Part shown: positions 1 to 64,000 of the stretch, in pieces
Numbering within the stretch: the first letter of the stretch is position 1
How the letters are laid out: each line of letters starts with the position of its first letter
Translations under genes and position numbers: made by a program
Notes under the pieces: model-generated
Database searches by the model: none
Told to the model about the DNA's origin: nothing
What the model saw: only the letters and a program-made list of their open reading frames with translations
NCBI RefSeq assembly: GCF_030505195.1
Contig: NZ_CP129672.1
Coordinates: 5,180,501-5,244,500 of the forward strand
Direction of reading: 5' to 3'
Length of the DNA: 64,000 nt
Source: Comamonas testosteroni
GTDB lineage: Bacteria; Pseudomonadota; Gammaproteobacteria; Burkholderiales; Burkholderiaceae_C

Positions 1-1116
1 CGGAAACTGCTGCTCCAGCTGGCGCTGGCCGCCCGTGAGCAAATGGCCGCCGTCCTTTTGAGCCTGACTCAGCGAGTGCTGCAGCGCCTCGAACGATGCC
101 TCGTTGATCAGCGGGCCGACCAGGGTATCCGGCTGCAGCGGGTTGCCGATGCGCAGGCTGCGGTAAGCCGGCAGCAGCCTGTCCAGCAGCGGCTGTTTGA
201 CATCGCGGTGCACGATCAGGCGTCGCAGCGAGGTGCAGCGCTGGCCGGCCGTGCCCACGGCGCTGAAGACAATGGCGCGCACGGCCAGATCCAGATCGGC
301 AGCGGGCGTGACCACCATGGCGTTGTTTCCGCCCAGCTCCAGAATGCGCTTGCCAAAGCGCGCCGCCAACTTGGGGCCCACGGTGCGGCCCATGCGGCTC
401 GACCCCGTGGCCGATACCAGCGCAATTCGGGGGCTGTCCACCAGGGCCTCGGCGACAGCCGCGCCGCCCAGCACGATCTGCGCCAGACCTGCCGGCGCCC
501 GGTCGCCAAACCGGGCAATGGCCCGCTCCAGCGCCTTGAAGGTGGCCAGGCCCGATAGCGGTGCCTTGTCGGAGGGCTTGAAGATCACCGGGTTGCCGCA
601 GACCAGGGCAATCGCCGCGTTCCAGGCAAAAACGGCGCTGGGAAAGTTGAAGGCCGTGATGACGGCCACCGGCCCCAACGGGTGGTACTGCTCCATGATG
701 CGGTGGCCGGGACGCTCGGAAACAATGGTCTTGCCATGCAGTTGGCGCGACAGGCCCAGCGCGAATTCGCAGATGTCCACGCCTTCCTGCACCTCTCCCA
801 GGCCTTCCTGCACGATCTTGCCGACCTCGCAGGAAATCACATGGCCTATATCGCTCTTGGCGCGGCGCAGCTCCTCGCCCCAGAGCCGAACCAGCTCGCC
901 GCGCACCGGGGCAGGCACCACGCGCCATTGCCTGAACGCCTCGACGGCATGGTCAATGACTTGCGCCACCTGGGCGCCGGGCAGGGCGGCCAGGCTGGCC
1001 AGTTCCGTGCCGTCGATGGGCGAGCGCACGCTGATGTCCTTGCCCTCAAGAGCCTGCAGTGCAATGCCGCAGCGGCTCAGCACGGTGTGGAAGTCGGCAG
1101 CGGCGATGGCAGTCAT
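1..1116 (-). CDS. amaB: Aldehyde dehydrogenase, likely alpha-aminoadipate semialdehyde dehydrogenase (3' end outside window)
   Basis: NAD(P)-dependent aldehyde dehydrogenase; 372 codons are visible and the C-terminus runs off the window. Reading the minus strand from ATG at 1116, preceded by a GGAGGGA ribosome site, gives the cofactor-fold segment TAFNFPSAVFAWN (about residues 154-166). The general-base Glu lies in LELGGNN (E260) and the catalytic Cys in GQRCTS (C294). The ELGGNNAMVV and GTAGQRCTSLRR signatures resemble ALDH family 7 (antiquitin/AmaB), which oxidises 2-aminoadipate semialdehyde in lysine degradation. The gene lies 34 bases downstream of a saccharopine dehydrogenase-like gene on the same strand, which supports that role. 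The family is certain; the substrate is inferred. Confidence 0.85.
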   Translation of the reverse strand, partial: MTAIAAADFHTVLSRCGIALQALEGKDISVRSPIDGTELASLAALPGAQVAQVIDHAVEAFRQWRVVPAPVRGELVRLWGEELRRAKSDIGHVISCEVGKIVQEGLGEVQEGVDICEFALGLSRQLHGKTIVSERPGHRIMEQYHPLGPVAVITAFNFPSAVFAWNAAIALVCGNPVIFKPSDKAPLSGLATFKALERAIARFGDRAPAGLAQIVLGGAAVAEALVDSPRIALVSATGSSRMGRTVGPKLAARFGKRILELGGNNAMVVTPAADLDLAVRAIVFSAVGTAGQRCTSLRRLIVHRDVKQPLLDRLLPAYRSLRIGNPLQPDTLVGPLINEASFEALQHSLSQAQKDGGHLLTGGQRQLEQQFP

Positions 1117-1150
1117 GGCATTCCCTCCTGAATGGTGTGAGATACAGGCC

Positions 1151-2239
1151 TCAGCCTAGCAGGCCTTCGAAGTAGGGGGCCACGTGGGTGCCCGAGAGTG
1201 CGGCCAGCGTGCACTGCTCCTGGCGCACAAAGCCCTGCTGCGGCAGCTGGCCCGAGGCGAACAGCTCCACGGCGGCCAGCATGCCGGCCGAGGTCGTCAG
1301 CTCTATGGCCGTGCGCTGCCTGCCGCGCAGCACCGCGCCGAAGATGCGGGCGCTGCGCGTCAGCTGCTCCAGCCGCCCGGCGCGCATGCCGCTGGCCATG
1401 GCGGCAATCACCACCATGTCTTCGCGGCTGTGGGGCACTGCGCCTTCGAGCACCTGGCGCAGCAGATCGCGCCGCTCGATCAGGCGCAGGCCATGCAGCA
1501 GCAAATGCATGGCATCGCGGTGGCCGGGGTGGCGTATGGTCTTGTAGTTGAGGTTGCGCACGCGGCCCTGCAGCGTCTCGCACAGCGTGCCCAGACCGCC
1601 CGAGGTGTTGAAGGCCTCGAAGTTCTCGCCGTCCAGAATCAGCTGCTCGACCCCCTCCAGCGGCGGCACCAGCATGGGCTGGCCGTTGACGATGGTGTTG
1701 CAGGGCTTGCAGTACTCGTTGATGACGCCGTCCACGCTCCAGGTGAAGTGGTAGCGCAGCGCATTTGTCGCATGGCGCGTGAGCGCGCCCACGCGCAGCT
1801 GCAGATCGAACAGCTCGTCGAACTGCTGGGCCAGATGCCCGCCCAGCATGCCGATCAGGCCTGGAGCCAGTCCGCATTGCGGCATCAGCACCGAGCGCGC
1901 CTGCGCCGCCATCTCCTGTATGGCGCGCATGGCCGCCACATCCTCGGTCAGATCGAAGTAATGCACGCCCAGCCGCGCTGCAGCCCTGGCCACGCGCTCG
2001 GCGCAGAAGAAAGGCAGGGCATTGATGACGACAGAGTGCTGCTGCAGCGCGCGGGTCAGTGCCGCATCATCGTCGATGTCCAGCTGAAGGGGGCGGATCT
2101 GCGGGTCGGTGCCGGGCGGGGGCTGCATATCGGCCAGCGTGACGGTGGCTTCATGCAGCTCGGCAGCCATGTCGGCGATCGTTGAGCCGATCTTGCCGGC
2201 GCCGAGGATGAGAATGTTCTGTCCAGTCAGCTTCATCAT
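1151..2239 (-). CDS. Saccharopine dehydrogenase-like NAD(P)-binding protein
   Basis: A 362-residue protein beginning MMKLTGQNILILGAGKIGSTI, with the Rossmann glycine motif GAGKIG at about residues 13-18. It then has the saccharopine dehydrogenase/lysine-ketoglutarate reductase-type body, including the DLTEDV and MPQCGLAPG stretches. The family makes or splits saccharopine in lysine metabolism; bacterial members next to an aminoadipate semialdehyde dehydrogenase may oxidise a lysine-derived intermediate. AAGGAG sits 6 bases before the first of two adjacent ATG codons. It probably forms an operon with the dehydrogenase gene downstream. Substrate not proven. Confidence 0.8.
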   Translation of the reverse strand: MMKLTGQNILILGAGKIGSTIADMAAELHEATVTLADMQPPPGTDPQIRPLQLDIDDDAALTRALQQHSVVINALPFFCAERVARAAARLGVHYFDLTEDVAAMRAIQEMAAQARSVLMPQCGLAPGLIGMLGGHLAQQFDELFDLQLRVGALTRHATNALRYHFTWSVDGVINEYCKPCNTIVNGQPMLVPPLEGVEQLILDGENFEAFNTSGGLGTLCETLQGRVRNLNYKTIRHPGHRDAMHLLLHGLRLIERRDLLRQVLEGAVPHSREDMVVIAAMASGMRAGRLEQLTRSARIFGAVLRGRQRTAIELTTSAGMLAAVELFASGQLPQQGFVRQEQCTLAALSGTHVAPYFEGLLG

Positions 2240-2395
2240 GGAGAACTCCTTGAGAGCAACGCAGCGATCACTTCCTCTGGGGCCATCTTAAACACAGGGC
2301 GGCGATTTGCACCACCGTGGCAAGCGTCAGCAGGAGTCGATTTGCGTGGGCAGACAAGGAGTCTTCAGCGGGGGCTGTCCGCTTCAGAAAGAATA

Positions 2396-2429
2396 GCTGT
2401 CAGCGCTTGTGCAATCAGCAGCTGACAGC
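2396..2429. repeat. Hairpin repeat of the AGCTG-type intergenic family
   Basis: The arms GCTGTCAGC (2396-2404) and GCTGACAGC (2421-2429) are perfect 9-bp complements around a loop that begins GCTTGTG. The sequence resembles hairpins near 33.9, 47.5, 56.0 and 59.7 kb. It lies in the 275-base gap between the cupin gene and the saccharopine dehydrogenase-like gene. Confidence 0.5.
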
Positions 2430-2514
2430 CTGACAGGTTTCAAGCCCCGGGGGGCCAGCTGCGATACCCGCTGCAGCAGAGCGGGGTCAGCTGGCCGGTG
2501 ACCGGATCTGCTGG

Positions 2515-2847
2515 TTAGTGGCTGTGCAGCACGATGGTGATCAGGGCCGAGGAGTCGAGTTCGGCCTCGACCTCATGCATGGTTTGGGCGGGCAGAAACA
2601 GCAACTGCCCCGCGCTCAATGTCTGGCGGCTTGCGCCCTGGATGACGGCGAGCTGCCCCTGCAGACATTGAATCGTCAGTTCGCCCAGCACCTGATGCGC
2701 AGGCAGGCGCTTGCCTGCCATCAACACCAGACGGATCACTTCCAGAGTGTCGGACTTGAATAGTGCCGCGGTCTTCTGGTTTCCCAGCGAAATGCCGTCG
2801 GGCTGCACTTCGACGGGAACTCCGGGTTGGGCGTGGGGCAGGGCCAT
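2515..2847 (-). CDS. Small cupin-domain protein
   Basis: A 110-residue single-domain cupin: an N-terminal strand region, then LPAHQVLGELTIQCLQGQLAV and LSAGQLLFLPAQTMHEVEA, which match the two cupin motifs (His in LPAH, Glu in GELT, His in TMHEV). The reading frame is open further upstream, but the ATG at 2847 lies 4 bases after the mmsB stop and fits the domain start, so I chose it. It is likely the last gene of the valine-degradation operon. Metal-binding or sensing roles are possible; function unknown. Confidence 0.7.
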   Translation of the reverse strand: MALPHAQPGVPVEVQPDGISLGNQKTAALFKSDTLEVIRLVLMAGKRLPAHQVLGELTIQCLQGQLAVIQGASRQTLSAGQLLFLPAQTMHEVEAELDSSALITIVLHSH

Positions 2848-2851
2848 GGCC

Positions 2852-3748
2852 TCAGGCCTTTTTCTGCAGCATCTTGATGATGCTGGAAAAGTCTTCACCG
2901 CCATGGCCGGACAGGCTGTGCGCCGCATAGATGGAGCGCGCCATGCCGCCCAGCGGCGTGCTGGCGCGGTTGGCGGTGGCGTTGTCCTGTGCCAGGCCCA
3001 GATCCTTGAGCATGAGATCCGTGCCGAAGCCGCCTGCATAGCCCTTGCTGGCCGGTGCGTTCTCATGCACGCCGGGGAAGGGGTTGTATTTCTCCAGTGC
3101 CCAGTTGCCGCCGGAGCTGCGACGCATGATTTCGGACAGCACCTTGGGGTCCAGACCGTTGGCCACGCCCAGGGCGATTGCTTCGCTGGTGCCCACCATC
3201 AAAATGCCCAGCAGCATGTTGTTGCAGATCTTGGCCGTCTGGCCCGCGCCCACGCCGCCGGCGTGGAAGATATTGGCCCCCATTTTTTCGAGCAATGGCT
3301 GGGCGCGTGACAGCTGCGCGTCGCTGCCGCCCACCATGAAGGTCAGCGTACCGGCAATGGCACCTCCGGTGCCGCCCGAAACCGGGGCGTCGATGAAGTC
3401 GATGCCCGCTGCCTGCGCTGCCTTGGCCACCTTCTGGCTGGTGGCCGCGGCGATGGTGGAGCTGTCGATGACCAGCGTGCCCTTGGCGATGTGCGCCAGC
3501 AGACCGGCCGCACCGTCGCGGCCCAGGAACAGGCTCTCGACGTGCTGGCTGGCGGGCAGCATGGTGATGACGACTTCGGCGCCTTGCACGGCTTCCTGGG
3601 CACTGGAGGCTGCCTGGGCCCCTGCGGAAGCGACCTTGGCGATGGCCTCCTGGCTCAGGTCAAAGGCTTTGACACTGTGGCCGGCCTTGGCCAGATTGAC
3701 GGCCATGGGGGCACCCATATTGCCCAGACCGATAAAAGCGATTTGCAT
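2852..3748 (-). CDS. mmsB: 3-hydroxyisobutyrate dehydrogenase
   Basis: A 298-residue beta-hydroxyacid dehydrogenase that oxidises 3-hydroxyisobutyrate to methylmalonate semialdehyde with NAD+ in valine catabolism. It opens with IAFIGLGNMGAPMAVNLAKAG, the Rossmann fold plus the family signature. It carries the substrate loop FIDAPVSGGTGGA and the catalytic-lysine region GAGQTAKICNNMLLG, and has the usual family length. It sits in the same operon as mmsA and an isobutyryl-CoA-type dehydrogenase, which supports this assignment over tartronate semialdehyde reductase. Confidence 0.92.
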   Translation of the reverse strand: MQIAFIGLGNMGAPMAVNLAKAGHSVKAFDLSQEAIAKVASAGAQAASSAQEAVQGAEVVITMLPASQHVESLFLGRDGAAGLLAHIAKGTLVIDSSTIAAATSQKVAKAAQAAGIDFIDAPVSGGTGGAIAGTLTFMVGGSDAQLSRAQPLLEKMGANIFHAGGVGAGQTAKICNNMLLGILMVGTSEAIALGVANGLDPKVLSEIMRRSSGGNWALEKYNPFPGVHENAPASKGYAGGFGTDLMLKDLGLAQDNATANRASTPLGGMARSIYAAHSLSGHGGEDFSSIIKMLQKKA

Positions 3749-3819
3749 GTCTGTCTCCTTGCTGTTATTGAATTGATAGCGCCTGGCGCTTTATCCATAA
3801 GCGATTGGTTGGTTTTCGC

Positions 3820-4239
3820 TTAATTTTTGAGAATGGCACCCTTGTCAGCGAGCAGGCTGCGCAAGATGCTGCGGTGGCAATGCGCCTCGTCGTCGCAGTA
3901 GCAGCCCAGAGAAAAGGCGCAGCTGTGCGACAAGGCTGCGAGCAGTCCCAGGGTGCGATCGGCGGCTGGCTCGGCCAGTTGCTTGCGGAACTGCTTTTCA
4001 AACTGCTTCCAGAGCTTGTCGGCCTGTGCCGTCTGGCCGGCCGTGCGCAGCTTGATGGCCTCCAGGGCCTGCTGCATCAGCTCCACCTCGGGCGAGAGTT
4101 CGGGATACCAGCAGTCGTAGTAGTTGCGACTTGCGAACTCGGCCTTGGGCACGCCGCGCGGCGGTCTGCGCACCGTACCTATGCGCAGGCCTTCGTCGGG
4201 GGCGCGTTCGCTGCCTAGCTGGACTATGCGTATGGCCAT
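3820..4239 (-). CDS. DUF488 family protein
   Basis: A 139-residue protein starting MAIRIVQLGSERAPDEGLRIGTVRRPPRGV, with the DUF488 hallmarks: an N-terminal IGTVRRPPRG-like strand, the aromatic YYDCWYPELSP segment, and a C-terminal SLGCYCDDEAHCHRSIL stretch with clustered Cys and His. The function of the family is not settled. It is 18 bases downstream of the TfoX-like gene and 71 bases upstream of mmsB, so it appears co-transcribed with valine catabolism genes without an obvious metabolic link. Confidence 0.8.
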   Translation of the reverse strand: MAIRIVQLGSERAPDEGLRIGTVRRPPRGVPKAEFASRNYYDCWYPELSPEVELMQQALEAIKLRTAGQTAQADKLWKQFEKQFRKQLAEPAADRTLGLLAALSHSCAFSLGCYCDDEAHCHRSILRSLLADKGAILKN

Positions 4240-4257
4240 GAGGTCAGTCCTTTGTCC

Positions 4258-4773
4258 TTATTCGCTGTCAAAAATAGGGTGCTTTTCGGGAGCGTCGGCA
4301 TCAGCCAGTTTCGGGGCTGCCCTGGTGCGCCTGCGCCCGCTGCTGGTGCCTTGAGCTGCAGGGCTTTCTCCATCGCCCGGCTTCTTGCTGACGGTCTTGC
4401 TATCGGCCTTGCTGGCGGTCTTGCGTTTGGGCGTGGCTTTTGCCAGCGGGTTGAAGGCCAGGGCCTCGCTGATCCAGTACAGCCATTGATCGCGCCTGGC
4501 ATAGGCCGTGGGGCCGACGAGAAAGTAGCCTTCCATCAGTCCGCGCGAAGACAGCGGGCGCACGCCTGGCATCTCTGCAATCAACGCATGACTGGCCGGC
4601 GGCAGGCGCACCAGCAGCTCGTCGTTTTCCACGCCCAGGCACATCTTGCCGTTGACCATGAACACATGGCAGCCGAACATGGTTTTCTCTTCCACGGCTG
4701 TGCAGCCCTGCAGCGCATCGCGCACGGCGTCTATGAGCTGCAGGGTTTCAGGGGCGATGGGCTTGGCGGGCAT
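4258..4773 (-). CDS. TfoX N-terminal domain protein with a basic low-complexity tail
   Basis: A 171-residue protein. Residues 1 to about 105 match the TfoX N-terminal domain: VEEKTMFGCHVFMVNGKMCLGV, then LLVRLPP and GVRPLSSRGLMEGYFLV. The tail from about residue 115 is rich in Lys, Arg, Ala and Pro and looks disordered, possibly nucleic-acid binding. The C-terminal TfoX helical domain is missing. The start at 4773 is chosen because upstream codons overlap the acyl-CoA dehydrogenase stop region. Stand-alone TfoX-N proteins are common and are not proven competence regulators. Confidence 0.78.
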   Translation of the reverse strand: MPAKPIAPETLQLIDAVRDALQGCTAVEEKTMFGCHVFMVNGKMCLGVENDELLVRLPPASHALIAEMPGVRPLSSRGLMEGYFLVGPTAYARRDQWLYWISEALAFNPLAKATPKRKTASKADSKTVSKKPGDGESPAAQGTSSGRRRTRAAPKLADADAPEKHPIFDSE

Positions 4774-4804
4774 GGCAGTCCTTGCGTTGGGTGATGGCAG
4801 CAGC

Positions 4805-5971
4805 TTAGCGAATGACCTCCGGTGCATCACCCTCCAGCATGCGCCTGGCAATGATGACGCGCATGATTTCGTTCGTCCCTTCCAGAATCTGGTGCACGCG
4901 GGCGTCGCGCATCAGGCGCTCCAGCGGGTATTCGCGGATGTAGCCATAGCCGCCATGCAGCTGCAGGGCCTCGTTGCAGACCATGAAGCCGGCATCGGTG
5001 GCAAAGCGCTTGGCCATGGCGCAATAGGTCGAGGCATCACGCGCACCGGCGTCCAGTTTGGAGGCTGCCAGGCGCACCATCTGGCGTGCCGCGACCAGCT
5101 CGGTCGCCATGTCGGCGAGCTTGAACTGCAGGGCCTGGAAGCTCGCGATGGCCTTGCCGAACTGCTTGCGCTCCTGCATGTAGTGCTGGGCCTGGGTCAG
5201 CGCGCCCTGGGCAGCGCCCACCGAGCAGGTGGCGATATTGATGCGCCCGCCGTCCAGGCCCTTCATGGCGATCTTGAAGCCTTCGCCCTCGCGGCCCAGC
5301 AGGTTGTGCGCGGGAATGCGCACATTGTCGAAGCTGATGACGCGCGTGGGCTGGCTGTTCCAGCCCATCTTCTCTTCCTTTTTGCCATAGCTCACGCCAG
5401 CCGCGTCGGCAGGCAGGGCAAAGGCCGAAATGCCCGAAGCCCCGGAGCCGGCATCTCCGGTTCTTGCCATCAGCACCAGCACATCGGTGCTGCCCGCGCC
5501 GCTGATGAAGGCTTTGCTGCCGTTGACGATGTACTCGTTGCCCACCAGCTCGGCCCGGGTCTTGAGCGAGGCCGCGTCCGAACCCGCGCCGGGCTCCGTC
5601 AGGCAGTAGCTGGCCAGCTTGCTGCCGCTGGTGAGCTGCTCGCCCCATTCGGCGCGCACGGCATCGGTGGCCCAGGTTCCCAGCATCCAGGTCGCCATGT
5701 TGTGGATGGTGATGAAGGCCGTGGTCGATGGATCGACGGCCGCCATTTCTTCGAAGACCAGCGTGGCATCGAGTCGCGGCAGGGCCAGGCCGCCGATGCT
5801 CTCCGGCGCATAGAGACCGCAGAAGCCCAGCTCGCCAGCCTTGGCAATGGCATCGCGCGGGAAGATGTGCTCGCGGTCCCACTCGGCCGCATGCGGCGCC
5901 AGCTCGGCCTGCGCAAAAGCACGGGCGGTATCGGCAAAAGCGCGTTGATCTTCGCTGAGTTCAAAGTCCAT
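4805..5971 (-). CDS. Acyl-CoA dehydrogenase, likely isobutyryl-CoA dehydrogenase
   Basis: A 388-residue FAD-dependent acyl-CoA dehydrogenase starting MDFELSEDQRAFADTAR. It contains the flavin-binding signature CLTEPGAGSDAASLKT, the central GGRINIATCSVGAAQGA segment (very like human ACAD8 as I recall it), and the C-terminal ILEGTNEIMR motif with the catalytic Glu. It should convert isobutyryl-CoA to methacrylyl-CoA in valine breakdown. Association with mmsA and mmsB supports this; 2-methylbutyryl- or butyryl-CoA remain possible substrates. Confidence 0.9.
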   Translation of the reverse strand: MDFELSEDQRAFADTARAFAQAELAPHAAEWDREHIFPRDAIAKAGELGFCGLYAPESIGGLALPRLDATLVFEEMAAVDPSTTAFITIHNMATWMLGTWATDAVRAEWGEQLTSGSKLASYCLTEPGAGSDAASLKTRAELVGNEYIVNGSKAFISGAGSTDVLVLMARTGDAGSGASGISAFALPADAAGVSYGKKEEKMGWNSQPTRVISFDNVRIPAHNLLGREGEGFKIAMKGLDGGRINIATCSVGAAQGALTQAQHYMQERKQFGKAIASFQALQFKLADMATELVAARQMVRLAASKLDAGARDASTYCAMAKRFATDAGFMVCNEALQLHGGYGYIREYPLERLMRDARVHQILEGTNEIMRVIIARRMLEGDAPEVIR

Positions 5972-6024
5972 TTCATGTCTCCTTTTTGTTCTATTCGTCT
6001 TCTGGCCCCCGACGGCTTTGCCGC

Positions 6025-6453
6025 TCAGTCGGGCGGCCCTTGGTGCAGCCAGCGTTTGAGCACCGCATCGCGGGCCGTGATCTGCTGCACCAGACAGCCG
6101 TGGTAGCGGCTGGGCCAGTCGGGCTGCGCTTCAAAGGCCTTCGTGGCCTGCTTGCACTGGGTAATGCGCTGGCGGCTCCATTCGCCTTGCTCCTTGCGCA
6201 GGGCGGGTCGCTCATGGGCCGATAGCGCACGCATCACATCGCCGTAGAGAATCTGGTGCTCGGTGTCGGCTTGTTGGAAGTCCTTGATGGCGCAGGCATT
6301 GGTCTGGGCCGTGGTGCCGCCGGGCACGCAGTCGGCTCCGGCCTGGGCCAGGGCGTGCTGGCTCAAGCTTGCTGCAAGAAGAAGAGCCGCAAGCGATTTG
6401 GTGTCTAGGGTCGCAGGGCTCGGTTGCCTGATTTTCTGAATGCGGATCGTCAT
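6025..6453 (-). CDS. LprI-like (DUF1311) secreted protein 1
   Basis: A 142-residue protein with an N-terminal signal segment (SLAALLLAASLSQHALAQAG), then a Cys-containing domain with CVPGG, NACAIKDF, EQGEWSRQRITQC and YHGCLVQQ. This spacing of Cys and Trp-rich helices is typical of the LprI/DUF1311 lysozyme-inhibitor-like family. The ATG at 6453 was chosen because it leaves a compact basic N-region; an earlier ATG would add 21 residues. It is likely periplasmic or a surface factor. A second, divergent copy lies immediately upstream. Confidence 0.65.
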   Translation of the reverse strand: MTIRIQKIRQPSPATLDTKSLAALLLAASLSQHALAQAGADCVPGGTTAQTNACAIKDFQQADTEHQILYGDVMRALSAHERPALRKEQGEWSRQRITQCKQATKAFEAQPDWPSRYHGCLVQQITARDAVLKRWLHQGPPD

Positions 6454-6512
6454 GCCCGCATCATCGCAGCCCGGGCTGGCCTGCTGGAGCAAGTGATATG
6501 GGTTTGCCCGGT

Positions 6513-6986
6513 TCATGGCTGCTTTTCACCCTGTTCGTTTTTTGCCAGCGGATACCACTGGTTCTTGAAGACCTTGACCCGGCTCAGGGCCATGCCGATG
6601 CGGCAAGCAGCCATGTCTTCGGCTTCATGGACATAGCCATTGGGCTGGCAGCGCCGGTCGCGCTGCTGTGTCCAGTCGTCCTGCTCGGACTGCAGGGCCT
6701 GGGCGCTGGCCTGCGGCAGCTGGCGCTGCAGGTACAGGTAGAGCACCTGCATGCCCCGTTCTATGACCTGGGCCTGTTGCTCAAGGCAGGCAAGAGACAG
6801 TGGCTGATCTGCGGGGCAGTGCAACGGGGCCGGTTCGCTTTCCTGGGCCGAGGCTACGGGCAGATGGGCAATCAGCAGGCTGGCGGCTGCCAGAGCGCAC
6901 AGACGGGCCAGCCGCCGTGTGGGGCTGTGAGAGGTATATGCGGCCGGGCGCAGGGGGGAGGAGCGTGACAATTCTTGAGCGTACAT
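6513..6986 (-). CDS. LprI-like (DUF1311) secreted protein 2
   Basis: About 157 residues from the ATG at 6986; a longer start at 7061, only 7 bases after mmsA, is possible and the ribosome site is weak for both. A hydrophobic segment LARLCALAAASLLIAHLPVASAQ is a probable signal peptide. The mature part has LHCPADQPLSLACLEQQ, EQDDWTQQRDRRCQ and MAACRIGMALSR, the DUF1311-type Cys pattern. It is related in architecture to the next gene downstream and lies within the valine-degradation operon. Confidence 0.6.
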   Translation of the reverse strand: MYAQELSRSSPLRPAAYTSHSPTRRLARLCALAAASLLIAHLPVASAQESEPAPLHCPADQPLSLACLEQQAQVIERGMQVLYLYLQRQLPQASAQALQSEQDDWTQQRDRRCQPNGYVHEAEDMAACRIGMALSRVKVFKNQWYPLAKNEQGEKQP

Positions 6987-7068
6987 GCCTGCCATCATCG
7001 GCAACGCCGCACAGCGCAGCCCGGGCCTGGCAAGAGGCTGGGCTGCACTGTCGGGTTTCATGGCCGGC

Positions 7069-8592
7069 TTACTTGAGGCTGATGGTGGTGTTCACGCCGT
7101 GGCTGGTGGTGCTGTCGTCGAACCAGCGTGCCGTGATGGTCTTGGTCTGGGTGTAGAACATGACCACCTGCTTGCCGTAGGGGCCCAGGTCGCCCAGCTT
7201 GGAGGCACGGCTGCCCGTGAACGAGAACAGCGGCACGGGCACGGGGATGGGCACATTGATGCCGACCTGGCCCACATCGATCTCTTCCTGGAACTTGCGC
7301 GCGGCCGCACCCGATTGGGTGAAGATGGCCGTGCCGTTGCCATTGGGGTTGGCGTTGATGAACTCGATGGCCTGATCGATGTCCTCGGCAGCGACCAGAC
7401 ACAGCACGGGGCCGAAGACTTCCTGCTCGTAGATGCTCATGCCGGGCTTGACGCCGCTGAAGATGGTGGGGCCGACAAAATTGCCCTTGGCATAGCCGGC
7501 TACCTCGGGTTTGCGGCCGTCCAGCTCCAGCGTGGCGCCGTCGGCCAGACCGCGCTCGATCAGGCCTTCGACACGCGACAGGGCCGCGCAGCTCACCAGA
7601 GGGCCGACATCGGTGCCGGGCTCGGTGCCGCCACTGACCTTGAGGGTCTTGGACTTGGCCACCAGATCGGGAATCCAGTTTCGGGCTTCTCCCACCAGAA
7701 CGGCGACAGAGACCGCCATGCAACGCTGGCCGGCTGCACCGAAGGCGGCGCCCAGCAAGGCGTTGAGCGACTGCTCCTTGTTGGCGTCGGGCATGACGAT
7801 GGCGTGGTTCTTGGCACCCATCATGCATTGCACGCGCTTGCCGTTGAGGCTGGCGCGGTTGTAGACATGGGTGCCAACCTTGGTCGAGCCCACAAAGCTG
7901 ATGGCCTTGATATCGGGGTGGTCGCAGATGGCGTTGACCACGTCTTCGCCGCCGTGGATGACGTTGAGCACGCCAGGGGGCACGCCGGCTTCCAGTGCCA
8001 GCTCGGCCAGACGCATGGTGACCATGGGGTCCTGCTCGGAAGGCTTGAGGATGAAGGTATTGCCCGTGGCGATCGCCATGGGGAACATCCACAGCGGGAT
8101 CATGGCCGGGAAGTTGAAGGGCGTGATGCCTGCACACACGCCCAGCGGCTGGTTCAGCGTATAGGTATCGACACCGTTGGCCACATTGTTGGCCAGCTCG
8201 CCCAGTTGCAGATTGCCGATGCTGGCCGCATGTTCCACGACTTCCAGGCCGCGGAAGACATCGCCTTCGGCGTCGGGCAGGGTCTTGCCCTGTTCGGCCG
8301 TCAGCAGGGCGGCCAGCTCCTTCATGTTCTCGCGGATCAGCTGCTGCAGCTTCAAAAAGATGCGGGCGCGTGCGCCGATGGGCGTCTTTTTCCAGGTCTT
8401 GAACGCTTGCTTGGCATTGGCCACGGCGGCGTTGACCTCGTCGGGCGTGGCGAACGGAACGCGCGCCAGCACTTCCTGCGTCGCAGGGTTGACCACATCG
8501 CGCCACTGGGTGGTTTTGGATTCGACCATCTGCCCGTTGATAAGCAGCTTGACCGTGGGCGCCAGAACCTTGGCGGAAGTCGGTGCGTTCAT
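7069..8592 (-). CDS. mmsA: Methylmalonate-semialdehyde dehydrogenase (CoA-acylating)
   Basis: A 507-residue aldehyde dehydrogenase converting methylmalonate semialdehyde plus CoA and NAD+ to propionyl-CoA, the last dedicated step of valine degradation. Visible motifs are [31 protein letters not shown] (given here as landmarks), the GSTKVG loop, [13 protein letters not shown] replacing the usual ELGG region (typical of this family), and the catalytic Cys in GQRCMA. The ATG at 8592 has GGAG about 8 bases upstream; the frame is open further upstream but without a good start context. First gene of the operon. Confidence 0.93.
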
Positions 8593-8762
8593 GAGGTGTC
8601 TCCGTTGGTGAATTCGTTCCTCATGGTATGTGTGCGGATTTGCTGTAGCAATAGCAAACACTGCACATAGGGTGTGCAAATGTGCACAAGTGGATGCTAT
8701 GTCTGTCAGCTCTTGCAGCTATTGGCGGCCGGGCATGGCTGCAGTACCTGCGGCGGCAAAAT

Positions 8763-8790
8763 GCAAAAGGGCCCACTCGGGCCCTTTTGC
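8763..8790 (-). terminator. Intrinsic-terminator-like hairpin
   Basis: A perfect 12-bp stem, GCAAAAGGGCCC against GGGCCCTTTTGC, with a 4-base loop ACTC. It lies 15 bases past the stop of the secreted-protein gene that ends at 8806 on the minus strand. The A/T arms supply a U-rich end in either direction. Confidence 0.75.
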
Positions 8791-8805
8791 CGTTCTCAGA
8801 TGCTC

Positions 8806-9474
8806 TTAGAGCTCGCTGAACATCTCGTCAAAGGCTTCGCTCGCGAAGTCGTTGCGCCAGGCCTTGTCCTTGTCCTTGGGCACCATGCCCAGGGAAATTA
8901 CGCCCTCGTAGGTGTAGCTGGCCGGGGCTGAGTATGCAGCTTGCAGCTTCTTGAGTTCGCCCTGCACCTGGTCCAGGCTGAGCTTGTTGCGCACCATGCG
9001 TTGAATGCCAGCGGCCCAGGTCTCGGGGGTCTTGACCAACTGGCAGGCGAACTTCACCTCGGTATTGAGCACGCCATTCTTGTCGAGCTTGGGCTTGGTG
9101 GCCGATACGGTCTTGCACTGCGATTGCTGACGCGCCTTTTGCACCGTGCTCATCAGGCTCTCCACGGGCGCACGCAGGGCGTCGCGCTGTGCCTCGGGGA
9201 ACAGGGGCAGGACCACGTCGGTGACTTCACGCGGGAAGTCCTTGTCGGCTTGCTTGAGTTCGGCGGCATTGGCGTAGTCTGCGCTGCGGCCCGAGCGCAG
9301 GCGGTCCGGGCGCAGATAGTCATTGAGCTGGCTGATGGCCTGCTCATCGTGATTGACCAGAGTGCGGATATACAGCTCGGCAGCAGCAATGGGCGAGGGC
9401 GGCTCGGCTGCCTGCGAAGCTGCGGCCAGGGGAAGCAGCAAAAAGGCGATGGCTGTCTTGAAGGAATTGTTCAT
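8806..9474 (-). CDS. Secreted protein of unknown function
   Basis: A 222-residue protein with a clear signal peptide (MNNSFKTAIAFLLLPLAAASQAAEP) cleaved after the Ala-rich region. The mature part is mostly helical and charged, with no motif I recognise; it has one CKTVSATKP and one FACQLVKTP segment, so two Cys that could form a disulfide. It is monocistronic: a terminator hairpin follows and about 380 bases separate it from the next upstream gene. Probably periplasmic. Confidence 0.65.
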   Translation of the reverse strand: MNNSFKTAIAFLLLPLAAASQAAEPPSPIAAAELYIRTLVNHDEQAISQLNDYLRPDRLRSGRSADYANAAELKQADKDFPREVTDVVLPLFPEAQRDALRAPVESLMSTVQKARQQSQCKTVSATKPKLDKNGVLNTEVKFACQLVKTPETWAAGIQRMVRNKLSLDQVQGELKKLQAAYSAPASYTYEGVISLGMVPKDKDKAWRNDFASEAFDEMFSEL

Positions 9475-9856
9475 CTTTTTATAACGATTTGGAGGGGCTG
9501 AATCGCGTGGAGTCACGTGAAATCAGCATGGAGCCCTGGCAGACAGACGGTGCTGCGGCTTGGGCGGGAAACTGCCGCACAGCCCTGGCGCTTATCAGCA
9601 GGGGCTCATGGCATGCGGGCGTTCTGGAGGTGGGATGGAAATCCGGAGAAACGCCTCGCAATAAGTGTAACCCCGGGTTGAGGTCGTTTTTGCACGCCTT
9701 GGGAGCTCTGCCGTTTTTGTGCAGCGCCTCTTGATCTGGAGCGCAGACAGGGGCGTTGGATCAATGAAAAAACCCCGTGCAGGCTGTGCTGACGGGGCTT
9801 TGCCGGTTGCAGGCGCATGCCTGTGGCGTGATCTGTTTGACGGCCGAAGGCGGCTC
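9475..9856. other. Intergenic region, 382 bases
   Basis: It holds the presumed promoter of the secreted-protein gene near 9480-9560 and a minus-strand terminator near 9768-9800. Short frames here overlap one another, lack ribosome sites, and resemble no family I know. Confidence 0.5.
9768..9800 (-). terminator. Terminator after the Bug-protein gene
   Basis: On the minus strand, CCCCGT pairs with ACGGGG around a 12-base loop, and the 3' arm is followed directly by a TTTTTT run. It lies about 55 bases beyond the stop codon of the gene ending at 9857. Confidence 0.65.
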
Positions 9857-10885
9857 TCAATCCAGGCTGATCTGGGCTTTTTCAATCAGCAGCTTGTATT
9901 GCTCGGACTTCTTCCTGGCAAATTGCTGCATCTCGGGCACGGTGAAGCTCATGGGCTGGAAGGCGAAGGTGGAGAACTTCTCCTTGACCTGTGGGTCCTG
10001 CAGCACGGCCACCACATCACTGCGGATCTTGTCGCGCACGGCGGCATCCACTCCCTTGGGGCTGAGCAGGGAGACAAAGGAGTTCACATCCAGCTCGGCG
10101 GGACCTCCCGCTTCGGCAACCGTGGGCACGTCAGGCATTTGCGCGATGCGCCTGGGTGCAGCCACGGCCAGATAGCGGATCTTGCCGCTTTTGTAGATTC
10201 CCTGGCTGGAGGGCAGGCTGGCAAAGCTCCAGGTCGGGTCGCCGTTGGCAACCGAGGTGAACAGCTGGCTGACCTCGCGATAAGGCACATGGGTCATCTT
10301 GCTGCCCGTCAGATAGTCCAGCCATTCGCCGCCCAGGTGGCCGGGACTGCCCACGCCCCAGGAGCCATAGCTGATCTTGCCGGGCTCGGCCTTGGCGGAC
10401 TTGATCAGGTCACTAATGCTCTTCCAGGGCGAATTCGTGGGTACGGCCACAAAGAAGGGCGTCAGGAACAGCGGGGCCACGGGGTCGAAGTGGCTCAGCG
10501 TGTTGAAGTTCTTGTTCTTGTAGAGATAGGGCAGGGCGGAGATATGTTCGCTGTCCAGTTGCAGCAGGGTATAGCCGTCGGGCTTGGCGCGGCGCGCGTA
10601 CTCGATGGCGACAAAGCCACCGCCGCCGGGGCGGTTGTCCACGGTCACGCCCTGTTTCCAGCGCTGGGCCAGTTTTTCGCCCACGATGCGCAGCACGGCA
10701 TCGGGGCCGCTGCCCACGGCAAAGGCCGTGACCACGGTCACGGCTCGGTTGGGATAGCTGGCCGCATCGCCCTGGGCCAGCGCAGGGCCGGCTGCGGCCA
10801 GCAGAGCGGCTGCGGCAACTATGGTCTTGATAGCTGTTTGCGTATGTGTGGATTGGCTTTGGGGTTGATTTTGCTCGTATTTCAC
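9857..10885 (-). CDS. Bug-family tripartite tricarboxylate transporter solute-binding protein
   Basis: A periplasmic binding protein of the TctC/Bug family, 342 residues from a GTG start at 10885 with GGAG upstream. It has a signal peptide (TIVAAAALLAAAGPALAQG), then PNRAVTVVTAFAVGSGPDAVLR, VDNRPGGGG, the GKISYGSWGVGSPGHL segment and the MPDVPTVAEAGGP motif typical of Bug proteins. It lies downstream of the gentisate-pathway genes, so it may bind a gentisate-related or dicarboxylic substrate. No TctA/TctB membrane partner is in the window, which is normal for orphan Bug genes. Confidence 0.88.
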   Translation of the reverse strand: MKYEQNQPQSQSTHTQTAIKTIVAAAALLAAAGPALAQGDAASYPNRAVTVVTAFAVGSGPDAVLRIVGEKLAQRWKQGVTVDNRPGGGGFVAIEYARRAKPDGYTLLQLDSEHISALPYLYKNKNFNTLSHFDPVAPLFLTPFFVAVPTNSPWKSISDLIKSAKAEPGKISYGSWGVGSPGHLGGEWLDYLTGSKMTHVPYREVSQLFTSVANGDPTWSFASLPSSQGIYKSGKIRYLAVAAPRRIAQMPDVPTVAEAGGPAELDVNSFVSLLSPKGVDAAVRDKIRSDVVAVLQDPQVKEKFSTFAFQPMSFTVPEMQQFARKKSEQYKLLIEKAQISLD

Positions 10886-10967
10886 AGTTTGTCTCCGGTG
10901 GATGTTTTTAGGGACTGCAGAGCGTTGGTGGGCAGCCGCGCTTGGGCGTGGCCGCAGGGGGAAAGAT

Positions 10968-11612
10968 CTATTGCGGGGCGTCAGGCTGGGCCAGAGGCGC
11001 TGCCTGCGCAAAGGCGGGCAGGGCGCTGCAAGCCGCATCGACGGCGCTGATCAGCGGCCAGCGGGCGAGATCCACACCAAAGCGGCGTGCGCTCTCGACC
11101 TGCGGAATCAGATAGACATCGGCCAGGCCGGGGGCCTGGCCAAAGCAGAAGCTGCCGCGTTTGCCGTCCTGTGCCAGCAAGGCCTCGATGGCATCAAAGC
11201 CGGCCGTGATCCAGGTGGTGCACCAGGCGTTGATGGCGGCCTCGTCGGCTCCGAACTGCTGGCGCAGGGTTTGCAGGATGCGGCGGTTGTTGATGGGGTG
11301 CACATCACAGCCCACGATGGCCGCCATGGCGCGCACATGGGCGCGGGCCTCGGGGTCGGCAGGCAGCAGCGCCGGCGTGGGGTAGCGTTCTTCCAGCCAT
11401 TCGATGATGGCCGGCGACTGGATCAGCGTCTCCCCGCTGTCCAGCGTCAGCGCGGGCACCAGGCCTTGCGGGTTGATGCGCTTGAACGGCGCTTCGGCCT
11501 GCTCGTCCACGCGCAGATCGACGGGGAGGTAGTCGGGCGTGAGGCCCTTGAGATTGAGGGCGATGCGCAGACGGTGCGAGGTGCCGCTGCGAAAGAAACT
11601 GTAGAGCTTCAT
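10968..11612 (-). CDS. nagL: Maleylpyruvate (or maleylacetoacetate) isomerase, zeta-class GST
   Basis: A 214-residue glutathione-S-transferase fold protein starting MKLYSFFRSGTSHRLRIALNLKGL, with the zeta-class S-x-S/T-x-x-R-type active-site turn near FRSGTSHR. It continues NPQGLVPALTLDSGETLIQSPAIIEWLEERYP (glutathione-binding loop) and a C-terminal helical domain with GQAPGLADVYLIPQ. It isomerises the cis ring-cleavage product to the trans form with glutathione. The adjacent gentisate dioxygenase points to maleylpyruvate rather than maleylacetoacetate. It is 12 bases after the hydrolase gene. Confidence 0.88.
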   Translation of the reverse strand: MKLYSFFRSGTSHRLRIALNLKGLTPDYLPVDLRVDEQAEAPFKRINPQGLVPALTLDSGETLIQSPAIIEWLEERYPTPALLPADPEARAHVRAMAAIVGCDVHPINNRRILQTLRQQFGADEAAINAWCTTWITAGFDAIEALLAQDGKRGSFCFGQAPGLADVYLIPQVESARRFGVDLARWPLISAVDAACSALPAFAQAAPLAQPDAPQ

Positions 11613-11624
11613 GGTCTGCGCGCC

Positions 11625-12344
11625 TTACCCAGGTTGGCCCACGCTCAGGGCAATTTCGCCCACGCCTGCCACGCGGCCTGTGATCTGGTCGCCGGGCAGC
11701 ACGGCGCCCACGCCCTCGGGCGTGCCCGTGTAGATCAGATCGCCGGGGTGCAGGTGATAGAACAGGGACAGGTCGGCAATGATTTCGCGGATGTTCCAGA
11801 TCAGCTTGTTCACATCGGACTGCTGCTTGAGCTCGCCGTTGACGCTCAGCTCGATGAGGCCGGACTCGATCACCTTGCCGGCCATGGGCACGATTTCGCT
11901 GGCGACGGAGGACTGCTCCACATCCTTGCCCAGATCCCAGGGGCGGCCCTTGTCGCGTGCCACCAGTTGCAGATCGCGGCGCGTCATGTCGAGGCCGCAG
12001 GCATAGCCGTAGATGTACTCATGGGCCTGGTCGGCAGGAATGCGAAAGCCCGGTTTGCCGATGGCCACGACCAGCTCCATCTCGAAGTGGTAGTTGGCGG
12101 TTTCGGGCGGATACGCCACGCAGGCACCCGATTCGGTCAGCGTCTGCGGGGCCTTGGTGAAATAGAAGGGGCGTTCGACGCTTTTGTCCACGGGGCGGCC
12201 CATCTCCACCGCGTGGGCGTGGTAGTTGCGGCCCACAAAGAACAGGCGATTGACGGGCAGGCGCTGCTCGCTGCCGCGCACAGGCAGAGATTGGACAGGG
12301 GCGGGGGGCCAGAGGTAGTTGTCGTCGTGTTTGGCTTGGGGCAT
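11625..12344 (-). CDS. nagK: Fumarylpyruvate hydrolase (FAH family)
   Basis: A 239-residue fumarylacetoacetate hydrolase-fold enzyme that splits fumarylpyruvate to fumarate and pyruvate. Visible are FFVGRNYHAHAVEMG, FTKAPQTL, the metal-binding FEMELVVAIGK (with Glu ligands), GYACGLDMTRRDLQ, and the C-terminal PGDLIYTGTPEGVGAV signature. The ATG at 12344 is preceded by AGGA; an alternative upstream start would read through a triple 13-bp repeat, so I reject it. It is the second gene of the gentisate operon. Confidence 0.9.
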   Translation of the reverse strand: MPQAKHDDNYLWPPAPVQSLPVRGSEQRLPVNRLFFVGRNYHAHAVEMGRPVDKSVERPFYFTKAPQTLTESGACVAYPPETANYHFEMELVVAIGKPGFRIPADQAHEYIYGYACGLDMTRRDLQLVARDKGRPWDLGKDVEQSSVASEIVPMAGKVIESGLIELSVNGELKQQSDVNKLIWNIREIIADLSLFYHLHPGDLIYTGTPEGVGAVLPGDQITGRVAGVGEIALSVGQPG

Positions 12345-12354
12345 GTGTGATTCC

Positions 12355-12393
12355 TGATTGGTATCGCTGATTGATATCGCTGATTGGTATCGG
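12355..12393. repeat. Three-copy 13-bp tandem repeat upstream of nagK
   Basis: The unit TGATTGGTATCGC occurs at 12355-12367, with one change at 12368-12380 (TGATTGATATCGC) and another at 12381-12393 (TGATTGGTATCGG). It lies between nagI and nagK, just before the nagK ribosome site. Confidence 0.85.
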
Positions 12394-12422
12394 TGACTAA
12401 GTGCTTGAAAAGGCACGCTCTA

Positions 12423-12537
12423 TCGGTGAGACAGCCAGCAAGGACCTGGCCAGCCGCGCCGCCCCGCAGCAAAGGCTGTCGTCCCCCAAGGGGGCGACGG
12501 GTACGGGGAAGAAGCGAAGCGCCTCAGGCGGTTTCTG
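12423..12537 (-). repeat. Dispersed extragenic repeat, family A, copy 1
   Basis: Read on the minus strand it begins CCTGAGGCGCTTCGC, continues through a C-rich block and GGGGGACGACAGCC, and ends TGCTGCGGGGCGGC. The same order of blocks is seen at 48284-48392 and, shorter, at 50798-50860. The repeat supplies the TGA stop codon of nagI. Confidence 0.6.
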
Positions 12538-13651
12538 ATCTGTACGCGTGGACGGCTTCGAAAATCGGCGTGTCGGCAAAGCGAAACAGGTCCAGCTGCG
12601 GCTGCTCGGCATCGCATTGCGCGCTGAACAGCTGCCAGGAAGGCACGACGAACATGTCGCCACGCCGCACCTGCCATTGGCGCTCGCCCACGGTCACCGT
12701 GCCCTGGCCGTCAAAGACCTGGAAGACGGCAGAGCCCACTTCGCGCTTGGGCCGGGTGCTGGCGCCGCAGGTCACGCGGTGCATTTCGCAGCGAATGGTG
12801 GGCAGTACATCGCGGCCATTGCAGGGATTGGTGTAGCGCACGGCGGCATGGCCGGGGCTGACCGTGGCGGCGCAGCCTTCGGCTTCCAGCGCCAGTTGCT
12901 CGGTCAGCGCGCGGTCGGTGTCCACCCAGCGATAGGCCAGCAAAGGCGTGACCGGGCTGTCCTGCAGATGGGCGACGGGGCGCAGTCCGGGGTGGCCCCA
13001 GAGGCGCTCGGAGCGCGAGAACTCGGGCGTGACGCGTTCCTCGGGGTTCAGATGCAGGCGGCCATGCTCGAAGAACTGGGATTCGGTGGTGTAGGCAAAC
13101 GGAATATCCAGCCCGTCTATCCAGGCCATGGGCTGGCTGGCTGCATTGTGGTGGGCGTGCCAGTTCCAGCCGCCCTGGGGCAGAAAATCGCCGCGCGACA
13201 TGCGGATCGAGTCGCCGTTGACCACGGTCCACACGCCTTCGCCTTCGACCACAAAGCGGAAGGCATGCTGGGTGTGACGGTGCTCGGGCGCATCTTCGCC
13301 GGGCATCAGGTACTGGATGGCAGCCCACAGCGTCGGCGTGGCAAAAGGGCGCCCGCCCAGCGACGGATTGGCCAGGGCAATCGCGCGGCGCTCGCCGCCC
13401 CGGCCCACGGGGACGATGCGACCGGCTTCATCTGCGAGTTTGAGCAGATTCTCCCAGCGCCACAGATGCGCGGTGGCCTGGCTTTTGGGGTGGGCAGGCA
13501 TCAGGCCGCCGATCTCCGTCCACAGCGGCACCAGCATTTCCTGCTCGAAGCCTCGGTATAGCTGCTCCAGCGCAGCGGTGGGTTCGGGTTGGCCGGGGGC
13601 TTCGATGGCCGTGAGCTTGACCGGTGAGGGCTGGGCTTGCACAAGGCTCAT
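12524..13651 (-). CDS. nagI: Gentisate 1,2-dioxygenase
   Basis: A 375-residue two-cupin Fe(II) enzyme that opens the gentisate ring to maleylpyruvate. The iron site is in PEHRHTQHAFRFVVEGEG (His-x-His plus a downstream His), with a second cupin in FQVFDGQGTVTVGERQWQVRRGDMFVVPSWQ. GDFLPQGGWNWHAHHN lies between them. Length and order match the family. It is the first gene of the operon nagI-nagK-nagL-Bug, facing away from the MarR gene. 3-hydroxybenzoate or salicylate hydroxylases that would feed it are not in the window. Confidence 0.93.
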   Translation of the reverse strand: MSLVQAQPSPVKLTAIEAPGQPEPTAALEQLYRGFEQEMLVPLWTEIGGLMPAHPKSQATAHLWRWENLLKLADEAGRIVPVGRGGERRAIALANPSLGGRPFATPTLWAAIQYLMPGEDAPEHRHTQHAFRFVVEGEGVWTVVNGDSIRMSRGDFLPQGGWNWHAHHNAASQPMAWIDGLDIPFAYTTESQFFEHGRLHLNPEERVTPEFSRSERLWGHPGLRPVAHLQDSPVTPLLAYRWVDTDRALTEQLALEAEGCAATVSPGHAAVRYTNPCNGRDVLPTIRCEMHRVTCGASTRPKREVGSAVFQVFDGQGTVTVGERQWQVRRGDMFVVPSWQLFSAQCDAEQPQLDLFRFADTPIFEAVHAYRSETA

Positions 13652-13766
13652 GGTTTGTCTCTTTCTTTGGTATCTGCTGGGCAGTGCGTTGCTGCCTTGC
13701 GTCTGGGTCTGACGGCCTTGCGATGGGCCAGGAGAGGCTGTGAATTAAATAAACAGCACACTGATG

Positions 13767-13777
13767 ATTAGCATAAT
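13767..13777. promoter_or_regulatory. Candidate MarR operator
   Basis: ATTA-GCA-TAAT forms a short inverted repeat in the 272-base divergent gap between nagI and the MarR gene, in an AT-rich stretch suited to promoters. The partner binding site is inferred only from position and symmetry. Confidence 0.35.
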
Positions 13778-13923
13778 GTTGATCTGTGTCAGCGTTGATT
13801 GGGTTAAACCCGGTGGCAGGCTTAGCGCGAATCGGGGCGTCACTCGTGCGAATATCGGGGTCTTTCAGTCATGGCCCTTCAACTGCCGCGCGGCAGGGCG
13901 GGCCCGGCGTCGGCTCTCAAGAC

Positions 13924-14472
13924 ATGCAATACCAACCCGCAGAACTAGAAAACTATCCCGGCTATCACATCCGCAGGCTGCAGCAGATCGCCGTCGCCGT
14001 GTTCATGGAAGAAACCGAGGAATTTGGCGTGACGCCCGTGCAGTACGCAGCCCTGTCGGCTGTGCTGCGTCAGCCGGGCATCGACCAGCGCACGCTGGCG
14101 CGCAATATCGGCTTTGACACCTCCACCATAGGCAGCGTGATCGACCGCCTGGAAGCACGCGGCCTGATGGCGCGCAACGCCAGCCCTGCGGACCGACGCG
14201 TGCGTTTGCTGAGCCTGACCGAAGAGGGGCGCGACCTGCTGGTCGCTGCCGAGCCTTCGGTGCTGCGTGCCCAGCGCCGCATGCTGGAGCCTCTTGCCGA
14301 TGACAAGCGGGCGCAGTTCATGGAAATGCTGTCACTCCTGATTCACGAGAACGACGAGTTCGCGCGTGCCCCGAGCGCCGTGGCCCAGCGCAGTGCCGAG
14401 CGCAAGCGCAGTGCGGCCGTCAAGGCGGTCAAGGGCCTAACGGGCAAGCTGCAGGGCAGCGAGAACGACTGA
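13924..14472 (+). CDS. MarR-family transcriptional regulator
   Basis: A 182-residue winged-helix regulator. The core runs from YPGYHIRRLQQIAVAVFMEE to the wing: VTPVQYAALSAV, DQRTLARNIGFDTSTIGSVIDRLEARGL (recognition helix) and RNASPADRRVRLLSLTEEG (wing). The longer frame from 13786 lacks a ribosome site, so I start at 13924. It is divergent from the gentisate operon and 31 bases upstream of a LysR gene on its own strand, and probably represses the ring-cleavage operon until an aromatic ligand binds. Confidence 0.88.
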   Translation: MQYQPAELENYPGYHIRRLQQIAVAVFMEETEEFGVTPVQYAALSAVLRQPGIDQRTLARNIGFDTSTIGSVIDRLEARGLMARNASPADRRVRLLSLTEEGRDLLVAAEPSVLRAQRRMLEPLADDKRAQFMEMLSLLIHENDEFARAPSAVAQRSAERKRSAAVKAVKGLTGKLQGSEND

Positions 14473-14503
14473 TCCACTGAACCACGAACCGCAAGGAAAG
14501 ACA

Positions 14504-15406
14504 TTGGACTGGGACCATCTGCGTTTTTTTGGTGAGCTGGCGCGCAGCGGAAGCATGGCCGCTGCTGCGCGGCGCATGGGTGTAGAGCACACCACGGTGT
14601 CGCGGCGCATCCAGGCGCTGGAAAAGCAGCTGGGTGCCGTCCTGTTCGCGCGCGAAGGCGGGCAGTGGCGGCTGACCGAGGCCGGGCGGCAGCTGCAGGA
14701 AGTGACCAACACCATGCAAAGCGCGGTGGACGGGCTGGAGCGAGGCCCGCTGGCGCATGCCGCCACCGCCGAGGGGCTGGCCGGGCTGGTGCGGGTGGGG
14801 GCCACCGAAGGCTTTGGCACGCAGATGCTGGCCTCCGAGCTCGCCAGGCTCACGCTGCGCTACCCGCTGCTCAGCGTCGACCTGCTGGCGCTGCCGCGCA
14901 TGCTCCATCTGTCCAGCCGCGAGGCCGATATCGTCATCTCCCTGGAGCGGCCCAAGCGTGGCTCGGTTGTCGTCACCAAGCTGACCGACTACCGGCTCTA
15001 TCTGTACGGCCAGCGTGAATATCTGGCGCGAAAGCCCTTGGTGGCCAGAACCGAGGATCTGCGCCATCACAGCTTTGTGCACTATGTGGACGATCTGCTG
15101 TTCACGCGCGAGCTGCAGTTGCTGGATACCTTGCACCGGCCTGAGCGTTTTGCGCTGCGCAGCACCAGCATCACCGCTCAATACGAGGCCGTGCGTGCCG
15201 GCGCCGGTCTGGCCGTGCTGCCGGCATTTGTGGCCGACAAGGACCCGATACTGAGTCGCGTGCTGCCCGAGCAGGCGTGCTTTACGCGCACCTTCTGGAT
15301 GAGCATGCCCGTGGAGTCGCGCCAGATTCCACGCATAGCCACGACCTGGAGCTTTCTGCGCGATGCCGTGCAAGGCATGCACAAGCTGCTATTGCCGGAT
15401 TCATGA
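14504..15406 (+). CDS. LysR-family transcriptional regulator (TTG start)
   Basis: A 300-residue LysR regulator. The N-terminal helix-turn-helix is MDWDHLRFFGELARSGSMAAAARRMGVEHTTVSRRIQALE (start to about residue 40), followed by a substrate-binding domain. The only start fitting the domain is TTG at 14504, preceded by AAGGAAAG. It is probably co-transcribed with the MarR gene. Its target could be the divergent gentisate operon or a distant locus. Confidence 0.88.
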   Translation: MDWDHLRFFGELARSGSMAAAARRMGVEHTTVSRRIQALEKQLGAVLFAREGGQWRLTEAGRQLQEVTNTMQSAVDGLERGPLAHAATAEGLAGLVRVGATEGFGTQMLASELARLTLRYPLLSVDLLALPRMLHLSSREADIVISLERPKRGSVVVTKLTDYRLYLYGQREYLARKPLVARTEDLRHHSFVHYVDDLLFTRELQLLDTLHRPERFALRSTSITAQYEAVRAGAGLAVLPAFVADKDPILSRVLPEQACFTRTFWMSMPVESRQIPRIATTWSFLRDAVQGMHKLLLPDS

Positions 15407-15813
15407 TTTTTCTGATGGCGTCTTGTGCTTTATGGCGTTCAGATGGCTCTCGATGGGATGCTGGAAATCAATGCGAGATAGATGCAGGCCGGCATTGCCT
15501 GATTGACGCTTCGCTGGCGAAGCAGAGCTGCTTCGGATGTTGACGGTTGCAGTCTGATTGCCTTTGCCTTTGCCTTTGCCTTTGCCTTTGCCTTTGCCTT
15601 GATCCCGGTTTGTGGCGTTGATTAAGCCCACCGCAGGCATTGGCTGGTCTGCATCGTGTGCAGCCATGACGCGCTGTCTGCACGCATATACTGGGCCGAG
15701 CGGATTGCGCCGATTTTGCGGCTGGGCTCTTCTGCATGTGCGGCATGAGGAGCGCTCTGGACAGTGCATATGGGTGTCGATCCCGGTTTGCCGTTTTTTT
15801 TTGAAAGCCCAAC
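15407..15813. other. Intergenic region, about 400 bases
   Basis: It contains a hexanucleotide repeat (15558-15601) and otherwise no gene. A minus-strand frame across it encodes an alternating Lys-Gly run only because of the repeat, so I do not call it. Confidence 0.5.
15558..15601. repeat. Hexanucleotide microsatellite (CCTTTG)n
   Basis: About seven uninterrupted copies of CCTTTG over 44 bases, 213 bases upstream of the YbjQ-like gene. Slippage would change its length in steps of 6. Confidence 0.95.
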
Positions 15814-16134
15814 ATGATCGTCACAACCACTCCCTCCATCGAAGGCAAGCGCATCACCCGTTATTGCGGCGTGGTGGCGGGCGAGGCCATTCTGGGTGCC
15901 AATGTGTTCAAGGACTTCTTTGCCGGCATCCGTGACATCGTGGGCGGGCGCTCTGGAACCTACGAACGCGAGCTGCAAAGAGCGCGTGAAATTGCCCTCA
16001 AGGAACTGGAGCAGCGCGCTGCCGAGGCGGGAGCCAATGCAGTAGTCGGTGTGGACCTGGATTTTGAGGTACTGGGCCAGGGCAATGGCATGCTCATGGT
16101 CTCGGCCAGCGGCACGGCAGTCGTCGTGCAGTAG
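15814..16134 (+). CDS. YbjQ/UPF0145 family protein
   Basis: A 106-residue protein, [41 protein letters not shown], with the conserved [26 protein letters not shown] helix and the [16 protein letters not shown] strand. The family is small, cytoplasmic, probably multimeric (a heavy-metal-binding YbjQ fold is suggested in the literature); its role is unknown. Length and motif order match the family. It is single and not in an operon. Confidence 0.88.
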
Positions 16135-16258
16135 GCTGCTCAGCGACGGAGCTGGCTTGACGCCAGGAAGGCGGTAAACCTATTCCATGTGCAATTGCAC
16201 ATTTTTGGACTACTTCGAAATTTGTAGCGAAAAGTCGTTGTAGAATTCGTTCCATCGT

Positions 16259-16335
16259 AGGGGAGTCGCCAAGCTGGTTAAGGCACTGGATTTTGATTCC
16301 AGCATGCGAAGGTTCGAATCCTTCCTCCCCTGCCA
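16259..16335 (+). tRNA. tRNA-Gln (anticodon UUG)
   Basis: A 77-base cloverleaf with acceptor AGGGGAG paired to CTCCCCT, a D-arm with CCAAGCTGGTTAAGG, anticodon loop TTTTGAT flanked by CTGGA/TCCAG, T-arm GGTTCGAATCC, discriminator G and an encoded CCA. Loop positions 3-5 read TTG, i.e. glutamine. A 14-bp terminator hairpin follows at once. Confidence 0.96.
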
Positions 16336-16342
16336 AAAAATC

Positions 16343-16380
16343 AAAACCCTGCTCATTGCCATGAGCAGGGTTTTTTGTTT
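16343..16380 (+). terminator. Terminator after tRNA-Gln
   Basis: AAAACCCTGCTCAT pairs perfectly with ATGAGCAGGGTTTT (14 bp) around a TGCC loop, and is followed by a T-rich tail. It starts 8 bases after the tRNA's CCA end. Confidence 0.93.
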
Positions 16381-17104
16381 GTAGAAATTGGCACGCGTGC
16401 AAGCGCGCCCAAAGCTTTCAGTCATGCGCGATTGGGGCGCTCAGGCTGCGCTATTGCGCAGTCAGTCTTGCTCTACAGCACAAGGCGCAGTTGTCGGTGA
16501 TTGGAGGCTGCTTGCAGTCTGGCGGGCTCAGGCATTGCCGAAAGCGGCGCACCGGGCCAAAGGATTGCCTAGGGTAAGTACTTACCTCTCGCAGATATTT
16601 GCACCAAACCAGCCAAACTTACCGAGTGTTTTCGCCGTATCGTCGGCGGCATCGATGAGCGCGGGAAAACAACCATTAGACTCCTCGCTCTTTTGTGTCG
16701 CTGTTGCTCGGCGAGCGCACTTGGGTCCTTGTGAACGAGCTTGACCGCCCGCCCACAACAGAGGTCTGGTTTTCGGCCGGAGTCACCCTGAAGTACCGCA
16801 GTGCGCCCTTGCCATGGTCACAAGCGCAGGCAAGTGCAGATATGTTGAATATCTTGCCGGGTTGAAACAAATGTGTGCAGATTAGCCATCTGAAAAGACA
16901 AGCCCACTATCAGGCTGGGTTAGCTGACACAATAATTGGCTGTTGGGTGTAGCTGAGGTCCGCTCCACGCGCTCGTCTGAGGGCGAGCAGCAACAGAAGT
17001 CGCTCGGCGCAATGCATGGCTGCAGGTGGTGGCAGAGAGTTCTTGGGGTTTGTGTTTAACGCAGCGTTTGCGTAAGTGCTCGGCAAGATTTGGATAGACA
17101 AGGT
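16381..17104. other. Intergenic region without a recognised gene, 724 bases
   Basis: Three short frames on both strands (within 16388-16744, 16676-16870, 16910-17245) overlap each other, lack ribosome sites and match no family I know. The stretch around 16650-16860 reads like a degraded repeat remnant. No integrase was seen beside the tRNA. The promoter of the Lrp-type gene must lie near its 3' end. Confidence 0.5.
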
Positions 17105-17572
17105 ATGGAATATCGACTGGATGAAACGGACCGCCAGCTGCTGCGCCTGCTGCAGACCAATGCGCGAGCCTCGACCGCGCACTTGGCTCGGCAGATGAAT
17201 CTGGCTCGGACCACGGTGGTCGCACGCATCGCCAAGCTGGAGCATGAGGGCGTGATCGCCGGCTATGGCGTTCGACTTGGCTCGCGCATGGAGCAGTCTG
17301 CCGTGCGCGCCTACTGCGGTATCCGTGTTCAGCCCAAGACGGCAACTTCGGTGATGCAGGCGCTCAACCGCTTCACTGAGGTGGAGGAGGTGTCGGCTGT
17401 CAGCGGGCAGTACGACTACATGGTGTTTGTGCGCTGCGAGAGCAATGAGAAACTGGATGCGCTGCTCGACCGTATCGGCCTGATCGACGGCATCCAGCAG
17501 ACCTATACCTCGGTGGTGCTGAGCCGCAAGATCGACCGCCGTACCACCGCCGAGGTCGTGGGCGAGGCTTAG
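17105..17572 (+). CDS. Lrp/AsnC-family transcriptional regulator
   Basis: A 155-residue regulator: a helix-turn-helix from LDETDRQLLRLLQTNARASTAHLARQMNLARTTVVARIAKLE, then an RAM ligand-binding domain with GVIAGYGVRLG, YCGIRVQP and VSGQYDYMVFVRC, and a C-terminal GIQQTYTSVVLSRKID. An in-frame TTG lies 15 bases upstream, but the ATG at 17105 is the more likely start. Regulated genes are unknown; selD is convergent beyond a shared terminator. Confidence 0.9.
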   Translation: MEYRLDETDRQLLRLLQTNARASTAHLARQMNLARTTVVARIAKLEHEGVIAGYGVRLGSRMEQSAVRAYCGIRVQPKTATSVMQALNRFTEVEEVSAVSGQYDYMVFVRCESNEKLDALLDRIGLIDGIQQTYTSVVLSRKIDRRTTAEVVGEA

Positions 17573-17602
17573 ACGCCCTGAGTCACGACATGGCGCTCAC
17601 AT

Positions 17603-17634
17603 GCAAAACGCCCGGTTTGCGCCGGGCGTTTTGC
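17603..17634. terminator. Bidirectional terminator between the Lrp gene and selD
   Basis: A 13-bp perfect stem, GCAAAACGCCCGG against CCGGGCGTTTTGC, with a TTTGCG loop. T-rich ends exist in both directions, which suits convergent genes. Confidence 0.88.
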
Positions 17635-17693
17635 ATTCTGTTTGAGAAGCAGGGCAGAGCAGGGCTGCGCTCCTTCTCGACTGCCTGACGCGC

Positions 17694-18764
17694 TCAGTCC
17701 ACAAAGACCTTGGGCGCGCCTGTCTCCATGCGGCCAATCACTGCTGCATCGCGAAAGCCGCTGTCGGCAAAGACCTTGAGTACCTGCTGGACAGCATCTG
17801 CCGCGCAGGAAACCAGCAGGCCGCCAGAGGTCTGAGGGTCGGTCAACAGTGCTTTCTGGGCGTCCGTCACGGTGGATGCCAACTGGACGTGCTCACCATA
17901 AGAGGCCCAGTTGCGCCCCGATGCACCCGTGAAAATGCCTTGCTCTGCAAGCGCCTGAACACCGGGCAGCACGGGCAGCTTGGCGCCTTCGATGCGTGCA
18001 CTGAGCTGGGCACCACGGGCCAGTTCCAGGCCGTGGCCCAGCAGGCCAAAACCGGTCACATCGGTCAGCGCGTGCACACCCTCGAGCTTGGCAAGCTCGG
18101 CGCCGGGGCGGTTGAGCTTGGTGGTGGCATCCACCATGGCACGGTAGCCTGCATCATCGAGCAGATTCTTCTTGAGCGCTGCCGAGAGAATGCCCACTCC
18201 CAGGGGCTTGCCCAGAATCAGCACATCGCCGTCCTTGGCATCGGCATTGCGCTTCATCTGCTTGGGGTTGACGATGCCGATGCCGACCAGGCCGTAGATG
18301 GGCTCGACCGAATCAATCGAGTGGCCGCCCGCCAGCGGAATGCCTGCATCGCGGCAGACCGATTCGCCGCCCTCCAGAATCTTGGCAATCACATCGTGCG
18401 GCAACACATTGATGGGCATGCCCACAATGGCCAGCGCCATCAGCGGCGTGCCGCCCATGGCGTAGATATCGGACAGCGCGTTGGTGGCGGCAATGCGGCC
18501 AAAGTCATAGGGGTCGTCGACGATGGGCATGAAAAAGTCCGTCGTCGCCACAATGGCCTGCTCGTCATTGATCCTGTAGACGGCCGCGTCGTCTGCGGTC
18601 TCTGTGCCTACCAGCAGGTCGGGGAAGAACTGCTTGGGCAGATTGCTTTTGGCCAGCAACTCCGACAGCACGCCGGGTGCGATCTTGCAGCCACAGCCGC
18701 CGCCGTGGGACAAAGAGGTCAGGCGCGGGGTTATGGGGGAGGCGGTTTCTTGAGTGGTGTTCAT
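17694..18764 (-). CDS. selD: Selenide, water dikinase
   Basis: A 356-residue enzyme making selenophosphate from selenide and ATP for selenocysteine or selenouridine. The N-terminal active-site loop is LSHGGGCGCKIAPG (Cys, not selenocysteine). It has ETADDAAVYRINDEQAIVATTDFF (ATP-Mg site), FGRIAATNALSDIYAMGGTPLMALAI and the ADPQTSGGLLVSC-like TDPQTSGGLLVS near the C-terminus. The start at 18764 drops eight upstream residues that lack a ribosome site. No other selenium genes are visible in the window. Confidence 0.95.
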   Translation of the reverse strand: MNTTQETASPITPRLTSLSHGGGCGCKIAPGVLSELLAKSNLPKQFFPDLLVGTETADDAAVYRINDEQAIVATTDFFMPIVDDPYDFGRIAATNALSDIYAMGGTPLMALAIVGMPINVLPHDVIAKILEGGESVCRDAGIPLAGGHSIDSVEPIYGLVGIGIVNPKQMKRNADAKDGDVLILGKPLGVGILSAALKKNLLDDAGYRAMVDATTKLNRPGAELAKLEGVHALTDVTGFGLLGHGLELARGAQLSARIEGAKLPVLPGVQALAEQGIFTGASGRNWASYGEHVQLASTVTDAQKALLTDPQTSGGLLVSCAADAVQQVLKVFADSGFRDAAVIGRMETGAPKVFVD

Positions 18765-19225
18765 ATCAATCCAGACGGCAAGCAGCACGGATGTTGCTGC
18801 GGTGACGGTAGCGATGTTTGTGTTCGGTCAGAAGTTCATCCTGAACGCACAGTAGTCTCTCATTATTGACTGCTTGGCGTGCTGATCTGCGGTCTTTTTG
18901 TTGATTTTCTAGGAGGTCTGCTTGGGATATCAAGAAAGTCACAATGAGGCTGCATACATGATTTTCTGAAAACCAGATGATTAAATAATCATTGAATAAA
19001 ATTCTGTGGTTATTAATTCTCATTGATTGATGACGCCTTTCTTATTGGAAATTTGAATTAAATGATGTTTAAATAAATCCTATTCAATAGCTAAAATAAA
19101 TCAAATAATGAAATTTGATAGAATATTTGAAATGTAATTGAGTGTGAATAGGGGGCGCTTGGTAGTTGTAATAAGGTTTTGCTTATGTTTTCATTTATAA
19201 TTTTTCGATTGGATTTCAGTGCGTC
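18765..19225. other. AT-rich intergenic region before the capsule locus
   Basis: The stretch 18900-19225 is far richer in A and T than its surroundings and holds no gene. It carries the selD promoter at its left end and, presumably, the promoter and leader of the capsule operon that begins at 19226. Runs such as ATTAAATAATCATTGAAT could bind an H-NS-like silencer, but nothing specific can be called. Confidence 0.45.
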
Positions 19226-20065
19226 TTGAGTCCAAAAGAACGAGGATTAATTTTGGACTCAGCCCCGTCTTCTGGTGATATTTCTGCTCCACGTGGTTCA
19301 CTTTCCATCACTTTTTCGGTATGGAACGCACTTTTCCTGCGCGAAGCCGTTGCGCGCCTGAGTGCTGCGCGCGGAGCCTGGGTGCTCATCGTGCTGGAGC
19401 CGGTGTTGCATGCCTGCTTTATGCTGCTGCTGTACACCGTTCTGCGTGCACGCTCTGTCGCTGGGGCTGATGTAGCCGTGTGGCTGGTCTTGGGGGTGAC
19501 TGGCTACTTCACGGTGCAGAACGTCTTCCAGCGCGCTATGGGCGCGGTTGATGCAAACAAGGCCTTGTTTGCCTATCGGCAGGTTCGCCCCATCGATACC
19601 GTGATTGTTCGAGCAGGTCTTGAAGCACTTTTAGGTCTTCTGATATTGAGTTCGCTGCTCGGTATTTTGGCCTTTCTTGGGCACTCTGTTATTCCTAATT
19701 CAGCGATGGAGGCTATGTTAGCCTTTATCGGGTTGATGCTGTGTGCTCTTGGAATTGGTCTTGTTTTATCCGTTCTAAGCGAAATTGTTCCAGAGGCGGG
19801 AAATTTAATGATGTTTTTATTTCGGCCTTTATATTTTTTGTCTGGTGCTATATTTCCATTATCTGCAATACCTATTCAATATAGAGAGTGGGCTTTTTAT
19901 AATCCATTTGCGCATGGTCTCGAGCTATTGAGAGGTGGTTTTTTTTCGGTTTATCATCAAGCTCCAGAAGCAAATTTTGAATATCTGTATGGATTTGCCG
20001 CTGTTTCAATTTTCTTTGGACTGGCCTTGCAGGTGCGTTTTTCCCAGAAGCTGAGGGCGCAATGA
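19226..20065 (+). CDS. kpsM: Capsule polysaccharide ABC transporter, membrane subunit
   Basis: A 279-residue ABC-2-type permease. About six hydrophobic segments are visible, e.g. VLIVLEPVLHACFMLLLYTVL, VWLVLGVTGYFTVQNVF, LLGLLILSSLLGILAFLG, and FRPLYFLSGAIFPLSAIP followed by YNPFAHGLELLRGGFF, which is the KpsM/CtrC pattern. The frame opens with TTG at 19226 and a weak ribosome site, so the exact start is uncertain. It overlaps kpsT by 4 bases. It is the inner-membrane channel of the capsule exporter. Confidence 0.88.
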   Translation: MSPKERGLILDSAPSSGDISAPRGSLSITFSVWNALFLREAVARLSAARGAWVLIVLEPVLHACFMLLLYTVLRARSVAGADVAVWLVLGVTGYFTVQNVFQRAMGAVDANKALFAYRQVRPIDTVIVRAGLEALLGLLILSSLLGILAFLGHSVIPNSAMEAMLAFIGLMLCALGIGLVLSVLSEIVPEAGNLMMFLFRPLYFLSGAIFPLSAIPIQYREWAFYNPFAHGLELLRGGFFSVYHQAPEANFEYLYGFAAVSIFFGLALQVRFSQKLRAQ

Positions 20066-20733
20066 TTATTGTCAGCGATGTGCACAAGCGATATCAGACA
20101 CCGCACGGTGCGGGGCGCTGGATTCTCAAGGGGGTGGATCTCACTATTCCCTCCAAGATTAGCGTGGGGCTGGTTGGCCGAAATGGCGCTGGCAAGTCAA
20201 CTTTGCTCAACTTGATTGGTGGAGTGGACACACCCACACGTGGAGCGGTGGAGAGGCGTAGCCGGGTTTCCTGGCCCATGGGCTATGGTGGTGGATTGCA
20301 AGGCTCTTTGACTGGTCGGCAGAATGCCAAGTTTGTCTGTCGACTACATGGCTTTGGCGAGCGTCGGTCAATGACGGAAAAAATTGCCTATATACAAGAT
20401 TTTGCAGAACTGGGTTCATCCTTTGATGAACCCGTCCGAAATTATTCTTCGGGTATGAAATCGCGACTGCAGTTTGGTCTCTCCCTTGCATTTGACTTCG
20501 ATGTGTATATATCGGATGAAGCGACTTCAGCTGGTGATGCATCGTTCAGAAAAAAAGCATCCGATGCATTCAAGAATATTGCGGATCGCTCGGGGCTCAT
20601 TATGGTTTCGCATAGCGACGGTACCTTGCGCGAATTTTGCCAGGCCGGAATCTGGCTGCATGAAGGCCAAGCCCATTGGTTCGACAGTATCGAAGATGCC
20701 CTGAAGAATTACAAAGACAGTATTTCCCAATGA
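20062..20733 (+). CDS. kpsT: Capsule polysaccharide ABC transporter, ATP-binding subunit
   Basis: A 223-residue ATPase. Walker A is GRNGAGKST (about residues 39-47), the Q-loop region is MGYGGGLQGSLTGRQ, the signature is NYSSGMKSRL and Walker B is DFDVYISDEATSAGD. The switch His is in VSHSD. The missing extra C-terminal domain is typical of KpsT/CtrD rather than Wzt. The ATG overlaps the end of kpsM, and its own stop overlaps kpsE. Confidence 0.93.
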   Translation: MIIVSDVHKRYQTPHGAGRWILKGVDLTIPSKISVGLVGRNGAGKSTLLNLIGGVDTPTRGAVERRSRVSWPMGYGGGLQGSLTGRQNAKFVCRLHGFGERRSMTEKIAYIQDFAELGSSFDEPVRNYSSGMKSRLQFGLSLAFDFDVYISDEATSAGDASFRKKASDAFKNIADRSGLIMVSHSDGTLREFCQAGIWLHEGQAHWFDSIEDALKNYKDSISQ

Positions 20734-21860
20734 TCGATTTTTTAAGAAAAGAACGCCTCAAAGGCCTTGGCAATGCTCTTTGGCGAATGAAAGCCTTGGC
20801 TGTTGCCTTGTTTGCATGTCTGCTGGCCGTAATCTATTGGGGTATGGTCGCTTCAGATCGCTACGTTTCCGAAGCGCATGTGTTGATTCAGCGCACTGAC
20901 ATGGCGGCTTCGCAAGCCATGGATTTCAGCTCGCTCTTGGCCGGTGGAGATGGGATCTCGCGTGCTGATCAAATGCTGCTGCGCGACAGATTGCTGTCTG
21001 TCGATATGTTGCTGCAACTGGATAAAGAACTGAACCTGCGCGAGCACTACAGCAGCCACGATCATGACCTGCTCTCACGCATGTTTTTCCATGATGCGTC
21101 TCTGGAGTTTTTTCACCGGCACTTTCTCTCACGCATCAGCGTGGAATATGACGAATATGCCGGGGTACTGGTCATTCAGGCCCAGGCGTATGACGCTGAA
21201 ATGGCTCGCAAGATCACTAGCGCACTGGTCCATGAGGGCGAGCGTTATATGAACTCGCTGGGCCATCAGCTGGCCCAGGAGCAGGTGAATTTTCTCGAAA
21301 AGCAGGTCAAGGAGCGTGGTGAACATGCGCTCAACGCGCGCCAGCGCGTGCTGGCCTTCCAGAATGCCAAGGGTCTGATTTCGCCGCAGTCTGCAGCCGA
21401 AAACCTGGCCGGAGTGGTCAACAAACTGGATGAGCAGTTGACCGAACTTAGCGCGCGCAAGACTGCGTTATTGGGCTATCTGGCTCCCACGGCACCTGCG
21501 GTCGTGGAAGTCGATCTGCAGATCCAGGCCGTGGAAAAGCAGATCAAAACAGAGAAAAACCGTCTGACCAGCGCCAAGGGGCAATCGCTAAACAAAACGG
21601 TGGAAGAGTACCAACGTCTGGAACTGGAGGCTCAGTTTTTGCAGGATGCCTATAAGAGCGCTTTGGTGGCGCTTGAAAAAGGCCGGGTGGAAGCAACGCG
21701 TACCTTGAAAAAGGTGCTGGTGCTGCAAAGTCCGTCGATGCCTGAATATCCCATGCGCCCCCGGCGCCTCTATAACATCGCTACCTTTATTTTGGGTGCC
21801 TTGCTGCTGGCCGGGTTGGTGCAATTGCTGGTGTCCATCGTCCGCGACCACCGCGACTGA
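20730..21860 (+). CDS. kpsE: Capsule export inner-membrane polysaccharide co-polymerase/adaptor
   Basis: A 376-residue PCP-3-type protein: an N-terminal membrane helix (MKALAVALFACLLAVIYWGMVASDRYVSEAHVLIQ), a long periplasmic coiled-coil rich region, a PAPAVVEVDLQIQAVEKQI-type stretch, and a C-terminal helix (LYNIATFILGALLLAGLVQLLVSIV) preceded by the Pro-rich PSMPEYPMRPRR motif. ATGA overlaps with the kpsT stop. With KpsD it is thought to link the ABC transporter to the outer membrane. Confidence 0.9.
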   Translation: MIDFLRKERLKGLGNALWRMKALAVALFACLLAVIYWGMVASDRYVSEAHVLIQRTDMAASQAMDFSSLLAGGDGISRADQMLLRDRLLSVDMLLQLDKELNLREHYSSHDHDLLSRMFFHDASLEFFHRHFLSRISVEYDEYAGVLVIQAQAYDAEMARKITSALVHEGERYMNSLGHQLAQEQVNFLEKQVKERGEHALNARQRVLAFQNAKGLISPQSAAENLAGVVNKLDEQLTELSARKTALLGYLAPTAPAVVEVDLQIQAVEKQIKTEKNRLTSAKGQSLNKTVEEYQRLELEAQFLQDAYKSALVALEKGRVEATRTLKKVLVLQSPSMPEYPMRPRRLYNIATFILGALLLAGLVQLLVSIVRDHRD

Positions 21861-23323
21861 TTGTTCTGAATTTTTCGAGTTTTATCATGCAACGTTTTAT
21901 CGCGCGTACCTGTATCAGTGCGGCAGTCGCGGTGCTGCTGACTGGTTTGGCGCCGGCTCAGGCCCAGACCTCTCAAGCCGGTTCCAAGCAAGATACATCG
22001 ACATCCAGTATTGATCCTTTCCAGATCAATCAGGCGCTGGGACTGGTGCCTTCTGGCGGGTCTTTCAGCGATGCTTCGGCAAGCCGTTCTGGTGCTGCCG
22101 TTCCCATGCAGTCTCCTGTGTTGCCGCAAGCCCCACAGACCGCTGATTACACGGCTAACCTCAATAGCGATGTCTTTGGCGCAAACCTGTTTACTGGCAA
22201 CTTTGCGCGTGCAGGGGCAACCCAGTTCAATCCCGATTATCTGGTGGCGGTAGGCGACCGCATTCATCTGCGCCTCTGGGGAGGCTTTACCTTTGACAGC
22301 GTGGCCGCTGTCGACCCGCAAGGCAATATCTTCCTGCCTCAGGTCGGGCCGATCAAGGTGCTGGGCATTGCCAACAAGAATCTGCAGCAACAGGTGGAAG
22401 CCGCCGTGCGCCGCGTGTTCCGCGCTAATGTCTACAGCTATGCCAGCCTGGCCGCCGCCCAGCCGGTGCGCATCTTTGTGGGTGGTAATGTCATGCGCCC
22501 GGGCTTGTACAACGGCACCAGCATGGACAGCCTGCTTAACTATCTGGACCAGGCGGGAGGCATTGACCCCGAGCGGGGCAGTTTCTTGACCGTGCAGGTC
22601 AAGCGAGGCAGTTCCGTACGAGCCACCTTCAATCTCTATGACTTTCTGCTCAAGGGCCAGTTACCGCTGCTGCAACTTAATGATGGAGATGTGATCTTTG
22701 TTCCCCCCATTGCCAACCGGGTGCGCGTATCGGGCCTTGTAAACAATGCCAAGCGCTTTGAGTTTTCCCGTGGCTCCGAAACAGTGGCTGAGTTGATGCA
22801 ACTGGCCAAACCTCAAGCCCAGGCAACCCATGTGCGTATTGCACGCAATACCGGAACCGTGAAGAACACGGAGTACTACCCGCTGCAGGAGGCCAATGCT
22901 TTGGTGCTGCAAAACGGAGACGAACTGGAATTCACTGCGGACAAGAAACCCGGCACCATTACCGTGCGGGTCGAAGGCGAGCATATGAATTCGCAGGAAT
23001 ATGTGCTGCCTTATGGAACCCGTCTCGGGGCTCTTATGCAGAGCATCCAGACCTTGCCGGACGCTGAGCCCGAGAGTGTCCAGCTTTTTCGGCAGAGTGT
23101 GAAGGAACGTCAGAAAGAGATGCTGGCAACTAGCTTGCGCAGCCTTGAAACGGCGTTGCTCACAGCCCGCAGTGGGAGTGTGGATGAGGCACGCTTGAGA
23201 CAGGAAGAAGCAAGCCTGACCTTGCAATGGGTGGAGCGTGCCAAGAAGGTGGAGCCCACTGGCCAGGTGCAGATTGCGCAGGCGGCGCAGCGCGACAATA
23301 TGTTGCTGGAAAACGGCGATGTC

Positions 23324-23327
23324 ATAC
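23324..23327. repeat. 4-bp target-site duplication (ATAC), left copy
   Basis: ATAC at 23324-23327 is repeated directly at 24614-24617, flanking the IS. Its presence and perfect match support a recent, intact insertion. Confidence 0.9.
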
Positions 23328-23344
23328 GGGAGCCTCTAAAAACC
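23328..23344. repeat. IS left terminal inverted repeat
   Basis: GGGAGCCTCTAAAAACC; one mismatch to the right terminus. Confidence 0.9.
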
Positions 23345-23445
23345 GCTGTTTTCAGCCAGTCACAGGCGCATGCGGCTTGAGCGCTTCGGATGAGCTCATT
23401 TTTTGAGCAATTTCCCCCTTTTTTGGGCATTTCTTGCCCCATTTC

Positions 23446-24555
23446 TCACCCATTGGCCCCTTGCAGGCGCACCTCGGTCTTTGAGGGCATTCCCTTGTCT
23501 TTGTAGAACGCATCCACCCCGTCGTCCACGAACTTGGCCAGACGCTTGAGGTTGTAGCAAACCGCCATCATGGTCATGGCCACCGTGGCGCGTGCCCGGC
23601 CAATGGTGCGGATGAGCTTGCCGCCCATGTGGCGCATCTGGGCAAAGGGGTGCTCCACCCGGGCTCGGGTTGTGGCAATGCGCTTGTTGCGCCCCTTCTG
23701 GCATTCGCTCAGGGGTTTGCCCGGCTTGGCCTTGCGCTGGATGTGCTCGCGATAGCCCAAGACCTTGAGCATCTCGCTGCGCTGTTCGCTGGGGTAGCCA
23801 CGGTCGGCATAGACATCGCAGCTGGTGTTGTGCTCATCGAGCACTTCATCAAAGTGCGTGCTGTCGTGCTCGCTGGCTGTGCCGGTGGTGATCTTGCGAA
23901 TGAACTTGTGGCGCACATCCACGCTGATGCTCAGCTTGTAGCCGTGGTAGCCCTTGCCGTGCTTCTTGGTATGGGTGGCGTCCAGGTCTTTTTGCCTGCG
24001 CTTGGCCTCGTTCCAGTCGCTGGGGATCTTGCCCTGATCCAACTGCTCTTTGTCTTGTTTTGTGAAGTGCTGGATGGGTGCAGGCACCAGGGTGGCATCG
24101 ATGATCTGCCCGCACCGCGCCAGGTAGCCGCGCTGCAGCAGTTGGCCGTCCACTGCCTGGAACAGGGCCGTCACGCCATCAACGCCCAGGCGCTGCTGGT
24201 AATGCCAGATGGTGTTGCGATCTGGGACGTTGGCGCTATCGGCCAGCAAGCAAAAGCGCTGGTAGCTCATGCGGTCAAGCAGTTGGTATTCCATCTGCTC
24301 GTCGCTGAGCTTGTAGAGATACTTCAGGATCAGGATGCGCACCATGACCGCGGTGGGATACGGCGGACGTCCACCCTTGGCGGCATCCCCTCGGGGCAGC
24401 AGTTGATCAATGACCCGCGTCAGCTCGTCAAAGTCAATGTGCCGGGCAATGACCTGCAGGGGATCGCCCAAGGTCTCGATCTTGTGCTTGCGCGCGGCAT
24501 CGGCGAAGAGGTCCAGCTTGATGGCGCTGCGCGCTTGCGCTTTGGGTTTGCTCAT
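23446..24555 (-). CDS. IS5-family transposase
   Basis: A 369-residue DDE transposase, apparently intact. The N-terminal domain has PPYPTAVMVRILILKYLYKLSDEQMEYQLLDRMSYQRFC; the first catalytic Asp is in IIDATLVPAP, the second in VYADRGYPSE, and the Glu in VEHPFAQMRHMGGK with the family's downstream K/R motif. The start ATG at 24555 leaves 58 bases to the right terminus. Because it is complete, the element may still be mobile. Confidence 0.95.
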   Translation of the reverse strand: MSKPKAQARSAIKLDLFADAARKHKIETLGDPLQVIARHIDFDELTRVIDQLLPRGDAAKGGRPPYPTAVMVRILILKYLYKLSDEQMEYQLLDRMSYQRFCLLADSANVPDRNTIWHYQQRLGVDGVTALFQAVDGQLLQRGYLARCGQIIDATLVPAPIQHFTKQDKEQLDQGKIPSDWNEAKRRQKDLDATHTKKHGKGYHGYKLSISVDVRHKFIRKITTGTASEHDSTHFDEVLDEHNTSCDVYADRGYPSEQRSEMLKVLGYREHIQRKAKPGKPLSECQKGRNKRIATTRARVEHPFAQMRHMGGKLIRTIGRARATVAMTMMAVCYNLKRLAKFVDDGVDAFYKDKGMPSKTEVRLQGANG

Positions 24556-24596
24556 GCGGTGATTGTCGCGTTGGCTGCGGTGCCATCAGGCGGGGA

Positions 24597-24613
24597 GGTT
24601 TTTAGAGGTTCCC
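24597..24613. repeat. IS right terminal inverted repeat
   Basis: GGTTTTTAGAGGTTCCC, the reverse complement of the left terminus but for one base. The duplicated ATAC follows at 24614-24617. Confidence 0.9.
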
Positions 24614-24617
24614 ATAC

Positions 24618-24952
24618 GCATACCACGCAAGGATGCGCTGGTGCTGGTCAGTGGCGAGGTGTTATTCCCCAATGCCGTGGCATTCGATGGCTCTTTGAGT
24701 CTCAAAGAATATATCGACCGAGCTGGCGGATTTACCCAGTCCGCAGATAACGCTCGCGTAGTGGTTGCCCATCGCGATGGAGCATTCCAGCAGGTCGATA
24801 CAAGCAGGTTATTTGCTGATGCCTCTATCAAAGCAGGAGATCAAATTTTGGTTCTCCCTAAGGTGGATGAAAAGAAGCGGCAGTTCTGGAAAGACATGAC
24901 TCAGATCATGTACCAGATTGCCATCAGCGCAAAAGTTGTGTTTGGTCTGTGA
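24618..24952 (+). pseudogene. kpsD: kpsD 3' remnant
   Basis: The last 111 codons of the broken export gene, from RIPRKDALVLVSGEVLFPN to AISAKVVFGL. A SLBB-like domain with VSGEVLFPNAVAFDGSLSLKEYIDRAGGFTQ is visible. The terminal stop overlaps the GTG of the next gene (24949), which keeps the downstream coupling arrangement. Confidence 0.92.
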
Positions 24953-24972
24953 ATATTTCGAGTTGTGAGTCT

Positions 24973-27900
24973 ATGAAAGCCCTGTACATCCTAGAGCCCG
25001 CTATCGAGCTGGGAAACCCCGAGTTTCGCTTCGCCACTCTGCGTAGCTCACTTGTTCATCAGATTAAAGCGCTGCGTTCTAATGGCGCCCAAACCCACCT
25101 AATTGCTGGCGAGGCTGTGGCCAGTCGCGCTATGCAGGACGGGTATTTGGAAGAACTGAACTCTGTTTCTGCAATTGATCATTTCGAATGGACGCAGGGT
25201 GAAAATTCCTTTGAGCGCTCTATGCGCCATCAAAGCAAGAATTACAAAGAAGGAGAAGTTGAACGTCTGCGAAAGATAATTGAATCGCAGTTACCGAGTG
25301 ATTTCTCACCAGACATCATCTTTGTTTGGGAGTCGCCTATGTACTTCTTGGAAGAGATATTCCCAGGGGTCAAGATCATCCACCAGATGCCCGGCTTCTT
25401 CTCACGATCTCCTTTCCCTGAACTGGTCAAATTTGATATTGGCCTTTTGGATAAGGCCGCTGGTGCCGTTTGTATTGAGGGTAAACAGCCTCTTGTGGAT
25501 GAAGCGTTGGAGCAACTGCGCTCCCAGGACAAGAGCTTTTTCCAATCTTTGAACCTTGTCGAACCACTGGTAAGCGGAATTAAGCATAAGTTCCAAGGAC
25601 TGGTACTATTTCCGCTGCAAATCGATCATTACTTCATGGTCGACTACCTGCTTCAACGTAGAAGTCAATTCGACATCGTATTGGATTTGCTGCAGAAAAC
25701 TCCATCGAATATTGGGGTGTTGGTGACCAATTATTGGTCTGGCAATTTGCGCAGTGCTGTGCTGAGTACAGAAAATGTCCGCTATTTGCGCAATAAGTTC
25801 AGCAATTTTGTCTACATCGAGAAGTTCAACACCATCCAGACAGTGTCACAGTTGCTGCTGCCGCTGGTGGACGGGGTCTACACCATATCCTCCTCAGTGG
25901 GGTACCAAGCGGCTTACTGGGGTAAGCCGGTGTTTTCCGTGGGTGCCAGCCATATCACGAAGTACAACACGGCAGCTCACCTTGAGGACTTTTTGTATCA
26001 GGTAGCAAAAAACATCAGTTTTTACCAGGATGACTTGATTAAGCGAGACATCTTAGGCTCTCACTTTCCAGCAGAGTGGATCAAGGAAAAACCCGGGCAT
26101 TTCTCCGCGTGGATTGAAGCGTTCACCAGTCCGACCCAATCCAGCCCCTGGACCTCTGATTCCCAGTTGTTGCAAGACTTCACGGCTTTGCGTCGGGAGC
26201 AGGCTTATTTGCGTCATTCTGGTTTCGAAAAAACAATTAATGGAGCGCACACGCTGACGCACTGTGCCGACCTCTCTGCACAGATTCGCAAGCACGACAT
26301 CGTATCTTTCGATATTTTCGACACCTTGTTGTTTCGTCCATTCAAGCGACCATCGGACATGTTCGATTTCATGGCGGAAGATGCGGCCAAGCTGATCTGT
26401 CGTAACGATCTACATTTCAAGGATGTTCGTCGCCAGAGTGAAAAACTTGCCTTCGAAGCGGCCATTGGCCGCGGAGAGGGAGAAACCCATATTGATGAAA
26501 TTTATGAGCATTTCCAGGTTTTGACAGGATGTAGTTTTGAAGAGGCTGAACAGGTCAAGGCATTAGAAATGCAACTGGAATATGACCTGCTCTATGAACG
26601 AAAGAGTGCCAGGACTGCATTCAATCAAGCTGTGAGCATGGGAAAGCGGGTCATTGTCATTTCCGACATGTACCTGCCTCAGGAGTTTTTAGAGAAAATT
26701 CTCCTGAAAAATGGCTATCAAGGCTATGAGCGTATTTTTGTTTCAAGCCAGGTAAAGCAGAAAAAACATAGTGGTCGCTTGTTCGATCATGTGCTCAAGG
26801 AGTTAGGAGTTCCAGCCGCGTCAATTTTGCATGTTGGTGACAATCTCCAAGCCGATGTTATAAAAGCCAAAGAGAGAGGCATCAAGCCTTTCCACTTGGT
26901 TAAGGCTTCAGAGGTCTTTGAGAAGAGCGATTCCTATAAATCCATCTGGAGTCGCGATGAGGAGCGCCATAGTTTGGACGCTCAAATGTTGATTGCGATG
27001 GTAGGTAATACGTTGCATGACAATCCTTATTTGCCGAGCCGCCGTGGAACTTTGTTCAGTGGAGATGCCTGGAGACTTGGTTACTACGGCTTCGGTATGT
27101 TCTTGTTGGGCTATGCCAAGTGGATCATGGAGCAAGCCATTCGCGACAAGATGGATCGGTTGTACTTTCTATCGCGTGATGGCCTGATCATGAAGAAGGC
27201 ATACGATCTACTGGCCAAGCATTACCCTGATGCCCCAAAAAGCCACTACCTGCTCTGCTCTCGTCGGGCGGTGAACCTGGCCAAGATCAGAGATGAGTCC
27301 GGCATTATCGACTTGTTGAATGTGGACTATGCGCAGACATCGATTAGTCATCTGCTCAATGCACGCTTTGGCCTCAAAGACAGCGATGTGGATACAGCCT
27401 TGCTTAAGCAGCACGGATTGGCACTCGACTCGCGGGTGAATGCCAAGCATCGCCCTGTGCTCAAGGAAATCCTGCTTGCCCACAAACAGAAGATCTTTGC
27501 CATTGCCCAGCGTGAGCGCGAAAACTATCTCCAATACTTGGAAGATGAAGATCTTTTTGATGATGGAAATGTAGCCATCGTCGATATCGGCTATGCAGGC
27601 ACCATGCAAGAGTCGCTTTACGAACTGACTGACCGTCGTAAGCCGATTCAAGGGTATTACTTGATGACTTTCCGTCAGGCATTACAGCGTGTGGAGAAGA
27701 AAGGCTTGTCTGCCAAGGCGTATCTGGCCAACTTTGTTGATCGTCACGATACCTTTCATCCGTTCTGCAGATTCGTTCCTTTGTACGAAACTCTATTTTC
27801 CAACACAGAAACTACGTTTCTCAAGATGGAAAAGGACTGGAATGGCGCTCTAAAGCCGGTTCATATGAACCGTTTCCCACAAGAAGAAACACGTGAGAAC

Positions 27901-28416
27901 GTGGTGACACGGGTACATGCCGGTGCTTTGGAGTTTATTACTACTGCCAGCACAGTGATGGGGGAATGGCTCCACAAAATTGATATTGAACCCAATAAGT
28001 CAATGCGAGTGCTGGATCGCTATTTTTCAGATCCTCACGCGGTAGATGCTCAGGTGCTTTGCGGGGTTGTTTTTGAGGATGCTTATGGTGGTGCAGGCCT
28101 GAAAATTATTCTTGGTAAACCCGGGGATAATTCTGTTAGATCTGTTTGGTCCAATGGTGTTAATTCGATAAATAAGATTCCCAAAAAATCGGATGTGGTA
28201 CCGTTGGCTAAAACTGAAAAAAAATATGACTTGCCTTTGGCAGAGGATAAATTATTTTTTGAAAAATTATTTATAGAGAACTTGGTGAGAAGATTTACCT
28301 CCGATAGGAAATACAAAAAATTCCAGAGCGATCCAGCTGCATTTTTTGCTGATTCAAAGAAAATATATGGAAGGTTATTTGCTTGGATATACTTTGCGAG
28401 GGCAAAAAATGTTTAA
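24973..28416 (+). CDS. Large glycosyltransferase-like/HAD multidomain capsule protein
   Basis: About 1,147 residues from ATG at 24973 (a GTG at 24949 overlaps kpsD). Three parts can be seen. Residues 1-400 look like a capsule-synthesis/glycosyltransferase domain (FVWESPMYFLEEIFPGVKIIH and a later DGVYTISSSVGYQAAYWGKPVFSVG). About 440-640 is a HAD domain with DIFDTLLF and VISDMYLP, VLHVGDN-like ILHVGDNLQADV. The rest resembles the C-terminal part of COG5610 HAD proteins (YFLSRDGLIMKKAYD, SRRAVNLA, VDIGYAGTMQESLYEL). It is probably a polysaccharide assembly enzyme; the reaction is unknown. Confidence 0.75.
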   Translation: MKALYILEPAIELGNPEFRFATLRSSLVHQIKALRSNGAQTHLIAGEAVASRAMQDGYLEELNSVSAIDHFEWTQGENSFERSMRHQSKNYKEGEVERLRKIIESQLPSDFSPDIIFVWESPMYFLEEIFPGVKIIHQMPGFFSRSPFPELVKFDIGLLDKAAGAVCIEGKQPLVDEALEQLRSQDKSFFQSLNLVEPLVSGIKHKFQGLVLFPLQIDHYFMVDYLLQRRSQFDIVLDLLQKTPSNIGVLVTNYWSGNLRSAVLSTENVRYLRNKFSNFVYIEKFNTIQTVSQLLLPLVDGVYTISSSVGYQAAYWGKPVFSVGASHITKYNTAAHLEDFLYQVAKNISFYQDDLIKRDILGSHFPAEWIKEKPGHFSAWIEAFTSPTQSSPWTSDSQLLQDFTALRREQAYLRHSGFEKTINGAHTLTHCADLSAQIRKHDIVSFDIFDTLLFRPFKRPSDMFDFMAEDAAKLICRNDLHFKDVRRQSEKLAFEAAIGRGEGETHIDEIYEHFQVLTGCSFEEAEQVKALEMQLEYDLLYERKSARTAFNQAVSMGKRVIVISDMYLPQEFLEKILLKNGYQGYERIFVSSQVKQKKHSGRLFDHVLKELGVPAASILHVGDNLQADVIKAKERGIKPFHLVKASEVFEKSDSYKSIWSRDEERHSLDAQMLIAMVGNTLHDNPYLPSRRGTLFSGDAWRLGYYGFGMFLLGYAKWIMEQAIRDKMDRLYFLSRDGLIMKKAYDLLAKHYPDAPKSHYLLCSRRAVNLAKIRDESGIIDLLNVDYAQTSISHLLNARFGLKDSDVDTALLKQHGLALDSRVNAKHRPVLKEILLAHKQKIFAIAQRERENYLQYLEDEDLFDDGNVAIVDIGYAGTMQESLYELTDRRKPIQGYYLMTFRQALQRVEKKGLSAKAYLANFVDRHDTFHPFCRFVPLYETLFSNTETTFLKMEKDWNGALKPVHMNRFPQEETRENVVTRVHAGALEFITTASTVMGEWLHKIDIEPNKSMRVLDRYFSDPHAVDAQVLCGVVFEDAYGGAGLKIILGKPGDNSVRSVWSNGVNSINKIPKKSDVVPLAKTEKKYDLPLAEDKLFFEKLFIENLVRRFTSDRKYKKFQSDPAAFFADSKKIYGRLFAWIYFARAKNV

Positions 28417-30400
28417 GCGAGGCGATCCGTTTTTGCGTTCTGTGGAGCGTGAAGTCAATACCAAGATTATTTGTCAGCAAAGCTTGAACGAACTCGAGGA
28501 GGAGTATGCAGGAGGAGGGGATGATTTCTATAAAAAAATTGTAGTGGCATGTGCAATGATGAAGCTGTATCCAAGCAAAGTGCGCGGATACCTAATATCT
28601 TATGATGCTCTCTCTTATTTGGGTTTTAATGAAGACTCGCTGTATATACTTGATAAGGTCGATCGGTTATTTGGTAGTGATATGGGGGTCGCTGCGAGAA
28701 AATTAGATCGTTTAATTAAGACGAATAGATTTTCTGAAATTTACGATCTGATTAATAGTAGGTTAGATATTTTTATATCTCACTCGAAAAAAGATAATAG
28801 ATTTTTTAATAATTTAAAGAAATTTGCAGAAATAACTAAAGATAAAACTCTGTTGGGGTTGCTTGCATTGCCAAGTTCTCCAGTAGAGGATTTGGATTCT
28901 TCATTTTTTAAGGTATTTGATTTTTCTGAGCAGAACAAGCTTTTAGATGTTTTGATTGGAAAGAGGCGGTGGAAGGATTGCGAGTATGCAATCTGGGAAT
29001 TTTACCGAATGGGTAACAGAACTTATGAGTTTTTTGTTAAGTCGGTTGAAGAGCTTCCATATGAAAATTTCTTCACTCCACGGGTAATGTTTTTTAGAAT
29101 GGATGCATTTAAAAATCATCCTGGGGTAATTTATTTTTTTGAGAAGTCATTTCAATCCGTATTTAATAGATGTGAAATATCTTATGCGGTTGATATTTTT
29201 AGAAATGCGGTTCTTCATATTGGATTTACAGACGCGCTGATTCATGCTGGGGCTAGACTTGCAGCGTTGGGCGGGGACGTAGGTGTAGATAATGAGGCGT
29301 TCTGGGCCGAGAAAATTAAGAGGATCCCAGCGACAATCATTTGTATGACTCGAGCACATCAAGTGGCGGGATGGCGAGGAGAAAAAGAGAGAGCAAGAGC
29401 AATAAGATATTTTGCCGAAAAAAATGGCATTCATCTCCCGCTTGAGAAGGAGTCCTGTGAAAATCGTAGAGGGCGAGTTGCTGTCTGCGTCTCTGGTCAA
29501 TTAAGAGGTTCTTGGCGAGATTTTATTGAGAATACAAACTCAATCTCAAAAAAAATTGATGCAGATGTATTTGTAGATATATGGAATGAAAGTGTTCTTG
29601 CTCCGCCAAGATTTGCGCAACTAAATAGGTATCTAGGTGAGCTCGTTAATGAGCTTCCAGTTGAGTATCGCTCAGCGCATGAGTTTTCGAAAAAATTTCC
29701 TAAAGTCTTCAAGAGAATTACTGAGCGCGTTTCAAGAAAGATTGATGCAAAATATTTCTCTGAATCAATTGATAACTCTCATATAAACCTACACTCTGCC
29801 TTCGAATTCGAAGAACAGTGTGTTGAAAAATTTCCAGGCCTAAGACTGAAGGCCGGATTTAATCAAGCAAAAATGTATTTTTTACTTGATCAGGTTTTTA
29901 GATCTATGTCTAATCATGAAGTGAGAGTTAGAGATAGATATGATGTCGTTATACGGTGCCGGCCTGATATGGAAATAGATTTACCAAGTATGGATAAATT
30001 TATTGAGGCTGTGAGAGATCAGAGGAATTTGATATATGTGACCTATCTAACACCGATGGGATTTGGAGATCAGTTTGCAATTGGTTCTCGTGAGGCGATG
30101 GAGGTATATTCTGGTGTTTGGCGGAAGTTGGTTGAGAGTGGAATTTTTAGATATGAAGAGTATTTTGAATCATCAGTGGAGGTTAACGCCGCTGAGGAGT
30201 TGTTGGCGGCTCACCTTGTGTCAAATGGTATAGATGTTCGAGTGCTAAGGCCTCGGAAAAGCATATTTTCTGCGCCTGTGATTTTAAGCGAGGTTGATAT
30301 ATCAAATGAGCTTAAGGAAGATCTGGAATGTATTGGTGATCCGAAATTAGAATTATTCTATGATGCTTATCAAAAATTTTATTCTGAGAGGATATTGTGA
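28409..30400 (+). CDS. Large AT-rich capsule-locus protein, possibly a glycosyltransferase
   Basis: 663 residues from ATG at 28409, with GAGGG upstream; it overlaps the previous stop. The coding sequence is much richer in A and T than the rest of the window, with AAA, ATT and GAT codons dominant. Residues to about 360 are helical with TPR-like character and no recognised motif. The C-terminal half has VAVCVSGQLRGSWRDF, ADVFVDIWNE, YDVVIRCRPDMEIDLP and FGDQFAIGSREAM, a pattern I have seen in putative capsule glycosyltransferases. Function not assigned. Confidence 0.6.
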   Translation: MFKRGDPFLRSVEREVNTKIICQQSLNELEEEYAGGGDDFYKKIVVACAMMKLYPSKVRGYLISYDALSYLGFNEDSLYILDKVDRLFGSDMGVAARKLDRLIKTNRFSEIYDLINSRLDIFISHSKKDNRFFNNLKKFAEITKDKTLLGLLALPSSPVEDLDSSFFKVFDFSEQNKLLDVLIGKRRWKDCEYAIWEFYRMGNRTYEFFVKSVEELPYENFFTPRVMFFRMDAFKNHPGVIYFFEKSFQSVFNRCEISYAVDIFRNAVLHIGFTDALIHAGARLAALGGDVGVDNEAFWAEKIKRIPATIICMTRAHQVAGWRGEKERARAIRYFAEKNGIHLPLEKESCENRRGRVAVCVSGQLRGSWRDFIENTNSISKKIDADVFVDIWNESVLAPPRFAQLNRYLGELVNELPVEYRSAHEFSKKFPKVFKRITERVSRKIDAKYFSESIDNSHINLHSAFEFEEQCVEKFPGLRLKAGFNQAKMYFLLDQVFRSMSNHEVRVRDRYDVVIRCRPDMEIDLPSMDKFIEAVRDQRNLIYVTYLTPMGFGDQFAIGSREAMEVYSGVWRKLVESGIFRYEEYFESSVEVNAAEELLAAHLVSNGIDVRVLRPRKSIFSAPVILSEVDISNELKEDLECIGDPKLELFYDAYQKFYSERIL

Positions 30401-31116
30401 TTATTTTCACTATGGCAGGCCTGAGCAGTAGATTTTCCAAAGCTGGTTACCAAGTTCCGAAGTATGCTCTTGAGCTAGATGGTATTACACTTTTTGAGTG
30501 GGCTACTCGCTCATTTGAACGTTATTTTGATTGCGAGCAATTTCTTTTTGTGGTCCGTCCAGATAATTTTGCTCAGTCTTTTGTTGAAAATGCGGTACAA
30601 AAGCTCGGTATCCGTAACTACGAAATTTTCAGCTTAGACGGTGATACGCGTGGACAAGCCGAAACGGCATATCTGGCATTACGGTCTCATGGCGATGATT
30701 TTCCGATAACGGTATTCAATATCGACACCATTCGCTATGACTATCGCAAGCCAGATTTTCTGTCCGAGTGCGATGGCTACCTGGAGGTGTTCCGTGGTGA
30801 AGGGGAGCACTGGTCGTTTGTGGAGCCGGGCCTCGGGGCTTCGGTGATTCGCACTACAGAAAAGGACCGTATTTCCGATCTGTGTAGCGATGGACTGTAC
30901 TACTTTAAGAGTCAACAACAGTTTTGCAGTATCTTTGAGCAAGCTATCGCAGCCAATGAGCAGGTGAAGGGGGAGTTCTATATTGCGCCGTTATACAACC
31001 GTTTGATCGACGAGGGGGGAGTGGTCAAGTACGAGGTAATCGGTCCGGAGCAGATCGATTTCTGTGGCACCCCAGACGAGTATGAGGAATTGTTGAAAAA
31101 AAAGGCGCTGGCATGA
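30397..31116 (+). CDS. Nucleotidyltransferase-like protein of the capsule locus
   Basis: A 239-residue protein from a GTG at 30397 that overlaps the previous stop by 4 bases (GTGA). The N-terminus VIIFTMAGLSSRFSKAGYQVPKYALELDGITLFEWAT is the nucleotidyltransferase signature (a G-x-S-x-R-F loop and a PK motif), with a TVFNIDTIRYDY metal-binding Asp region and FCGTPDEYEELLK at the end. It probably activates a phosphorylated sugar, polyol or base. It forms a coupled run with the phosphatase and nucleotidyltransferase-kinase genes. Confidence 0.7.
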   Translation: MIIFTMAGLSSRFSKAGYQVPKYALELDGITLFEWATRSFERYFDCEQFLFVVRPDNFAQSFVENAVQKLGIRNYEIFSLDGDTRGQAETAYLALRSHGDDFPITVFNIDTIRYDYRKPDFLSECDGYLEVFRGEGEHWSFVEPGLGASVIRTTEKDRISDLCSDGLYYFKSQQQFCSIFEQAIAANEQVKGEFYIAPLYNRLIDEGGVVKYEVIGPEQIDFCGTPDEYEELLKKKALA

Positions 31117-31480
31117 AAAGAATCGTGATGGATCTGGATGAGACTATTTGCTCTACCGTAAATGGTGATTATGCCAACTCCATACCCAAGCCGGATGTGA
31201 TAGAGCGCATGCGCGAATTCAAGGCACAGGGATTTGAGATTGTGATCAGCACGAGCCGCAATATGCGCACGTATGAAGGCAATGTTGGCAAGATCAATGC
31301 CAATACGCTGCCGATTATTCTCGGCTGGCTGGATAAGCACAAAGTGCCGTATGACGAGATCTATACCGGAAAGCCTTGGTGTGGAACCGATGGTTTCTAC
31401 GTGGATGATCGAGCTTTGCGGCCTGACGAGTTCGTGCAGTTGTCCGTGGCGGATATTCGGAAGCTGGTGGGGATCAAGAG

Positions 31481-31484
<4 letters not shown>
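31113..31484 (+). CDS. EcbF/BcbF-like capsule biosynthesis phosphatase (HAD)
   Basis: A 123-residue HAD protein with motif I DLDETICST (Asp-Leu-Asp) at about residues 7-15, motif II STSRNMR and motif III/IV GFYVDDRAL. The small size and the YDEIYTGKPWCG ending match the capsule phosphatase family named EcbF/BcbF in Pasteurellaceae. ATGA joins it to the gene before and the gene after. It would dephosphorylate a capsule precursor. Confidence 0.78.
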
Positions 31485-33882
<2,398 letters not shown>

Positions 33883-33915
33883 GCCGCGATGTATCGCGGC
33901 TTTCTCTGATTTTTT
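33883..33915 (+). terminator. Terminator after kdsA
   Basis: GCCGCGAT and ATCGCGGC (8 bp, 2-base loop) directly follow the kdsA stop, followed by TTTCTCTGATTTTTT. Confidence 0.8.
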
Positions 33916-33920
33916 ATAAA

Positions 33921-33961
33921 AATGGCTGCTATCGCTTGTTTGATAAGCGGTAGTAGCTATT
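33921..33961. repeat. AGCTGCTA-family hairpin between kdsA and kdsBC
   Basis: A 17-bp stem with three G-U pairs, AATGGCTGCTATCGCTT against AAGCGGTAGTAGCTATT, with a 7-base loop and a T-rich tail. It may act as a second terminator or mRNA processing element. Confidence 0.7.
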
Positions 33962-33980
33962 GTTTTTATATTTATTGAAT

Positions 33981-35315
33981 ATGCAACATGCTCTGACGGA
34001 GCCCACTTCGGACGCTTATTCCAGGAGCGGTGCTGGCATAGGTACAGCAGTAGCTATTGTGATTCCGGCGCGCTATGGCTCGACCCGGTTGCCCGGAAAG
34101 CCTCTGGCTGACATTGCGGGCAAACCCATGATTCAGCATGTGTACGAGCGCGCGTGCCAGGTTGCAGGTGTGCAGGCCGTACTGGTCGCAACCGATGATG
34201 ATCGGGTGGCGCAAGCCGTGCAGGCATTTGGCGGTCGCTGGGTAATGACCTCTAAGGATCATCCGTCCGGCACGGACCGCCTGGCTGAGGTGATGGCTCA
34301 GGTCCCCGCAGACATTTATGTCAATCTGCAGGGTGATGAGCCGCTGGTGCGCCCCGGGGATGTGCAGCGATTGGTGGACGGCATGCTGGCTGATGCCAGC
34401 GTGGCTGTGGGAACGCTCTGCCATTCGATCGATGGACAGGAAGCACTGAACCCGAATACGGTGAAGGTGGTTTTGGCCGATAACGGCGACGCGTTGTATT
34501 TCAGCCGTTCACCGATTCCCTATCCACGTGATCCGCAGGAAGCCACCTATCTCAAGCATGTGGGCGTCTATGCCTATCGCCGCGAAGTGCTGGAGCGCTA
34601 TTCCGGCTTGCCTCAGCCCATGGCCGAGAAGGCCGAAAAGCTCGAACAGTTGCGTCTCATGGCTGCCGGTCTGAAGATTCGTGCCTATGCAGTAGAGCCT
34701 ACGGGGCCTGGCGTCGATACGCCCGAGTGTCTGGAGCGCGTGCGCGCGCTGCTGGAAGGGCGTGAGCCGGAGCCGCGGCCGACGCTGGCTGATGTTCGCC
34801 TAGTGATTACCGATGTGGATGGGGTGCTGACCGATGGCGGGCTGTTTTATGACGCTACTGGCGAGTGCATGAAGCGCTTTCACGTGCGAGATGGTCTCGG
34901 GATGAAGTTGCTGGAGGAAAGCGGCGTGCGTGTGGCCGTGCTCTCCGGCCGTGACTCGGCCACGCTGCGCAAGCGTGTTGCCGATTTGGGCCTGACTCTG
35001 TGCATGCTGGGCGTCAAGGACAAGGCCGCTGCTTGTCGTGAACTGATGTCCCAGGCTGGAGTGCAGGCAGAACAAACAGTCTGTATTGGTGACGACAGCA
35101 TTGATTTGCCGGCCTTTTCGGCCTGCGGCCTGAGCTTTGCCGTACCTGATGCCCCGGTTTACGTACGCCAGGCGGCAAGCGGTGTGTTACAGACCCCGGG
35201 CGGGCAGGGTGCATTTCGTGAGTTGGCAGACGCCATCCTCGCTGCACAGGGCAAACAAGACGTGATCGGCTCTGCCGAAGGCTATGCAGGCGTGATGTCT
35301 GCCATGACTCAATGA
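33981..35315 (+). CDS. kdsB-kdsC: Bifunctional CMP-KDO synthetase and KDO-8-phosphate phosphatase
   Basis: A 444-residue fusion. Residues about 23-260 are KdsB (VIPARYGSTRLPGKPLADIAGKPMIQHVYERA; ATDDDRVA; NLQGDEPL; FSRSPIP). Residues about 275-430 are KdsC, a HAD phosphatase (VITDVDGVLTDGGLFYDA; AVLSGRDS; CIGDDSIDLP). The two enzymes act at successive steps: KdsC makes free KDO, which KdsB then activates with CTP. The linker is short (REPEPRPTLADV). These genes are usually separate. Start ATG at 33981. Confidence 0.95.
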   Translation: MQHALTEPTSDAYSRSGAGIGTAVAIVIPARYGSTRLPGKPLADIAGKPMIQHVYERACQVAGVQAVLVATDDDRVAQAVQAFGGRWVMTSKDHPSGTDRLAEVMAQVPADIYVNLQGDEPLVRPGDVQRLVDGMLADASVAVGTLCHSIDGQEALNPNTVKVVLADNGDALYFSRSPIPYPRDPQEATYLKHVGVYAYRREVLERYSGLPQPMAEKAEKLEQLRLMAAGLKIRAYAVEPTGPGVDTPECLERVRALLEGREPEPRPTLADVRLVITDVDGVLTDGGLFYDATGECMKRFHVRDGLGMKLLEESGVRVAVLSGRDSATLRKRVADLGLTLCMLGVKDKAAACRELMSQAGVQAEQTVCIGDDSIDLPAFSACGLSFAVPDAPVYVRQAASGVLQTPGGQGAFRELADAILAAQGKQDVIGSAEGYAGVMSAMTQ

Positions 35316-35336
35316 CGAACAGAGGGAAGTAGACAC

Positions 35337-36329
35337 ATGGACATGAAAGTGAAGAACGATACTGCAGGCGATGCTTTGGCTATTGCGCAAGAAACGCTGG
35401 ACATAGAGATCGAAGCACTGCGCCGTATGCGCTCGCGTATGGATGCCCGTTTCAACGATGCGGTGGAGATGGTGTTGTCCATGCAGGGACGCGTGGTGGT
35501 GGTGGGCATGGGCAAGTCCGGCATCATTGGGCAGAAGATTGCCGCCACGCTGGCATCCACAGGAACACCAGCCTTTTTTGTGCACCCGGGAGAGGCATTC
35601 CACGGCGACCTGGGCATGATCAAGCCCATCGATGTGGCGCTGCTGATTTCCAATTCAGGCGAAACGGAAGAAGTGCTGCGCATTCTCCCGTTCCTGGAGC
35701 ATCAGAAGAACAGGATCATTGCCTTGACCGGCAAGATGGAGTCCACACTGGCACGCCATTCGCACGTCGTACTGGATGTTGGGGTAGAGCGTGAAGCTTG
35801 CAAAAACAATCTGGCTCCTACCAGCTCAACCACCAATACGCTGGCCATGGGCGATGCCCTGGCGGTTGCCTTGACGGTCAAGCGCGATTTCCAGCCTGAG
35901 GATTTTGCGCGCTTCCATCCCGGGGGGAGCCTGGGGCGCCGCCTGCTGACGAGCGTATGCGATGTCATGCAAAAAGGGCCGTTGCCTGTGTGTTCCCCCG
36001 ATGCATCGTTCCGCGATGTGGTGACCTCTATCACCTATGGCCGCATGGGACTGACTTTGGTGATGGATGGAGAAGCGCTGCGAGGCATCATCACGGATGG
36101 CGACCTCCGCAGGGCGTTCGGTGCCCAGGATGATGTGAAGCTTTTGAGTGCTCAGCACATGATGTCATCGAACCCTCTGACGATTGGTGAAGAGGTTCGT
36201 TTTGCAGAAGCCGAAGCCTTCATGAGGGAAAAAGAGGTGGGGGCTCTGGTTGTGAAGAATGGCGGAGGTCAAGTGACGGGCGTGCTTCAGATCTATGGTC
36301 TGAAGGGCGAATCTTCTCCGGCAGTTTGA
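35337..36329 (+). CDS. kpsF: Arabinose-5-phosphate isomerase
   Basis: A 330-residue SIS plus two-CBS protein, converting ribulose-5-phosphate to arabinose-5-phosphate for KdsA. The SIS domain has VVVGMGKSGIIGQKIAATLASTGTPAFFVHPGEAFHGDLGM and LISNSGETEE. CBS motifs follow: DVMQKGPLPVCSPDA and HMMSSNPLTIG. The CBS region may sense a nucleotide. Ribosome site GAGGGA upstream of ATG at 35337. The name kpsF is used for the capsule-locus copy; the LPS copy is kdsD. Confidence 0.95.
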   Translation: MDMKVKNDTAGDALAIAQETLDIEIEALRRMRSRMDARFNDAVEMVLSMQGRVVVVGMGKSGIIGQKIAATLASTGTPAFFVHPGEAFHGDLGMIKPIDVALLISNSGETEEVLRILPFLEHQKNRIIALTGKMESTLARHSHVVLDVGVEREACKNNLAPTSSTTNTLAMGDALAVALTVKRDFQPEDFARFHPGGSLGRRLLTSVCDVMQKGPLPVCSPDASFRDVVTSITYGRMGLTLVMDGEALRGIITDGDLRRAFGAQDDVKLLSAQHMMSSNPLTIGEEVRFAEAEAFMREKEVGALVVKNGGGQVTGVLQIYGLKGESSPAV

Positions 36330-36330
36330 T

Positions 36331-38424
36331 ATGAGGTTCGGGATTCTCTCGAAGGGTATTGGCAGAATCCCTTTCCTTGATAGGTTGGCGGGCGCTGATG
36401 TTTCGCGCCTGTCTTCCTGGCTCCGGTTGGATGTGGATGCTGTGGCCGGGTGGGGCCTGCGCCCCAGCACACGCAAGGCCATCGCTTACGCAAGCAAGCA
36501 TGGGCTGCCTTATGTGGCGCTGGAAGACGGCTTTCTGCGCTCCTTTGGCACCGGCGAGCATTTCCCGCCGCTGTCGCTGGTGGTCGATGACGCCGGCATC
36601 TATTACGACTGCACTAGGCCCAGTGCGCTGGAGCGCTTGCTGAGCAGCGATGCCGATGTGCGGGCTGCGGATGCCGCGCTGGTGCGGCAGGCCCGCGAGA
36701 AATTGCTGGTCGAGGGACTGAGCAAGTACAACCATGCACCTGAGCTGCCTGAGGGCATGCTGCGCAGCGAAGATGTTCAGCGGGTGCTGGTGGTGGACCA
36801 GACGGCGGGCGATATGAGCGTAGCCAAGGGCGGTGCGGATGCCGCTACGTTCAACGCCATGCTGGCCGCTGCGCTGGCCGAGAACCCGCAGGCCACGGTC
36901 TATGTCAAGACCCATCCCGAGGTGACTTCGGGCCGCAAGGGTGGCTATCTGACCGGCGTGCAGCCCGATGCCCGCACGGTGGTGTTGCGTGATGCGGTCA
37001 ACCCGATGAGCCTGATTGCGCAGGTGGACAAGGTCTATGTGGTCAGCTCGACCATGGGCTTCGAGGCCTTGCTGGCCCACAAGCCGGTCGTCTGTTTTGG
37101 CGTGCCCTGGTATGCGGGCTGGGGTGTGACGGATGATCGCCAGCCGCAGCATCCCGCCATGTTGCGTCGCGCCGCTCGCCGACGCTCGGTGGACGAGTTG
37201 TTTGCCGCCGGCTATATGCACTACAGCCGCTATCTGAATCCGGAAACCCGGCAGCGCGGCAACGTACTGGATGTGATGGAGTGGCTGCAGCGTCAGCGCC
37301 AGGTGGCTCGGCGCTTTGGCGGGCGCATGATTGTGGTGGGCTTTCGGCGCTGGAAGGCCGCGAACGTGAAGGCCATGCTGTCGCTGTATCCCGGCAAGGT
37401 GGTCTTCGTCAAGAATGTTGCTGCGGCCAGGGTTTTGCAGCCTGGCGGTGAAGATTGCCTGATCTGCTGGGGCCGGGTGCCGCCTGAAGGTGTGCAGCAG
37501 TTGGCGGATGCAGCGGGGGTGCGCCTGCTTCGCATGGAGGATGGCTTTGTTCGCTCGGTGGGCCTGGGCTCCGATCTGATTCCACCGCAGTCCTTTGTGC
37601 TGGATGCCAAGGGCATCTATTTCGACCCGGGTCAGCCCTCGGAGCTGGAGGATTTGCTCAACACCCGGCCATTCACGGCGCAGGATCTGGAGCGTGCTCG
37701 CAAGGTGCGCACCTTTATCGTCGAGCATGGCATCACCAAGTACAACCTCGCGCCCAATCGTCCTGTGAACTGGTTCAACCAGGATCGCCCGCAGGCCGGT
37801 CGGCAGGTGGTGCTGGTGCCAGGGCAGGTGGAAGACGATGCCTCCATTCGCTTTGGTTGCGATGCTGAGGGTGTTTGCACAAATCTGGGTCTGATCCAGG
37901 CGGCGCGCGCTGCGTTTCCTCATGCATTCATTGTCTTCAAGCCGCATCCCGATGTGAGCAGCGGCAATCGCAAGGGCCATGTCGAACCGGCCCAGGCTTT
38001 GCAGTATGCCGATCACATTGAACAGGGCGCTTCGGTGGTCAGTTGTATCGAGGCCTGCGACGTGGTGGTGACCATGACCTCATTGACGGGCTTTGATGCC
38101 TTGTTGCGCAACAAGCAGGTGGTTGTGCATGGGCGCCCGTTCTACGCAGGCTGGGGTCTGACGCAGGACCGCTTGCCTGTGCCGCGCCGCAGCCGCCCGC
38201 TGTTGCTGGATGAGCTGGTTGCCGGGGCGCTGCTGCACTACCCCTTGTATTGGGATCCGAAGCTCAGGGGCTATACCAGCTGCGAAGCGGTGCTCAGGCG
38301 TTTGCTGGAGCAGCGTACGGCGCTGGAGCAGTCTGGCGGCTTGCAGGGTTTGAAGTCCGGCTGGTTGCGGCGGCAATGGCGTAAATCAAGGGTATTGCTT
38401 CGGTCGATTATGTCGGGTTGGTGA
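36331..38424 (+). CDS. kpsC: Capsule beta-KDO transferase KpsC
   Basis: A 697-residue protein built from two related halves. Each contains an E-D-G-F-(L/V)-R-S block (ALEDGFLRSFGTGEHFPPLSLVVDDAGIYYD near residue 62; RMEDGFVRSVGLGSDLIPPQSFVLDAKGIYFD near 395) and a later PVVCFGVPWYAGWG / VVVHGRPFYAGWG block. KpsC adds the alternating beta-KDO linker on the lipid anchor using CMP-KDO, so kdsA, kdsBC and kpsF feed it. Length and duplication match the family. It starts 1 base after the kpsF stop. Confidence 0.96.
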   Translation: MRFGILSKGIGRIPFLDRLAGADVSRLSSWLRLDVDAVAGWGLRPSTRKAIAYASKHGLPYVALEDGFLRSFGTGEHFPPLSLVVDDAGIYYDCTRPSALERLLSSDADVRAADAALVRQAREKLLVEGLSKYNHAPELPEGMLRSEDVQRVLVVDQTAGDMSVAKGGADAATFNAMLAAALAENPQATVYVKTHPEVTSGRKGGYLTGVQPDARTVVLRDAVNPMSLIAQVDKVYVVSSTMGFEALLAHKPVVCFGVPWYAGWGVTDDRQPQHPAMLRRAARRRSVDELFAAGYMHYSRYLNPETRQRGNVLDVMEWLQRQRQVARRFGGRMIVVGFRRWKAANVKAMLSLYPGKVVFVKNVAAARVLQPGGEDCLICWGRVPPEGVQQLADAAGVRLLRMEDGFVRSVGLGSDLIPPQSFVLDAKGIYFDPGQPSELEDLLNTRPFTAQDLERARKVRTFIVEHGITKYNLAPNRPVNWFNQDRPQAGRQVVLVPGQVEDDASIRFGCDAEGVCTNLGLIQAARAAFPHAFIVFKPHPDVSSGNRKGHVEPAQALQYADHIEQGASVVSCIEACDVVVTMTSLTGFDALLRNKQVVVHGRPFYAGWGLTQDRLPVPRRSRPLLLDELVAGALLHYPLYWDPKLRGYTSCEAVLRRLLEQRTALEQSGGLQGLKSGWLRRQWRKSRVLLRSIMSGW

Positions 38425-38483
38425 TACTTACCTTTTTTTGCATTTATTTTTCATCGATTTGTTGTCATCACGCAGTGATGTGC

Positions 38484-38521
38484 AGGGGTGTACTCGGTGA
38501 AACCCCTAAAATATCGGGGTC
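38484..38521 (+). promoter_or_regulatory. Overlapping inverted repeats in the kpsS leader
   Basis: AGGGGT (38484-38489) can pair with ACCCCT (38502-38507), and the same ACCCC can instead pair with GGGGT (38516-38520) directly before the kpsS ATG. The two structures are mutually exclusive. CATCAC-GCA-GTGATG (38466-38480) is another inverted repeat just upstream. Confidence 0.35.
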
Positions 38522-40018
38522 ATGCTTCATGACGCCTCCATAGAAATACCAAGCGGCCTGACAACCCGCAGTCTCGTACGCATGAAGAACAAGAGTGGAT
38601 TTGCGTCTAAACGTGTTTTGTTGCTACAAGGCCCGGTAGGGCCTTTTTTCTGGAACCTGGCCAAGGACTTGCGCTCGGTGGGGGCGACTGTATTCAAGTT
38701 CAATTTCAATGCCGGGGACTGGCTGTTCTATCCGCGCAAGGCCCATTCGTTCCGGGGGGATCTGACCCAGTGGCCGGAGGTGCTGGAGGCCTACATCGTC
38801 AGGCACCGGATAGATGCCGTGCTGCTGTTTGGCGACTGCCGCCCGGTCCATGCCTGCGTGCGCTCCATGACAGAGCGCCTGGGCTGCGCCTTCGGGGTGT
38901 TTGAAGAAGGCTATCTGCGGCCCGATCACATCACCTTCGAGCCCATGGGCGTCAACGGGCATTCGCATTTCGAAAAGAGGCTGGCCCTCTGGCTGAAACA
39001 GAGGTCGAAGCAGGAGAATGCTTCATCGCGTCCTCATTCGAACGGGCCGGCCACGGAGTCATGGAAGAAGGTCGGGAACTCTTTCTGGCACTCGGCCATG
39101 TGGGGCATGCTGTATTTCTTTGTGGCCTGGCTGGGGCAGTGGTTCTGGAACAACGCTCTGCATCACCGGAGCATGACCGTGCGCGATGCTCCCTGGTGGT
39201 GGCTCAGTTATCTGCGCAAGTTCTGGTATCGGCGCACGGAAAAGGCCATCGAGTCTCGCCTGCTGGGCGACCTGCGCAAGAGGTTCTTCCTGGCGCCTTT
39301 GCAGGTCTACAACGATGCCCAGATCGTGGTTCACTCGAACTACGACTTCGTGACGGATTTCATCAATCACGTTCTGCATTCGTTTTCCCGGGCCCAGGCG
39401 ATGGAGCGCAAGGATGGCGTGCCCGAAGGAGGGCAGTCGATTGCCGATGACGTGGTGGTCTTCAAGCACCACCCGATGGACCGCGGGCATAGAAATTACG
39501 CCAACATCATCCGCTTGCTCGCGCGGCGCCATGGGTTGGAGGGCAAGGTGTTCTATATCCATGATCAGCATCTGCCCTCCCTGCTCAAGAGCGCCAAGGG
39601 GGTGGTGCTGGTCAACAGCACGACCGGGCTTTCGGCATTGGGTCATGGCGCTCCTGTCAAGGTCTGCGGCAATGCCTTGTATGACCTGGAAGGTTTGACC
39701 TACCAGGGCAGGATGCGGGACTTCTGGTTCCGGGCCCATCAGGCGGTTCCCGACCAGGAAATGCTCTCGCGCTTTCGCAAGGCCTTGATAGAGTGCACGC
39801 AGATCAATGGCAGCTTCTATCGTCGGCTGTCGTCGGTCTCATGGCGTTGCGGGGCGGCGCTGGACGGTCAGATGGCCCAGCGCCTGTGGGGAGGCGGCCT
39901 GTCGGTGGATCCTGTTCTGTGGCCCGAAGAGGCTGCGGAGTCAGTCTTTGTGTCCAGGCCTGCCAATCAGGAAGATGTCTTGCCTTCTATGCTGCAGGGG
40001 GTGGCCTCTGTCGAATAA
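38522..40018 (+). CDS. kpsS: Capsule KDO transferase KpsS
   Basis: A 498-residue protein from ATG at 38522 (an alternative ATG at 38582 would give MKNKSGFASKRVLLLQGP). Features are VLLLQGPVGPFFWNLAKDL, LFGDCRPVH, FEEGYLRPDHITFEP, KHHPMDRGHRNYANI and VVLVNSTTGLSALGHGAPVKVCG, the KpsS/LipB signature set. KpsS starts the beta-KDO linker on phosphatidylglycerol. It has its own 97-base leader after kpsC. The C-terminal 60 residues look less conserved. Confidence 0.93.
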   Translation: MLHDASIEIPSGLTTRSLVRMKNKSGFASKRVLLLQGPVGPFFWNLAKDLRSVGATVFKFNFNAGDWLFYPRKAHSFRGDLTQWPEVLEAYIVRHRIDAVLLFGDCRPVHACVRSMTERLGCAFGVFEEGYLRPDHITFEPMGVNGHSHFEKRLALWLKQRSKQENASSRPHSNGPATESWKKVGNSFWHSAMWGMLYFFVAWLGQWFWNNALHHRSMTVRDAPWWWLSYLRKFWYRRTEKAIESRLLGDLRKRFFLAPLQVYNDAQIVVHSNYDFVTDFINHVLHSFSRAQAMERKDGVPEGGQSIADDVVVFKHHPMDRGHRNYANIIRLLARRHGLEGKVFYIHDQHLPSLLKSAKGVVLVNSTTGLSALGHGAPVKVCGNALYDLEGLTYQGRMRDFWFRAHQAVPDQEMLSRFRKALIECTQINGSFYRRLSSVSWRCGAALDGQMAQRLWGGGLSVDPVLWPEEAAESVFVSRPANQEDVLPSMLQGVASVE

Positions 40019-40053
40019 GCCGTGGTGTGGAAGATTGCGTTTTCCGGAGTGCA

Positions 40054-41364
40054 ATGACTAGCAGCGACAAGACCATTTCATTCGAGCCTTCCCGCAAGAC
40101 AGGGGAGGACGAGCGCCTGGTGATATTCATGGGCGGCTTCGATCCGCGCGGTGCAAGGCATTATCACCAGCTGATGCGTACCGAGTCGCAAAAGCAGCCG
40201 GCTGTTTCGGGAGATGGAAAGTACGAAATTGGCAGCAGGCAGAAATGGAGCGAGGGCGATGGCGCGCCCGGAAAATCGCTGCATTCCCGATGGCGGGTTG
40301 CCCAGGCGGACTCGGACAGGACGGCTGGTGCCGATTTTGTTTTTTTTGACTGGCATGACCAGGTCCGACTTCATTGGCCTCAGGGCAGGTTGGCGGTTTT
40401 CCGACAGGCCCTGGGAACCTATGTTTCCATCTGGAAGCTAAGGCGGTGGCTCAAACCCGTGCGGGAGCAGGCGCGCTTTACCTTGTGGGCGCTGATGTAT
40501 CCGCTGGTCTATGTGCTGCTGGTGCTGCTGGCGGGAGTCGGCCTGGGCGCCTGTCTCGTCAAGCTATGGGATGGATTGCCGGTGCCGGGCGCGCTCGTGC
40601 TGATGCTGGCGGTGGTCGCGGCCGTGGGCTGGGGCGGTCTGGTGCTGGACCGTTATCTGCACATCAGCTGGCTTTTGCGGATTCTGAACTTTGCCCATGC
40701 CAGTTCGGAGAAGGCTTTTCCCGAGCTGGATGAACGCATCGAGGCGATGGCCGAAGATGTGGCGAAGGCCATGCAGCAGCAGCGCTGGCGTGAAGTGGTG
40801 GTGGTCGGCTTCAGTGTCGGCAGCGTGCAGGCTCTGAAGTTGACACGGGCACTTCGCCGCAAGCTGGCGCAAAGTCCGCTATCCTTGGCCCCCTCGCGCA
40901 AGCCGGTGGTGAATCTGGTCACCCTGGGCAATTGCATTCCGCTGTTCGGGCTGTTTCCCGGCGCCGGTGCGTTGCGGCAGACCCTGCGCGAGATTGCCCT
41001 GGACGACGCGGTGTACTGGGCCGACATTTCTTCCCCCAGCGATAGCGTGTGTTTCGGCATGTGCGATGTGGTCGGGCTGTCGCTGCGCGAGGATGGACAG
41101 ACGCATCCGCCCCAGGCGGCCCGCTTCTTCGCCGCAGCCGGCAAGCGCCGCCCCCAATGGGGGCTCAACCCGCAAGCGGTGTGTTCGCCACGCTTTCACA
41201 AGCTGTTTTTGCCGGCAACTTACCGTTGGTTGCGCAGGAACAAGATGCGCATGCATTTTCAGTATCTGATGGCCGGCGAAGTTGCCGGTGCCTATGACTA
41301 TTTCGAATTGCTCACCAGCGCCGGTCCGATGCAAGACTACCTAGAGAGGAAATTGGTGCGATGA
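40054..41364 (+). CDS. Membrane protein with a hydrolase-like GxSxG motif
   Basis: A 436-residue protein, ATG at 40054 with GGAG upstream. It opens VIFMGGFDPRGARHYHQLM and carries two membrane helices (ALMYPLVYVLLVLLAGVGLGACLV and GALVLMLAVVAAVGWGGLVL, about residues 148-195). A nucleophile-elbow-like VVVGFSVGSVQAL (about 249-261) follows, with a later DISSPSDSVCFGMCD and a His near MRMHFQY. An alpha/beta hydrolase fold is plausible but not proven. It overlaps the P450 gene by ATGA and follows kpsS by 35 bases. Confidence 0.7.
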   Translation: MTSSDKTISFEPSRKTGEDERLVIFMGGFDPRGARHYHQLMRTESQKQPAVSGDGKYEIGSRQKWSEGDGAPGKSLHSRWRVAQADSDRTAGADFVFFDWHDQVRLHWPQGRLAVFRQALGTYVSIWKLRRWLKPVREQARFTLWALMYPLVYVLLVLLAGVGLGACLVKLWDGLPVPGALVLMLAVVAAVGWGGLVLDRYLHISWLLRILNFAHASSEKAFPELDERIEAMAEDVAKAMQQQRWREVVVVGFSVGSVQALKLTRALRRKLAQSPLSLAPSRKPVVNLVTLGNCIPLFGLFPGAGALRQTLREIALDDAVYWADISSPSDSVCFGMCDVVGLSLREDGQTHPPQAARFFAAAGKRRPQWGLNPQAVCSPRFHKLFLPATYRWLRRNKMRMHFQYLMAGEVAGAYDYFELLTSAGPMQDYLERKLVR

Positions 41365-42746
41365 GTCGTTTCTGCCCCGTCTATCCCAAACCCCACCCCG
41401 AGCAGACATCGAAGCTGCGCATGTTCTGGCATGCACGGCGTTCCTGGATGGATGCGCTGTTCGAGCGCAGCTACAGCATGCAGATGGGCGAAGTCCATCT
41501 GCCTGGCGTGGATCTCTACATGCTCAATGACACCCAGGAGGTCAAGAGAGTCATGCAGACCGAGGCGCAGCAGTTTCCCAAGAGCCATCTGCTGCATGAA
41601 TCGCTGGAGCCTTTGCTGGGCGACAGCATCTTCACGACCAATGGCGAGCAGTGGCAGCGTCAGCGCACCATGATGAACCCGGCATTTGCCCAGGCCCGGG
41701 TGAACGTTGCTTTCCCGCGCATGCTGGGTGCTGCGCAAGCGATGCTGGAGCGCCTGGATGCCGTGGAGCAGACGCAGCCCTACGATATCGAGATCGAGAT
41801 GACCCATGTCACCGCCGATATCATTTTCCGCACCATCTTCTCCACGCCGCTGCAAGGGCCCGATGCGCATCGCATCTTCGAGGCCTTTGCCCGCTACCAG
41901 GCGCTGGCTCCCAAGCTCATGCTGCCGGCCCTGTTCGGGGTTCGCTGGCTGACCATGCCCTGGTATCGCTGGCAGAGCAACCAGGCCGCCCGGGAGATCC
42001 GCGGCCTGCTGCACGCCATGATCAAGCCGCGCTATGAAGCGCACCTGAGGGGCAAGGCCGAGGAGCAGGAGGATATTCTTGCCGCCTTCATGCAGGCCAG
42101 GGATCCGAACACCGGCGAGCCTTTCAACGAGGAAGAGCTGGTCAATCAGGTTGCCATGCTGTTTCTGGCCGGGCATGAAACGTCGGCCAGTGCGCTGACC
42201 TGGGCCAGCTATCTGCTGTCCCAGTCTCCCGACATTCAGCAGCGTGCCTACGAGCAAGTGCTGGAGGTGGCAGGCGATCGTCTGCCGCAGCAGGCGGACA
42301 TGAAAAGCTTCTCGCAGGTCTGGAATATCTTTCGGGAGACCTTGCGCCTGTTTCCGCCAGTGGGCTTCTTCGCCCGGGAGAACGTTCAATCCTGCCCCAT
42401 CCGGGGCAAGCAATTGAAGGAGCGGAGCACCGTGGTGGTGGCTCCCTGGCTGCTGCAGCGCCACCGCAAATGGTGGCAGAACCCCGATGCCTTCGATCCC
42501 GACCGCTTTGACCGCGAGGAGGATAAGGAGGCCATCAAGCACGCTTACATGCCCTTCAGCATGGGCCCGCGTGTCTGTCTGGGCGCTGCATTTGCCTTGC
42601 AGGAGGCGGTCCTGATTCTGGCCTGCCTGCTGCAGCGCTACGAAATCCTGCCCGCGCAAGGTCATGTGCCGCAGCCCGTGGGGCGTCTGACGATTCGCTC
42701 CGAAAATGGCGTTCGTATCAAGTTGCGCAAGAGAGAGGACGCATGA
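41361..42746 (+). CDS. Cytochrome P450
   Basis: A 461-residue P450 with all core motifs: the I-helix AGHETSASALTWA (Gly-His-Glu-Thr), E-x-x-R in FRETLRLFPP, and the haem-binding loop PFSMGPRVCLGAAFALQEAV with the ligand Cys. The PERF-type meander is DRFDREEDKEAIKHAYMPF. It resembles fatty-acid/alkane hydroxylating P450s with no fused reductase, so it needs separate electron-transfer partners, none of which is in the window. It is coupled by ATGA to both neighbours. Confidence 0.95.
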   Translation: MSRFCPVYPKPHPEQTSKLRMFWHARRSWMDALFERSYSMQMGEVHLPGVDLYMLNDTQEVKRVMQTEAQQFPKSHLLHESLEPLLGDSIFTTNGEQWQRQRTMMNPAFAQARVNVAFPRMLGAAQAMLERLDAVEQTQPYDIEIEMTHVTADIIFRTIFSTPLQGPDAHRIFEAFARYQALAPKLMLPALFGVRWLTMPWYRWQSNQAAREIRGLLHAMIKPRYEAHLRGKAEEQEDILAAFMQARDPNTGEPFNEEELVNQVAMLFLAGHETSASALTWASYLLSQSPDIQQRAYEQVLEVAGDRLPQQADMKSFSQVWNIFRETLRLFPPVGFFARENVQSCPIRGKQLKERSTVVVAPWLLQRHRKWWQNPDAFDPDRFDREEDKEAIKHAYMPFSMGPRVCLGAAFALQEAVLILACLLQRYEILPAQGHVPQPVGRLTIRSENGVRIKLRKREDA

Positions 42747-43090
42747 AGGAGCGCCTGGCAGGTTTTGTGTTGATGTGTGCAGTCGTTCCGCTGGCAGTGG
42801 TGGGCTGGCTGATTCTTTGCTGGGTCGGTCTGTTCGGCAAGACGGAGCGGGGCAGGGCCGGAGTGCGTGCGCTGGATCACTTTGTCAATGCGGCAGTGCT
42901 CAACGGCTATGCCTGGGAAAGCGTTTCATCGCACGCCTGGCGCGAACGCGAGAACAAGCGCTGGGCGCGCTGGGTCATCAGGATCACCGATCATTTCCAG
43001 AAGGATCACTGTATGCGCGCCAACAAGCGTGAGCAGCCCGTGGTGGATCTGATTCTGAAAAAAGGCCTGCAGGGCCAGACGATCCGGTGA
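42743..43090 (+). CDS. Small membrane protein of unknown function
   Basis: 115 residues. One strong helix, GFVLMCAVVPLAVVGWLILCWVGLFG, at residues 7-32, then a basic, soluble tail with HAWRERENKRWARWVIRITDHFQKDHC. ATGA overlaps the P450 stop. No family recognised; it could anchor or regulate the P450 or the membrane hydrolase. Confidence 0.6.
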   Translation: MKERLAGFVLMCAVVPLAVVGWLILCWVGLFGKTERGRAGVRALDHFVNAAVLNGYAWESVSSHAWRERENKRWARWVIRITDHFQKDHCMRANKREQPVVDLILKKGLQGQTIR

Positions 43091-43256
43091 GAGGCCAGCC
43101 AACCTGCTCGGCCGAGTCCGTGCATTACGCCTCTTTACGCTTGGAGATTTATCCGGGTCAGCGGGAATCGGCCCTGATGCGTTAAGGACTTAAGCGTTTC
43201 CGGGTTGAAGCGCGATCTCGCCGGCCCACGGTGATCTTTATCGAGCATGGAGACAT

Positions 43257-43757
43257 ATGTCCAATCGCACTTCACTCATCCGCAGCCTGGCAGCCTTGGC
43301 GCTGATTTGCGCAGCGGGTGCCGCCCAGGCACAGGCCTATATCAGCGGCTCCATCTCAGGGCAGCTGGCTCCTGGGGTTTACGGTCAGGTCAATATCGGT
43401 AATGCACCGCCGCAGCTGCTGTATGCCCAGCCGATGTGGGGCGGCCCGGTAGTGCCGCAGGTGCAGCCCATCTATATGTGGGTGCCGCCTGGCCATTCAC
43501 GCAACTGGCGCCGCTACTGCGGCCGCTACCATGCCTGCGGCCAGCCGGTCTATTTCCTGCGCAATCCGCCCCCTCATTGGCGTGCCGCCCCGCCGCGCCA
43601 GCACTACGAGCGACGCGACTGGCATGAAGACCGCCGGGACCATGGGCGCTGGGATAGAGACGATCGCCGCGATCGACGTGACTGGGACAGGCATGATCGC
43701 GATGACCGTGGACGCGGTCATGGTCACGGGCGTGGGCATGGACGCCATGATGACTGA
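43257..43757 (+). CDS. Secreted protein with an Arg/Asp/His-rich tail
   Basis: A 166-residue protein with a signal peptide (SLIRSLAALALICAAGAAQAQ). The middle is Gly/Pro/Gln-rich; from about residue 118 the sequence is almost all Arg, Asp, His, Trp and Gly (RDWDRHDRDDRGRGHGHGRGHG). Such tails can bind metals or nucleic acid, or polyanions. Function unknown. A terminator follows. Confidence 0.65.
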   Translation: MSNRTSLIRSLAALALICAAGAAQAQAYISGSISGQLAPGVYGQVNIGNAPPQLLYAQPMWGGPVVPQVQPIYMWVPPGHSRNWRRYCGRYHACGQPVYFLRNPPPHWRAAPPRQHYERRDWHEDRRDHGRWDRDDRRDRRDWDRHDRDDRGRGHGHGRGHGRHDD

Positions 43758-43803
43758 ATTAGGGGTTAACCACTAAATCTACTGTTGCTTATGCACAGCA
43801 ATG

Positions 43804-43850
43804 AAGGCTGGATGCTATTGAAAAAATAGCGTTCAGCCTTTTCTCTTTAT
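43804..43850 (+). terminator. Terminator after the His/Arg-rich protein
   Basis: A 16-bp stem including two G-U pairs, AAGGCTGGATGCTATT against AATAGCGTTCAGCCTT, a GAAAA loop and a TTTTCTCTTT tail. Confidence 0.78.
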
Positions 43851-43902
43851 CGGCTTTGTGCTTTCTTTGTAGGTATTTATACGTGATATGAGCAAGCACT
43901 TT

Positions 43903-43923
43903 GCTATGCCTTTGTGGCATAGC
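43903..43923. promoter_or_regulatory. Candidate operator upstream of the pmd operon
   Basis: A perfect inverted repeat GCTATGCC-TTTGT-GGCATAGC, about 220 bases upstream of the pmdU start. A regulator binding site is a guess from position; hairpin-repeat origin is an alternative, since TAGCTGCTAGC follows. Confidence 0.35.
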
Positions 43924-44146
43924 TGCTAGCGGAGGGCTTGCCTAGTGGGACGGCGCAGGGCTGCCGACAATAGTCTCATTCGTTTTGACTAGATGGTTGC
44001 CCTGATGCAAGCCCGCTCGAGCGTCCCGTCCTGCCGGTGCAGCCTGCCCGCAGGGTGGCGGGAGTGGCTCGAAAGGCCTCAATGGCCGGGACGCGGCATT
44101 CGGGATTGCGGGGCAGCCATGGTATCTACTTCAGGAGTCTTTCGGC

Positions 44147-44839
44147 ATGAGCGCAGCACTCAAAGGCATTTCTTCCATGGCAACCCGCCAGGTCCTCGCG
44201 GATCTGGCTGCAGCCTGGCAGGAGCAGGGCGGCGAGCCGGTGCAGATCGAATCCGTGGGTGGTGTGGATGCCGCGCAGCGTGTGCAGTCCGGCGCAGAGG
44301 CCTTCGATGTGGTCTTCCTGGCCTCCAACGCCATCGACAAGCTGCAGGCCGCCGGCCGAGTGGTTGAGGGCAGCAAGGTGGATCTGGTGCTGTCCAGCAC
44401 CGCCGTGGCCGTGCCTGCCGCCGCATCTCAGCCCGATATCGGCTCGGAAGAGGCCGTGCGCGCTGCCGTGCTGGCTGCGCCCAGCATTGGCTACTCCACC
44501 GGCCCCAGCGGCGTGGCGCTGCAAAAGCTGTTCGAGCGCTGGGGCATTGCCGACGAGATCCAGTCCCGCATCGTGCAGGCCCGGCCCGGCGTTCCCGTGG
44601 GCTCCATGATTGCTTCGGGGGAAGTGGCGCTGGGCTTTCAGCAGCTCAGCGAGCTGATCCATGTCGAAGGCATCCGCATCGTGGGCAGCCTGCCCGCCGC
44701 GATTGCCATCGACACCGTGTTTTCGGCCGGCGTTGTGACGGGCTCGGCCCATGCGGATGCCGTGCAGCGTCTGCTGGCCTTCATGGCTTCGCCCGAGGCC
44801 GCAGCGGCCAAGCGCCGCCAGGGCATGGAGCCCGCTTGA
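44147..44839 (+). CDS. pmdU: PmdU: ModA-like protein, likely 4-oxalomesaconate isomerase
   Basis: A 230-residue protein with the type-2 substrate-binding (ModA/SBP_bac_11) fold: MSAALKGISSMATRQVLADLAAAWQEQG, then GAEAFDVVFLASNAIDKLQAAGRVV, SIGYSTGPSGVALQKLFERWGI and GEVALGFQQLSELI. There is no signal peptide; the first residues are soluble, so it should be cytoplasmic. It is first in the pmd operon, which in Comamonas sp. E6 encodes an enzyme for isomerisation of 4-oxalomesaconate, as I recall. The fold and position are seen; the catalytic role is from recall. Confidence 0.8.
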   Translation: MSAALKGISSMATRQVLADLAAAWQEQGGEPVQIESVGGVDAAQRVQSGAEAFDVVFLASNAIDKLQAAGRVVEGSKVDLVLSSTAVAVPAAASQPDIGSEEAVRAAVLAAPSIGYSTGPSGVALQKLFERWGIADEIQSRIVQARPGVPVGSMIASGEVALGFQQLSELIHVEGIRIVGSLPAAIAIDTVFSAGVVTGSAHADAVQRLLAFMASPEAAAAKRRQGMEPA

Positions 44840-45000
44840 ATTGATTCGTGTCCAGGCGGGGGCCTGGCACTGACACCCCATCCAGCAAAAGGGCAGTCAT
44901 AGCCCTTTCGTGACGGACGTACCAGATGCCTTTGAGGCTTTGGCGCCAGCCGCGAGACAGGAGATAGAGGCGACAAAGAGAGGCAACTGAGATTCCAAAT

Positions 45001-46398
45001 ATGACTTCGCAAACTAGCAAACAGAACACCGACCCGGCGGTCGTCAACGTGCAGACCGTCCTCAACGAGAGCCCGTTTTCAGGCTTTCAGTGGGGGATTT
45101 TCTTCCTCTGTTTTTTGATTGTTCTGCTCGATGGTTTTGATACCGCCGCCATCGGCTTCATCGCACCTTCGCTGCTTGGCGAATGGGGCATCGACAAGTC
45201 CCATCTGGGCCCGGTGCTGAGTGCGGCCCTGTTCGGCCTGGCGTTCGGCGCTCTGGGCGCGGGTCCGCTGGCGGACCGCGTGGGTCGCAAGACCGTGCTG
45301 ATCATCGCTGCGGTGGTGATGGGCGGTGCATCGATTGCCTCCGGCCTGGTGCACGACCTGCAGGCCCTGACCATCTGGCGCTTCATCACCGGCCTGGGTC
45401 TTGGCGCCGCCATGCCCAACGCCATCACGCTGATGAACGAATACTGCCCCGACCGCAAGCGTTCCTTCATCACCAACTGCATGTTCTGCGGCTTCCCCAT
45501 CGGCTCGGCCTTCGGCGGCTTTATCGCGGCCTGGATGATTCCGCATTTCGGCTGGCGCAGCCTGCTGATCCTGGGCGGCGTGGTGCCTTTGATCCTGGCC
45601 GTGCTGATGATCGTGATGCTGCCCGAGTCGGTGCGCTTCATGGTGCTCAAGAACTACTCGGCAGACCGCGTGCGCAAGGTGATGGTGCGTATCGCCGCCG
45701 GCACGCGCAATGCTGCGCGCTTCGTGCTGAACGACGGCGGCGAGGCTGCTGTCCAGGCACAGCAGGGCCCCCAGGGCCTGCGTCTGGTGTTCTCGCAGAA
45801 ATATCTGGTGGGCACGCTGGCCCTGTGGGTGACGTATTTCATGGGCCTGGTGATCGTCTATGGCCTGGTCAACTGGATGCCTGTGCTGTTCAAGGAAGCG
45901 GGCGTGCCCGCCAGCCAGGCGGCCGTGATTGCCGCGCTGTTCCAGCTCGGCGGCGTGGGCGCGATCTTTGTCGGTTTGCTGATGGACCGCTGGAATGCCA
46001 ATCTGATCATTGCGACGGGCTACTTCCTGACCAGCCTGGGCGTGGCCTTCATCGGCCAGGTGCTGGGCGGCGGCGTGGGCATGCTGGTGGCTTCGGTCTT
46101 CATTGCCGGTTTGCTGATGAATGCGGCACAGTCGTCCATGCAGGCGCTGGCAGCCGAGTACTACCCCACGGAATGCCGTGCCAGCGGCGTCTCCTGGATG
46201 CTGGGCATCGGCCGCTTTGGCGGCATTGCCGGCTCCTTCCTGGTGGCCGAGCTGTCGCGTCGTCACCTGGAGCTGCCGCAGGTCTTCATGGTGGTCGCCA
46301 TTCCTGGCGTCATCGCCGCGCTGGCGCTGCTGGTCAAGAACCGCTATGCCGGCGGCGCACCGCGCACCTCCATGCTGGGCCTGGGCGGCGCGCACTGA
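45001..46398 (+). CDS. pmdK: MFS aromatic-acid transporter
   Basis: A 465-residue, 12-helix major facilitator of the aromatic acid:H+ symporter family. It has the DGFDTAAIGFIAPSL motif in helix 1 (typical for PcaK-type), a loop 2-3 motif GPLADRVGRKTVLI, WRFITGLGLGAAMPNAITLMNEYCPDRKR in the fourth helix region, and a second half GLLMDRWNANLI. It likely imports protocatechuate or a related aromatic acid. ATG at 45001; the gap from pmdU is about 160 bases. Confidence 0.92.
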   Translation: MTSQTSKQNTDPAVVNVQTVLNESPFSGFQWGIFFLCFLIVLLDGFDTAAIGFIAPSLLGEWGIDKSHLGPVLSAALFGLAFGALGAGPLADRVGRKTVLIIAAVVMGGASIASGLVHDLQALTIWRFITGLGLGAAMPNAITLMNEYCPDRKRSFITNCMFCGFPIGSAFGGFIAAWMIPHFGWRSLLILGGVVPLILAVLMIVMLPESVRFMVLKNYSADRVRKVMVRIAAGTRNAARFVLNDGGEAAVQAQQGPQGLRLVFSQKYLVGTLALWVTYFMGLVIVYGLVNWMPVLFKEAGVPASQAAVIAALFQLGGVGAIFVGLLMDRWNANLIIATGYFLTSLGVAFIGQVLGGGVGMLVASVFIAGLLMNAAQSSMQALAAEYYPTECRASGVSWMLGIGRFGGIAGSFLVAELSRRHLELPQVFMVVAIPGVIAALALLVKNRYAGGAPRTSMLGLGGAH

Positions 46399-46437
46399 AC
46401 TTTTTGATAGACGAATTATTTTTAACGGAGCTTGAAG

Positions 46438-47466
46438 ATGATCATTGACGTACACGGTCACTACACCACGGCGCCAGCGGCCCTGGGCGCATGGCGCGAT
46501 CTGCAGATCGCCGGCCTCAAGGACCCTAGCAAGACCCCGTCGGTGGCCGATCTGAAGATCAGCGACGATGAAATCCGCGAGACCATCGAGACCAACCAGC
46601 TGCGCCTGATGAAGGAGCGTGGTTCCGATCTGACCATCTTCAGCCCCCGTGCCTCGTTCATGGCGCACCACATCGGTGACTTCCAGACCTCGAGCACCTG
46701 GGCCGCCATCTGCAACGAGCTGTGCTTTCGCGTCAGCGAGCTGTTCCCCGACCACTTCATCCCCGCAGCCATGCTGCCCCAGTCGCCCGGCGTGGACCCT
46801 GCAACCTGCATCCCCGAGCTGGTCAAGTGCGTGGAGCAGTACGGCAATGTGGGCCTGAACCTGAACCCCGATCCCTCGGGCGGCCACTGGACTTCGCCCC
46901 CGCTGTCCGACAAGAGCTGGTACCCGATCTACGAAAAGATGGTGGAGTACGACATCCCCGCGATGATCCATGTCTCCACCAGCTGCAACAGCTGCTTCCA
47001 CACCACGGGCAGCCACTATCTGAATGCCGACACCACGGCCTTCATGCAGTGCCTGACTTCGGATCTGTTCAAGGACTTCCCGACGCTGAAGTTCCTGATC
47101 CCCCATGGCGGCGGCGCCGTGCCTTACCACTGGGGCCGTTTCCGCGGTCTGGCGCAGGAGATGAAGAAGCCGCTGCTGGAAGAGCATTTGCTGGGCAACA
47201 TCTACTTCGACACCTGTGTCTACCACCAGCCCGGCATCAATCTGCTGACGGAAGTGATTCCCACCAAGAACATTCTGTTCGCCAGCGAAATGATCGGCGC
47301 CGTGCGCGGCATCGATCCGCAGACCGGTCACTACTACGACGACACCAAGCGCTACATCGAAGCCACGCAGAACCTGACGGCCGATGAGAAGCACGCGGTC
47401 TACGAGGGCAATGCCCGCCGCGTGTTCACGCGCCTGGACAAGGCGCTCAAGGCCAAGGGTCTGTAA
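46438..47466 (+). CDS. pmdE: 4-oxalomesaconate hydratase
   Basis: A 342-residue amidohydrolase-fold enzyme adding water to 4-oxalomesaconate to give 4-carboxy-4-hydroxy-2-oxoadipate. It has the amidohydrolase N-terminal DVHGHYTTAP (His-x-His type), DLTIFSPRASFM, the NPDPSGGHW loop, PHGGGAVPYHWGR and ILFASEMIGAVRGIDP. ATG at 46438 fits a GGAG 7 bases before it; an upstream TTG is less good. Homologous to LigJ. Confidence 0.93.
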   Translation: MIIDVHGHYTTAPAALGAWRDLQIAGLKDPSKTPSVADLKISDDEIRETIETNQLRLMKERGSDLTIFSPRASFMAHHIGDFQTSSTWAAICNELCFRVSELFPDHFIPAAMLPQSPGVDPATCIPELVKCVEQYGNVGLNLNPDPSGGHWTSPPLSDKSWYPIYEKMVEYDIPAMIHVSTSCNSCFHTTGSHYLNADTTAFMQCLTSDLFKDFPTLKFLIPHGGGAVPYHWGRFRGLAQEMKKPLLEEHLLGNIYFDTCVYHQPGINLLTEVIPTKNILFASEMIGAVRGIDPQTGHYYDDTKRYIEATQNLTADEKHAVYEGNARRVFTRLDKALKAKGL

Positions 47467-47480
47467 CTTCTCAAAAAAGA

Positions 47481-47558
47481 GAGCTGCTACCGTAGGTAAT
47501 GAAACGTTTTCAATATGAAAACTATTCAAATTTGATGCATAGCATGCGATAGCAGCTC
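47481..47558. repeat. Branched hairpin repeat in the pmdE-pmdF gap
   Basis: Outer arms GAGCTGCTA (47481-47489) and TAGCAGCTC (47550-47558), and an inner hairpin GTTTTCA-ATA-TGAAAAC (47506-47522). The same nested design occurs at 59709-59796. Confidence 0.7.
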
Positions 47559-47598
47559 ACTTTTTGATTCAATCACGTCAAAGCTAAGAGGTATTTCC

Positions 47599-48282
47599 AT
47601 GTACGAACTGGGAGTTGTCTACCGCAATATCCAGCGCGCCGACCGCGCTGCTGCTGACGGCTTGGCCGCCCTGGGCTCTGCCACCGTGCACGAGGCCATG
47701 GGCCGCGTCGGTCTGCTCAAGCCCTATATGCGCCCCATCTATGCCGGCAAGCAGGTCTCGGGCACCGCCGTCACGGTGCTGCTGCAGCCCGGCGACAACT
47801 GGATGATGCATGTGGCTGCCGAGCAGATTCAGCCCGGCGACATCGTGGTTGCGGCCGTCACCGCCGAGTGCTCCGACGGCTACTTCGGCGACCTGCTGGC
47901 CACCAGCTTTCAGGCGCGCGGCGCACGCGCGCTGATCATCGATGCCGGCGTGCGCGACGTGAAGACGCTGCAGGAGATGGACTTCCCCGTGTGGAGCAAA
48001 GCCATCTCTTCCAAGGGCACGATCAAGGCCACCCTGGGCTCGGTCAACATCCCCATCGTCTGCGCCGGCATGCTGGTCACGCCCGGTGACGTGATCGTGG
48101 CCGATGACGACGGCGTGGTCTGCGTGCCCGCCGCGCGTGCCGTGGAAGTGCTGGCCGCCGCGCAGAAGCGCGAGAGCTTCGAAGGCGAAAAGCGCGCCAA
48201 GCTGGCCTCGGGCGTCCTGGGCCTGGATATGTACAAGATGCGCGAGCCCCTGGAAAAAGCCGGCCTGAAATATATTGATTAA
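47599..48282 (+). CDS. pmdF: 4-carboxy-4-hydroxy-2-oxoadipate aldolase
   Basis: A 227-residue RraA-fold aldolase (HMG/CHA aldolase), splitting 4-carboxy-4-hydroxy-2-oxoadipate into pyruvate and oxaloacetate. Motifs: [39 protein letters not shown], the active-site [15 protein letters not shown] and DAGVRDV (Arg-Asp pair), and [18 protein letters not shown] at 47599 fits an AGAGG region. Homologous to LigK. Confidence 0.94.
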
Positions 48283-48283
48283 C

Positions 48284-48392
48284 ACCCCCTGAGTCGCTTC
48301 GCCTAGGCGGCCCCGCGCCTTCCCCCTCTCTCGCTTTGCTTCGCAATGCGGAGGGGGACGATGCCCTCGCTGCGAGGCGGCTCTTGCTTGGC
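48284..48392 (+). repeat. Dispersed extragenic repeat, family A, copy 2
   Basis: Starts CCCCCTGAGTCGCTTCGC just after pmdF, then CTTCCCCCTCTC, GGAGGGGGACGATGCC and CTCGCTGCGAGGCGGCTCTTGC. Shares block order with the copy near 12.45 kb and partly with 50798-50860. Confidence 0.65.
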
Positions 48393-48460
48393 ATCTCTGA
48401 GTGGTGCGGCGCCAGTATTGGCGGCTATGACCCACTCACAGACCATCGAGGAAAAGACAA

Positions 48461-49378
48461 ATGAGCCAATTTGAAAAGACCCCTGGCTGGCTGGACTGGT
48501 ATGCCAACCCCAGCAAGCCCCAGTTCAAGCTGCCCGCAGGCGCTGTGGATGCACATTGCCATGTGTTCGGCCCCGGCAACGAGTTCCCCTTCGCCCCCGA
48601 GCGCAAGTACACCCCTTGCGATGCGAGCAAGGCCCAGTTGTTTGCGCTGCGCGATCATCTGGGTTTTGCGCGCAATGTGGTGGTGCAGGCCACCTGCCAC
48701 GGTGCGGACAACCGCGCCATGGTCGATGCCTGCAAGTCCTCGGGCGGCAAGGCCCGTGGCGTGGCCACGGTCAAGCGCTCCATCAGCGATGCCGAGCTGC
48801 AGGAGTTGCATGACGCCGGCGTGCGCGGCGTGCGCTTCAACTTCGTCAAGCGTCTGGTGGACTTCACGCCCAAGGACGAGCTGATGGAGATCGCCGGCCG
48901 CATCGCCAAGCTGGGCTGGCACGTGGTGATCTATTTCGAAGCCGTGGATCTGCCCGAGCTGTGGGACTTCTTCACCGCGCTGCCCACCACCGTGGTGGTC
49001 GACCACATGGGCCGTCCCGACGTCAGCAAGGGCGTGGACAGCGAAGAGTTCGCCCTGTTCCTGAAGTTCATGCGCGAGCACCAGAACGTGTGGAGCAAGG
49101 TGTCCTGCCCCGAACGCCTGTCCGTCACCGGCCCCAAGGCGCTTCATGGTGAGCAGAACGCCTACCGCGATGTGGTGCCGTTCGCGCGCCGCGTGGTCGA
49201 GGAGTTCCCCGATCGCGTGCTCTGGGGCACCGACTGGCCGCACCCCAACCTGAAGGACCACATGCCCGACGACGGCTTGCTGGTGGACTTCATTCCTCAT
49301 ATCGCTCCCACCGCGCAGCTGCAGCAAAAGCTGCTGGTAGACAACCCCATGCGTCTGTACTGGCCCGAAGAGGTCTGA
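48461..49378 (+). CDS. pmdD: 2-pyrone-4,6-dicarboxylate hydrolase
   Basis: A 305-residue amidohydrolase-family lactonase opening 2-pyrone-4,6-dicarboxylate. Motifs: AVDAHCHVFGP (His-x-His), GVRGVRFNFVKRLVD (Arg/Lys site), VVDHMGRPDVS and the catalytic Asp/C-terminal LWGTDWPHPNLKD. Length matches LigI. It follows pmdF after 178 bases that contain a repeat. Confidence 0.95.
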   Translation: MSQFEKTPGWLDWYANPSKPQFKLPAGAVDAHCHVFGPGNEFPFAPERKYTPCDASKAQLFALRDHLGFARNVVVQATCHGADNRAMVDACKSSGGKARGVATVKRSISDAELQELHDAGVRGVRFNFVKRLVDFTPKDELMEIAGRIAKLGWHVVIYFEAVDLPELWDFFTALPTTVVVDHMGRPDVSKGVDSEEFALFLKFMREHQNVWSKVSCPERLSVTGPKALHGEQNAYRDVVPFARRVVEEFPDRVLWGTDWPHPNLKDHMPDDGLLVDFIPHIAPTAQLQQKLLVDNPMRLYWPEEV

Positions 49379-49459
49379 CGGAGTTCCGGCGACACATACA
49401 CCCGGAAACAGGCCGCAGCCTTGTCGCATGGGCTGCGCCATCCGTAACGAGGAGAATTT

Positions 49460-49909
49460 ATGGCTTTGGAAAAACCGTATCTGGACGTGCCCGGCACCAT
49501 CATTTTCGATGCCGAGCAGTCCCGCAAGGGCTACTGGCTCAACCAGTTCTGCATGAGCCTGATGAAGGCCGAGAACCGTGAGCGCTTCCGCGCCAACGAG
49601 CGTGCCTATCTCGACGAGTGGGCGATGACCGAAGAGCAAAAGCAGGCCGTGCTGGCGCGCGACCTGAACTGGTGCATGCGCACCGGCGGCAATATCTACT
49701 TCCTGGCCAAGATCGGCGCCACCGACGGCAAGAGCTTCCAGCAGATGGCCGGCTCCATGACCGGCATGACCGAAGAAGAGTACCGCGCCATGATGATGGG
49801 CGGCGGCCGCTCTGCCGAAGGCAATCGCTACGTGGGCGAGGACGGTGATGCCCAGGCACACCATCAACCCCAGGGCAGTGCAGGCAACCAGAACAAGGAA
49901 GGCAACTAA
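49460..49909 (+). CDS. pmdA: Protocatechuate 4,5-dioxygenase alpha (small) subunit
   Basis: A 149-residue protein of the LigA family: QSRKGYWLNQFCMSLMKAENRERFRANERAYLDEWAMTEEQKQAVLARDLNWCMRTGGNIYFLAKIG. It covers the active-site entrance of the large subunit. It ends 3 bases before pmdB. Gln/His-rich tail. Confidence 0.95.
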   Translation: MALEKPYLDVPGTIIFDAEQSRKGYWLNQFCMSLMKAENRERFRANERAYLDEWAMTEEQKQAVLARDLNWCMRTGGNIYFLAKIGATDGKSFQQMAGSMTGMTEEEYRAMMMGGGRSAEGNRYVGEDGDAQAHHQPQGSAGNQNKEGN

Positions 49910-50782
<873 letters not shown>

Positions 50783-50797
50783 GCGTTTGACCACGTT

Positions 50798-50860
50798 CGC
50801 TGCTTCGCCTATTCACTGCCCCCTGCGGGGGGCTTCGCCTCCTTGAGGCGGCTCTACGGA
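50798..50860 (+). repeat. Dispersed extragenic repeat, family A, copy 3 (short)
   Basis: Between pmdB and pmdC; has CTGCTTCGCC, a CCCCCTGCGGGGGG palindrome and CCTCCTTGAGGCGGCTC, the latter shared with the end of copy 2. Confidence 0.5.
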
Positions 50861-50870
50861 GATCCCAATC

Positions 50871-51830
50871 ATGAGCAAGACCATCAAAGTAGCGCTGGCT
50901 GGCGCGGGTGCCTTCGGCATCAAGCACCTGGACGGCATCAAGAATATCGACGGCGTGGAAGTCGTCTCCCTGGTCGGTCGCCGCTTTGACCAGACCAAGG
51001 AAGTGGCCGACAAATACGGCATCCAGCATGTGGCAACCGATCTGGCCGAAAGCCTGGCACTGCCCGAAGTCGATGCCGTGATCCTGTGCACGCCCACACA
51101 GATGCACGCCGAGCAGGCCATCGCCTGCATGAAGGCCGGCAAGCATGTGCAGGTCGAGATTCCGCTGGCCGACACACTGAAGGATGCGCAGGAAGTGGCC
51201 GAGCTGCAAAAGCAGACCGGCCTGGTGGCCATGGTGGGCCATACCCGCCGCTTCAACCCCAGCCACCAGTGGGTGCACAAGAAGATCGAAGCCGGCGAGT
51301 TCAACATCCAGCAGATGGATGTGCAAACCTACTTCTTCCGCCGCACCAATATGAATGCGCTGGGTCAGGCCCGCAGCTGGACCGACCACCTGCTGTGGCA
51401 CCATGCTGCTCACACCGTGGACCTGTTCGCCTACCAGGCCGGCAGCCCCATCGTCAAGGCCAACGCCGTGCAAGGCCCCATCCACAAGGATCTGGGCATC
51501 GCCATGGACATGAGCATCCAGCTCAAGGCCGCCAACGGCGCGATCTGCACGCTGAGCCTGTCGTTCAACAACGATGGCCCTCTGGGCACCTTCTTCCGCT
51601 ATATCGGCGACACCGGCACCTATCTGGCCCGCTACGACGACCTGTACACCGGCAAGGACGAGAAGATCGACGTGTCCCAGGTCGACGTGTCCATGAACGG
51701 CATCGAGCTGCAGGACCGCGAATTCTTCGCCGCCATCCGTGAAGGCCGCGAACCCAACTCCAGCGTGCAGCAGGTCTTCAACTGCTACAAGGTCCTGCAC
51801 GACCTGGAGCAGCAACTGAACGCGGATTGA
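50871..51830 (+). CDS. pmdC: 4-carboxy-2-hydroxymuconate-6-semialdehyde dehydrogenase
   Basis: A 319-residue Gfo/Idh/MocA-type oxidoreductase: VALAGAGAFGIKHLDGIKNI (Rossmann motif GAGAFG), GKHVQVEIPLA, AMVGHTRRFNPSHQ and HHAAHTVDLFAYQAG. It oxidises the hemiacetal form of the ring-cleavage product to 2-pyrone-4,6-dicarboxylate with NADP+. Its TGA stop lies inside the first copy of a 14-bp tandem repeat. Homologous to LigC. Confidence 0.95.
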   Translation: MSKTIKVALAGAGAFGIKHLDGIKNIDGVEVVSLVGRRFDQTKEVADKYGIQHVATDLAESLALPEVDAVILCTPTQMHAEQAIACMKAGKHVQVEIPLADTLKDAQEVAELQKQTGLVAMVGHTRRFNPSHQWVHKKIEAGEFNIQQMDVQTYFFRRTNMNALGQARSWTDHLLWHHAAHTVDLFAYQAGSPIVKANAVQGPIHKDLGIAMDMSIQLKAANGAICTLSLSFNNDGPLGTFFRYIGDTGTYLARYDDLYTGKDEKIDVSQVDVSMNGIELQDREFFAAIREGREPNSSVQQVFNCYKVLHDLEQQLNAD

Positions 51831-51874
51831 TCAGCGCGGACTGATCAGCGCGCACTGATCAGCGCGGATTGATT
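51821..51874. repeat. 14-bp tandem repeat over the pmdC stop codon
   Basis: CGCGGATTGATCAG (51821-51834), CGCGGACTGATCAG (51835-51848), CGCGCACTGATCAG (51849-51862) and a partial CGCGGATTGATT (51863-51874). The first copy contains the pmdC TGA. Confidence 0.9.
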
Positions 51875-51894
51875 GCCTGGCGCATCTCCGCACG

Positions 51895-51930
51895 CAAGCC
51901 CCCCCAGCCTGTGGCTGCGGGGGCTTGTTT
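51895..51930. terminator. Terminator at the end of the pmd operon
   Basis: Outer arms CAAGCCCCC and GGGGGCTTG and inner arms CAGCC and GGCTG, with one C-C mismatch, followed by TTTC. Lies between pmdC and the convergent AraC gene. Confidence 0.8.
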
Positions 51931-52011
51931 CATCGCGCAAAGTCTCTGTCGCGGGAGATCGTGATCAGGCTCTTGCCTCCCCGAATCCAGGCCCTATAAC
52001 CTATACCGAGG

Positions 52012-53049
52012 CTATCTCTCCCAGGAGCGATGGCGCAGCTGACGGGGGGATTGGCCGAACCAGCGCTGGCAGGCACGGGTGAGCACGGCCTGGTCTGAAT
52101 ACCCCAGCAGTTGCGCGATATGGCCCAGACTCAGCTCGGGCTGCGCCAGCAATTGGGCCACCCAGGTCTTGCGCGCGCTATCGCGCAGCTCTTCGAAGGC
52201 TGTGCCTTCCGCTTGCAGGCGTCGCTGCAGGGTGCGCGGGTGCTGGCTCAGGGCGCGTGCCGCCGAGGGCAGGTCGGCCATGCCCATGCGAACCAGATTG
52301 GCCAGCGCGCTGCGCACCTGGTCCGTCACACTGGTATCCCTGCCAGGTGCGGCTCCCAACAGGAAACGTTCGACAAACTGCTGCAGCAGCCGGTTGTGGC
52401 GAGGCATGGGCTGACGCCAGGCCAGCGGGTCGACGGCAATGCCGTCAAAGCTGGAGCCAAAGCGCGGCAACTGGCCCAGATGCCGCCGGTATTGCGCGCT
52501 GCTGCCCACGGGGGCATGGCGTAGATGGATGGCCGCAGGGCGCAGCGCGCCTTCGGACAGCACATGGATCAGGCGGCACATATAGGCCACGCAGATTTCC
52601 GTGCCCTGGGGCATGGGGGCGTGGGAGGGCAGGCGCGAGAGCACTTCCACGCATTCCAGCCCCTCGTCAGGCGCCATGAAGGTTCTGTAGCTCAGGGTGG
52701 GGTTGTGGAAGTGGACGTACTTTCCGCCCTGCATCATGCCCTCGCGCACGGTGGGCGCGGACTGCATGACCAGCCCCAGCAGGCCCAGGGTTTCGACACC
52801 TTGCTGCGCGCACAGGCGCAGCCCGAAATCGTGCACGCCCAGCACACGGGCGGCTTCCTCTATGACCAGGGCCACGGCGTGGCTGGGCAGATAGCGCTCG
52901 GGGTCGGCCAGATCGTGCGGCACCAGGCCGCAGGCGCGCAGGATGGCGGCGGGGTCACCACCGTGCGCGCGCACCAGGTCTTCAAAGCCCGCAAGCGAGG
53001 CGGCGCGGACACTGGTCATGACGGCGGAATCAGCGTGTTTGGCAGGCAT
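52012..53049 (-). CDS. AraC-family transcriptional regulator (OruR/ArgR-like layout)
   Basis: A 345-residue regulator: an N-terminal effector domain (ASLAGFEDLVRAHGGDPAAILRACGL, HDFGLRLCAQQGVETLGLLGLVM, LHVLSEGALRPAAIHLRH-type) and a C-terminal two-HTH AraC domain with ARALSQHPRTLQRRLQAEGTAFEELRD and SLGHIAQLLGYSDQAVLTRACQRWFGQSPRQLR. The frame is open further upstream, but ATG at 53049 fits the domain start. Divergent from the monooxygenase by about 200 bases, so it likely controls it. Confidence 0.88.
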   Translation of the reverse strand: MPAKHADSAVMTSVRAASLAGFEDLVRAHGGDPAAILRACGLVPHDLADPERYLPSHAVALVIEEAARVLGVHDFGLRLCAQQGVETLGLLGLVMQSAPTVREGMMQGGKYVHFHNPTLSYRTFMAPDEGLECVEVLSRLPSHAPMPQGTEICVAYMCRLIHVLSEGALRPAAIHLRHAPVGSSAQYRRHLGQLPRFGSSFDGIAVDPLAWRQPMPRHNRLLQQFVERFLLGAAPGRDTSVTDQVRSALANLVRMGMADLPSAARALSQHPRTLQRRLQAEGTAFEELRDSARKTWVAQLLAQPELSLGHIAQLLGYSDQAVLTRACQRWFGQSPRQLRHRSWER

Positions 53050-53249
53050 CGGGGTATGTACTGCATGTCGTGCAACATCAAAATCCTGTCGCGCAAACAC
53101 AAGTTTTGCCAGAGGGCTAGACCTAGCATGGCTGCGTGACAGACACGATTGACGCAAGTCGGGCCCAGGCGGGAGCTTCACCTCAAGGCCGCGATCCCTG
53201 CTCATTCCTGTCGGCTCGCGCCCCAGCAGACCAGCAGGAGACACCCGGT

Positions 53250-54710
53250 ATGGCACAGCATTTCGACTTTCTCATCATCGGTGCCGGTATTTCCGGCATT
53301 GGTGCGGCCCGTCATCTGCGCGAGCAGTTCGCGGACCGCAGCCTCGCCATCCTCGAAGCCATGGACGGCTTCGGCGGCACCTGGTGGACGCACCGCTACC
53401 CGGGTGCGCGCTCGGACAGCGACCTGTTCACCTATGGCTATGGCTTCAAGCCCTGGACGGGCAATGCCATCGCCACGGCAGACGAGATTCGCCACTACCT
53501 GGCCGAGACCATTGAGGAAAGCGATCTGGCCCCGCTGATCCGCTACGGCCACAAGGTGCAATCGGCCCGCTGGTCCTGCGAAGACAGGCGCTGGACACTG
53601 GAAGTCACCCGCAGCGGCTCGGCCGAGGTGCAGACCTTCACCACGGGTTTCCTCTGGGTCTGCGCGGGCTATTACGACCACGGCCGGGGCTATACGCCCG
53701 AGTGGCCGACGCTCAAGGACTTCAAGGGCCAGGTCATTCACCCGCAGCACTGGCCGCAGGAGCTGGATTACACGGGCAAGCGCATCGTGGTCATAGGCTC
53801 GGGTGCCACGGCGGCCACGCTGATCCCCAGCCTGGCGCCGGATGCGGGCCATGTGACCATGCTGCAGCGCTCGCCCACCTTTTTTCTGCCCACGTCCGAG
53901 CATCCGCTGGTGCCGCTGCTCAAGCCTTTGGACCTGCCCGAGGACTGGTACCACGAGATCATGCGCCGCGCCTTCATCGCGCGCACTGACGAGATCGTGC
54001 AAACCTCCAGGCAGCACCCCGAAGCGATGCGCGCCTTCCTGCTTGGCGAGATCCGTCCCCATCTGCCCGAGGGCTTGGACATCGACAAGCACTTCAACCC
54101 CGGCTACCGCCCCTGGCAGCAGCGCATTGCCGTGGTGCCCAACGGCGACTTCTTCCAGGCCATGCGCGAGGGCAAGGCCTCGGTGGTGACGGACACCATA
54201 GAGAACTTCGACGCCAGCGGCATCGAGCTGACCAGCGGCGGGCATCTGGACGCCGACATCATCGTTACTGCCACGGGCTTCAATCTCAAGCTGTTCGGCG
54301 GCATTGCGTTCAGCGTGGATGGCGCGCCGGTGGATTTTCGCGAGCGCATCTCCTACCGGGGCGTGATGATCGAGGGCATACCCAATATGGCCTATACCCA
54401 GGGCTACTTCCGCTCCAGCTGGACGCTGCGCTGCGACCTGGTGTGCGACTGGGTGTGCCGCCTGCTTGCCCATATGCACGAGCAAGGCCATGCCGAGGTG
54501 CGGCCTATCGTGGCTGCAGCCGATGCCGGCATGCAGCGCCAGTCATGGATAGAGGCCGACAACTTCAACGCCGGCTATGTGCTGCGTGCGCAGGATGTCA
54601 TGTTCGGCCAGGGCGACCGCCAGCCCTGGAGGCACGACCTGGAGTATGCCGAAGAGCGCGTGGTTCTGAGCGCCGCATCGCTGCAGGACGATGCCTTGGC
54701 CTATCGCTAG
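53250..54710 (+). CDS. Flavin-binding (Baeyer-Villiger type) monooxygenase
   Basis: A 486-residue FAD/NADPH enzyme. The FAD motif is DFLIIGAGISGIGAARHL, the Baeyer-Villiger fingerprint F-x-G-x-x-x-H-x-x-x-W-P is present as FKGQVIHPQHWP (about residues 156-167), and the NADPH motif is VVIGSGATAATLIPSL. ATG at 53250 with AGGAG at a fair distance; an upstream in-frame start would add 38 residues. It probably inserts oxygen into a ketone to give an ester or lactone, for the esterase downstream. Substrate (steroid, cyclic or linear ketone) unknown. Confidence 0.9.
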   Translation: MAQHFDFLIIGAGISGIGAARHLREQFADRSLAILEAMDGFGGTWWTHRYPGARSDSDLFTYGYGFKPWTGNAIATADEIRHYLAETIEESDLAPLIRYGHKVQSARWSCEDRRWTLEVTRSGSAEVQTFTTGFLWVCAGYYDHGRGYTPEWPTLKDFKGQVIHPQHWPQELDYTGKRIVVIGSGATAATLIPSLAPDAGHVTMLQRSPTFFLPTSEHPLVPLLKPLDLPEDWYHEIMRRAFIARTDEIVQTSRQHPEAMRAFLLGEIRPHLPEGLDIDKHFNPGYRPWQQRIAVVPNGDFFQAMREGKASVVTDTIENFDASGIELTSGGHLDADIIVTATGFNLKLFGGIAFSVDGAPVDFRERISYRGVMIEGIPNMAYTQGYFRSSWTLRCDLVCDWVCRLLAHMHEQGHAEVRPIVAAADAGMQRQSWIEADNFNAGYVLRAQDVMFGQGDRQPWRHDLEYAEERVVLSAASLQDDALAYR

Positions 54711-54763
54711 GTCCGCCCCCGTATCCGTTCCCTCACTCTTTATAACGACAGGAGACTTCACCC

Positions 54764-55711
54764 ATGGCTCTCGATCCACATCTGGCCGGCGTCCTGCAGC
54801 AACTGGCCGCTGCCAACAGGAAAGCCACCGCTGAAGGCACGCCCGAAGAAGGCCGTGCCGGCTATCTGGCGCTGACCCGTGGCTCGCTCACACCCGAGCA
54901 GATCGTGCCCGTGGCCAGCGTTCAGGACATCACCGTGCCCGGCGGTGCGGGCCCTGTGGCCGCGCGCATCTATCGGCCCGAAGGCGCGGGGCCTTTTCCC
55001 ACCGTGGCCTATTTCCACAGCGGAGGCTATGTCATCGGCAACCTGGACACGCATGAGAATATGTGCCGCGAGATCTGCCGTGGCGCGCGGGCCGTGGTGG
55101 TGTCGGTGGACTACCGGCTTGCCCCCGAGCATCCCTTCCCCGCAGGGATAGAGGATGCCGTGGCTGCCGCCCAATGGGTGGTCGCCCATGCGCATGAGCT
55201 GGGGGGCAGCGCCACCGTGGCTGTGGCGGGCGACAGCGCCGGCGGCAATTTCTGCGCCGTGGTGACGCAGCAGCTGCGCGATGCGGGCATTGCCCTGGCT
55301 GCGCAATTCCTCATCTACCCCGCGGTAGACCACGCCGCCGCCGAGTACGCCAGCGCCAAGCAGAACGCCAAGGGCTATTTCCTGGAAGCCGAGACCATGG
55401 CCTGGTTCTACAACCACTACGCGGGCGGCTACGCCGATGCGCTGGACCAGCGCCTGGCGCCGCTGCAGGCCCAAAGCCTGGCCAACCTGCCGCCTGCCGT
55501 GATCGTGAATGCCGAGTTCGATCCGCTGCGTGATCAGGGCGCGGCCTATGCCCAGGCGCTGCGTGCGGCGGGCGGCCAGGCCGAGCTGATTGAAGGCGCG
55601 GGCATGATCCACGGCTTCTTCGACATGGGCCGCTGGTCGCCGGGCGCGCAGGCCATCATCACGCACAGCATCGAGCGCTTTGCTGCGCTGCTCGAAACAA
55701 GAGCCCGCTGA
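54764..55711 (+). CDS. Alpha/beta-hydrolase of the HSL/GDSAG esterase family
   Basis: A 315-residue hydrolase with the oxyanion-hole variant YFHSGGYVIGN in place of HGGG, nucleophile Ser in VAGDSAGGNF, acid Asp in AEFDPLRDQG and His in MIHGFFDM. The cap segment fits the HSL family. It starts 53 bases after the monooxygenase, and hydrolysing its ester product is the natural pairing. Confidence 0.92.
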   Translation: MALDPHLAGVLQQLAAANRKATAEGTPEEGRAGYLALTRGSLTPEQIVPVASVQDITVPGGAGPVAARIYRPEGAGPFPTVAYFHSGGYVIGNLDTHENMCREICRGARAVVVSVDYRLAPEHPFPAGIEDAVAAAQWVVAHAHELGGSATVAVAGDSAGGNFCAVVTQQLRDAGIALAAQFLIYPAVDHAAAEYASAKQNAKGYFLEAETMAWFYNHYAGGYADALDQRLAPLQAQSLANLPPAVIVNAEFDPLRDQGAAYAQALRAAGGQAELIEGAGMIHGFFDMGRWSPGAQAIITHSIERFAALLETRAR

Positions 55712-56355
55712 GTAAACCAACAGGACATCGTGGGCATGAAGACTTGCTTGATGAGCAACGAGTCTCAGCCGGCCTGATGGCAGTAGAAGGTGCGCTGGGC
55801 AAACGAACTTCTTGATTGATTTGCAGAGGGCTGGGCGGCCCCGGCGGGTCTAGGCCCGCCAGCCGACCTACTTTCTTGCGCCGGTGTGCCTGACCACAAG
55901 AAAGCAGGCAAAGAGCTGGCCCCTACTGCCACGACTCCTTCGCTGCGCTACGGGGTAACCTAAGCCCCAAGAGCTTGCCGTCGCAGGCGTGGGCACAAGG
56001 GGCAATACCAGAGCTTCTTTGTCTTTTTGATAGCTGCTATCGCTTTCTGGATAGGCATTTGAGGTCGATTTCGTCATAACTCCTGCAGGCCACCCGCACC
56101 CCCGTGACACAGGTTTGCCCGTAGCGAAGCGCAGGGACGCGGACGGTCGGGGACGCCTGGTCTGAAAGCGTTCTTTGCTGACTTCCCGGTGGTCCGGCAT
56201 ATCGGCGTGTCAGAAAGCAAATCGCCTGCCGGGGCGAAACCCGGGCGCTGTCGCTGGCGACAAGGCAGAGCTGGAATAATATTGCTCCAGCTTGTATAGC
56301 GGCCTGCGCCCGCGCTTGGTTCGGTTGAAGGCCTTTGGATGCATAAGGAAAGTTA
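55712..56355. other. Intergenic region without a recognised gene, 644 bases
   Basis: Contains a palindrome GATAGC-T-GCTATC (56029-56041) of the AGCTGCTA family and blocks that look like Comamonadaceae intergenic repeats (CGGCGGGTCTAGGCCCGCC near 55840-55862, CGGTCGGGGACGCC near 56143). The open frames on both strands in it lack ribosome sites and read like repeat translations. Confidence 0.5.
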
Positions 56356-57378
56356 ATGGTAAACCGCAAAATCGGCCCATTCAGCGTCGCCAATGTCGCG
56401 CTGGGCTGCATGAACTTCTGCCATGCCTACGGCAACCCCGTCTCTGCCGAGCAGTCACACGCCGTGCTGCATGCGGCTCTGGATGCGGGTGTGACGCTGT
56501 TCGACACCGCTGCTCTGTATGGCTTTGGTGCCAGCGAATCGCTGATCGGCCCCGTGCTCAAGCCCCATCGCAACCACATCACCCTGGCCAGCAAATGCGG
56601 CATGGCCGGCGTGCGCGGCGAAGACGGCGTGATGCGCCGCGTCATCGACGGTCGTCCCAAAACCCTGCGCCAGAACTGCGAAGACAGCCTCAAGCGCCTG
56701 GGCACCGATGTGATCGATCTCTACTATCTGCATCGCTGGGACAAGAACGTGCCCATCGAGGAGTCGGTGGGCGAGATGGCGCGCCTGAAGGAAGAGGGCA
56801 AGGTTCGCGCTCTGGGCCTGTCGGAAGTGGGGGCCGATGCGCTGCGCCGCGCGCACAAGGAGCACCCGATTGCTGCGCTGCAAAGCGAATATTCGCTGTG
56901 GTCGCGCAATGCCGAGCTGGGTACGCTCGCCGCCTGCAAGGAGCTGGGCATTGCCTATGTGGCCTTCAGCCCCATGGGGCGCGCCTTCTTCAGCGGCAAG
57001 CTGCAGCAGGTGGACAACCTGGTCAAGGGAGATATCCGCGCCACCATGCCGCGCTTTGCCGGCGAGGCCTATGCGCAGAATCTGCGCCTGCTGGCGCCCA
57101 TGCAGGCCGTGGCGGAAAAAGCCGGCTGCACGCTGGCCGAGCTGGCCATCGCCTGGGTGCTGCACCAGGGCGAGCATGTGATCGCCTTGCCCGGCACCAC
57201 CAGCGTGGAGCATCTGCACGAAGACATTCGCGGTGGCCGCGTCCACCTGGACGCCGAGCTGCTGGCCGAGCTCGATGACATCTTCAAGCCCGAAGCCATT
57301 GCCGGCGACCGCTATGCGCTGCAAGGCCAGGGCGAGGTGGATACCGAGAAATACGCGTTTGAAAAGCGCCCAGGCTAG
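56356..57378 (+). CDS. Aldo/keto reductase
   Basis: A 340-residue (beta/alpha)8 NADPH oxidoreductase. The catalytic tetrad positions can be followed: DTAALYGFGASESLIG (Asp, Tyr), ASKCGM (Lys), YLHRWD (His). NADPH-binding is through LPGTTSVEHLHEDIRGG near the C-terminus. It resembles the YakC/AKR11-13 type. ATG at 56356 after AGGAAAG. Substrate unknown. Confidence 0.93.
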   Translation: MVNRKIGPFSVANVALGCMNFCHAYGNPVSAEQSHAVLHAALDAGVTLFDTAALYGFGASESLIGPVLKPHRNHITLASKCGMAGVRGEDGVMRRVIDGRPKTLRQNCEDSLKRLGTDVIDLYYLHRWDKNVPIEESVGEMARLKEEGKVRALGLSEVGADALRRAHKEHPIAALQSEYSLWSRNAELGTLAACKELGIAYVAFSPMGRAFFSGKLQQVDNLVKGDIRATMPRFAGEAYAQNLRLLAPMQAVAEKAGCTLAELAIAWVLHQGEHVIALPGTTSVEHLHEDIRGGRVHLDAELLAELDDIFKPEAIAGDRYALQGQGEVDTEKYAFEKRPG

Positions 57379-57386
57379 TGCCTTTG

Positions 57387-57442
57387 GGGACGCCCGGTCA
57401 GGGACGCCCGGTCAGGGACGCCCGGTCAGGGACGCCCGGTCA
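57387..57442. repeat. Four perfect 14-bp tandem repeats
   Basis: GGGACGCCCGGTCA x4, contiguous, just after the aldo/keto reductase stop. The next GGGGCGGTC is a degenerate fifth. Confidence 0.95.
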
Positions 57443-57595
57443 GGGGCGGTCTGCGGCGTTGCCTCGCCGGCCGCGCGAATCCTCGCAATAGCACCACTAT
57501 TGCTGCGGTATCGCGCGCTGGGGGCCGCCCCCTGGCATCCCATCCCGCGAAGGCCCTGGCGCGTAGGGGGGAGCGTAAACAGGTTCTGGTTTGCT

Positions 57596-58489
57596 TCAGG
57601 TTTGGGGCAGGGCGTGCAGTGGAATGTCCCTGTCCCGGGCCAGCTGCATCAGCTCAGCGCAGCTGCGGGCGGCCAGAAGCCGGGCCACGCCCTGATGGAT
57701 CTCGGGCTTGCGCATATCGGTGGGGTGGCCGAAGGGCAGGTCTGCCGCTTCGCACAGGCGCTGGGCAAAGTGCGGCTCCAGCGCGGCCACGGCCACGATG
57801 CCGTCGGCACAGGGGTAGATGCGGTAGCCCGCATGGGCGCCGCCGACATCGCCCGTGGGCTGGGTCAGGCCCCAATGCCAGGGCAGGGCCAGCCATTGCG
57901 CGGCCTGGGCCAGACCGACCTCGCGCACTATGCCGCGCCCGCTGCGGCTGCTCACCAGCACGGCCTGGAGCACGGCTTCGCTGGCCATCAGCGCCCCCGC
58001 CATATCGGCAAACAGACTGGGTGGCAGGGCGGTGCTGTGCACGAGGCCCGCTTCGGCCTGATAGGTGAGGTCATGGCCGGGGACATCGGCCAGCTCGCCC
58101 GCACTGCCGACCACGCGTACCAGCGACAGCTCGGGGTAGCGCTGCTGCAGGGCCTCCCAGCCCAGGCCCAGCTTGCTCAGGGCCGAAGGCCGGAACGAGG
58201 TCAGCAGCACATCGGTTTGCGCCAGTTGCGCGTGCAGGCTGGCCTGGCCCTCGGCGGTCTTGAGATCGGCCTGCAGGGTTTGCACCTTGTCATGCATCTG
58301 CGCGTAGGCGTCGGGGCAGTACAGGCCCATGGGGTCGGCGCTGCGGCCTGCGCCGGCGGGCACAGGCTCGAGCTTGCGGCAATCGGCTCCCATGCCGGCG
58401 CAGCGCCACAGGGCGGCGGGGCCGGGCAGGTTCAGAGCCAGGCTGAGTATGCGAATTCCTTGCAGGGGCTGAATGGCGGTGCTGGGCAT
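57596..58489 (-). CDS. CoA-transferase family III (CaiB/racemase-like) protein, short
   Basis: A 297-residue protein. PLQGIRILSLALNLPGPAA is the N-terminal block; VLLTSFRPSALSKLGLG and SLFADMAGALMASEAVLQAV (with the Asp expected at the active site) follow. The family is usually 360-400 residues; this one ends early, at IPLHALPQT, so the C-terminal strand-helix part is lacking or it belongs to a short subfamily. Activity uncertain. Confidence 0.75.
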   Translation of the reverse strand: MPSTAIQPLQGIRILSLALNLPGPAALWRCAGMGADCRKLEPVPAGAGRSADPMGLYCPDAYAQMHDKVQTLQADLKTAEGQASLHAQLAQTDVLLTSFRPSALSKLGLGWEALQQRYPELSLVRVVGSAGELADVPGHDLTYQAEAGLVHSTALPPSLFADMAGALMASEAVLQAVLVSSRSGRGIVREVGLAQAAQWLALPWHWGLTQPTGDVGGAHAGYRIYPCADGIVAVAALEPHFAQRLCEAADLPFGHPTDMRKPEIHQGVARLLAARSCAELMQLARDRDIPLHALPQT

Positions 58490-58757
58490 GGGTGGGAGCA
58501 TTCCTTGTCTGGACTTGCGCAGGCCAGGGTGCATCAAGATGGCTTTCCTGAAGCGCAGCCCTTGCCTGAGCCTGATTGGCGTGAGTCGTGCTTGTTCAAC
58601 TGCTTGTGCAACTGCGGTTGTAGTGCAAGCCGGGCCTTGGCGCTGGCACTTTCAGGACAGTCTGTTGCGGTGGCGGTGCTTTCAGGCGCCGCTGCGCTGT
58701 GGCAAGCTTGCCTTATCCGTAAAAAAGCGCCCCTGGGGGTGCATTCGATTGACCGAG

Positions 58758-59702
58758 ATGCGTAGACGTACGCTTTTGTCCCTGGGCGCAGCCTCCGTGC
58801 TGGCCGCCGGCGGGGGCTTGAAGGCTTTTTCCATGAACTCCACTTCTTCTTCCCTGTTGCCCGAGCAACTGCTGCAGCAGCTCAAGCCTTCGCCGCGCAT
58901 GCCGGTGATGTTCCTGGGCCACGGCAGCCCCATGAATGTGATCGAGGACACGCACTGGCGCCAGAGCTGGAAGGCCCTGGGCCAGGAGTTGACGGCCAAG
59001 GGCATTGCGCCGCAGCTGATTCTCTGCGTCTCGGCCCACTGGCTGACCGAGTCCGACTGGGCGCTGACCGGCATGGCCCAGCCGCGCACGATTCATGACT
59101 TCGGCGGCTTTCCGCAAGAGCTGTTCGATCAGCAATATCCGGCCCCCGGCGCGCCCGAGGTGGCCAGGCAGCTGGCGGCCGAGCTGCATTCGCCGCTGGA
59201 CGGATCGGCCTTGCTGCTGGACCAGAAATGGGGCTTTGATCACGGCACCTGGTCGGTGCTGCTGCCCATGTTCCCCGAGGCCCGTATTCCCGTCATGCAA
59301 CTGAGCATGCCCTATGGTCTGGCGCCCGAAAAGCATTTCGAGATGGGCCGCCAGCTGCGCGCGCTGCGCGAGCGCGGCGTGCTGATCGTGGGCAGCGGCA
59401 ATATCGTGCACAACCTGCGCGCCATGCAGCGCGGTGCCAGCGACAACCAGGCCTATGACTGGACGATCCAGTTCGACACCGAAGTGCAGCAGCGCCTGGA
59501 CAGCGGCAATCTGGCCGATCTGAGCACCTTCCTGGACTGGGGTCCGCAGGCCCGTCTGGCCCATCCCACGCACGACCACTATCTGCCCCTGCTGTATGCG
59601 GCAGGGGCCGTGCAGGAGGGCGAAGTGCCGCGCGTGTTCAACACGGCCTATCAGTATGCGGCGCTGTCCATGCGCTCGGCCATCTGGGGATTGAATGCCT
59701 GA
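58758..59702 (+). CDS. LigB-family (DODA-type) extradiol dioxygenase with a twin-arginine-like leader
   Basis: A 314-residue protein from ATG at 58758. The N-terminus MRRRTLLSLGAASVLAAGGG looks like a twin-arginine signal; an in-frame ATG at 58833 (MNSTSSS) would remove it. Core: FLGHGSPMNVIED (His ligand), CVSAHWLTESDW (His), PRTIHDFGGFP, DHGTWSVLLPMFPEA (His), and LIVGSGNIVHNLRA, as in YgiD/DODA enzymes. Mostly cytoplasmic enzymes in this family, so a signal would be unusual. Confidence 0.85.
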   Translation: MRRRTLLSLGAASVLAAGGGLKAFSMNSTSSSLLPEQLLQQLKPSPRMPVMFLGHGSPMNVIEDTHWRQSWKALGQELTAKGIAPQLILCVSAHWLTESDWALTGMAQPRTIHDFGGFPQELFDQQYPAPGAPEVARQLAAELHSPLDGSALLLDQKWGFDHGTWSVLLPMFPEARIPVMQLSMPYGLAPEKHFEMGRQLRALRERGVLIVGSGNIVHNLRAMQRGASDNQAYDWTIQFDTEVQQRLDSGNLADLSTFLDWGPQARLAHPTHDHYLPLLYAAGAVQEGEVPRVFNTAYQYAALSMRSAIWGLNA

Positions 59703-59708
59703 TATGAT

Positions 59709-59796
59709 TTTGATAGCTTGATGCGCCTGTATTAAAAAGTTTTCAGATACTTTTATATCTGAAAATGATATGGGTAAAGTGCTAGCAGCTATCAAA
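59709..59796. repeat. Nested hairpin repeat
   Basis: Outer arms TTTGATAGCT (59709-59718) and AGCTATCAAA (59787-59796); inner arms TTTTCAGATA (59740-59749) and TATCTGAAAA (59756-59765). The same nested layout as 47481-47558. Confidence 0.75.
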
Positions 59797-59825
59797 TATT
59801 GATCGGGCACCGAAGCGGCCATAAA

Positions 59826-59860
59826 AAAAGAGCAAGGGACTAAAAGTCCGTTGCTCTTTT
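59826..59860. terminator. Terminator between the dioxygenase and aminotransferase genes
   Basis: AAAAGAGCAA and TTGCTCTTTT arms with inner GGACT and AGTCC around an AAA loop; one G-G mismatch. Follows the stop of the minus-strand aminotransferase by 32 bases, and serves either direction. Confidence 0.8.
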
Positions 59861-59891
59861 GCTTTCAGGGACCAGGCCCTGAATCGCGCGC

Positions 59892-61088
59892 TTAGATCAC
59901 GGCAGCGATGGCCTTGCAGACATAGTCGATGTTCTTGCTGTTGAGCGCAGCCACGCACATGCGGCCGGTGTCGGTGCCGTAGACGCCGAACTCGGAGCGC
60001 AGGCGCACCATCTGGTCCTTGGACAGGCCGGAGTACGAGAACATGCCGATCTGGGTGGTGATGAAGGACATGTCTTGCTGCACGCCGGCAGCCTTCAGGC
60101 CGTCAACCAGCTTCTGGCGCATGGCCTTGATGCGCACGCGCATCTCGCCCAGCTCCTTCTCCCACAGAGCGTGCAGCTCGGGGTTGTTCAGCACCGCTGC
60201 CACCACGGCGCCGCCATGGGTGGGAGGGTTGGAGTAGTTGGTGCGGATGACGATCTTCAGCTGCGACAGCACGCGAGCAGCTTCGTCCTTGTCGGCAGCC
60301 ACCACGGACAGTGCGCCCACGCGCTCGCCATACAGGCTGAAGCTCTTGGAGAAGGAGGTCGACACAAAGATGTCCAGGCCGGCGGCCACGAACTTGCCGA
60401 TCACGGCGCCGTCTTCGGCGATGCCGTGGCCGAAGCCCTGGTAGGCCATGTCCAGGAAGGGGATCAGGCCCTTGGCCTTGACGACGGCAATCACTTCATC
60501 CCACTGAGCGGCAGTGATGTCGTAGCCGGTGGGGTTGTGGCAGCAGGCGTGCAGCACGACCACGGTGCCGGCGGCGGCAGCGTTCAGGTCGGCCAGCATG
60601 CCGGCGAAGTCGATGGAGCGGGTCGCTGCATCGTAGTAAGCGTAGGAGCCGACTTCAAAACCTGCGTTGGTGAAGATGGCCTTGTGGTTTTCCCAGCTGG
60701 GGTTGGAGATCAGGACCTTGGCGTTGGGGTTGAGCTTCTTGAGGAAGTCGGCGCCGATCTTCAGACCGCCCGTGCCGCCGATGGCTTGCACGGTGGCCAC
60801 ACGGCCGGACTTGACCACGTCGGACTCGGCTCCGAACACCAGGGCCTTGACGCCGTTGTCATAGGCGGCGATACCGTCGATGGGCAGATAGCCGCGGGCG
60901 GTGGGCTTTTCCATCATGGCCTTCTCGGCGGCCTGCACGCACTCCAGCAGGGGCAGCTTGCCGTTGTCGTCGAAGTACACGCCCACGCCCAGGTTCACTT
61001 TGTTGGGGTTGGAGTCAGCGTTGAATTGCTCGTTCAGACCCAGGATGGGGTCGCGGGGGGCCATTTCGACGGCGGTAAACAGAGACAT
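59892..61088 (-). CDS. tyrB: Aromatic/aspartate aminotransferase
   Basis: A 398-residue class-I PLP enzyme. Motifs: LPLLECVQAAEKAM; YLPIDGIAAYDNGVKALVFG; ACCHNPTGYDITAAQWDEV; FLDMAYQGFGHG; the PLP lysine in STSFSKSFSLYGERVG; and the Arg in NYSNPPTHGGAVV and SGRMCVA-like TGRMCVAALN. It aminates aromatic keto acids or aspartate; TyrB and AspC cannot be told apart from sequence alone here, so the symbol is tentative. Divergent from uvrB by 174 bases. Confidence 0.92.
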   Translation of the reverse strand: MSLFTAVEMAPRDPILGLNEQFNADSNPNKVNLGVGVYFDDNGKLPLLECVQAAEKAMMEKPTARGYLPIDGIAAYDNGVKALVFGAESDVVKSGRVATVQAIGGTGGLKIGADFLKKLNPNAKVLISNPSWENHKAIFTNAGFEVGSYAYYDAATRSIDFAGMLADLNAAAAGTVVVLHACCHNPTGYDITAAQWDEVIAVVKAKGLIPFLDMAYQGFGHGIAEDGAVIGKFVAAGLDIFVSTSFSKSFSLYGERVGALSVVAADKDEAARVLSQLKIVIRTNYSNPPTHGGAVVAAVLNNPELHALWEKELGEMRVRIKAMRQKLVDGLKAAGVQQDMSFITTQIGMFSYSGLSKDQMVRLRSEFGVYGTDTGRMCVAALNSKNIDYVCKAIAAVI

Positions 61089-61190
61089 GAAAAAATCCTT
61101 GAGGGATGGAAATAAGTCAGGTCACCCCCAGCTACTGCTCCGAGCGCGTTAGACGGGCAGGGCATTGCCTGGTGCTCGAAAAAACGCATC

Positions 61191-61205
61191 AGCCTAGGTT
61201 AGGCT
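61191..61205. promoter_or_regulatory. Inverted repeat in the tyrB-uvrB divergent gap
   Basis: AGCCTA-GGT-TAGGCT, a 6-bp palindrome 58 bases before uvrB. No LexA-type CTGT-N8-ACAG box is seen in the gap, though uvrB is SOS-regulated in some bacteria. Confidence 0.3.
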
Positions 61206-61262
61206 TGAGGGTTGGGCTGCCATTCTACTCGCGCTTACCCTATGCGTCATGGACATGAGATC

Positions 61263-63329
61263 ATGCAAGAACAAAATATGACTGCCGAGCCGCAAGGCCG
61301 TTTCGTGCAATACCCGGACTCGCCGTTCGAGCTGTTCCAGCCCTATCCACCGGCGGGCGATCAGCCTGCGGCCATCGAAAAACTGGTCGAAGGCGTCAAT
61401 GACGGCGAGTCCTTCCAGACGCTGCTGGGCGTGACGGGCTCGGGCAAGACCTTCACCATGGCCAACGTGATCGCGCGTCTGGGCAAGCCGGCCATCGTGT
61501 TTGCACCCAACAAGACGCTGGCGGCACAGCTGTACTCTGAGTTCAGGGAGTTTTTCCCGAAAAACGCGGTCGAGTACTTCGTCAGCTACTACGACTACTA
61601 TCAGCCCGAAGCCTATGTGCCCCAGCGCGACCTGTTCATCGAAAAGGACAGCGCCATCAACGAGCACATCGAGCAGATGCGTCTGTCCTGCACCAAAAGC
61701 ATCATGGAGCGGCGCGATGTGGTGATCGTGGCCACCGTCTCGGCCATCTACGGCATTGGCGAGCCCGAGAGCTACCACCGCATGATCATGACGCTGCGCG
61801 CGGGCGACACGCTCAACCAGCGCGACGCGATTGCTCAGCTGATCCGCATGCAGTACCAGCGCAACGACCAGGACTTCTCGCGCGGCACCTTCCGCGTGCG
61901 AGGCGACACCATCGACGTGTTCCCGGCCGAGCACTCGGAGCTGGCCGTGCGCATCGAGCTGTTCGACGACGAGGTGGAGAGCCTGCAATTGTTCGATCCG
62001 CTCACGGGCCGGGTGCGCCAGAACATCCCGCGCTTCACCATCTATCCCAGCAGCCACTATGTGACGCCGCGCGACAAGGTGCTGGCGGCCGTGGAGACCA
62101 TCAAGCAAGAGCTGGCCGAGCGCCTCAAGCAACTGGTGGGCATGGGCAAGCTGGTGGAGGCGCAGCGCCTTGAGCAGCGCACGCGTTTCGATCTGGAAAT
62201 GCTCAGCGAAGTGGGGCACTGCAAGGGCATCGAAAACTACACCCGCCATCTCTCGGCCTCCAAGCCCGGCGATCCGCCCAGCACGCTGACCGACTATCTG
62301 CCGCGCGACTCCATCATGTTCCTGGACGAGAGCCATCAGATGATCGGCCAGCTCAACGCCATGTACAACGGCGACCGGGCGCGCAAGACCACGCTGGTGG
62401 AATATGGCTTTCGCCTGCCGTCGGCGCTGGACAACCGTCCGCTCAAGTTCGAGGAGTTCGAGCAGCGCATGCGCCAGGTGGTCTTCGTCTCGGCCACGCC
62501 CGCCGAATACGAAAAAACCCATGCCGGGCAGGTGGTCGAGCAGGTGGTGCGTCCCACGGGCCTGCTCGACCCCGAGATCGAAGTGCGTCCGGCCATTCAC
62601 CAGGTCGACGATGTGCTGCAGGAAATCCGCCAGCGCGCTGAGCTGCAGGAGCGCGTGCTCATCACCACGCTGACCAAACGCATGGCCGAGCAACTGACCG
62701 AATACCTGACCGACAACGGCGTGAAGGTGCGCTATCTGCACTCCGACGTGGATACGGTCGAGCGTGTGGAAATCATCCGCGACCTGCGTCTGGGCGCCTT
62801 CGATGTGCTGGTCGGCATCAACCTGCTGCGCGAAGGCCTGGATATTCCCGAGGTCTCGCTGGTGGCGATTCTGGATGCCGACAAGGAAGGCTTTCTGCGT
62901 GCCGAGCGCAGCCTGATCCAGACCATCGGCCGCGCGGCGCGCAACGTCAACGGCAAGGCGATCCTGTACGCGGACCGCATCACCGAGTCCATGAAGAAAG
63001 CCATCGGCGAAACCGAAAGACGCCGCGAAAAACAGATGGCTTTCAACGAAGCCAACGGAATCGTGCCCAAGCAGATTGTCAAGAGGGTGAAAGACCTGAT
63101 TGATGGCGTCTACAGCGAAAAGAGCGGCAAAGAGGCCGAACGCCTGCAAGAGCAGGCCCTACAACAGGCACGTGTCGAGGATATGTCGGAGAAAGACATT
63201 GCCAGGGAGATCAAGCGACTGGAGAAGCAAATGCTCGAGCACGCCAGGAACCTGGAATTCGAGCAGGCAGCGCGTGTGCGGGACCAGCTTTCGCTGCTCA
63301 AGCAGCAATTGTTCGGGGCGGCGCCGTAG
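61263..63329 (+). CDS. uvrB: UvrABC excinuclease subunit B
   Basis: A 688-residue helicase-like subunit of nucleotide excision repair. Motifs: Walker [15 protein letters not shown], the beta-hairpin [15 protein letters not shown]-box [11 protein letters not shown], motif [19 protein letters not shown] and QTIGRAARN, and a C-terminal UVR motif [26 protein letters not shown] that binds UvrC. ATG at 61263 chosen; two nearby alternatives (61242, 61278) are possible. Confidence 0.97.
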
Positions 63330-63381
63330 GCATATTTCTTCGCAACTCTCAGGGTTATTACGTGAGTGCATGCTGTTACCC

Positions 63382-63410
63382 GACAAAATTGATGGGGAAT
63401 GTGATATACT
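63382..63410 (+). promoter_or_regulatory. Predicted iscR promoter
   Basis: A good -10 box TATACT (63405-63410), with GACAAA at about the right distance as a -35 (63382-63387, 17-base spacing). The transcript would have a 140-base leader to iscR. Autoregulation by IscR would be expected from the family, but I do not see a clear site. Confidence 0.45.
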
Positions 63411-63557
63411 CGCGTCAAACACTCAACAACAAACTTCCCTCACAGAAGGGCTCTGAACCTAATCACAGGACGGAGTAAGGGCGGAGACTGTGCTCGTCTA
63501 GGTACTGTGACCAGACGGGCGTTTCTGTAACGAACAATCCTGACTGAAGGAGCTCGT

Positions 63558-64000
63558 ATGCGTCTTACGACCAAAGGCCGCTTTGCGGTCACCGCGATGA
63601 TCGACCTGGCACTGCGCCAGAACAATGGCCCTGTAACGCTGGCTGCCATCAGCCAGCGTCAGCAGATTTCGCTGTCCTATCTGGAACAGTTGTTTGGCAA
63701 GCTGCGTCGCCACGAACTGGTGGAATCCACCCGTGGCCCCGGCGGCGGCTACACCCTGGCCCGAAAGGCGACAGACATCACCGTGGCCGACATCATCGTC
63801 TCGGTGGATGAACCCATCGATGCGACCCAGTGCGGTGGCAAGGAAAACTGTCTGGGCGAAGCCGGCCGCTGCATGACCCATGAACTGTGGGCCGCACTGA
63901 ACCAGCGCATGGTGGAATTCCTGGACTCCGTCACTCTGCAAAAGCTGGTGGACGAGCAACTGGCCAAGGGCATCCAGATCGAGGACAAGCCCGTGGTCCG
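63558..64000 (+). CDS. iscR: Rrf2-family regulator IscR (3' end outside window)
   Basis: 147 codons visible. MRLTTKGRFAVTAMIDLALRQ is the IscR start; the recognition region is LAAISQRQQISLSYLEQLFGKLRRHELVESTRGPGGGYTLAR. The iron-sulfur Cys ligands are in CGGKENCLGEAGRCMTHELW (C-x5-C-x5-C spacing). It represses the isc operon when loaded with a cluster. GAAGGAG precedes the ATG. The next genes (iscS, iscU) would be outside. Confidence 0.95.
   Translation, partial: MRLTTKGRFAVTAMIDLALRQNNGPVTLAAISQRQQISLSYLEQLFGKLRRHELVESTRGPGGGYTLARKATDITVADIIVSVDEPIDATQCGGKENCLGEAGRCMTHELWAALNQRMVEFLDSVTLQKLVDEQLAKGIQIEDKPVV

What the first reader, a model, noticed from the sequence alone, without database searches (positions are those of the whole stretch)
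21887..24952. Capsule export gene kpsD is inactivated by an intact IS5-type element, and the original gene can be reconstructed
The IS (23328-24613) has 17-bp inverted repeats and a complete transposase, and ATAC is duplicated on both sides. Deleting the element plus one ATAC joins GDVI to RIPRKDALVLVSGEV in frame, giving a 591-codon kpsD. All other capsule genes look intact, so this strain has probably lost surface capsule by a single recent event. It may revert by precise excision. Synthesis without export could be harmful, so downstream genes may be silenced by polarity. This is an unusually clean natural knock-out.
Basis: partly seen in the sequence, partly recalled or inferred. Interest (0 to 1): 0.85.

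Follow-up and report, generated by a model that had tools for sequence, protein, structure and literature searches.

The report
Jumping gene breaks capsule export gene
In this Comamonas bacterium a small jumping DNA element sits inside the only gene found for the outer-membrane pore that exports the capsule, so the cell has very probably lost its coat; it is a clean and recent example of a well-known kind of event.

Summary
A 1286-bp IS5-family element (23328-24613; terminal repeats matching at 16 of 17 positions; 4-bp duplication ATAC; intact 369-aa transposase) splits kpsD into pieces of 479 and 112 codons. A second, 100% identical copy elsewhere in the genome has its own 4-bp duplication (TATC). 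kpsD is the only Poly_export (PF02563) match in the 6.08-Mb genome, so no second kpsD was found. The host is a Comamonas close to C. testosteroni. Twelve other capsule-cluster genes match one relative at or near full length.

New here: (1) an uninterrupted 591-aa protein identical to both pieces (479/479, 112/112) is in public data, so the empty-site allele exists and the insertion is young. (2) Of 17 Comamonas genomes with this gene, 15 have it in one frame. The other broken one, C. composti DSM 21721, was hit independently by an IS3-like element 35 codons upstream.

The insertion cuts off the last SLBB module and the C-terminal helix thought to cross the outer membrane. Surface capsule is very likely lost, with any polymer made held in the periplasm. 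Reversion and polarity remain untested. IS insertion in capsule genes is well documented: a new member of a known kind.

The parts
21887..23323 (+). kpsD upstream piece, 479 codons: signal region, Poly_export domain (115-178), first Pfam SLBB (195-272); the open frame runs on to 23380 through the IS left end
23324..23327 (.). left copy of target-site duplication ATAC
23328..24613 (-). IS5-family insertion sequence, 1286 bp, intact
23328..23344 (.). left terminal inverted repeat, 17 bp (16 of 17 match)
24597..24613 (.). right terminal inverted repeat, 17 bp
23446..24555 (-). IS5-family DDE transposase, 369 aa
24614..24617 (.). right copy of target-site duplication ATAC
24614..24952 (+). kpsD downstream piece, 112 codons plus stop: last SLBB module and C-terminal helix; the frame can be read from a TTG at 24563 inside the IS but has no signal peptide that I can see
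19226..20065 (+). kpsM, ABC transporter membrane subunit
20062..20733 (+). kpsT, ABC transporter ATPase
20676..21860 (+). kpsE, periplasmic co-polymerase (BexC/CtrB/KpsE family; true start probably later)
24949..33043 (+). type-specific region: orf1155 (HAD domain), orf684, orf239 (NTP-transferase-like), orf123, orf520
33040..36329 (+). Kdo supply: kdsA, fused kdsB-kdsC, kpsF
36331..40018 (+). kpsC and kpsS, Kdo linker transferases

Best explanation
A recently active IS5-family element transposed into codon 479/480 of kpsD, the only outer-membrane polysaccharide export (OPX) gene found in this Comamonas genome, and duplicated 4 bp of target. The product ends before the last SLBB module and the C-terminal helix that is thought to line the outer-membrane pore (inferred). 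KpsMT and KpsE are still encoded, so polymer, if still made, would cross the inner membrane and stay in the periplasm, and the cell would lack surface capsule (inferred). The insertion is young: an uninterrupted allele with an identical protein exists, and both copies of the IS are identical.
For: IS anatomy and duplication. Second identical copy with its own 4-bp duplication. Uninterrupted protein P0001 identical over 479/479 and 112/112 residues. One frame in 15 of 17 Comamonas genomes with the gene, in 23 of 24 family genomes with it (399 searched), and in 59 of 63 named loci (the sets overlap in part). Single PF02563 match in the genome. Model of relative P0007: last SLBB from strand 479-482, terminal helix 565-589. 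Literature, passages or section seen: cells without KpsD had no surface polymer and accumulated it in the periplasm (PMC11041684); removing 11 C-terminal residues of E. coli KpsD abrogates function, as reported there from an earlier paper (PMC9603273).
Against: No phenotype data. Export by another, unrelated outer-membrane protein is not excluded: PMC2864759 (passages) notes that Bordetella kps clusters appear to lack kpsD. The downstream piece has a possible start in the IS, so two-piece complementation is not strictly excluded. The structure model has modest confidence (mean pLDDT 63.4, terminal helix about 58-66). P0001's source is withheld, so its strain is unknown.
Confidence: 0.87

Rival explanations
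1. Reversible switch: the IS moves in and out of kpsD (or intact and interrupted alleles are both kept in the population) and works as slow phase variation of the capsule.
For: An empty-site allele with identical protein exists and the duplication is perfect. Precedents, passages seen: IS1301 (IS5 family) in siaA of N. meningitidis and ISAba13 in A. baumannii itrA (PMC9038732); precise excision of IS5 (PMC5493358).
Against: No excision was observed here. The same paper calls reversion low-frequency and found none in 2.8 x 10^5 colonies without stress. The only other IS insertion found in kpsD is a different element at a different codon, so no shared hot site is seen.
Confidence: 0.1
2. Ordinary decay: the lineage no longer needs this capsule, and the IS insertion is the first step of loss of the locus, as in relatives that lack or have lost it.
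For: 36 of 53 Comamonas genomes lack the kpsD downstream piece, including G045, which is 96% identical in the flank. G048 keeps a kpsC match to residues 221-694 only and no kpsD. C. composti carries an independent IS in kpsD.
Against: Twelve other cluster genes match a relative at or near full length, so no further decay is visible. This is compatible with the best explanation rather than opposed to it.
Confidence: 0.5
3. The insertion arose in laboratory culture of the sequenced isolate and is not natural.
For: The empty-site protein is identical at all 591 positions. Capsule is readily lost in vitro by IS insertion in Klebsiella (PMC12077207, passages).
Against: Nothing in the sequence tells laboratory from natural origin; the isolate's history is not available here.
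Confidence: 0.35
4. The capsule is still exported, through the truncated KpsD, the two pieces together, or another protein.
For: The upstream piece keeps its signal region, Poly_export and first SLBB; an in-frame TTG start exists for the downstream piece.
Against: The C-terminus is essential in E. coli KpsD and Wza (PMC9603273, passages). No promoter-like site was listed on the + strand between 23328 and 24613. No other Poly_export protein in the genome.
Confidence: 0.05

Closest known systems
IS5-family insertion sequences (NCBIfam NF033581 transpos_IS5_4)
   Same: DDE transposase above the curated cut-off, 17-bp terminal repeats, about 1.3 kb, 4-bp duplication at both full copies
   Different: No full-length copy outside the host in the genus sample; next best 80% DNA identity over positions 99-1206 in C. 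composti. Targets ATAC and TATC do not fit the YTAR-like target that I recall for IS5 itself.
KpsD-type outer-membrane polysaccharide export (OPX) proteins
   Same: Poly_export plus SLBB domains; model resembles Wza (2j58) and GfcC (3p42); gene order kpsMTED ... kdsA-kdsB-kpsF-C-S; C. metallidurans has kpsMTED-kdsAB-kpsFCS (PMC2864759, passages)
   Different: This copy is interrupted; a type-specific region lies between kpsD and kdsA.
IS-mediated capsule loss (Klebsiella capsule operon; A. baumannii itrA::ISAba13; N. meningitidis siaA::IS1301)
   Same: An IS with a perfect duplication interrupts a capsule gene (PMC12077207, PMC9038732, passages)
   Different: Here the export pore gene of a group-2-type cluster in an environmental Burkholderiales genus; phenotype and reversion unknown.

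Membership tests
IS5 family insertion sequence | IS5-type DDE transposase, full length | tested here: met
   NF033581 262 bits, cut-off 140; DDE_Tnp_1 94 bits
IS5 family insertion sequence | terminal inverted repeats and short target duplication | tested here: met
   16 of 17 matching ends; ATAC and TATC duplications at the two full copies
IS5 family insertion sequence | YTAR target preference of the IS5 subgroup (recalled) | tested here: not met
   two targets only, ATAC and TATC; so I file it in the family, not in that subgroup
KpsD / OPX class 2 | Poly_export plus SLBB domains | tested here: met
   PF02563 and PF22461 in the upstream piece, PF22461 and PF10531 in the downstream piece
KpsD / OPX class 2 | GfcC-like C-terminal module and terminal helix | tested here: inconclusive
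   relative P0007: Foldseek hits to Wza and GfcC, helix 565-589, at modest confidence; no Pfam GfcC match
KpsD / OPX class 2 | lies in an ABC-type capsule cluster with kpsMT, kpsE, kpsC, kpsS, kpsF | tested here: met
   KpsM, KpsE and KpsS score below NCBIfam equivalog cut-offs
IS-driven capsule phase variation | empty and occupied alleles in one lineage | tested here: met
   P0001 protein identical to both pieces; strain unknown
IS-driven capsule phase variation | repeated insertion of the element at a hot site | tested here: not met
   the only other IS insertion found in kpsD (C. composti) is another element, 35 codons upstream
IS-driven capsule phase variation | excision with return of capsule | not testable with these tools
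   needs culture or reads

The most novel reading that the evidence does not exclude
kpsD is a recurrent, convergent off-switch for capsule in Comamonas: unrelated elements hit the stretch just before the last export module in separate lineages, and IS occupancy of kpsD in one otherwise identical lineage acts as a slow reversible capsule switch.
Probability: 0.1. Interest if true: 0.5.

Novelty: new member of a known kind. Interest (0 to 1): 0.25.

Why it matters
Capsule status affects phage sensitivity, biofilm and surface properties of an environmental bacterium, and a genome-only annotation of a complete kps locus would wrongly call this strain capsulated. The locus also offers a natural test of what happens when capsule synthesis and inner-membrane export genes stay intact but the outer-membrane pore is lost. 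The independent break in C. composti suggests that loss at this gene recurs.

Tried and rejected
A second kpsD was looked for and not found (PF02563, downstream piece: one match in G000). Polarity through intrinsic terminators in the IS: 9 terminator-like sites in 18800-26000 against a mean of 8.6 in shuffles, so no support. Outward promoter at the IS right end: none listed on the + strand there. Naming the strain through its second contig: plasmid relatives at 96.6-97.0% identity, all Comamonas, none identical. No match for the kpsD region in plasmids. The IS has only 70-81% partial matches in plasmids.

Lesion cluster: three lesions lie at residues about 444 (C. composti), 464-465 (P0037 frameshift) and 479 (this genome). 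I do not claim a hot spot: the count is small and post hoc, P0037 could be a sequence error, and Ramlibacter terrae shows a frame change at about 284.

Literature: no paper held the words Comamonas, capsul and KpsD together, none the five terms; two searches gave 4 and 2 papers by listing, of which I looked at passages of one (PMC2864759). A search for structures of KpsD by sequence gave Wza only, and none for the downstream piece. PMC2408645 was looked at in passages and not used.

Full report
What is there. The window lies at 5180501-5244500 of the larger contig (5.91 Mb) of a two-contig genome of 6.08 Mb. Related loci with names place it in Comamonas, near C. testosteroni: a 4-kb flank stretch is 97% identical to G046, whose contig is that of C. 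testosteroni JL40, and 96% to G050 and G045. The window holds an ABC-transporter-type capsule cluster: kpsM, kpsT, kpsE, kpsD, a type-specific region, kdsA, fused kdsB-kdsC, kpsF, kpsC, kpsS.

The insertion. Between 23328 and 24613 lies a 1286-bp element with ends matching at 16 of 17 positions and a 369-aa IS5-family transposase on the minus strand, flanked by ATAC on both sides. The genome holds one more full copy, 100% identical over 1286 bp, at 3868945-3870230, with the duplication TATC. It interrupts a gene whose product looks to me like an acyl-CoA ligase (no family search run on it), and two partial, diverged relatives exist. Two identical full copies, each with a perfect duplication, point to recent activity. 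In 52 other Comamonas genomes, 6 have any DNA match and none a full-length near-identical copy.

The interrupted gene. The upstream piece (479 codons) carries Poly_export and an SLBB; the downstream piece (112 codons) carries an SLBB. In relatives the two pieces are neighbours without a residue between them: 118 of the 118 listed proteins that hold both, counting P0078, whose internal duplication gave a false offset at first. Two of the 120 listed proteins lack the downstream piece: P0071, which is C. composti, and P0037, a frameshifted relative from an unnamed source that may be real or an error. The list is the best 120 of 2450 hits.

Age and alleles. P0001 (591 aa) matches the upstream piece at 479 of 479 and the downstream piece at 112 of 112 residues. 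Its cluster has three member sequences in eight contigs, the longest 368,846 bp, so at least its representative does not come from the 5.9-Mb contig. The source is withheld, and I cannot tell whether one of the three members is the window's own truncated protein. The empty-site allele therefore exists in a very close relative or in another assembly of the same strain.

Relatives. Of 53 Comamonas genomes (own included), 17 have the downstream piece. Its open frame is 595-667 aa in 15, and 129 and 158 aa in this genome and G008. Of 399 family genomes (own included), 24 have it at E<=1e-20, and the 23 others have open frames of 559-1164 aa. Of 63 named loci found with the upstream piece, 59 hold both pieces in one frame. 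The other four are L037 and L092, which end at a contig end, L089 (Ramlibacter terrae), which changes frame near residue 284, and L094 (Variovorax J22R187), with a match to residues 83-147 only. These sets share genomes.

A second, independent break. G008 is C. composti DSM 21721: L037 matches G008 contig C34 at 100%. Its kpsD stops matching after residue 444 and runs into AGAAGTGGTCCC to the contig end. On contig C24 the rest begins after GGGGCCACTTCT, and CTG stands on both sides, a 3-bp duplication. Beside it an HTH_Tnp_1 transposase start is found, which fits an IS3-type element; the middle of the element is not assembled. kpsE and kpsC of that genome are in frames of 401 and 702 aa. So kpsD was hit in a second species, at another codon, by another element.

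Other genes of the cluster. Against RQ_Bin_4 (G024), 12 cluster genes (kpsM, kpsT, kpsE, orf1155, orf239, orf123, orf520, kdsA, kdsBC, kpsF, kpsC, kpsS) match at 89-98% over all or nearly all of their length; orf684 matches at 28%. G022 matches kpsMTE and kdsA onward but not the type-specific genes; for JL40 and G049 I had fetched only part of the cluster. Across the genus, all 19 kpsE matches have open frames of 373-422 aa; among 21 genomes with a kpsC match, G048 and the two distant ones, G003 and G010, are partial. The kpsE rows list stops beside the start, because the query's start is probably too early.

Mechanism. Shown: the interruption, its target duplication, the single OPX gene by PF02563. 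Inferred: loss of function. A model of relative P0007 (mean pLDDT 63.4, N-terminal third poor) puts the break at the first strand of the last SLBB and a helix at 565-589. Foldseek finds Wza and GfcC at low TM-scores normalised to the query (0.16-0.24), along with ubiquitin-fold proteins that I take as chance resemblance. In published work, the KpsD C-terminus is taken to cross the outer membrane, and cells without KpsD showed no surface polymer and held it in the periplasm (PMC11041684, passages and section 6). Truncation of E. coli KpsD by 11 residues is reported to abolish function (PMC9603273, passages).

Reversion and polarity. Reversion by scarless excision of a capsule-gene IS is known in A. 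baumannii and is a low-frequency process (PMC9038732, passages); precise excision of IS5 is described (PMC5493358, passages). Nothing here shows it. Polarity is possible, because the IS holds about 1.2 kb with no kps frame; intrinsic terminator-like sites are not in excess.

Verdict. It is a new instance of IS-mediated capsule-gene inactivation, with the useful additions of an identical empty-site allele and an independent second case in the genus.

Noticed in passing
L037 6001-7321 and L011 1501-1945 (C. composti DSM 21721): kpsD interrupted after residue 444 by an IS3-like element with a 3-bp CTG duplication, independent of the window's insertion.
   Followed up: yes
L031 346-1631 (G000:C1:3868945-3870230): Second identical IS copy with a TATC duplication, inside a gene that looks like an acyl-CoA ligase.
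   Followed up: partly
28346-30400: orf684 of the type-specific region matches RQ_Bin_4 at only 28% while its neighbours match at about 89-98%: looks like a capsule-type replacement.
   Followed up: partly
19226-20065 versus 4700-8700: KpsM is 84% identical (protein) to JL40 while a nearby flank is 97% (DNA): the capsule locus may have been exchanged between lineages.
   Followed up: no
39793-42746: A 523-aa protein without family match and a cytochrome P450 follow kpsS and are kept in RQ_Bin_4 (91% and 99%) and G022 (53% and 93%); their role in the capsule cluster is unknown to me.
   Followed up: no
P0037 (protein list): A 94% identical KpsD of 501 aa loses the frame at about residue 465 and lacks the last SLBB; real lesion or sequence error not decided.
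   Followed up: partly
L089 6591-6597 and L094 6001-6195: Frame change in Ramlibacter terrae kpsD and a match to only 65 residues in Variovorax sp. J22R187: possible further broken kpsD genes.
   Followed up: no
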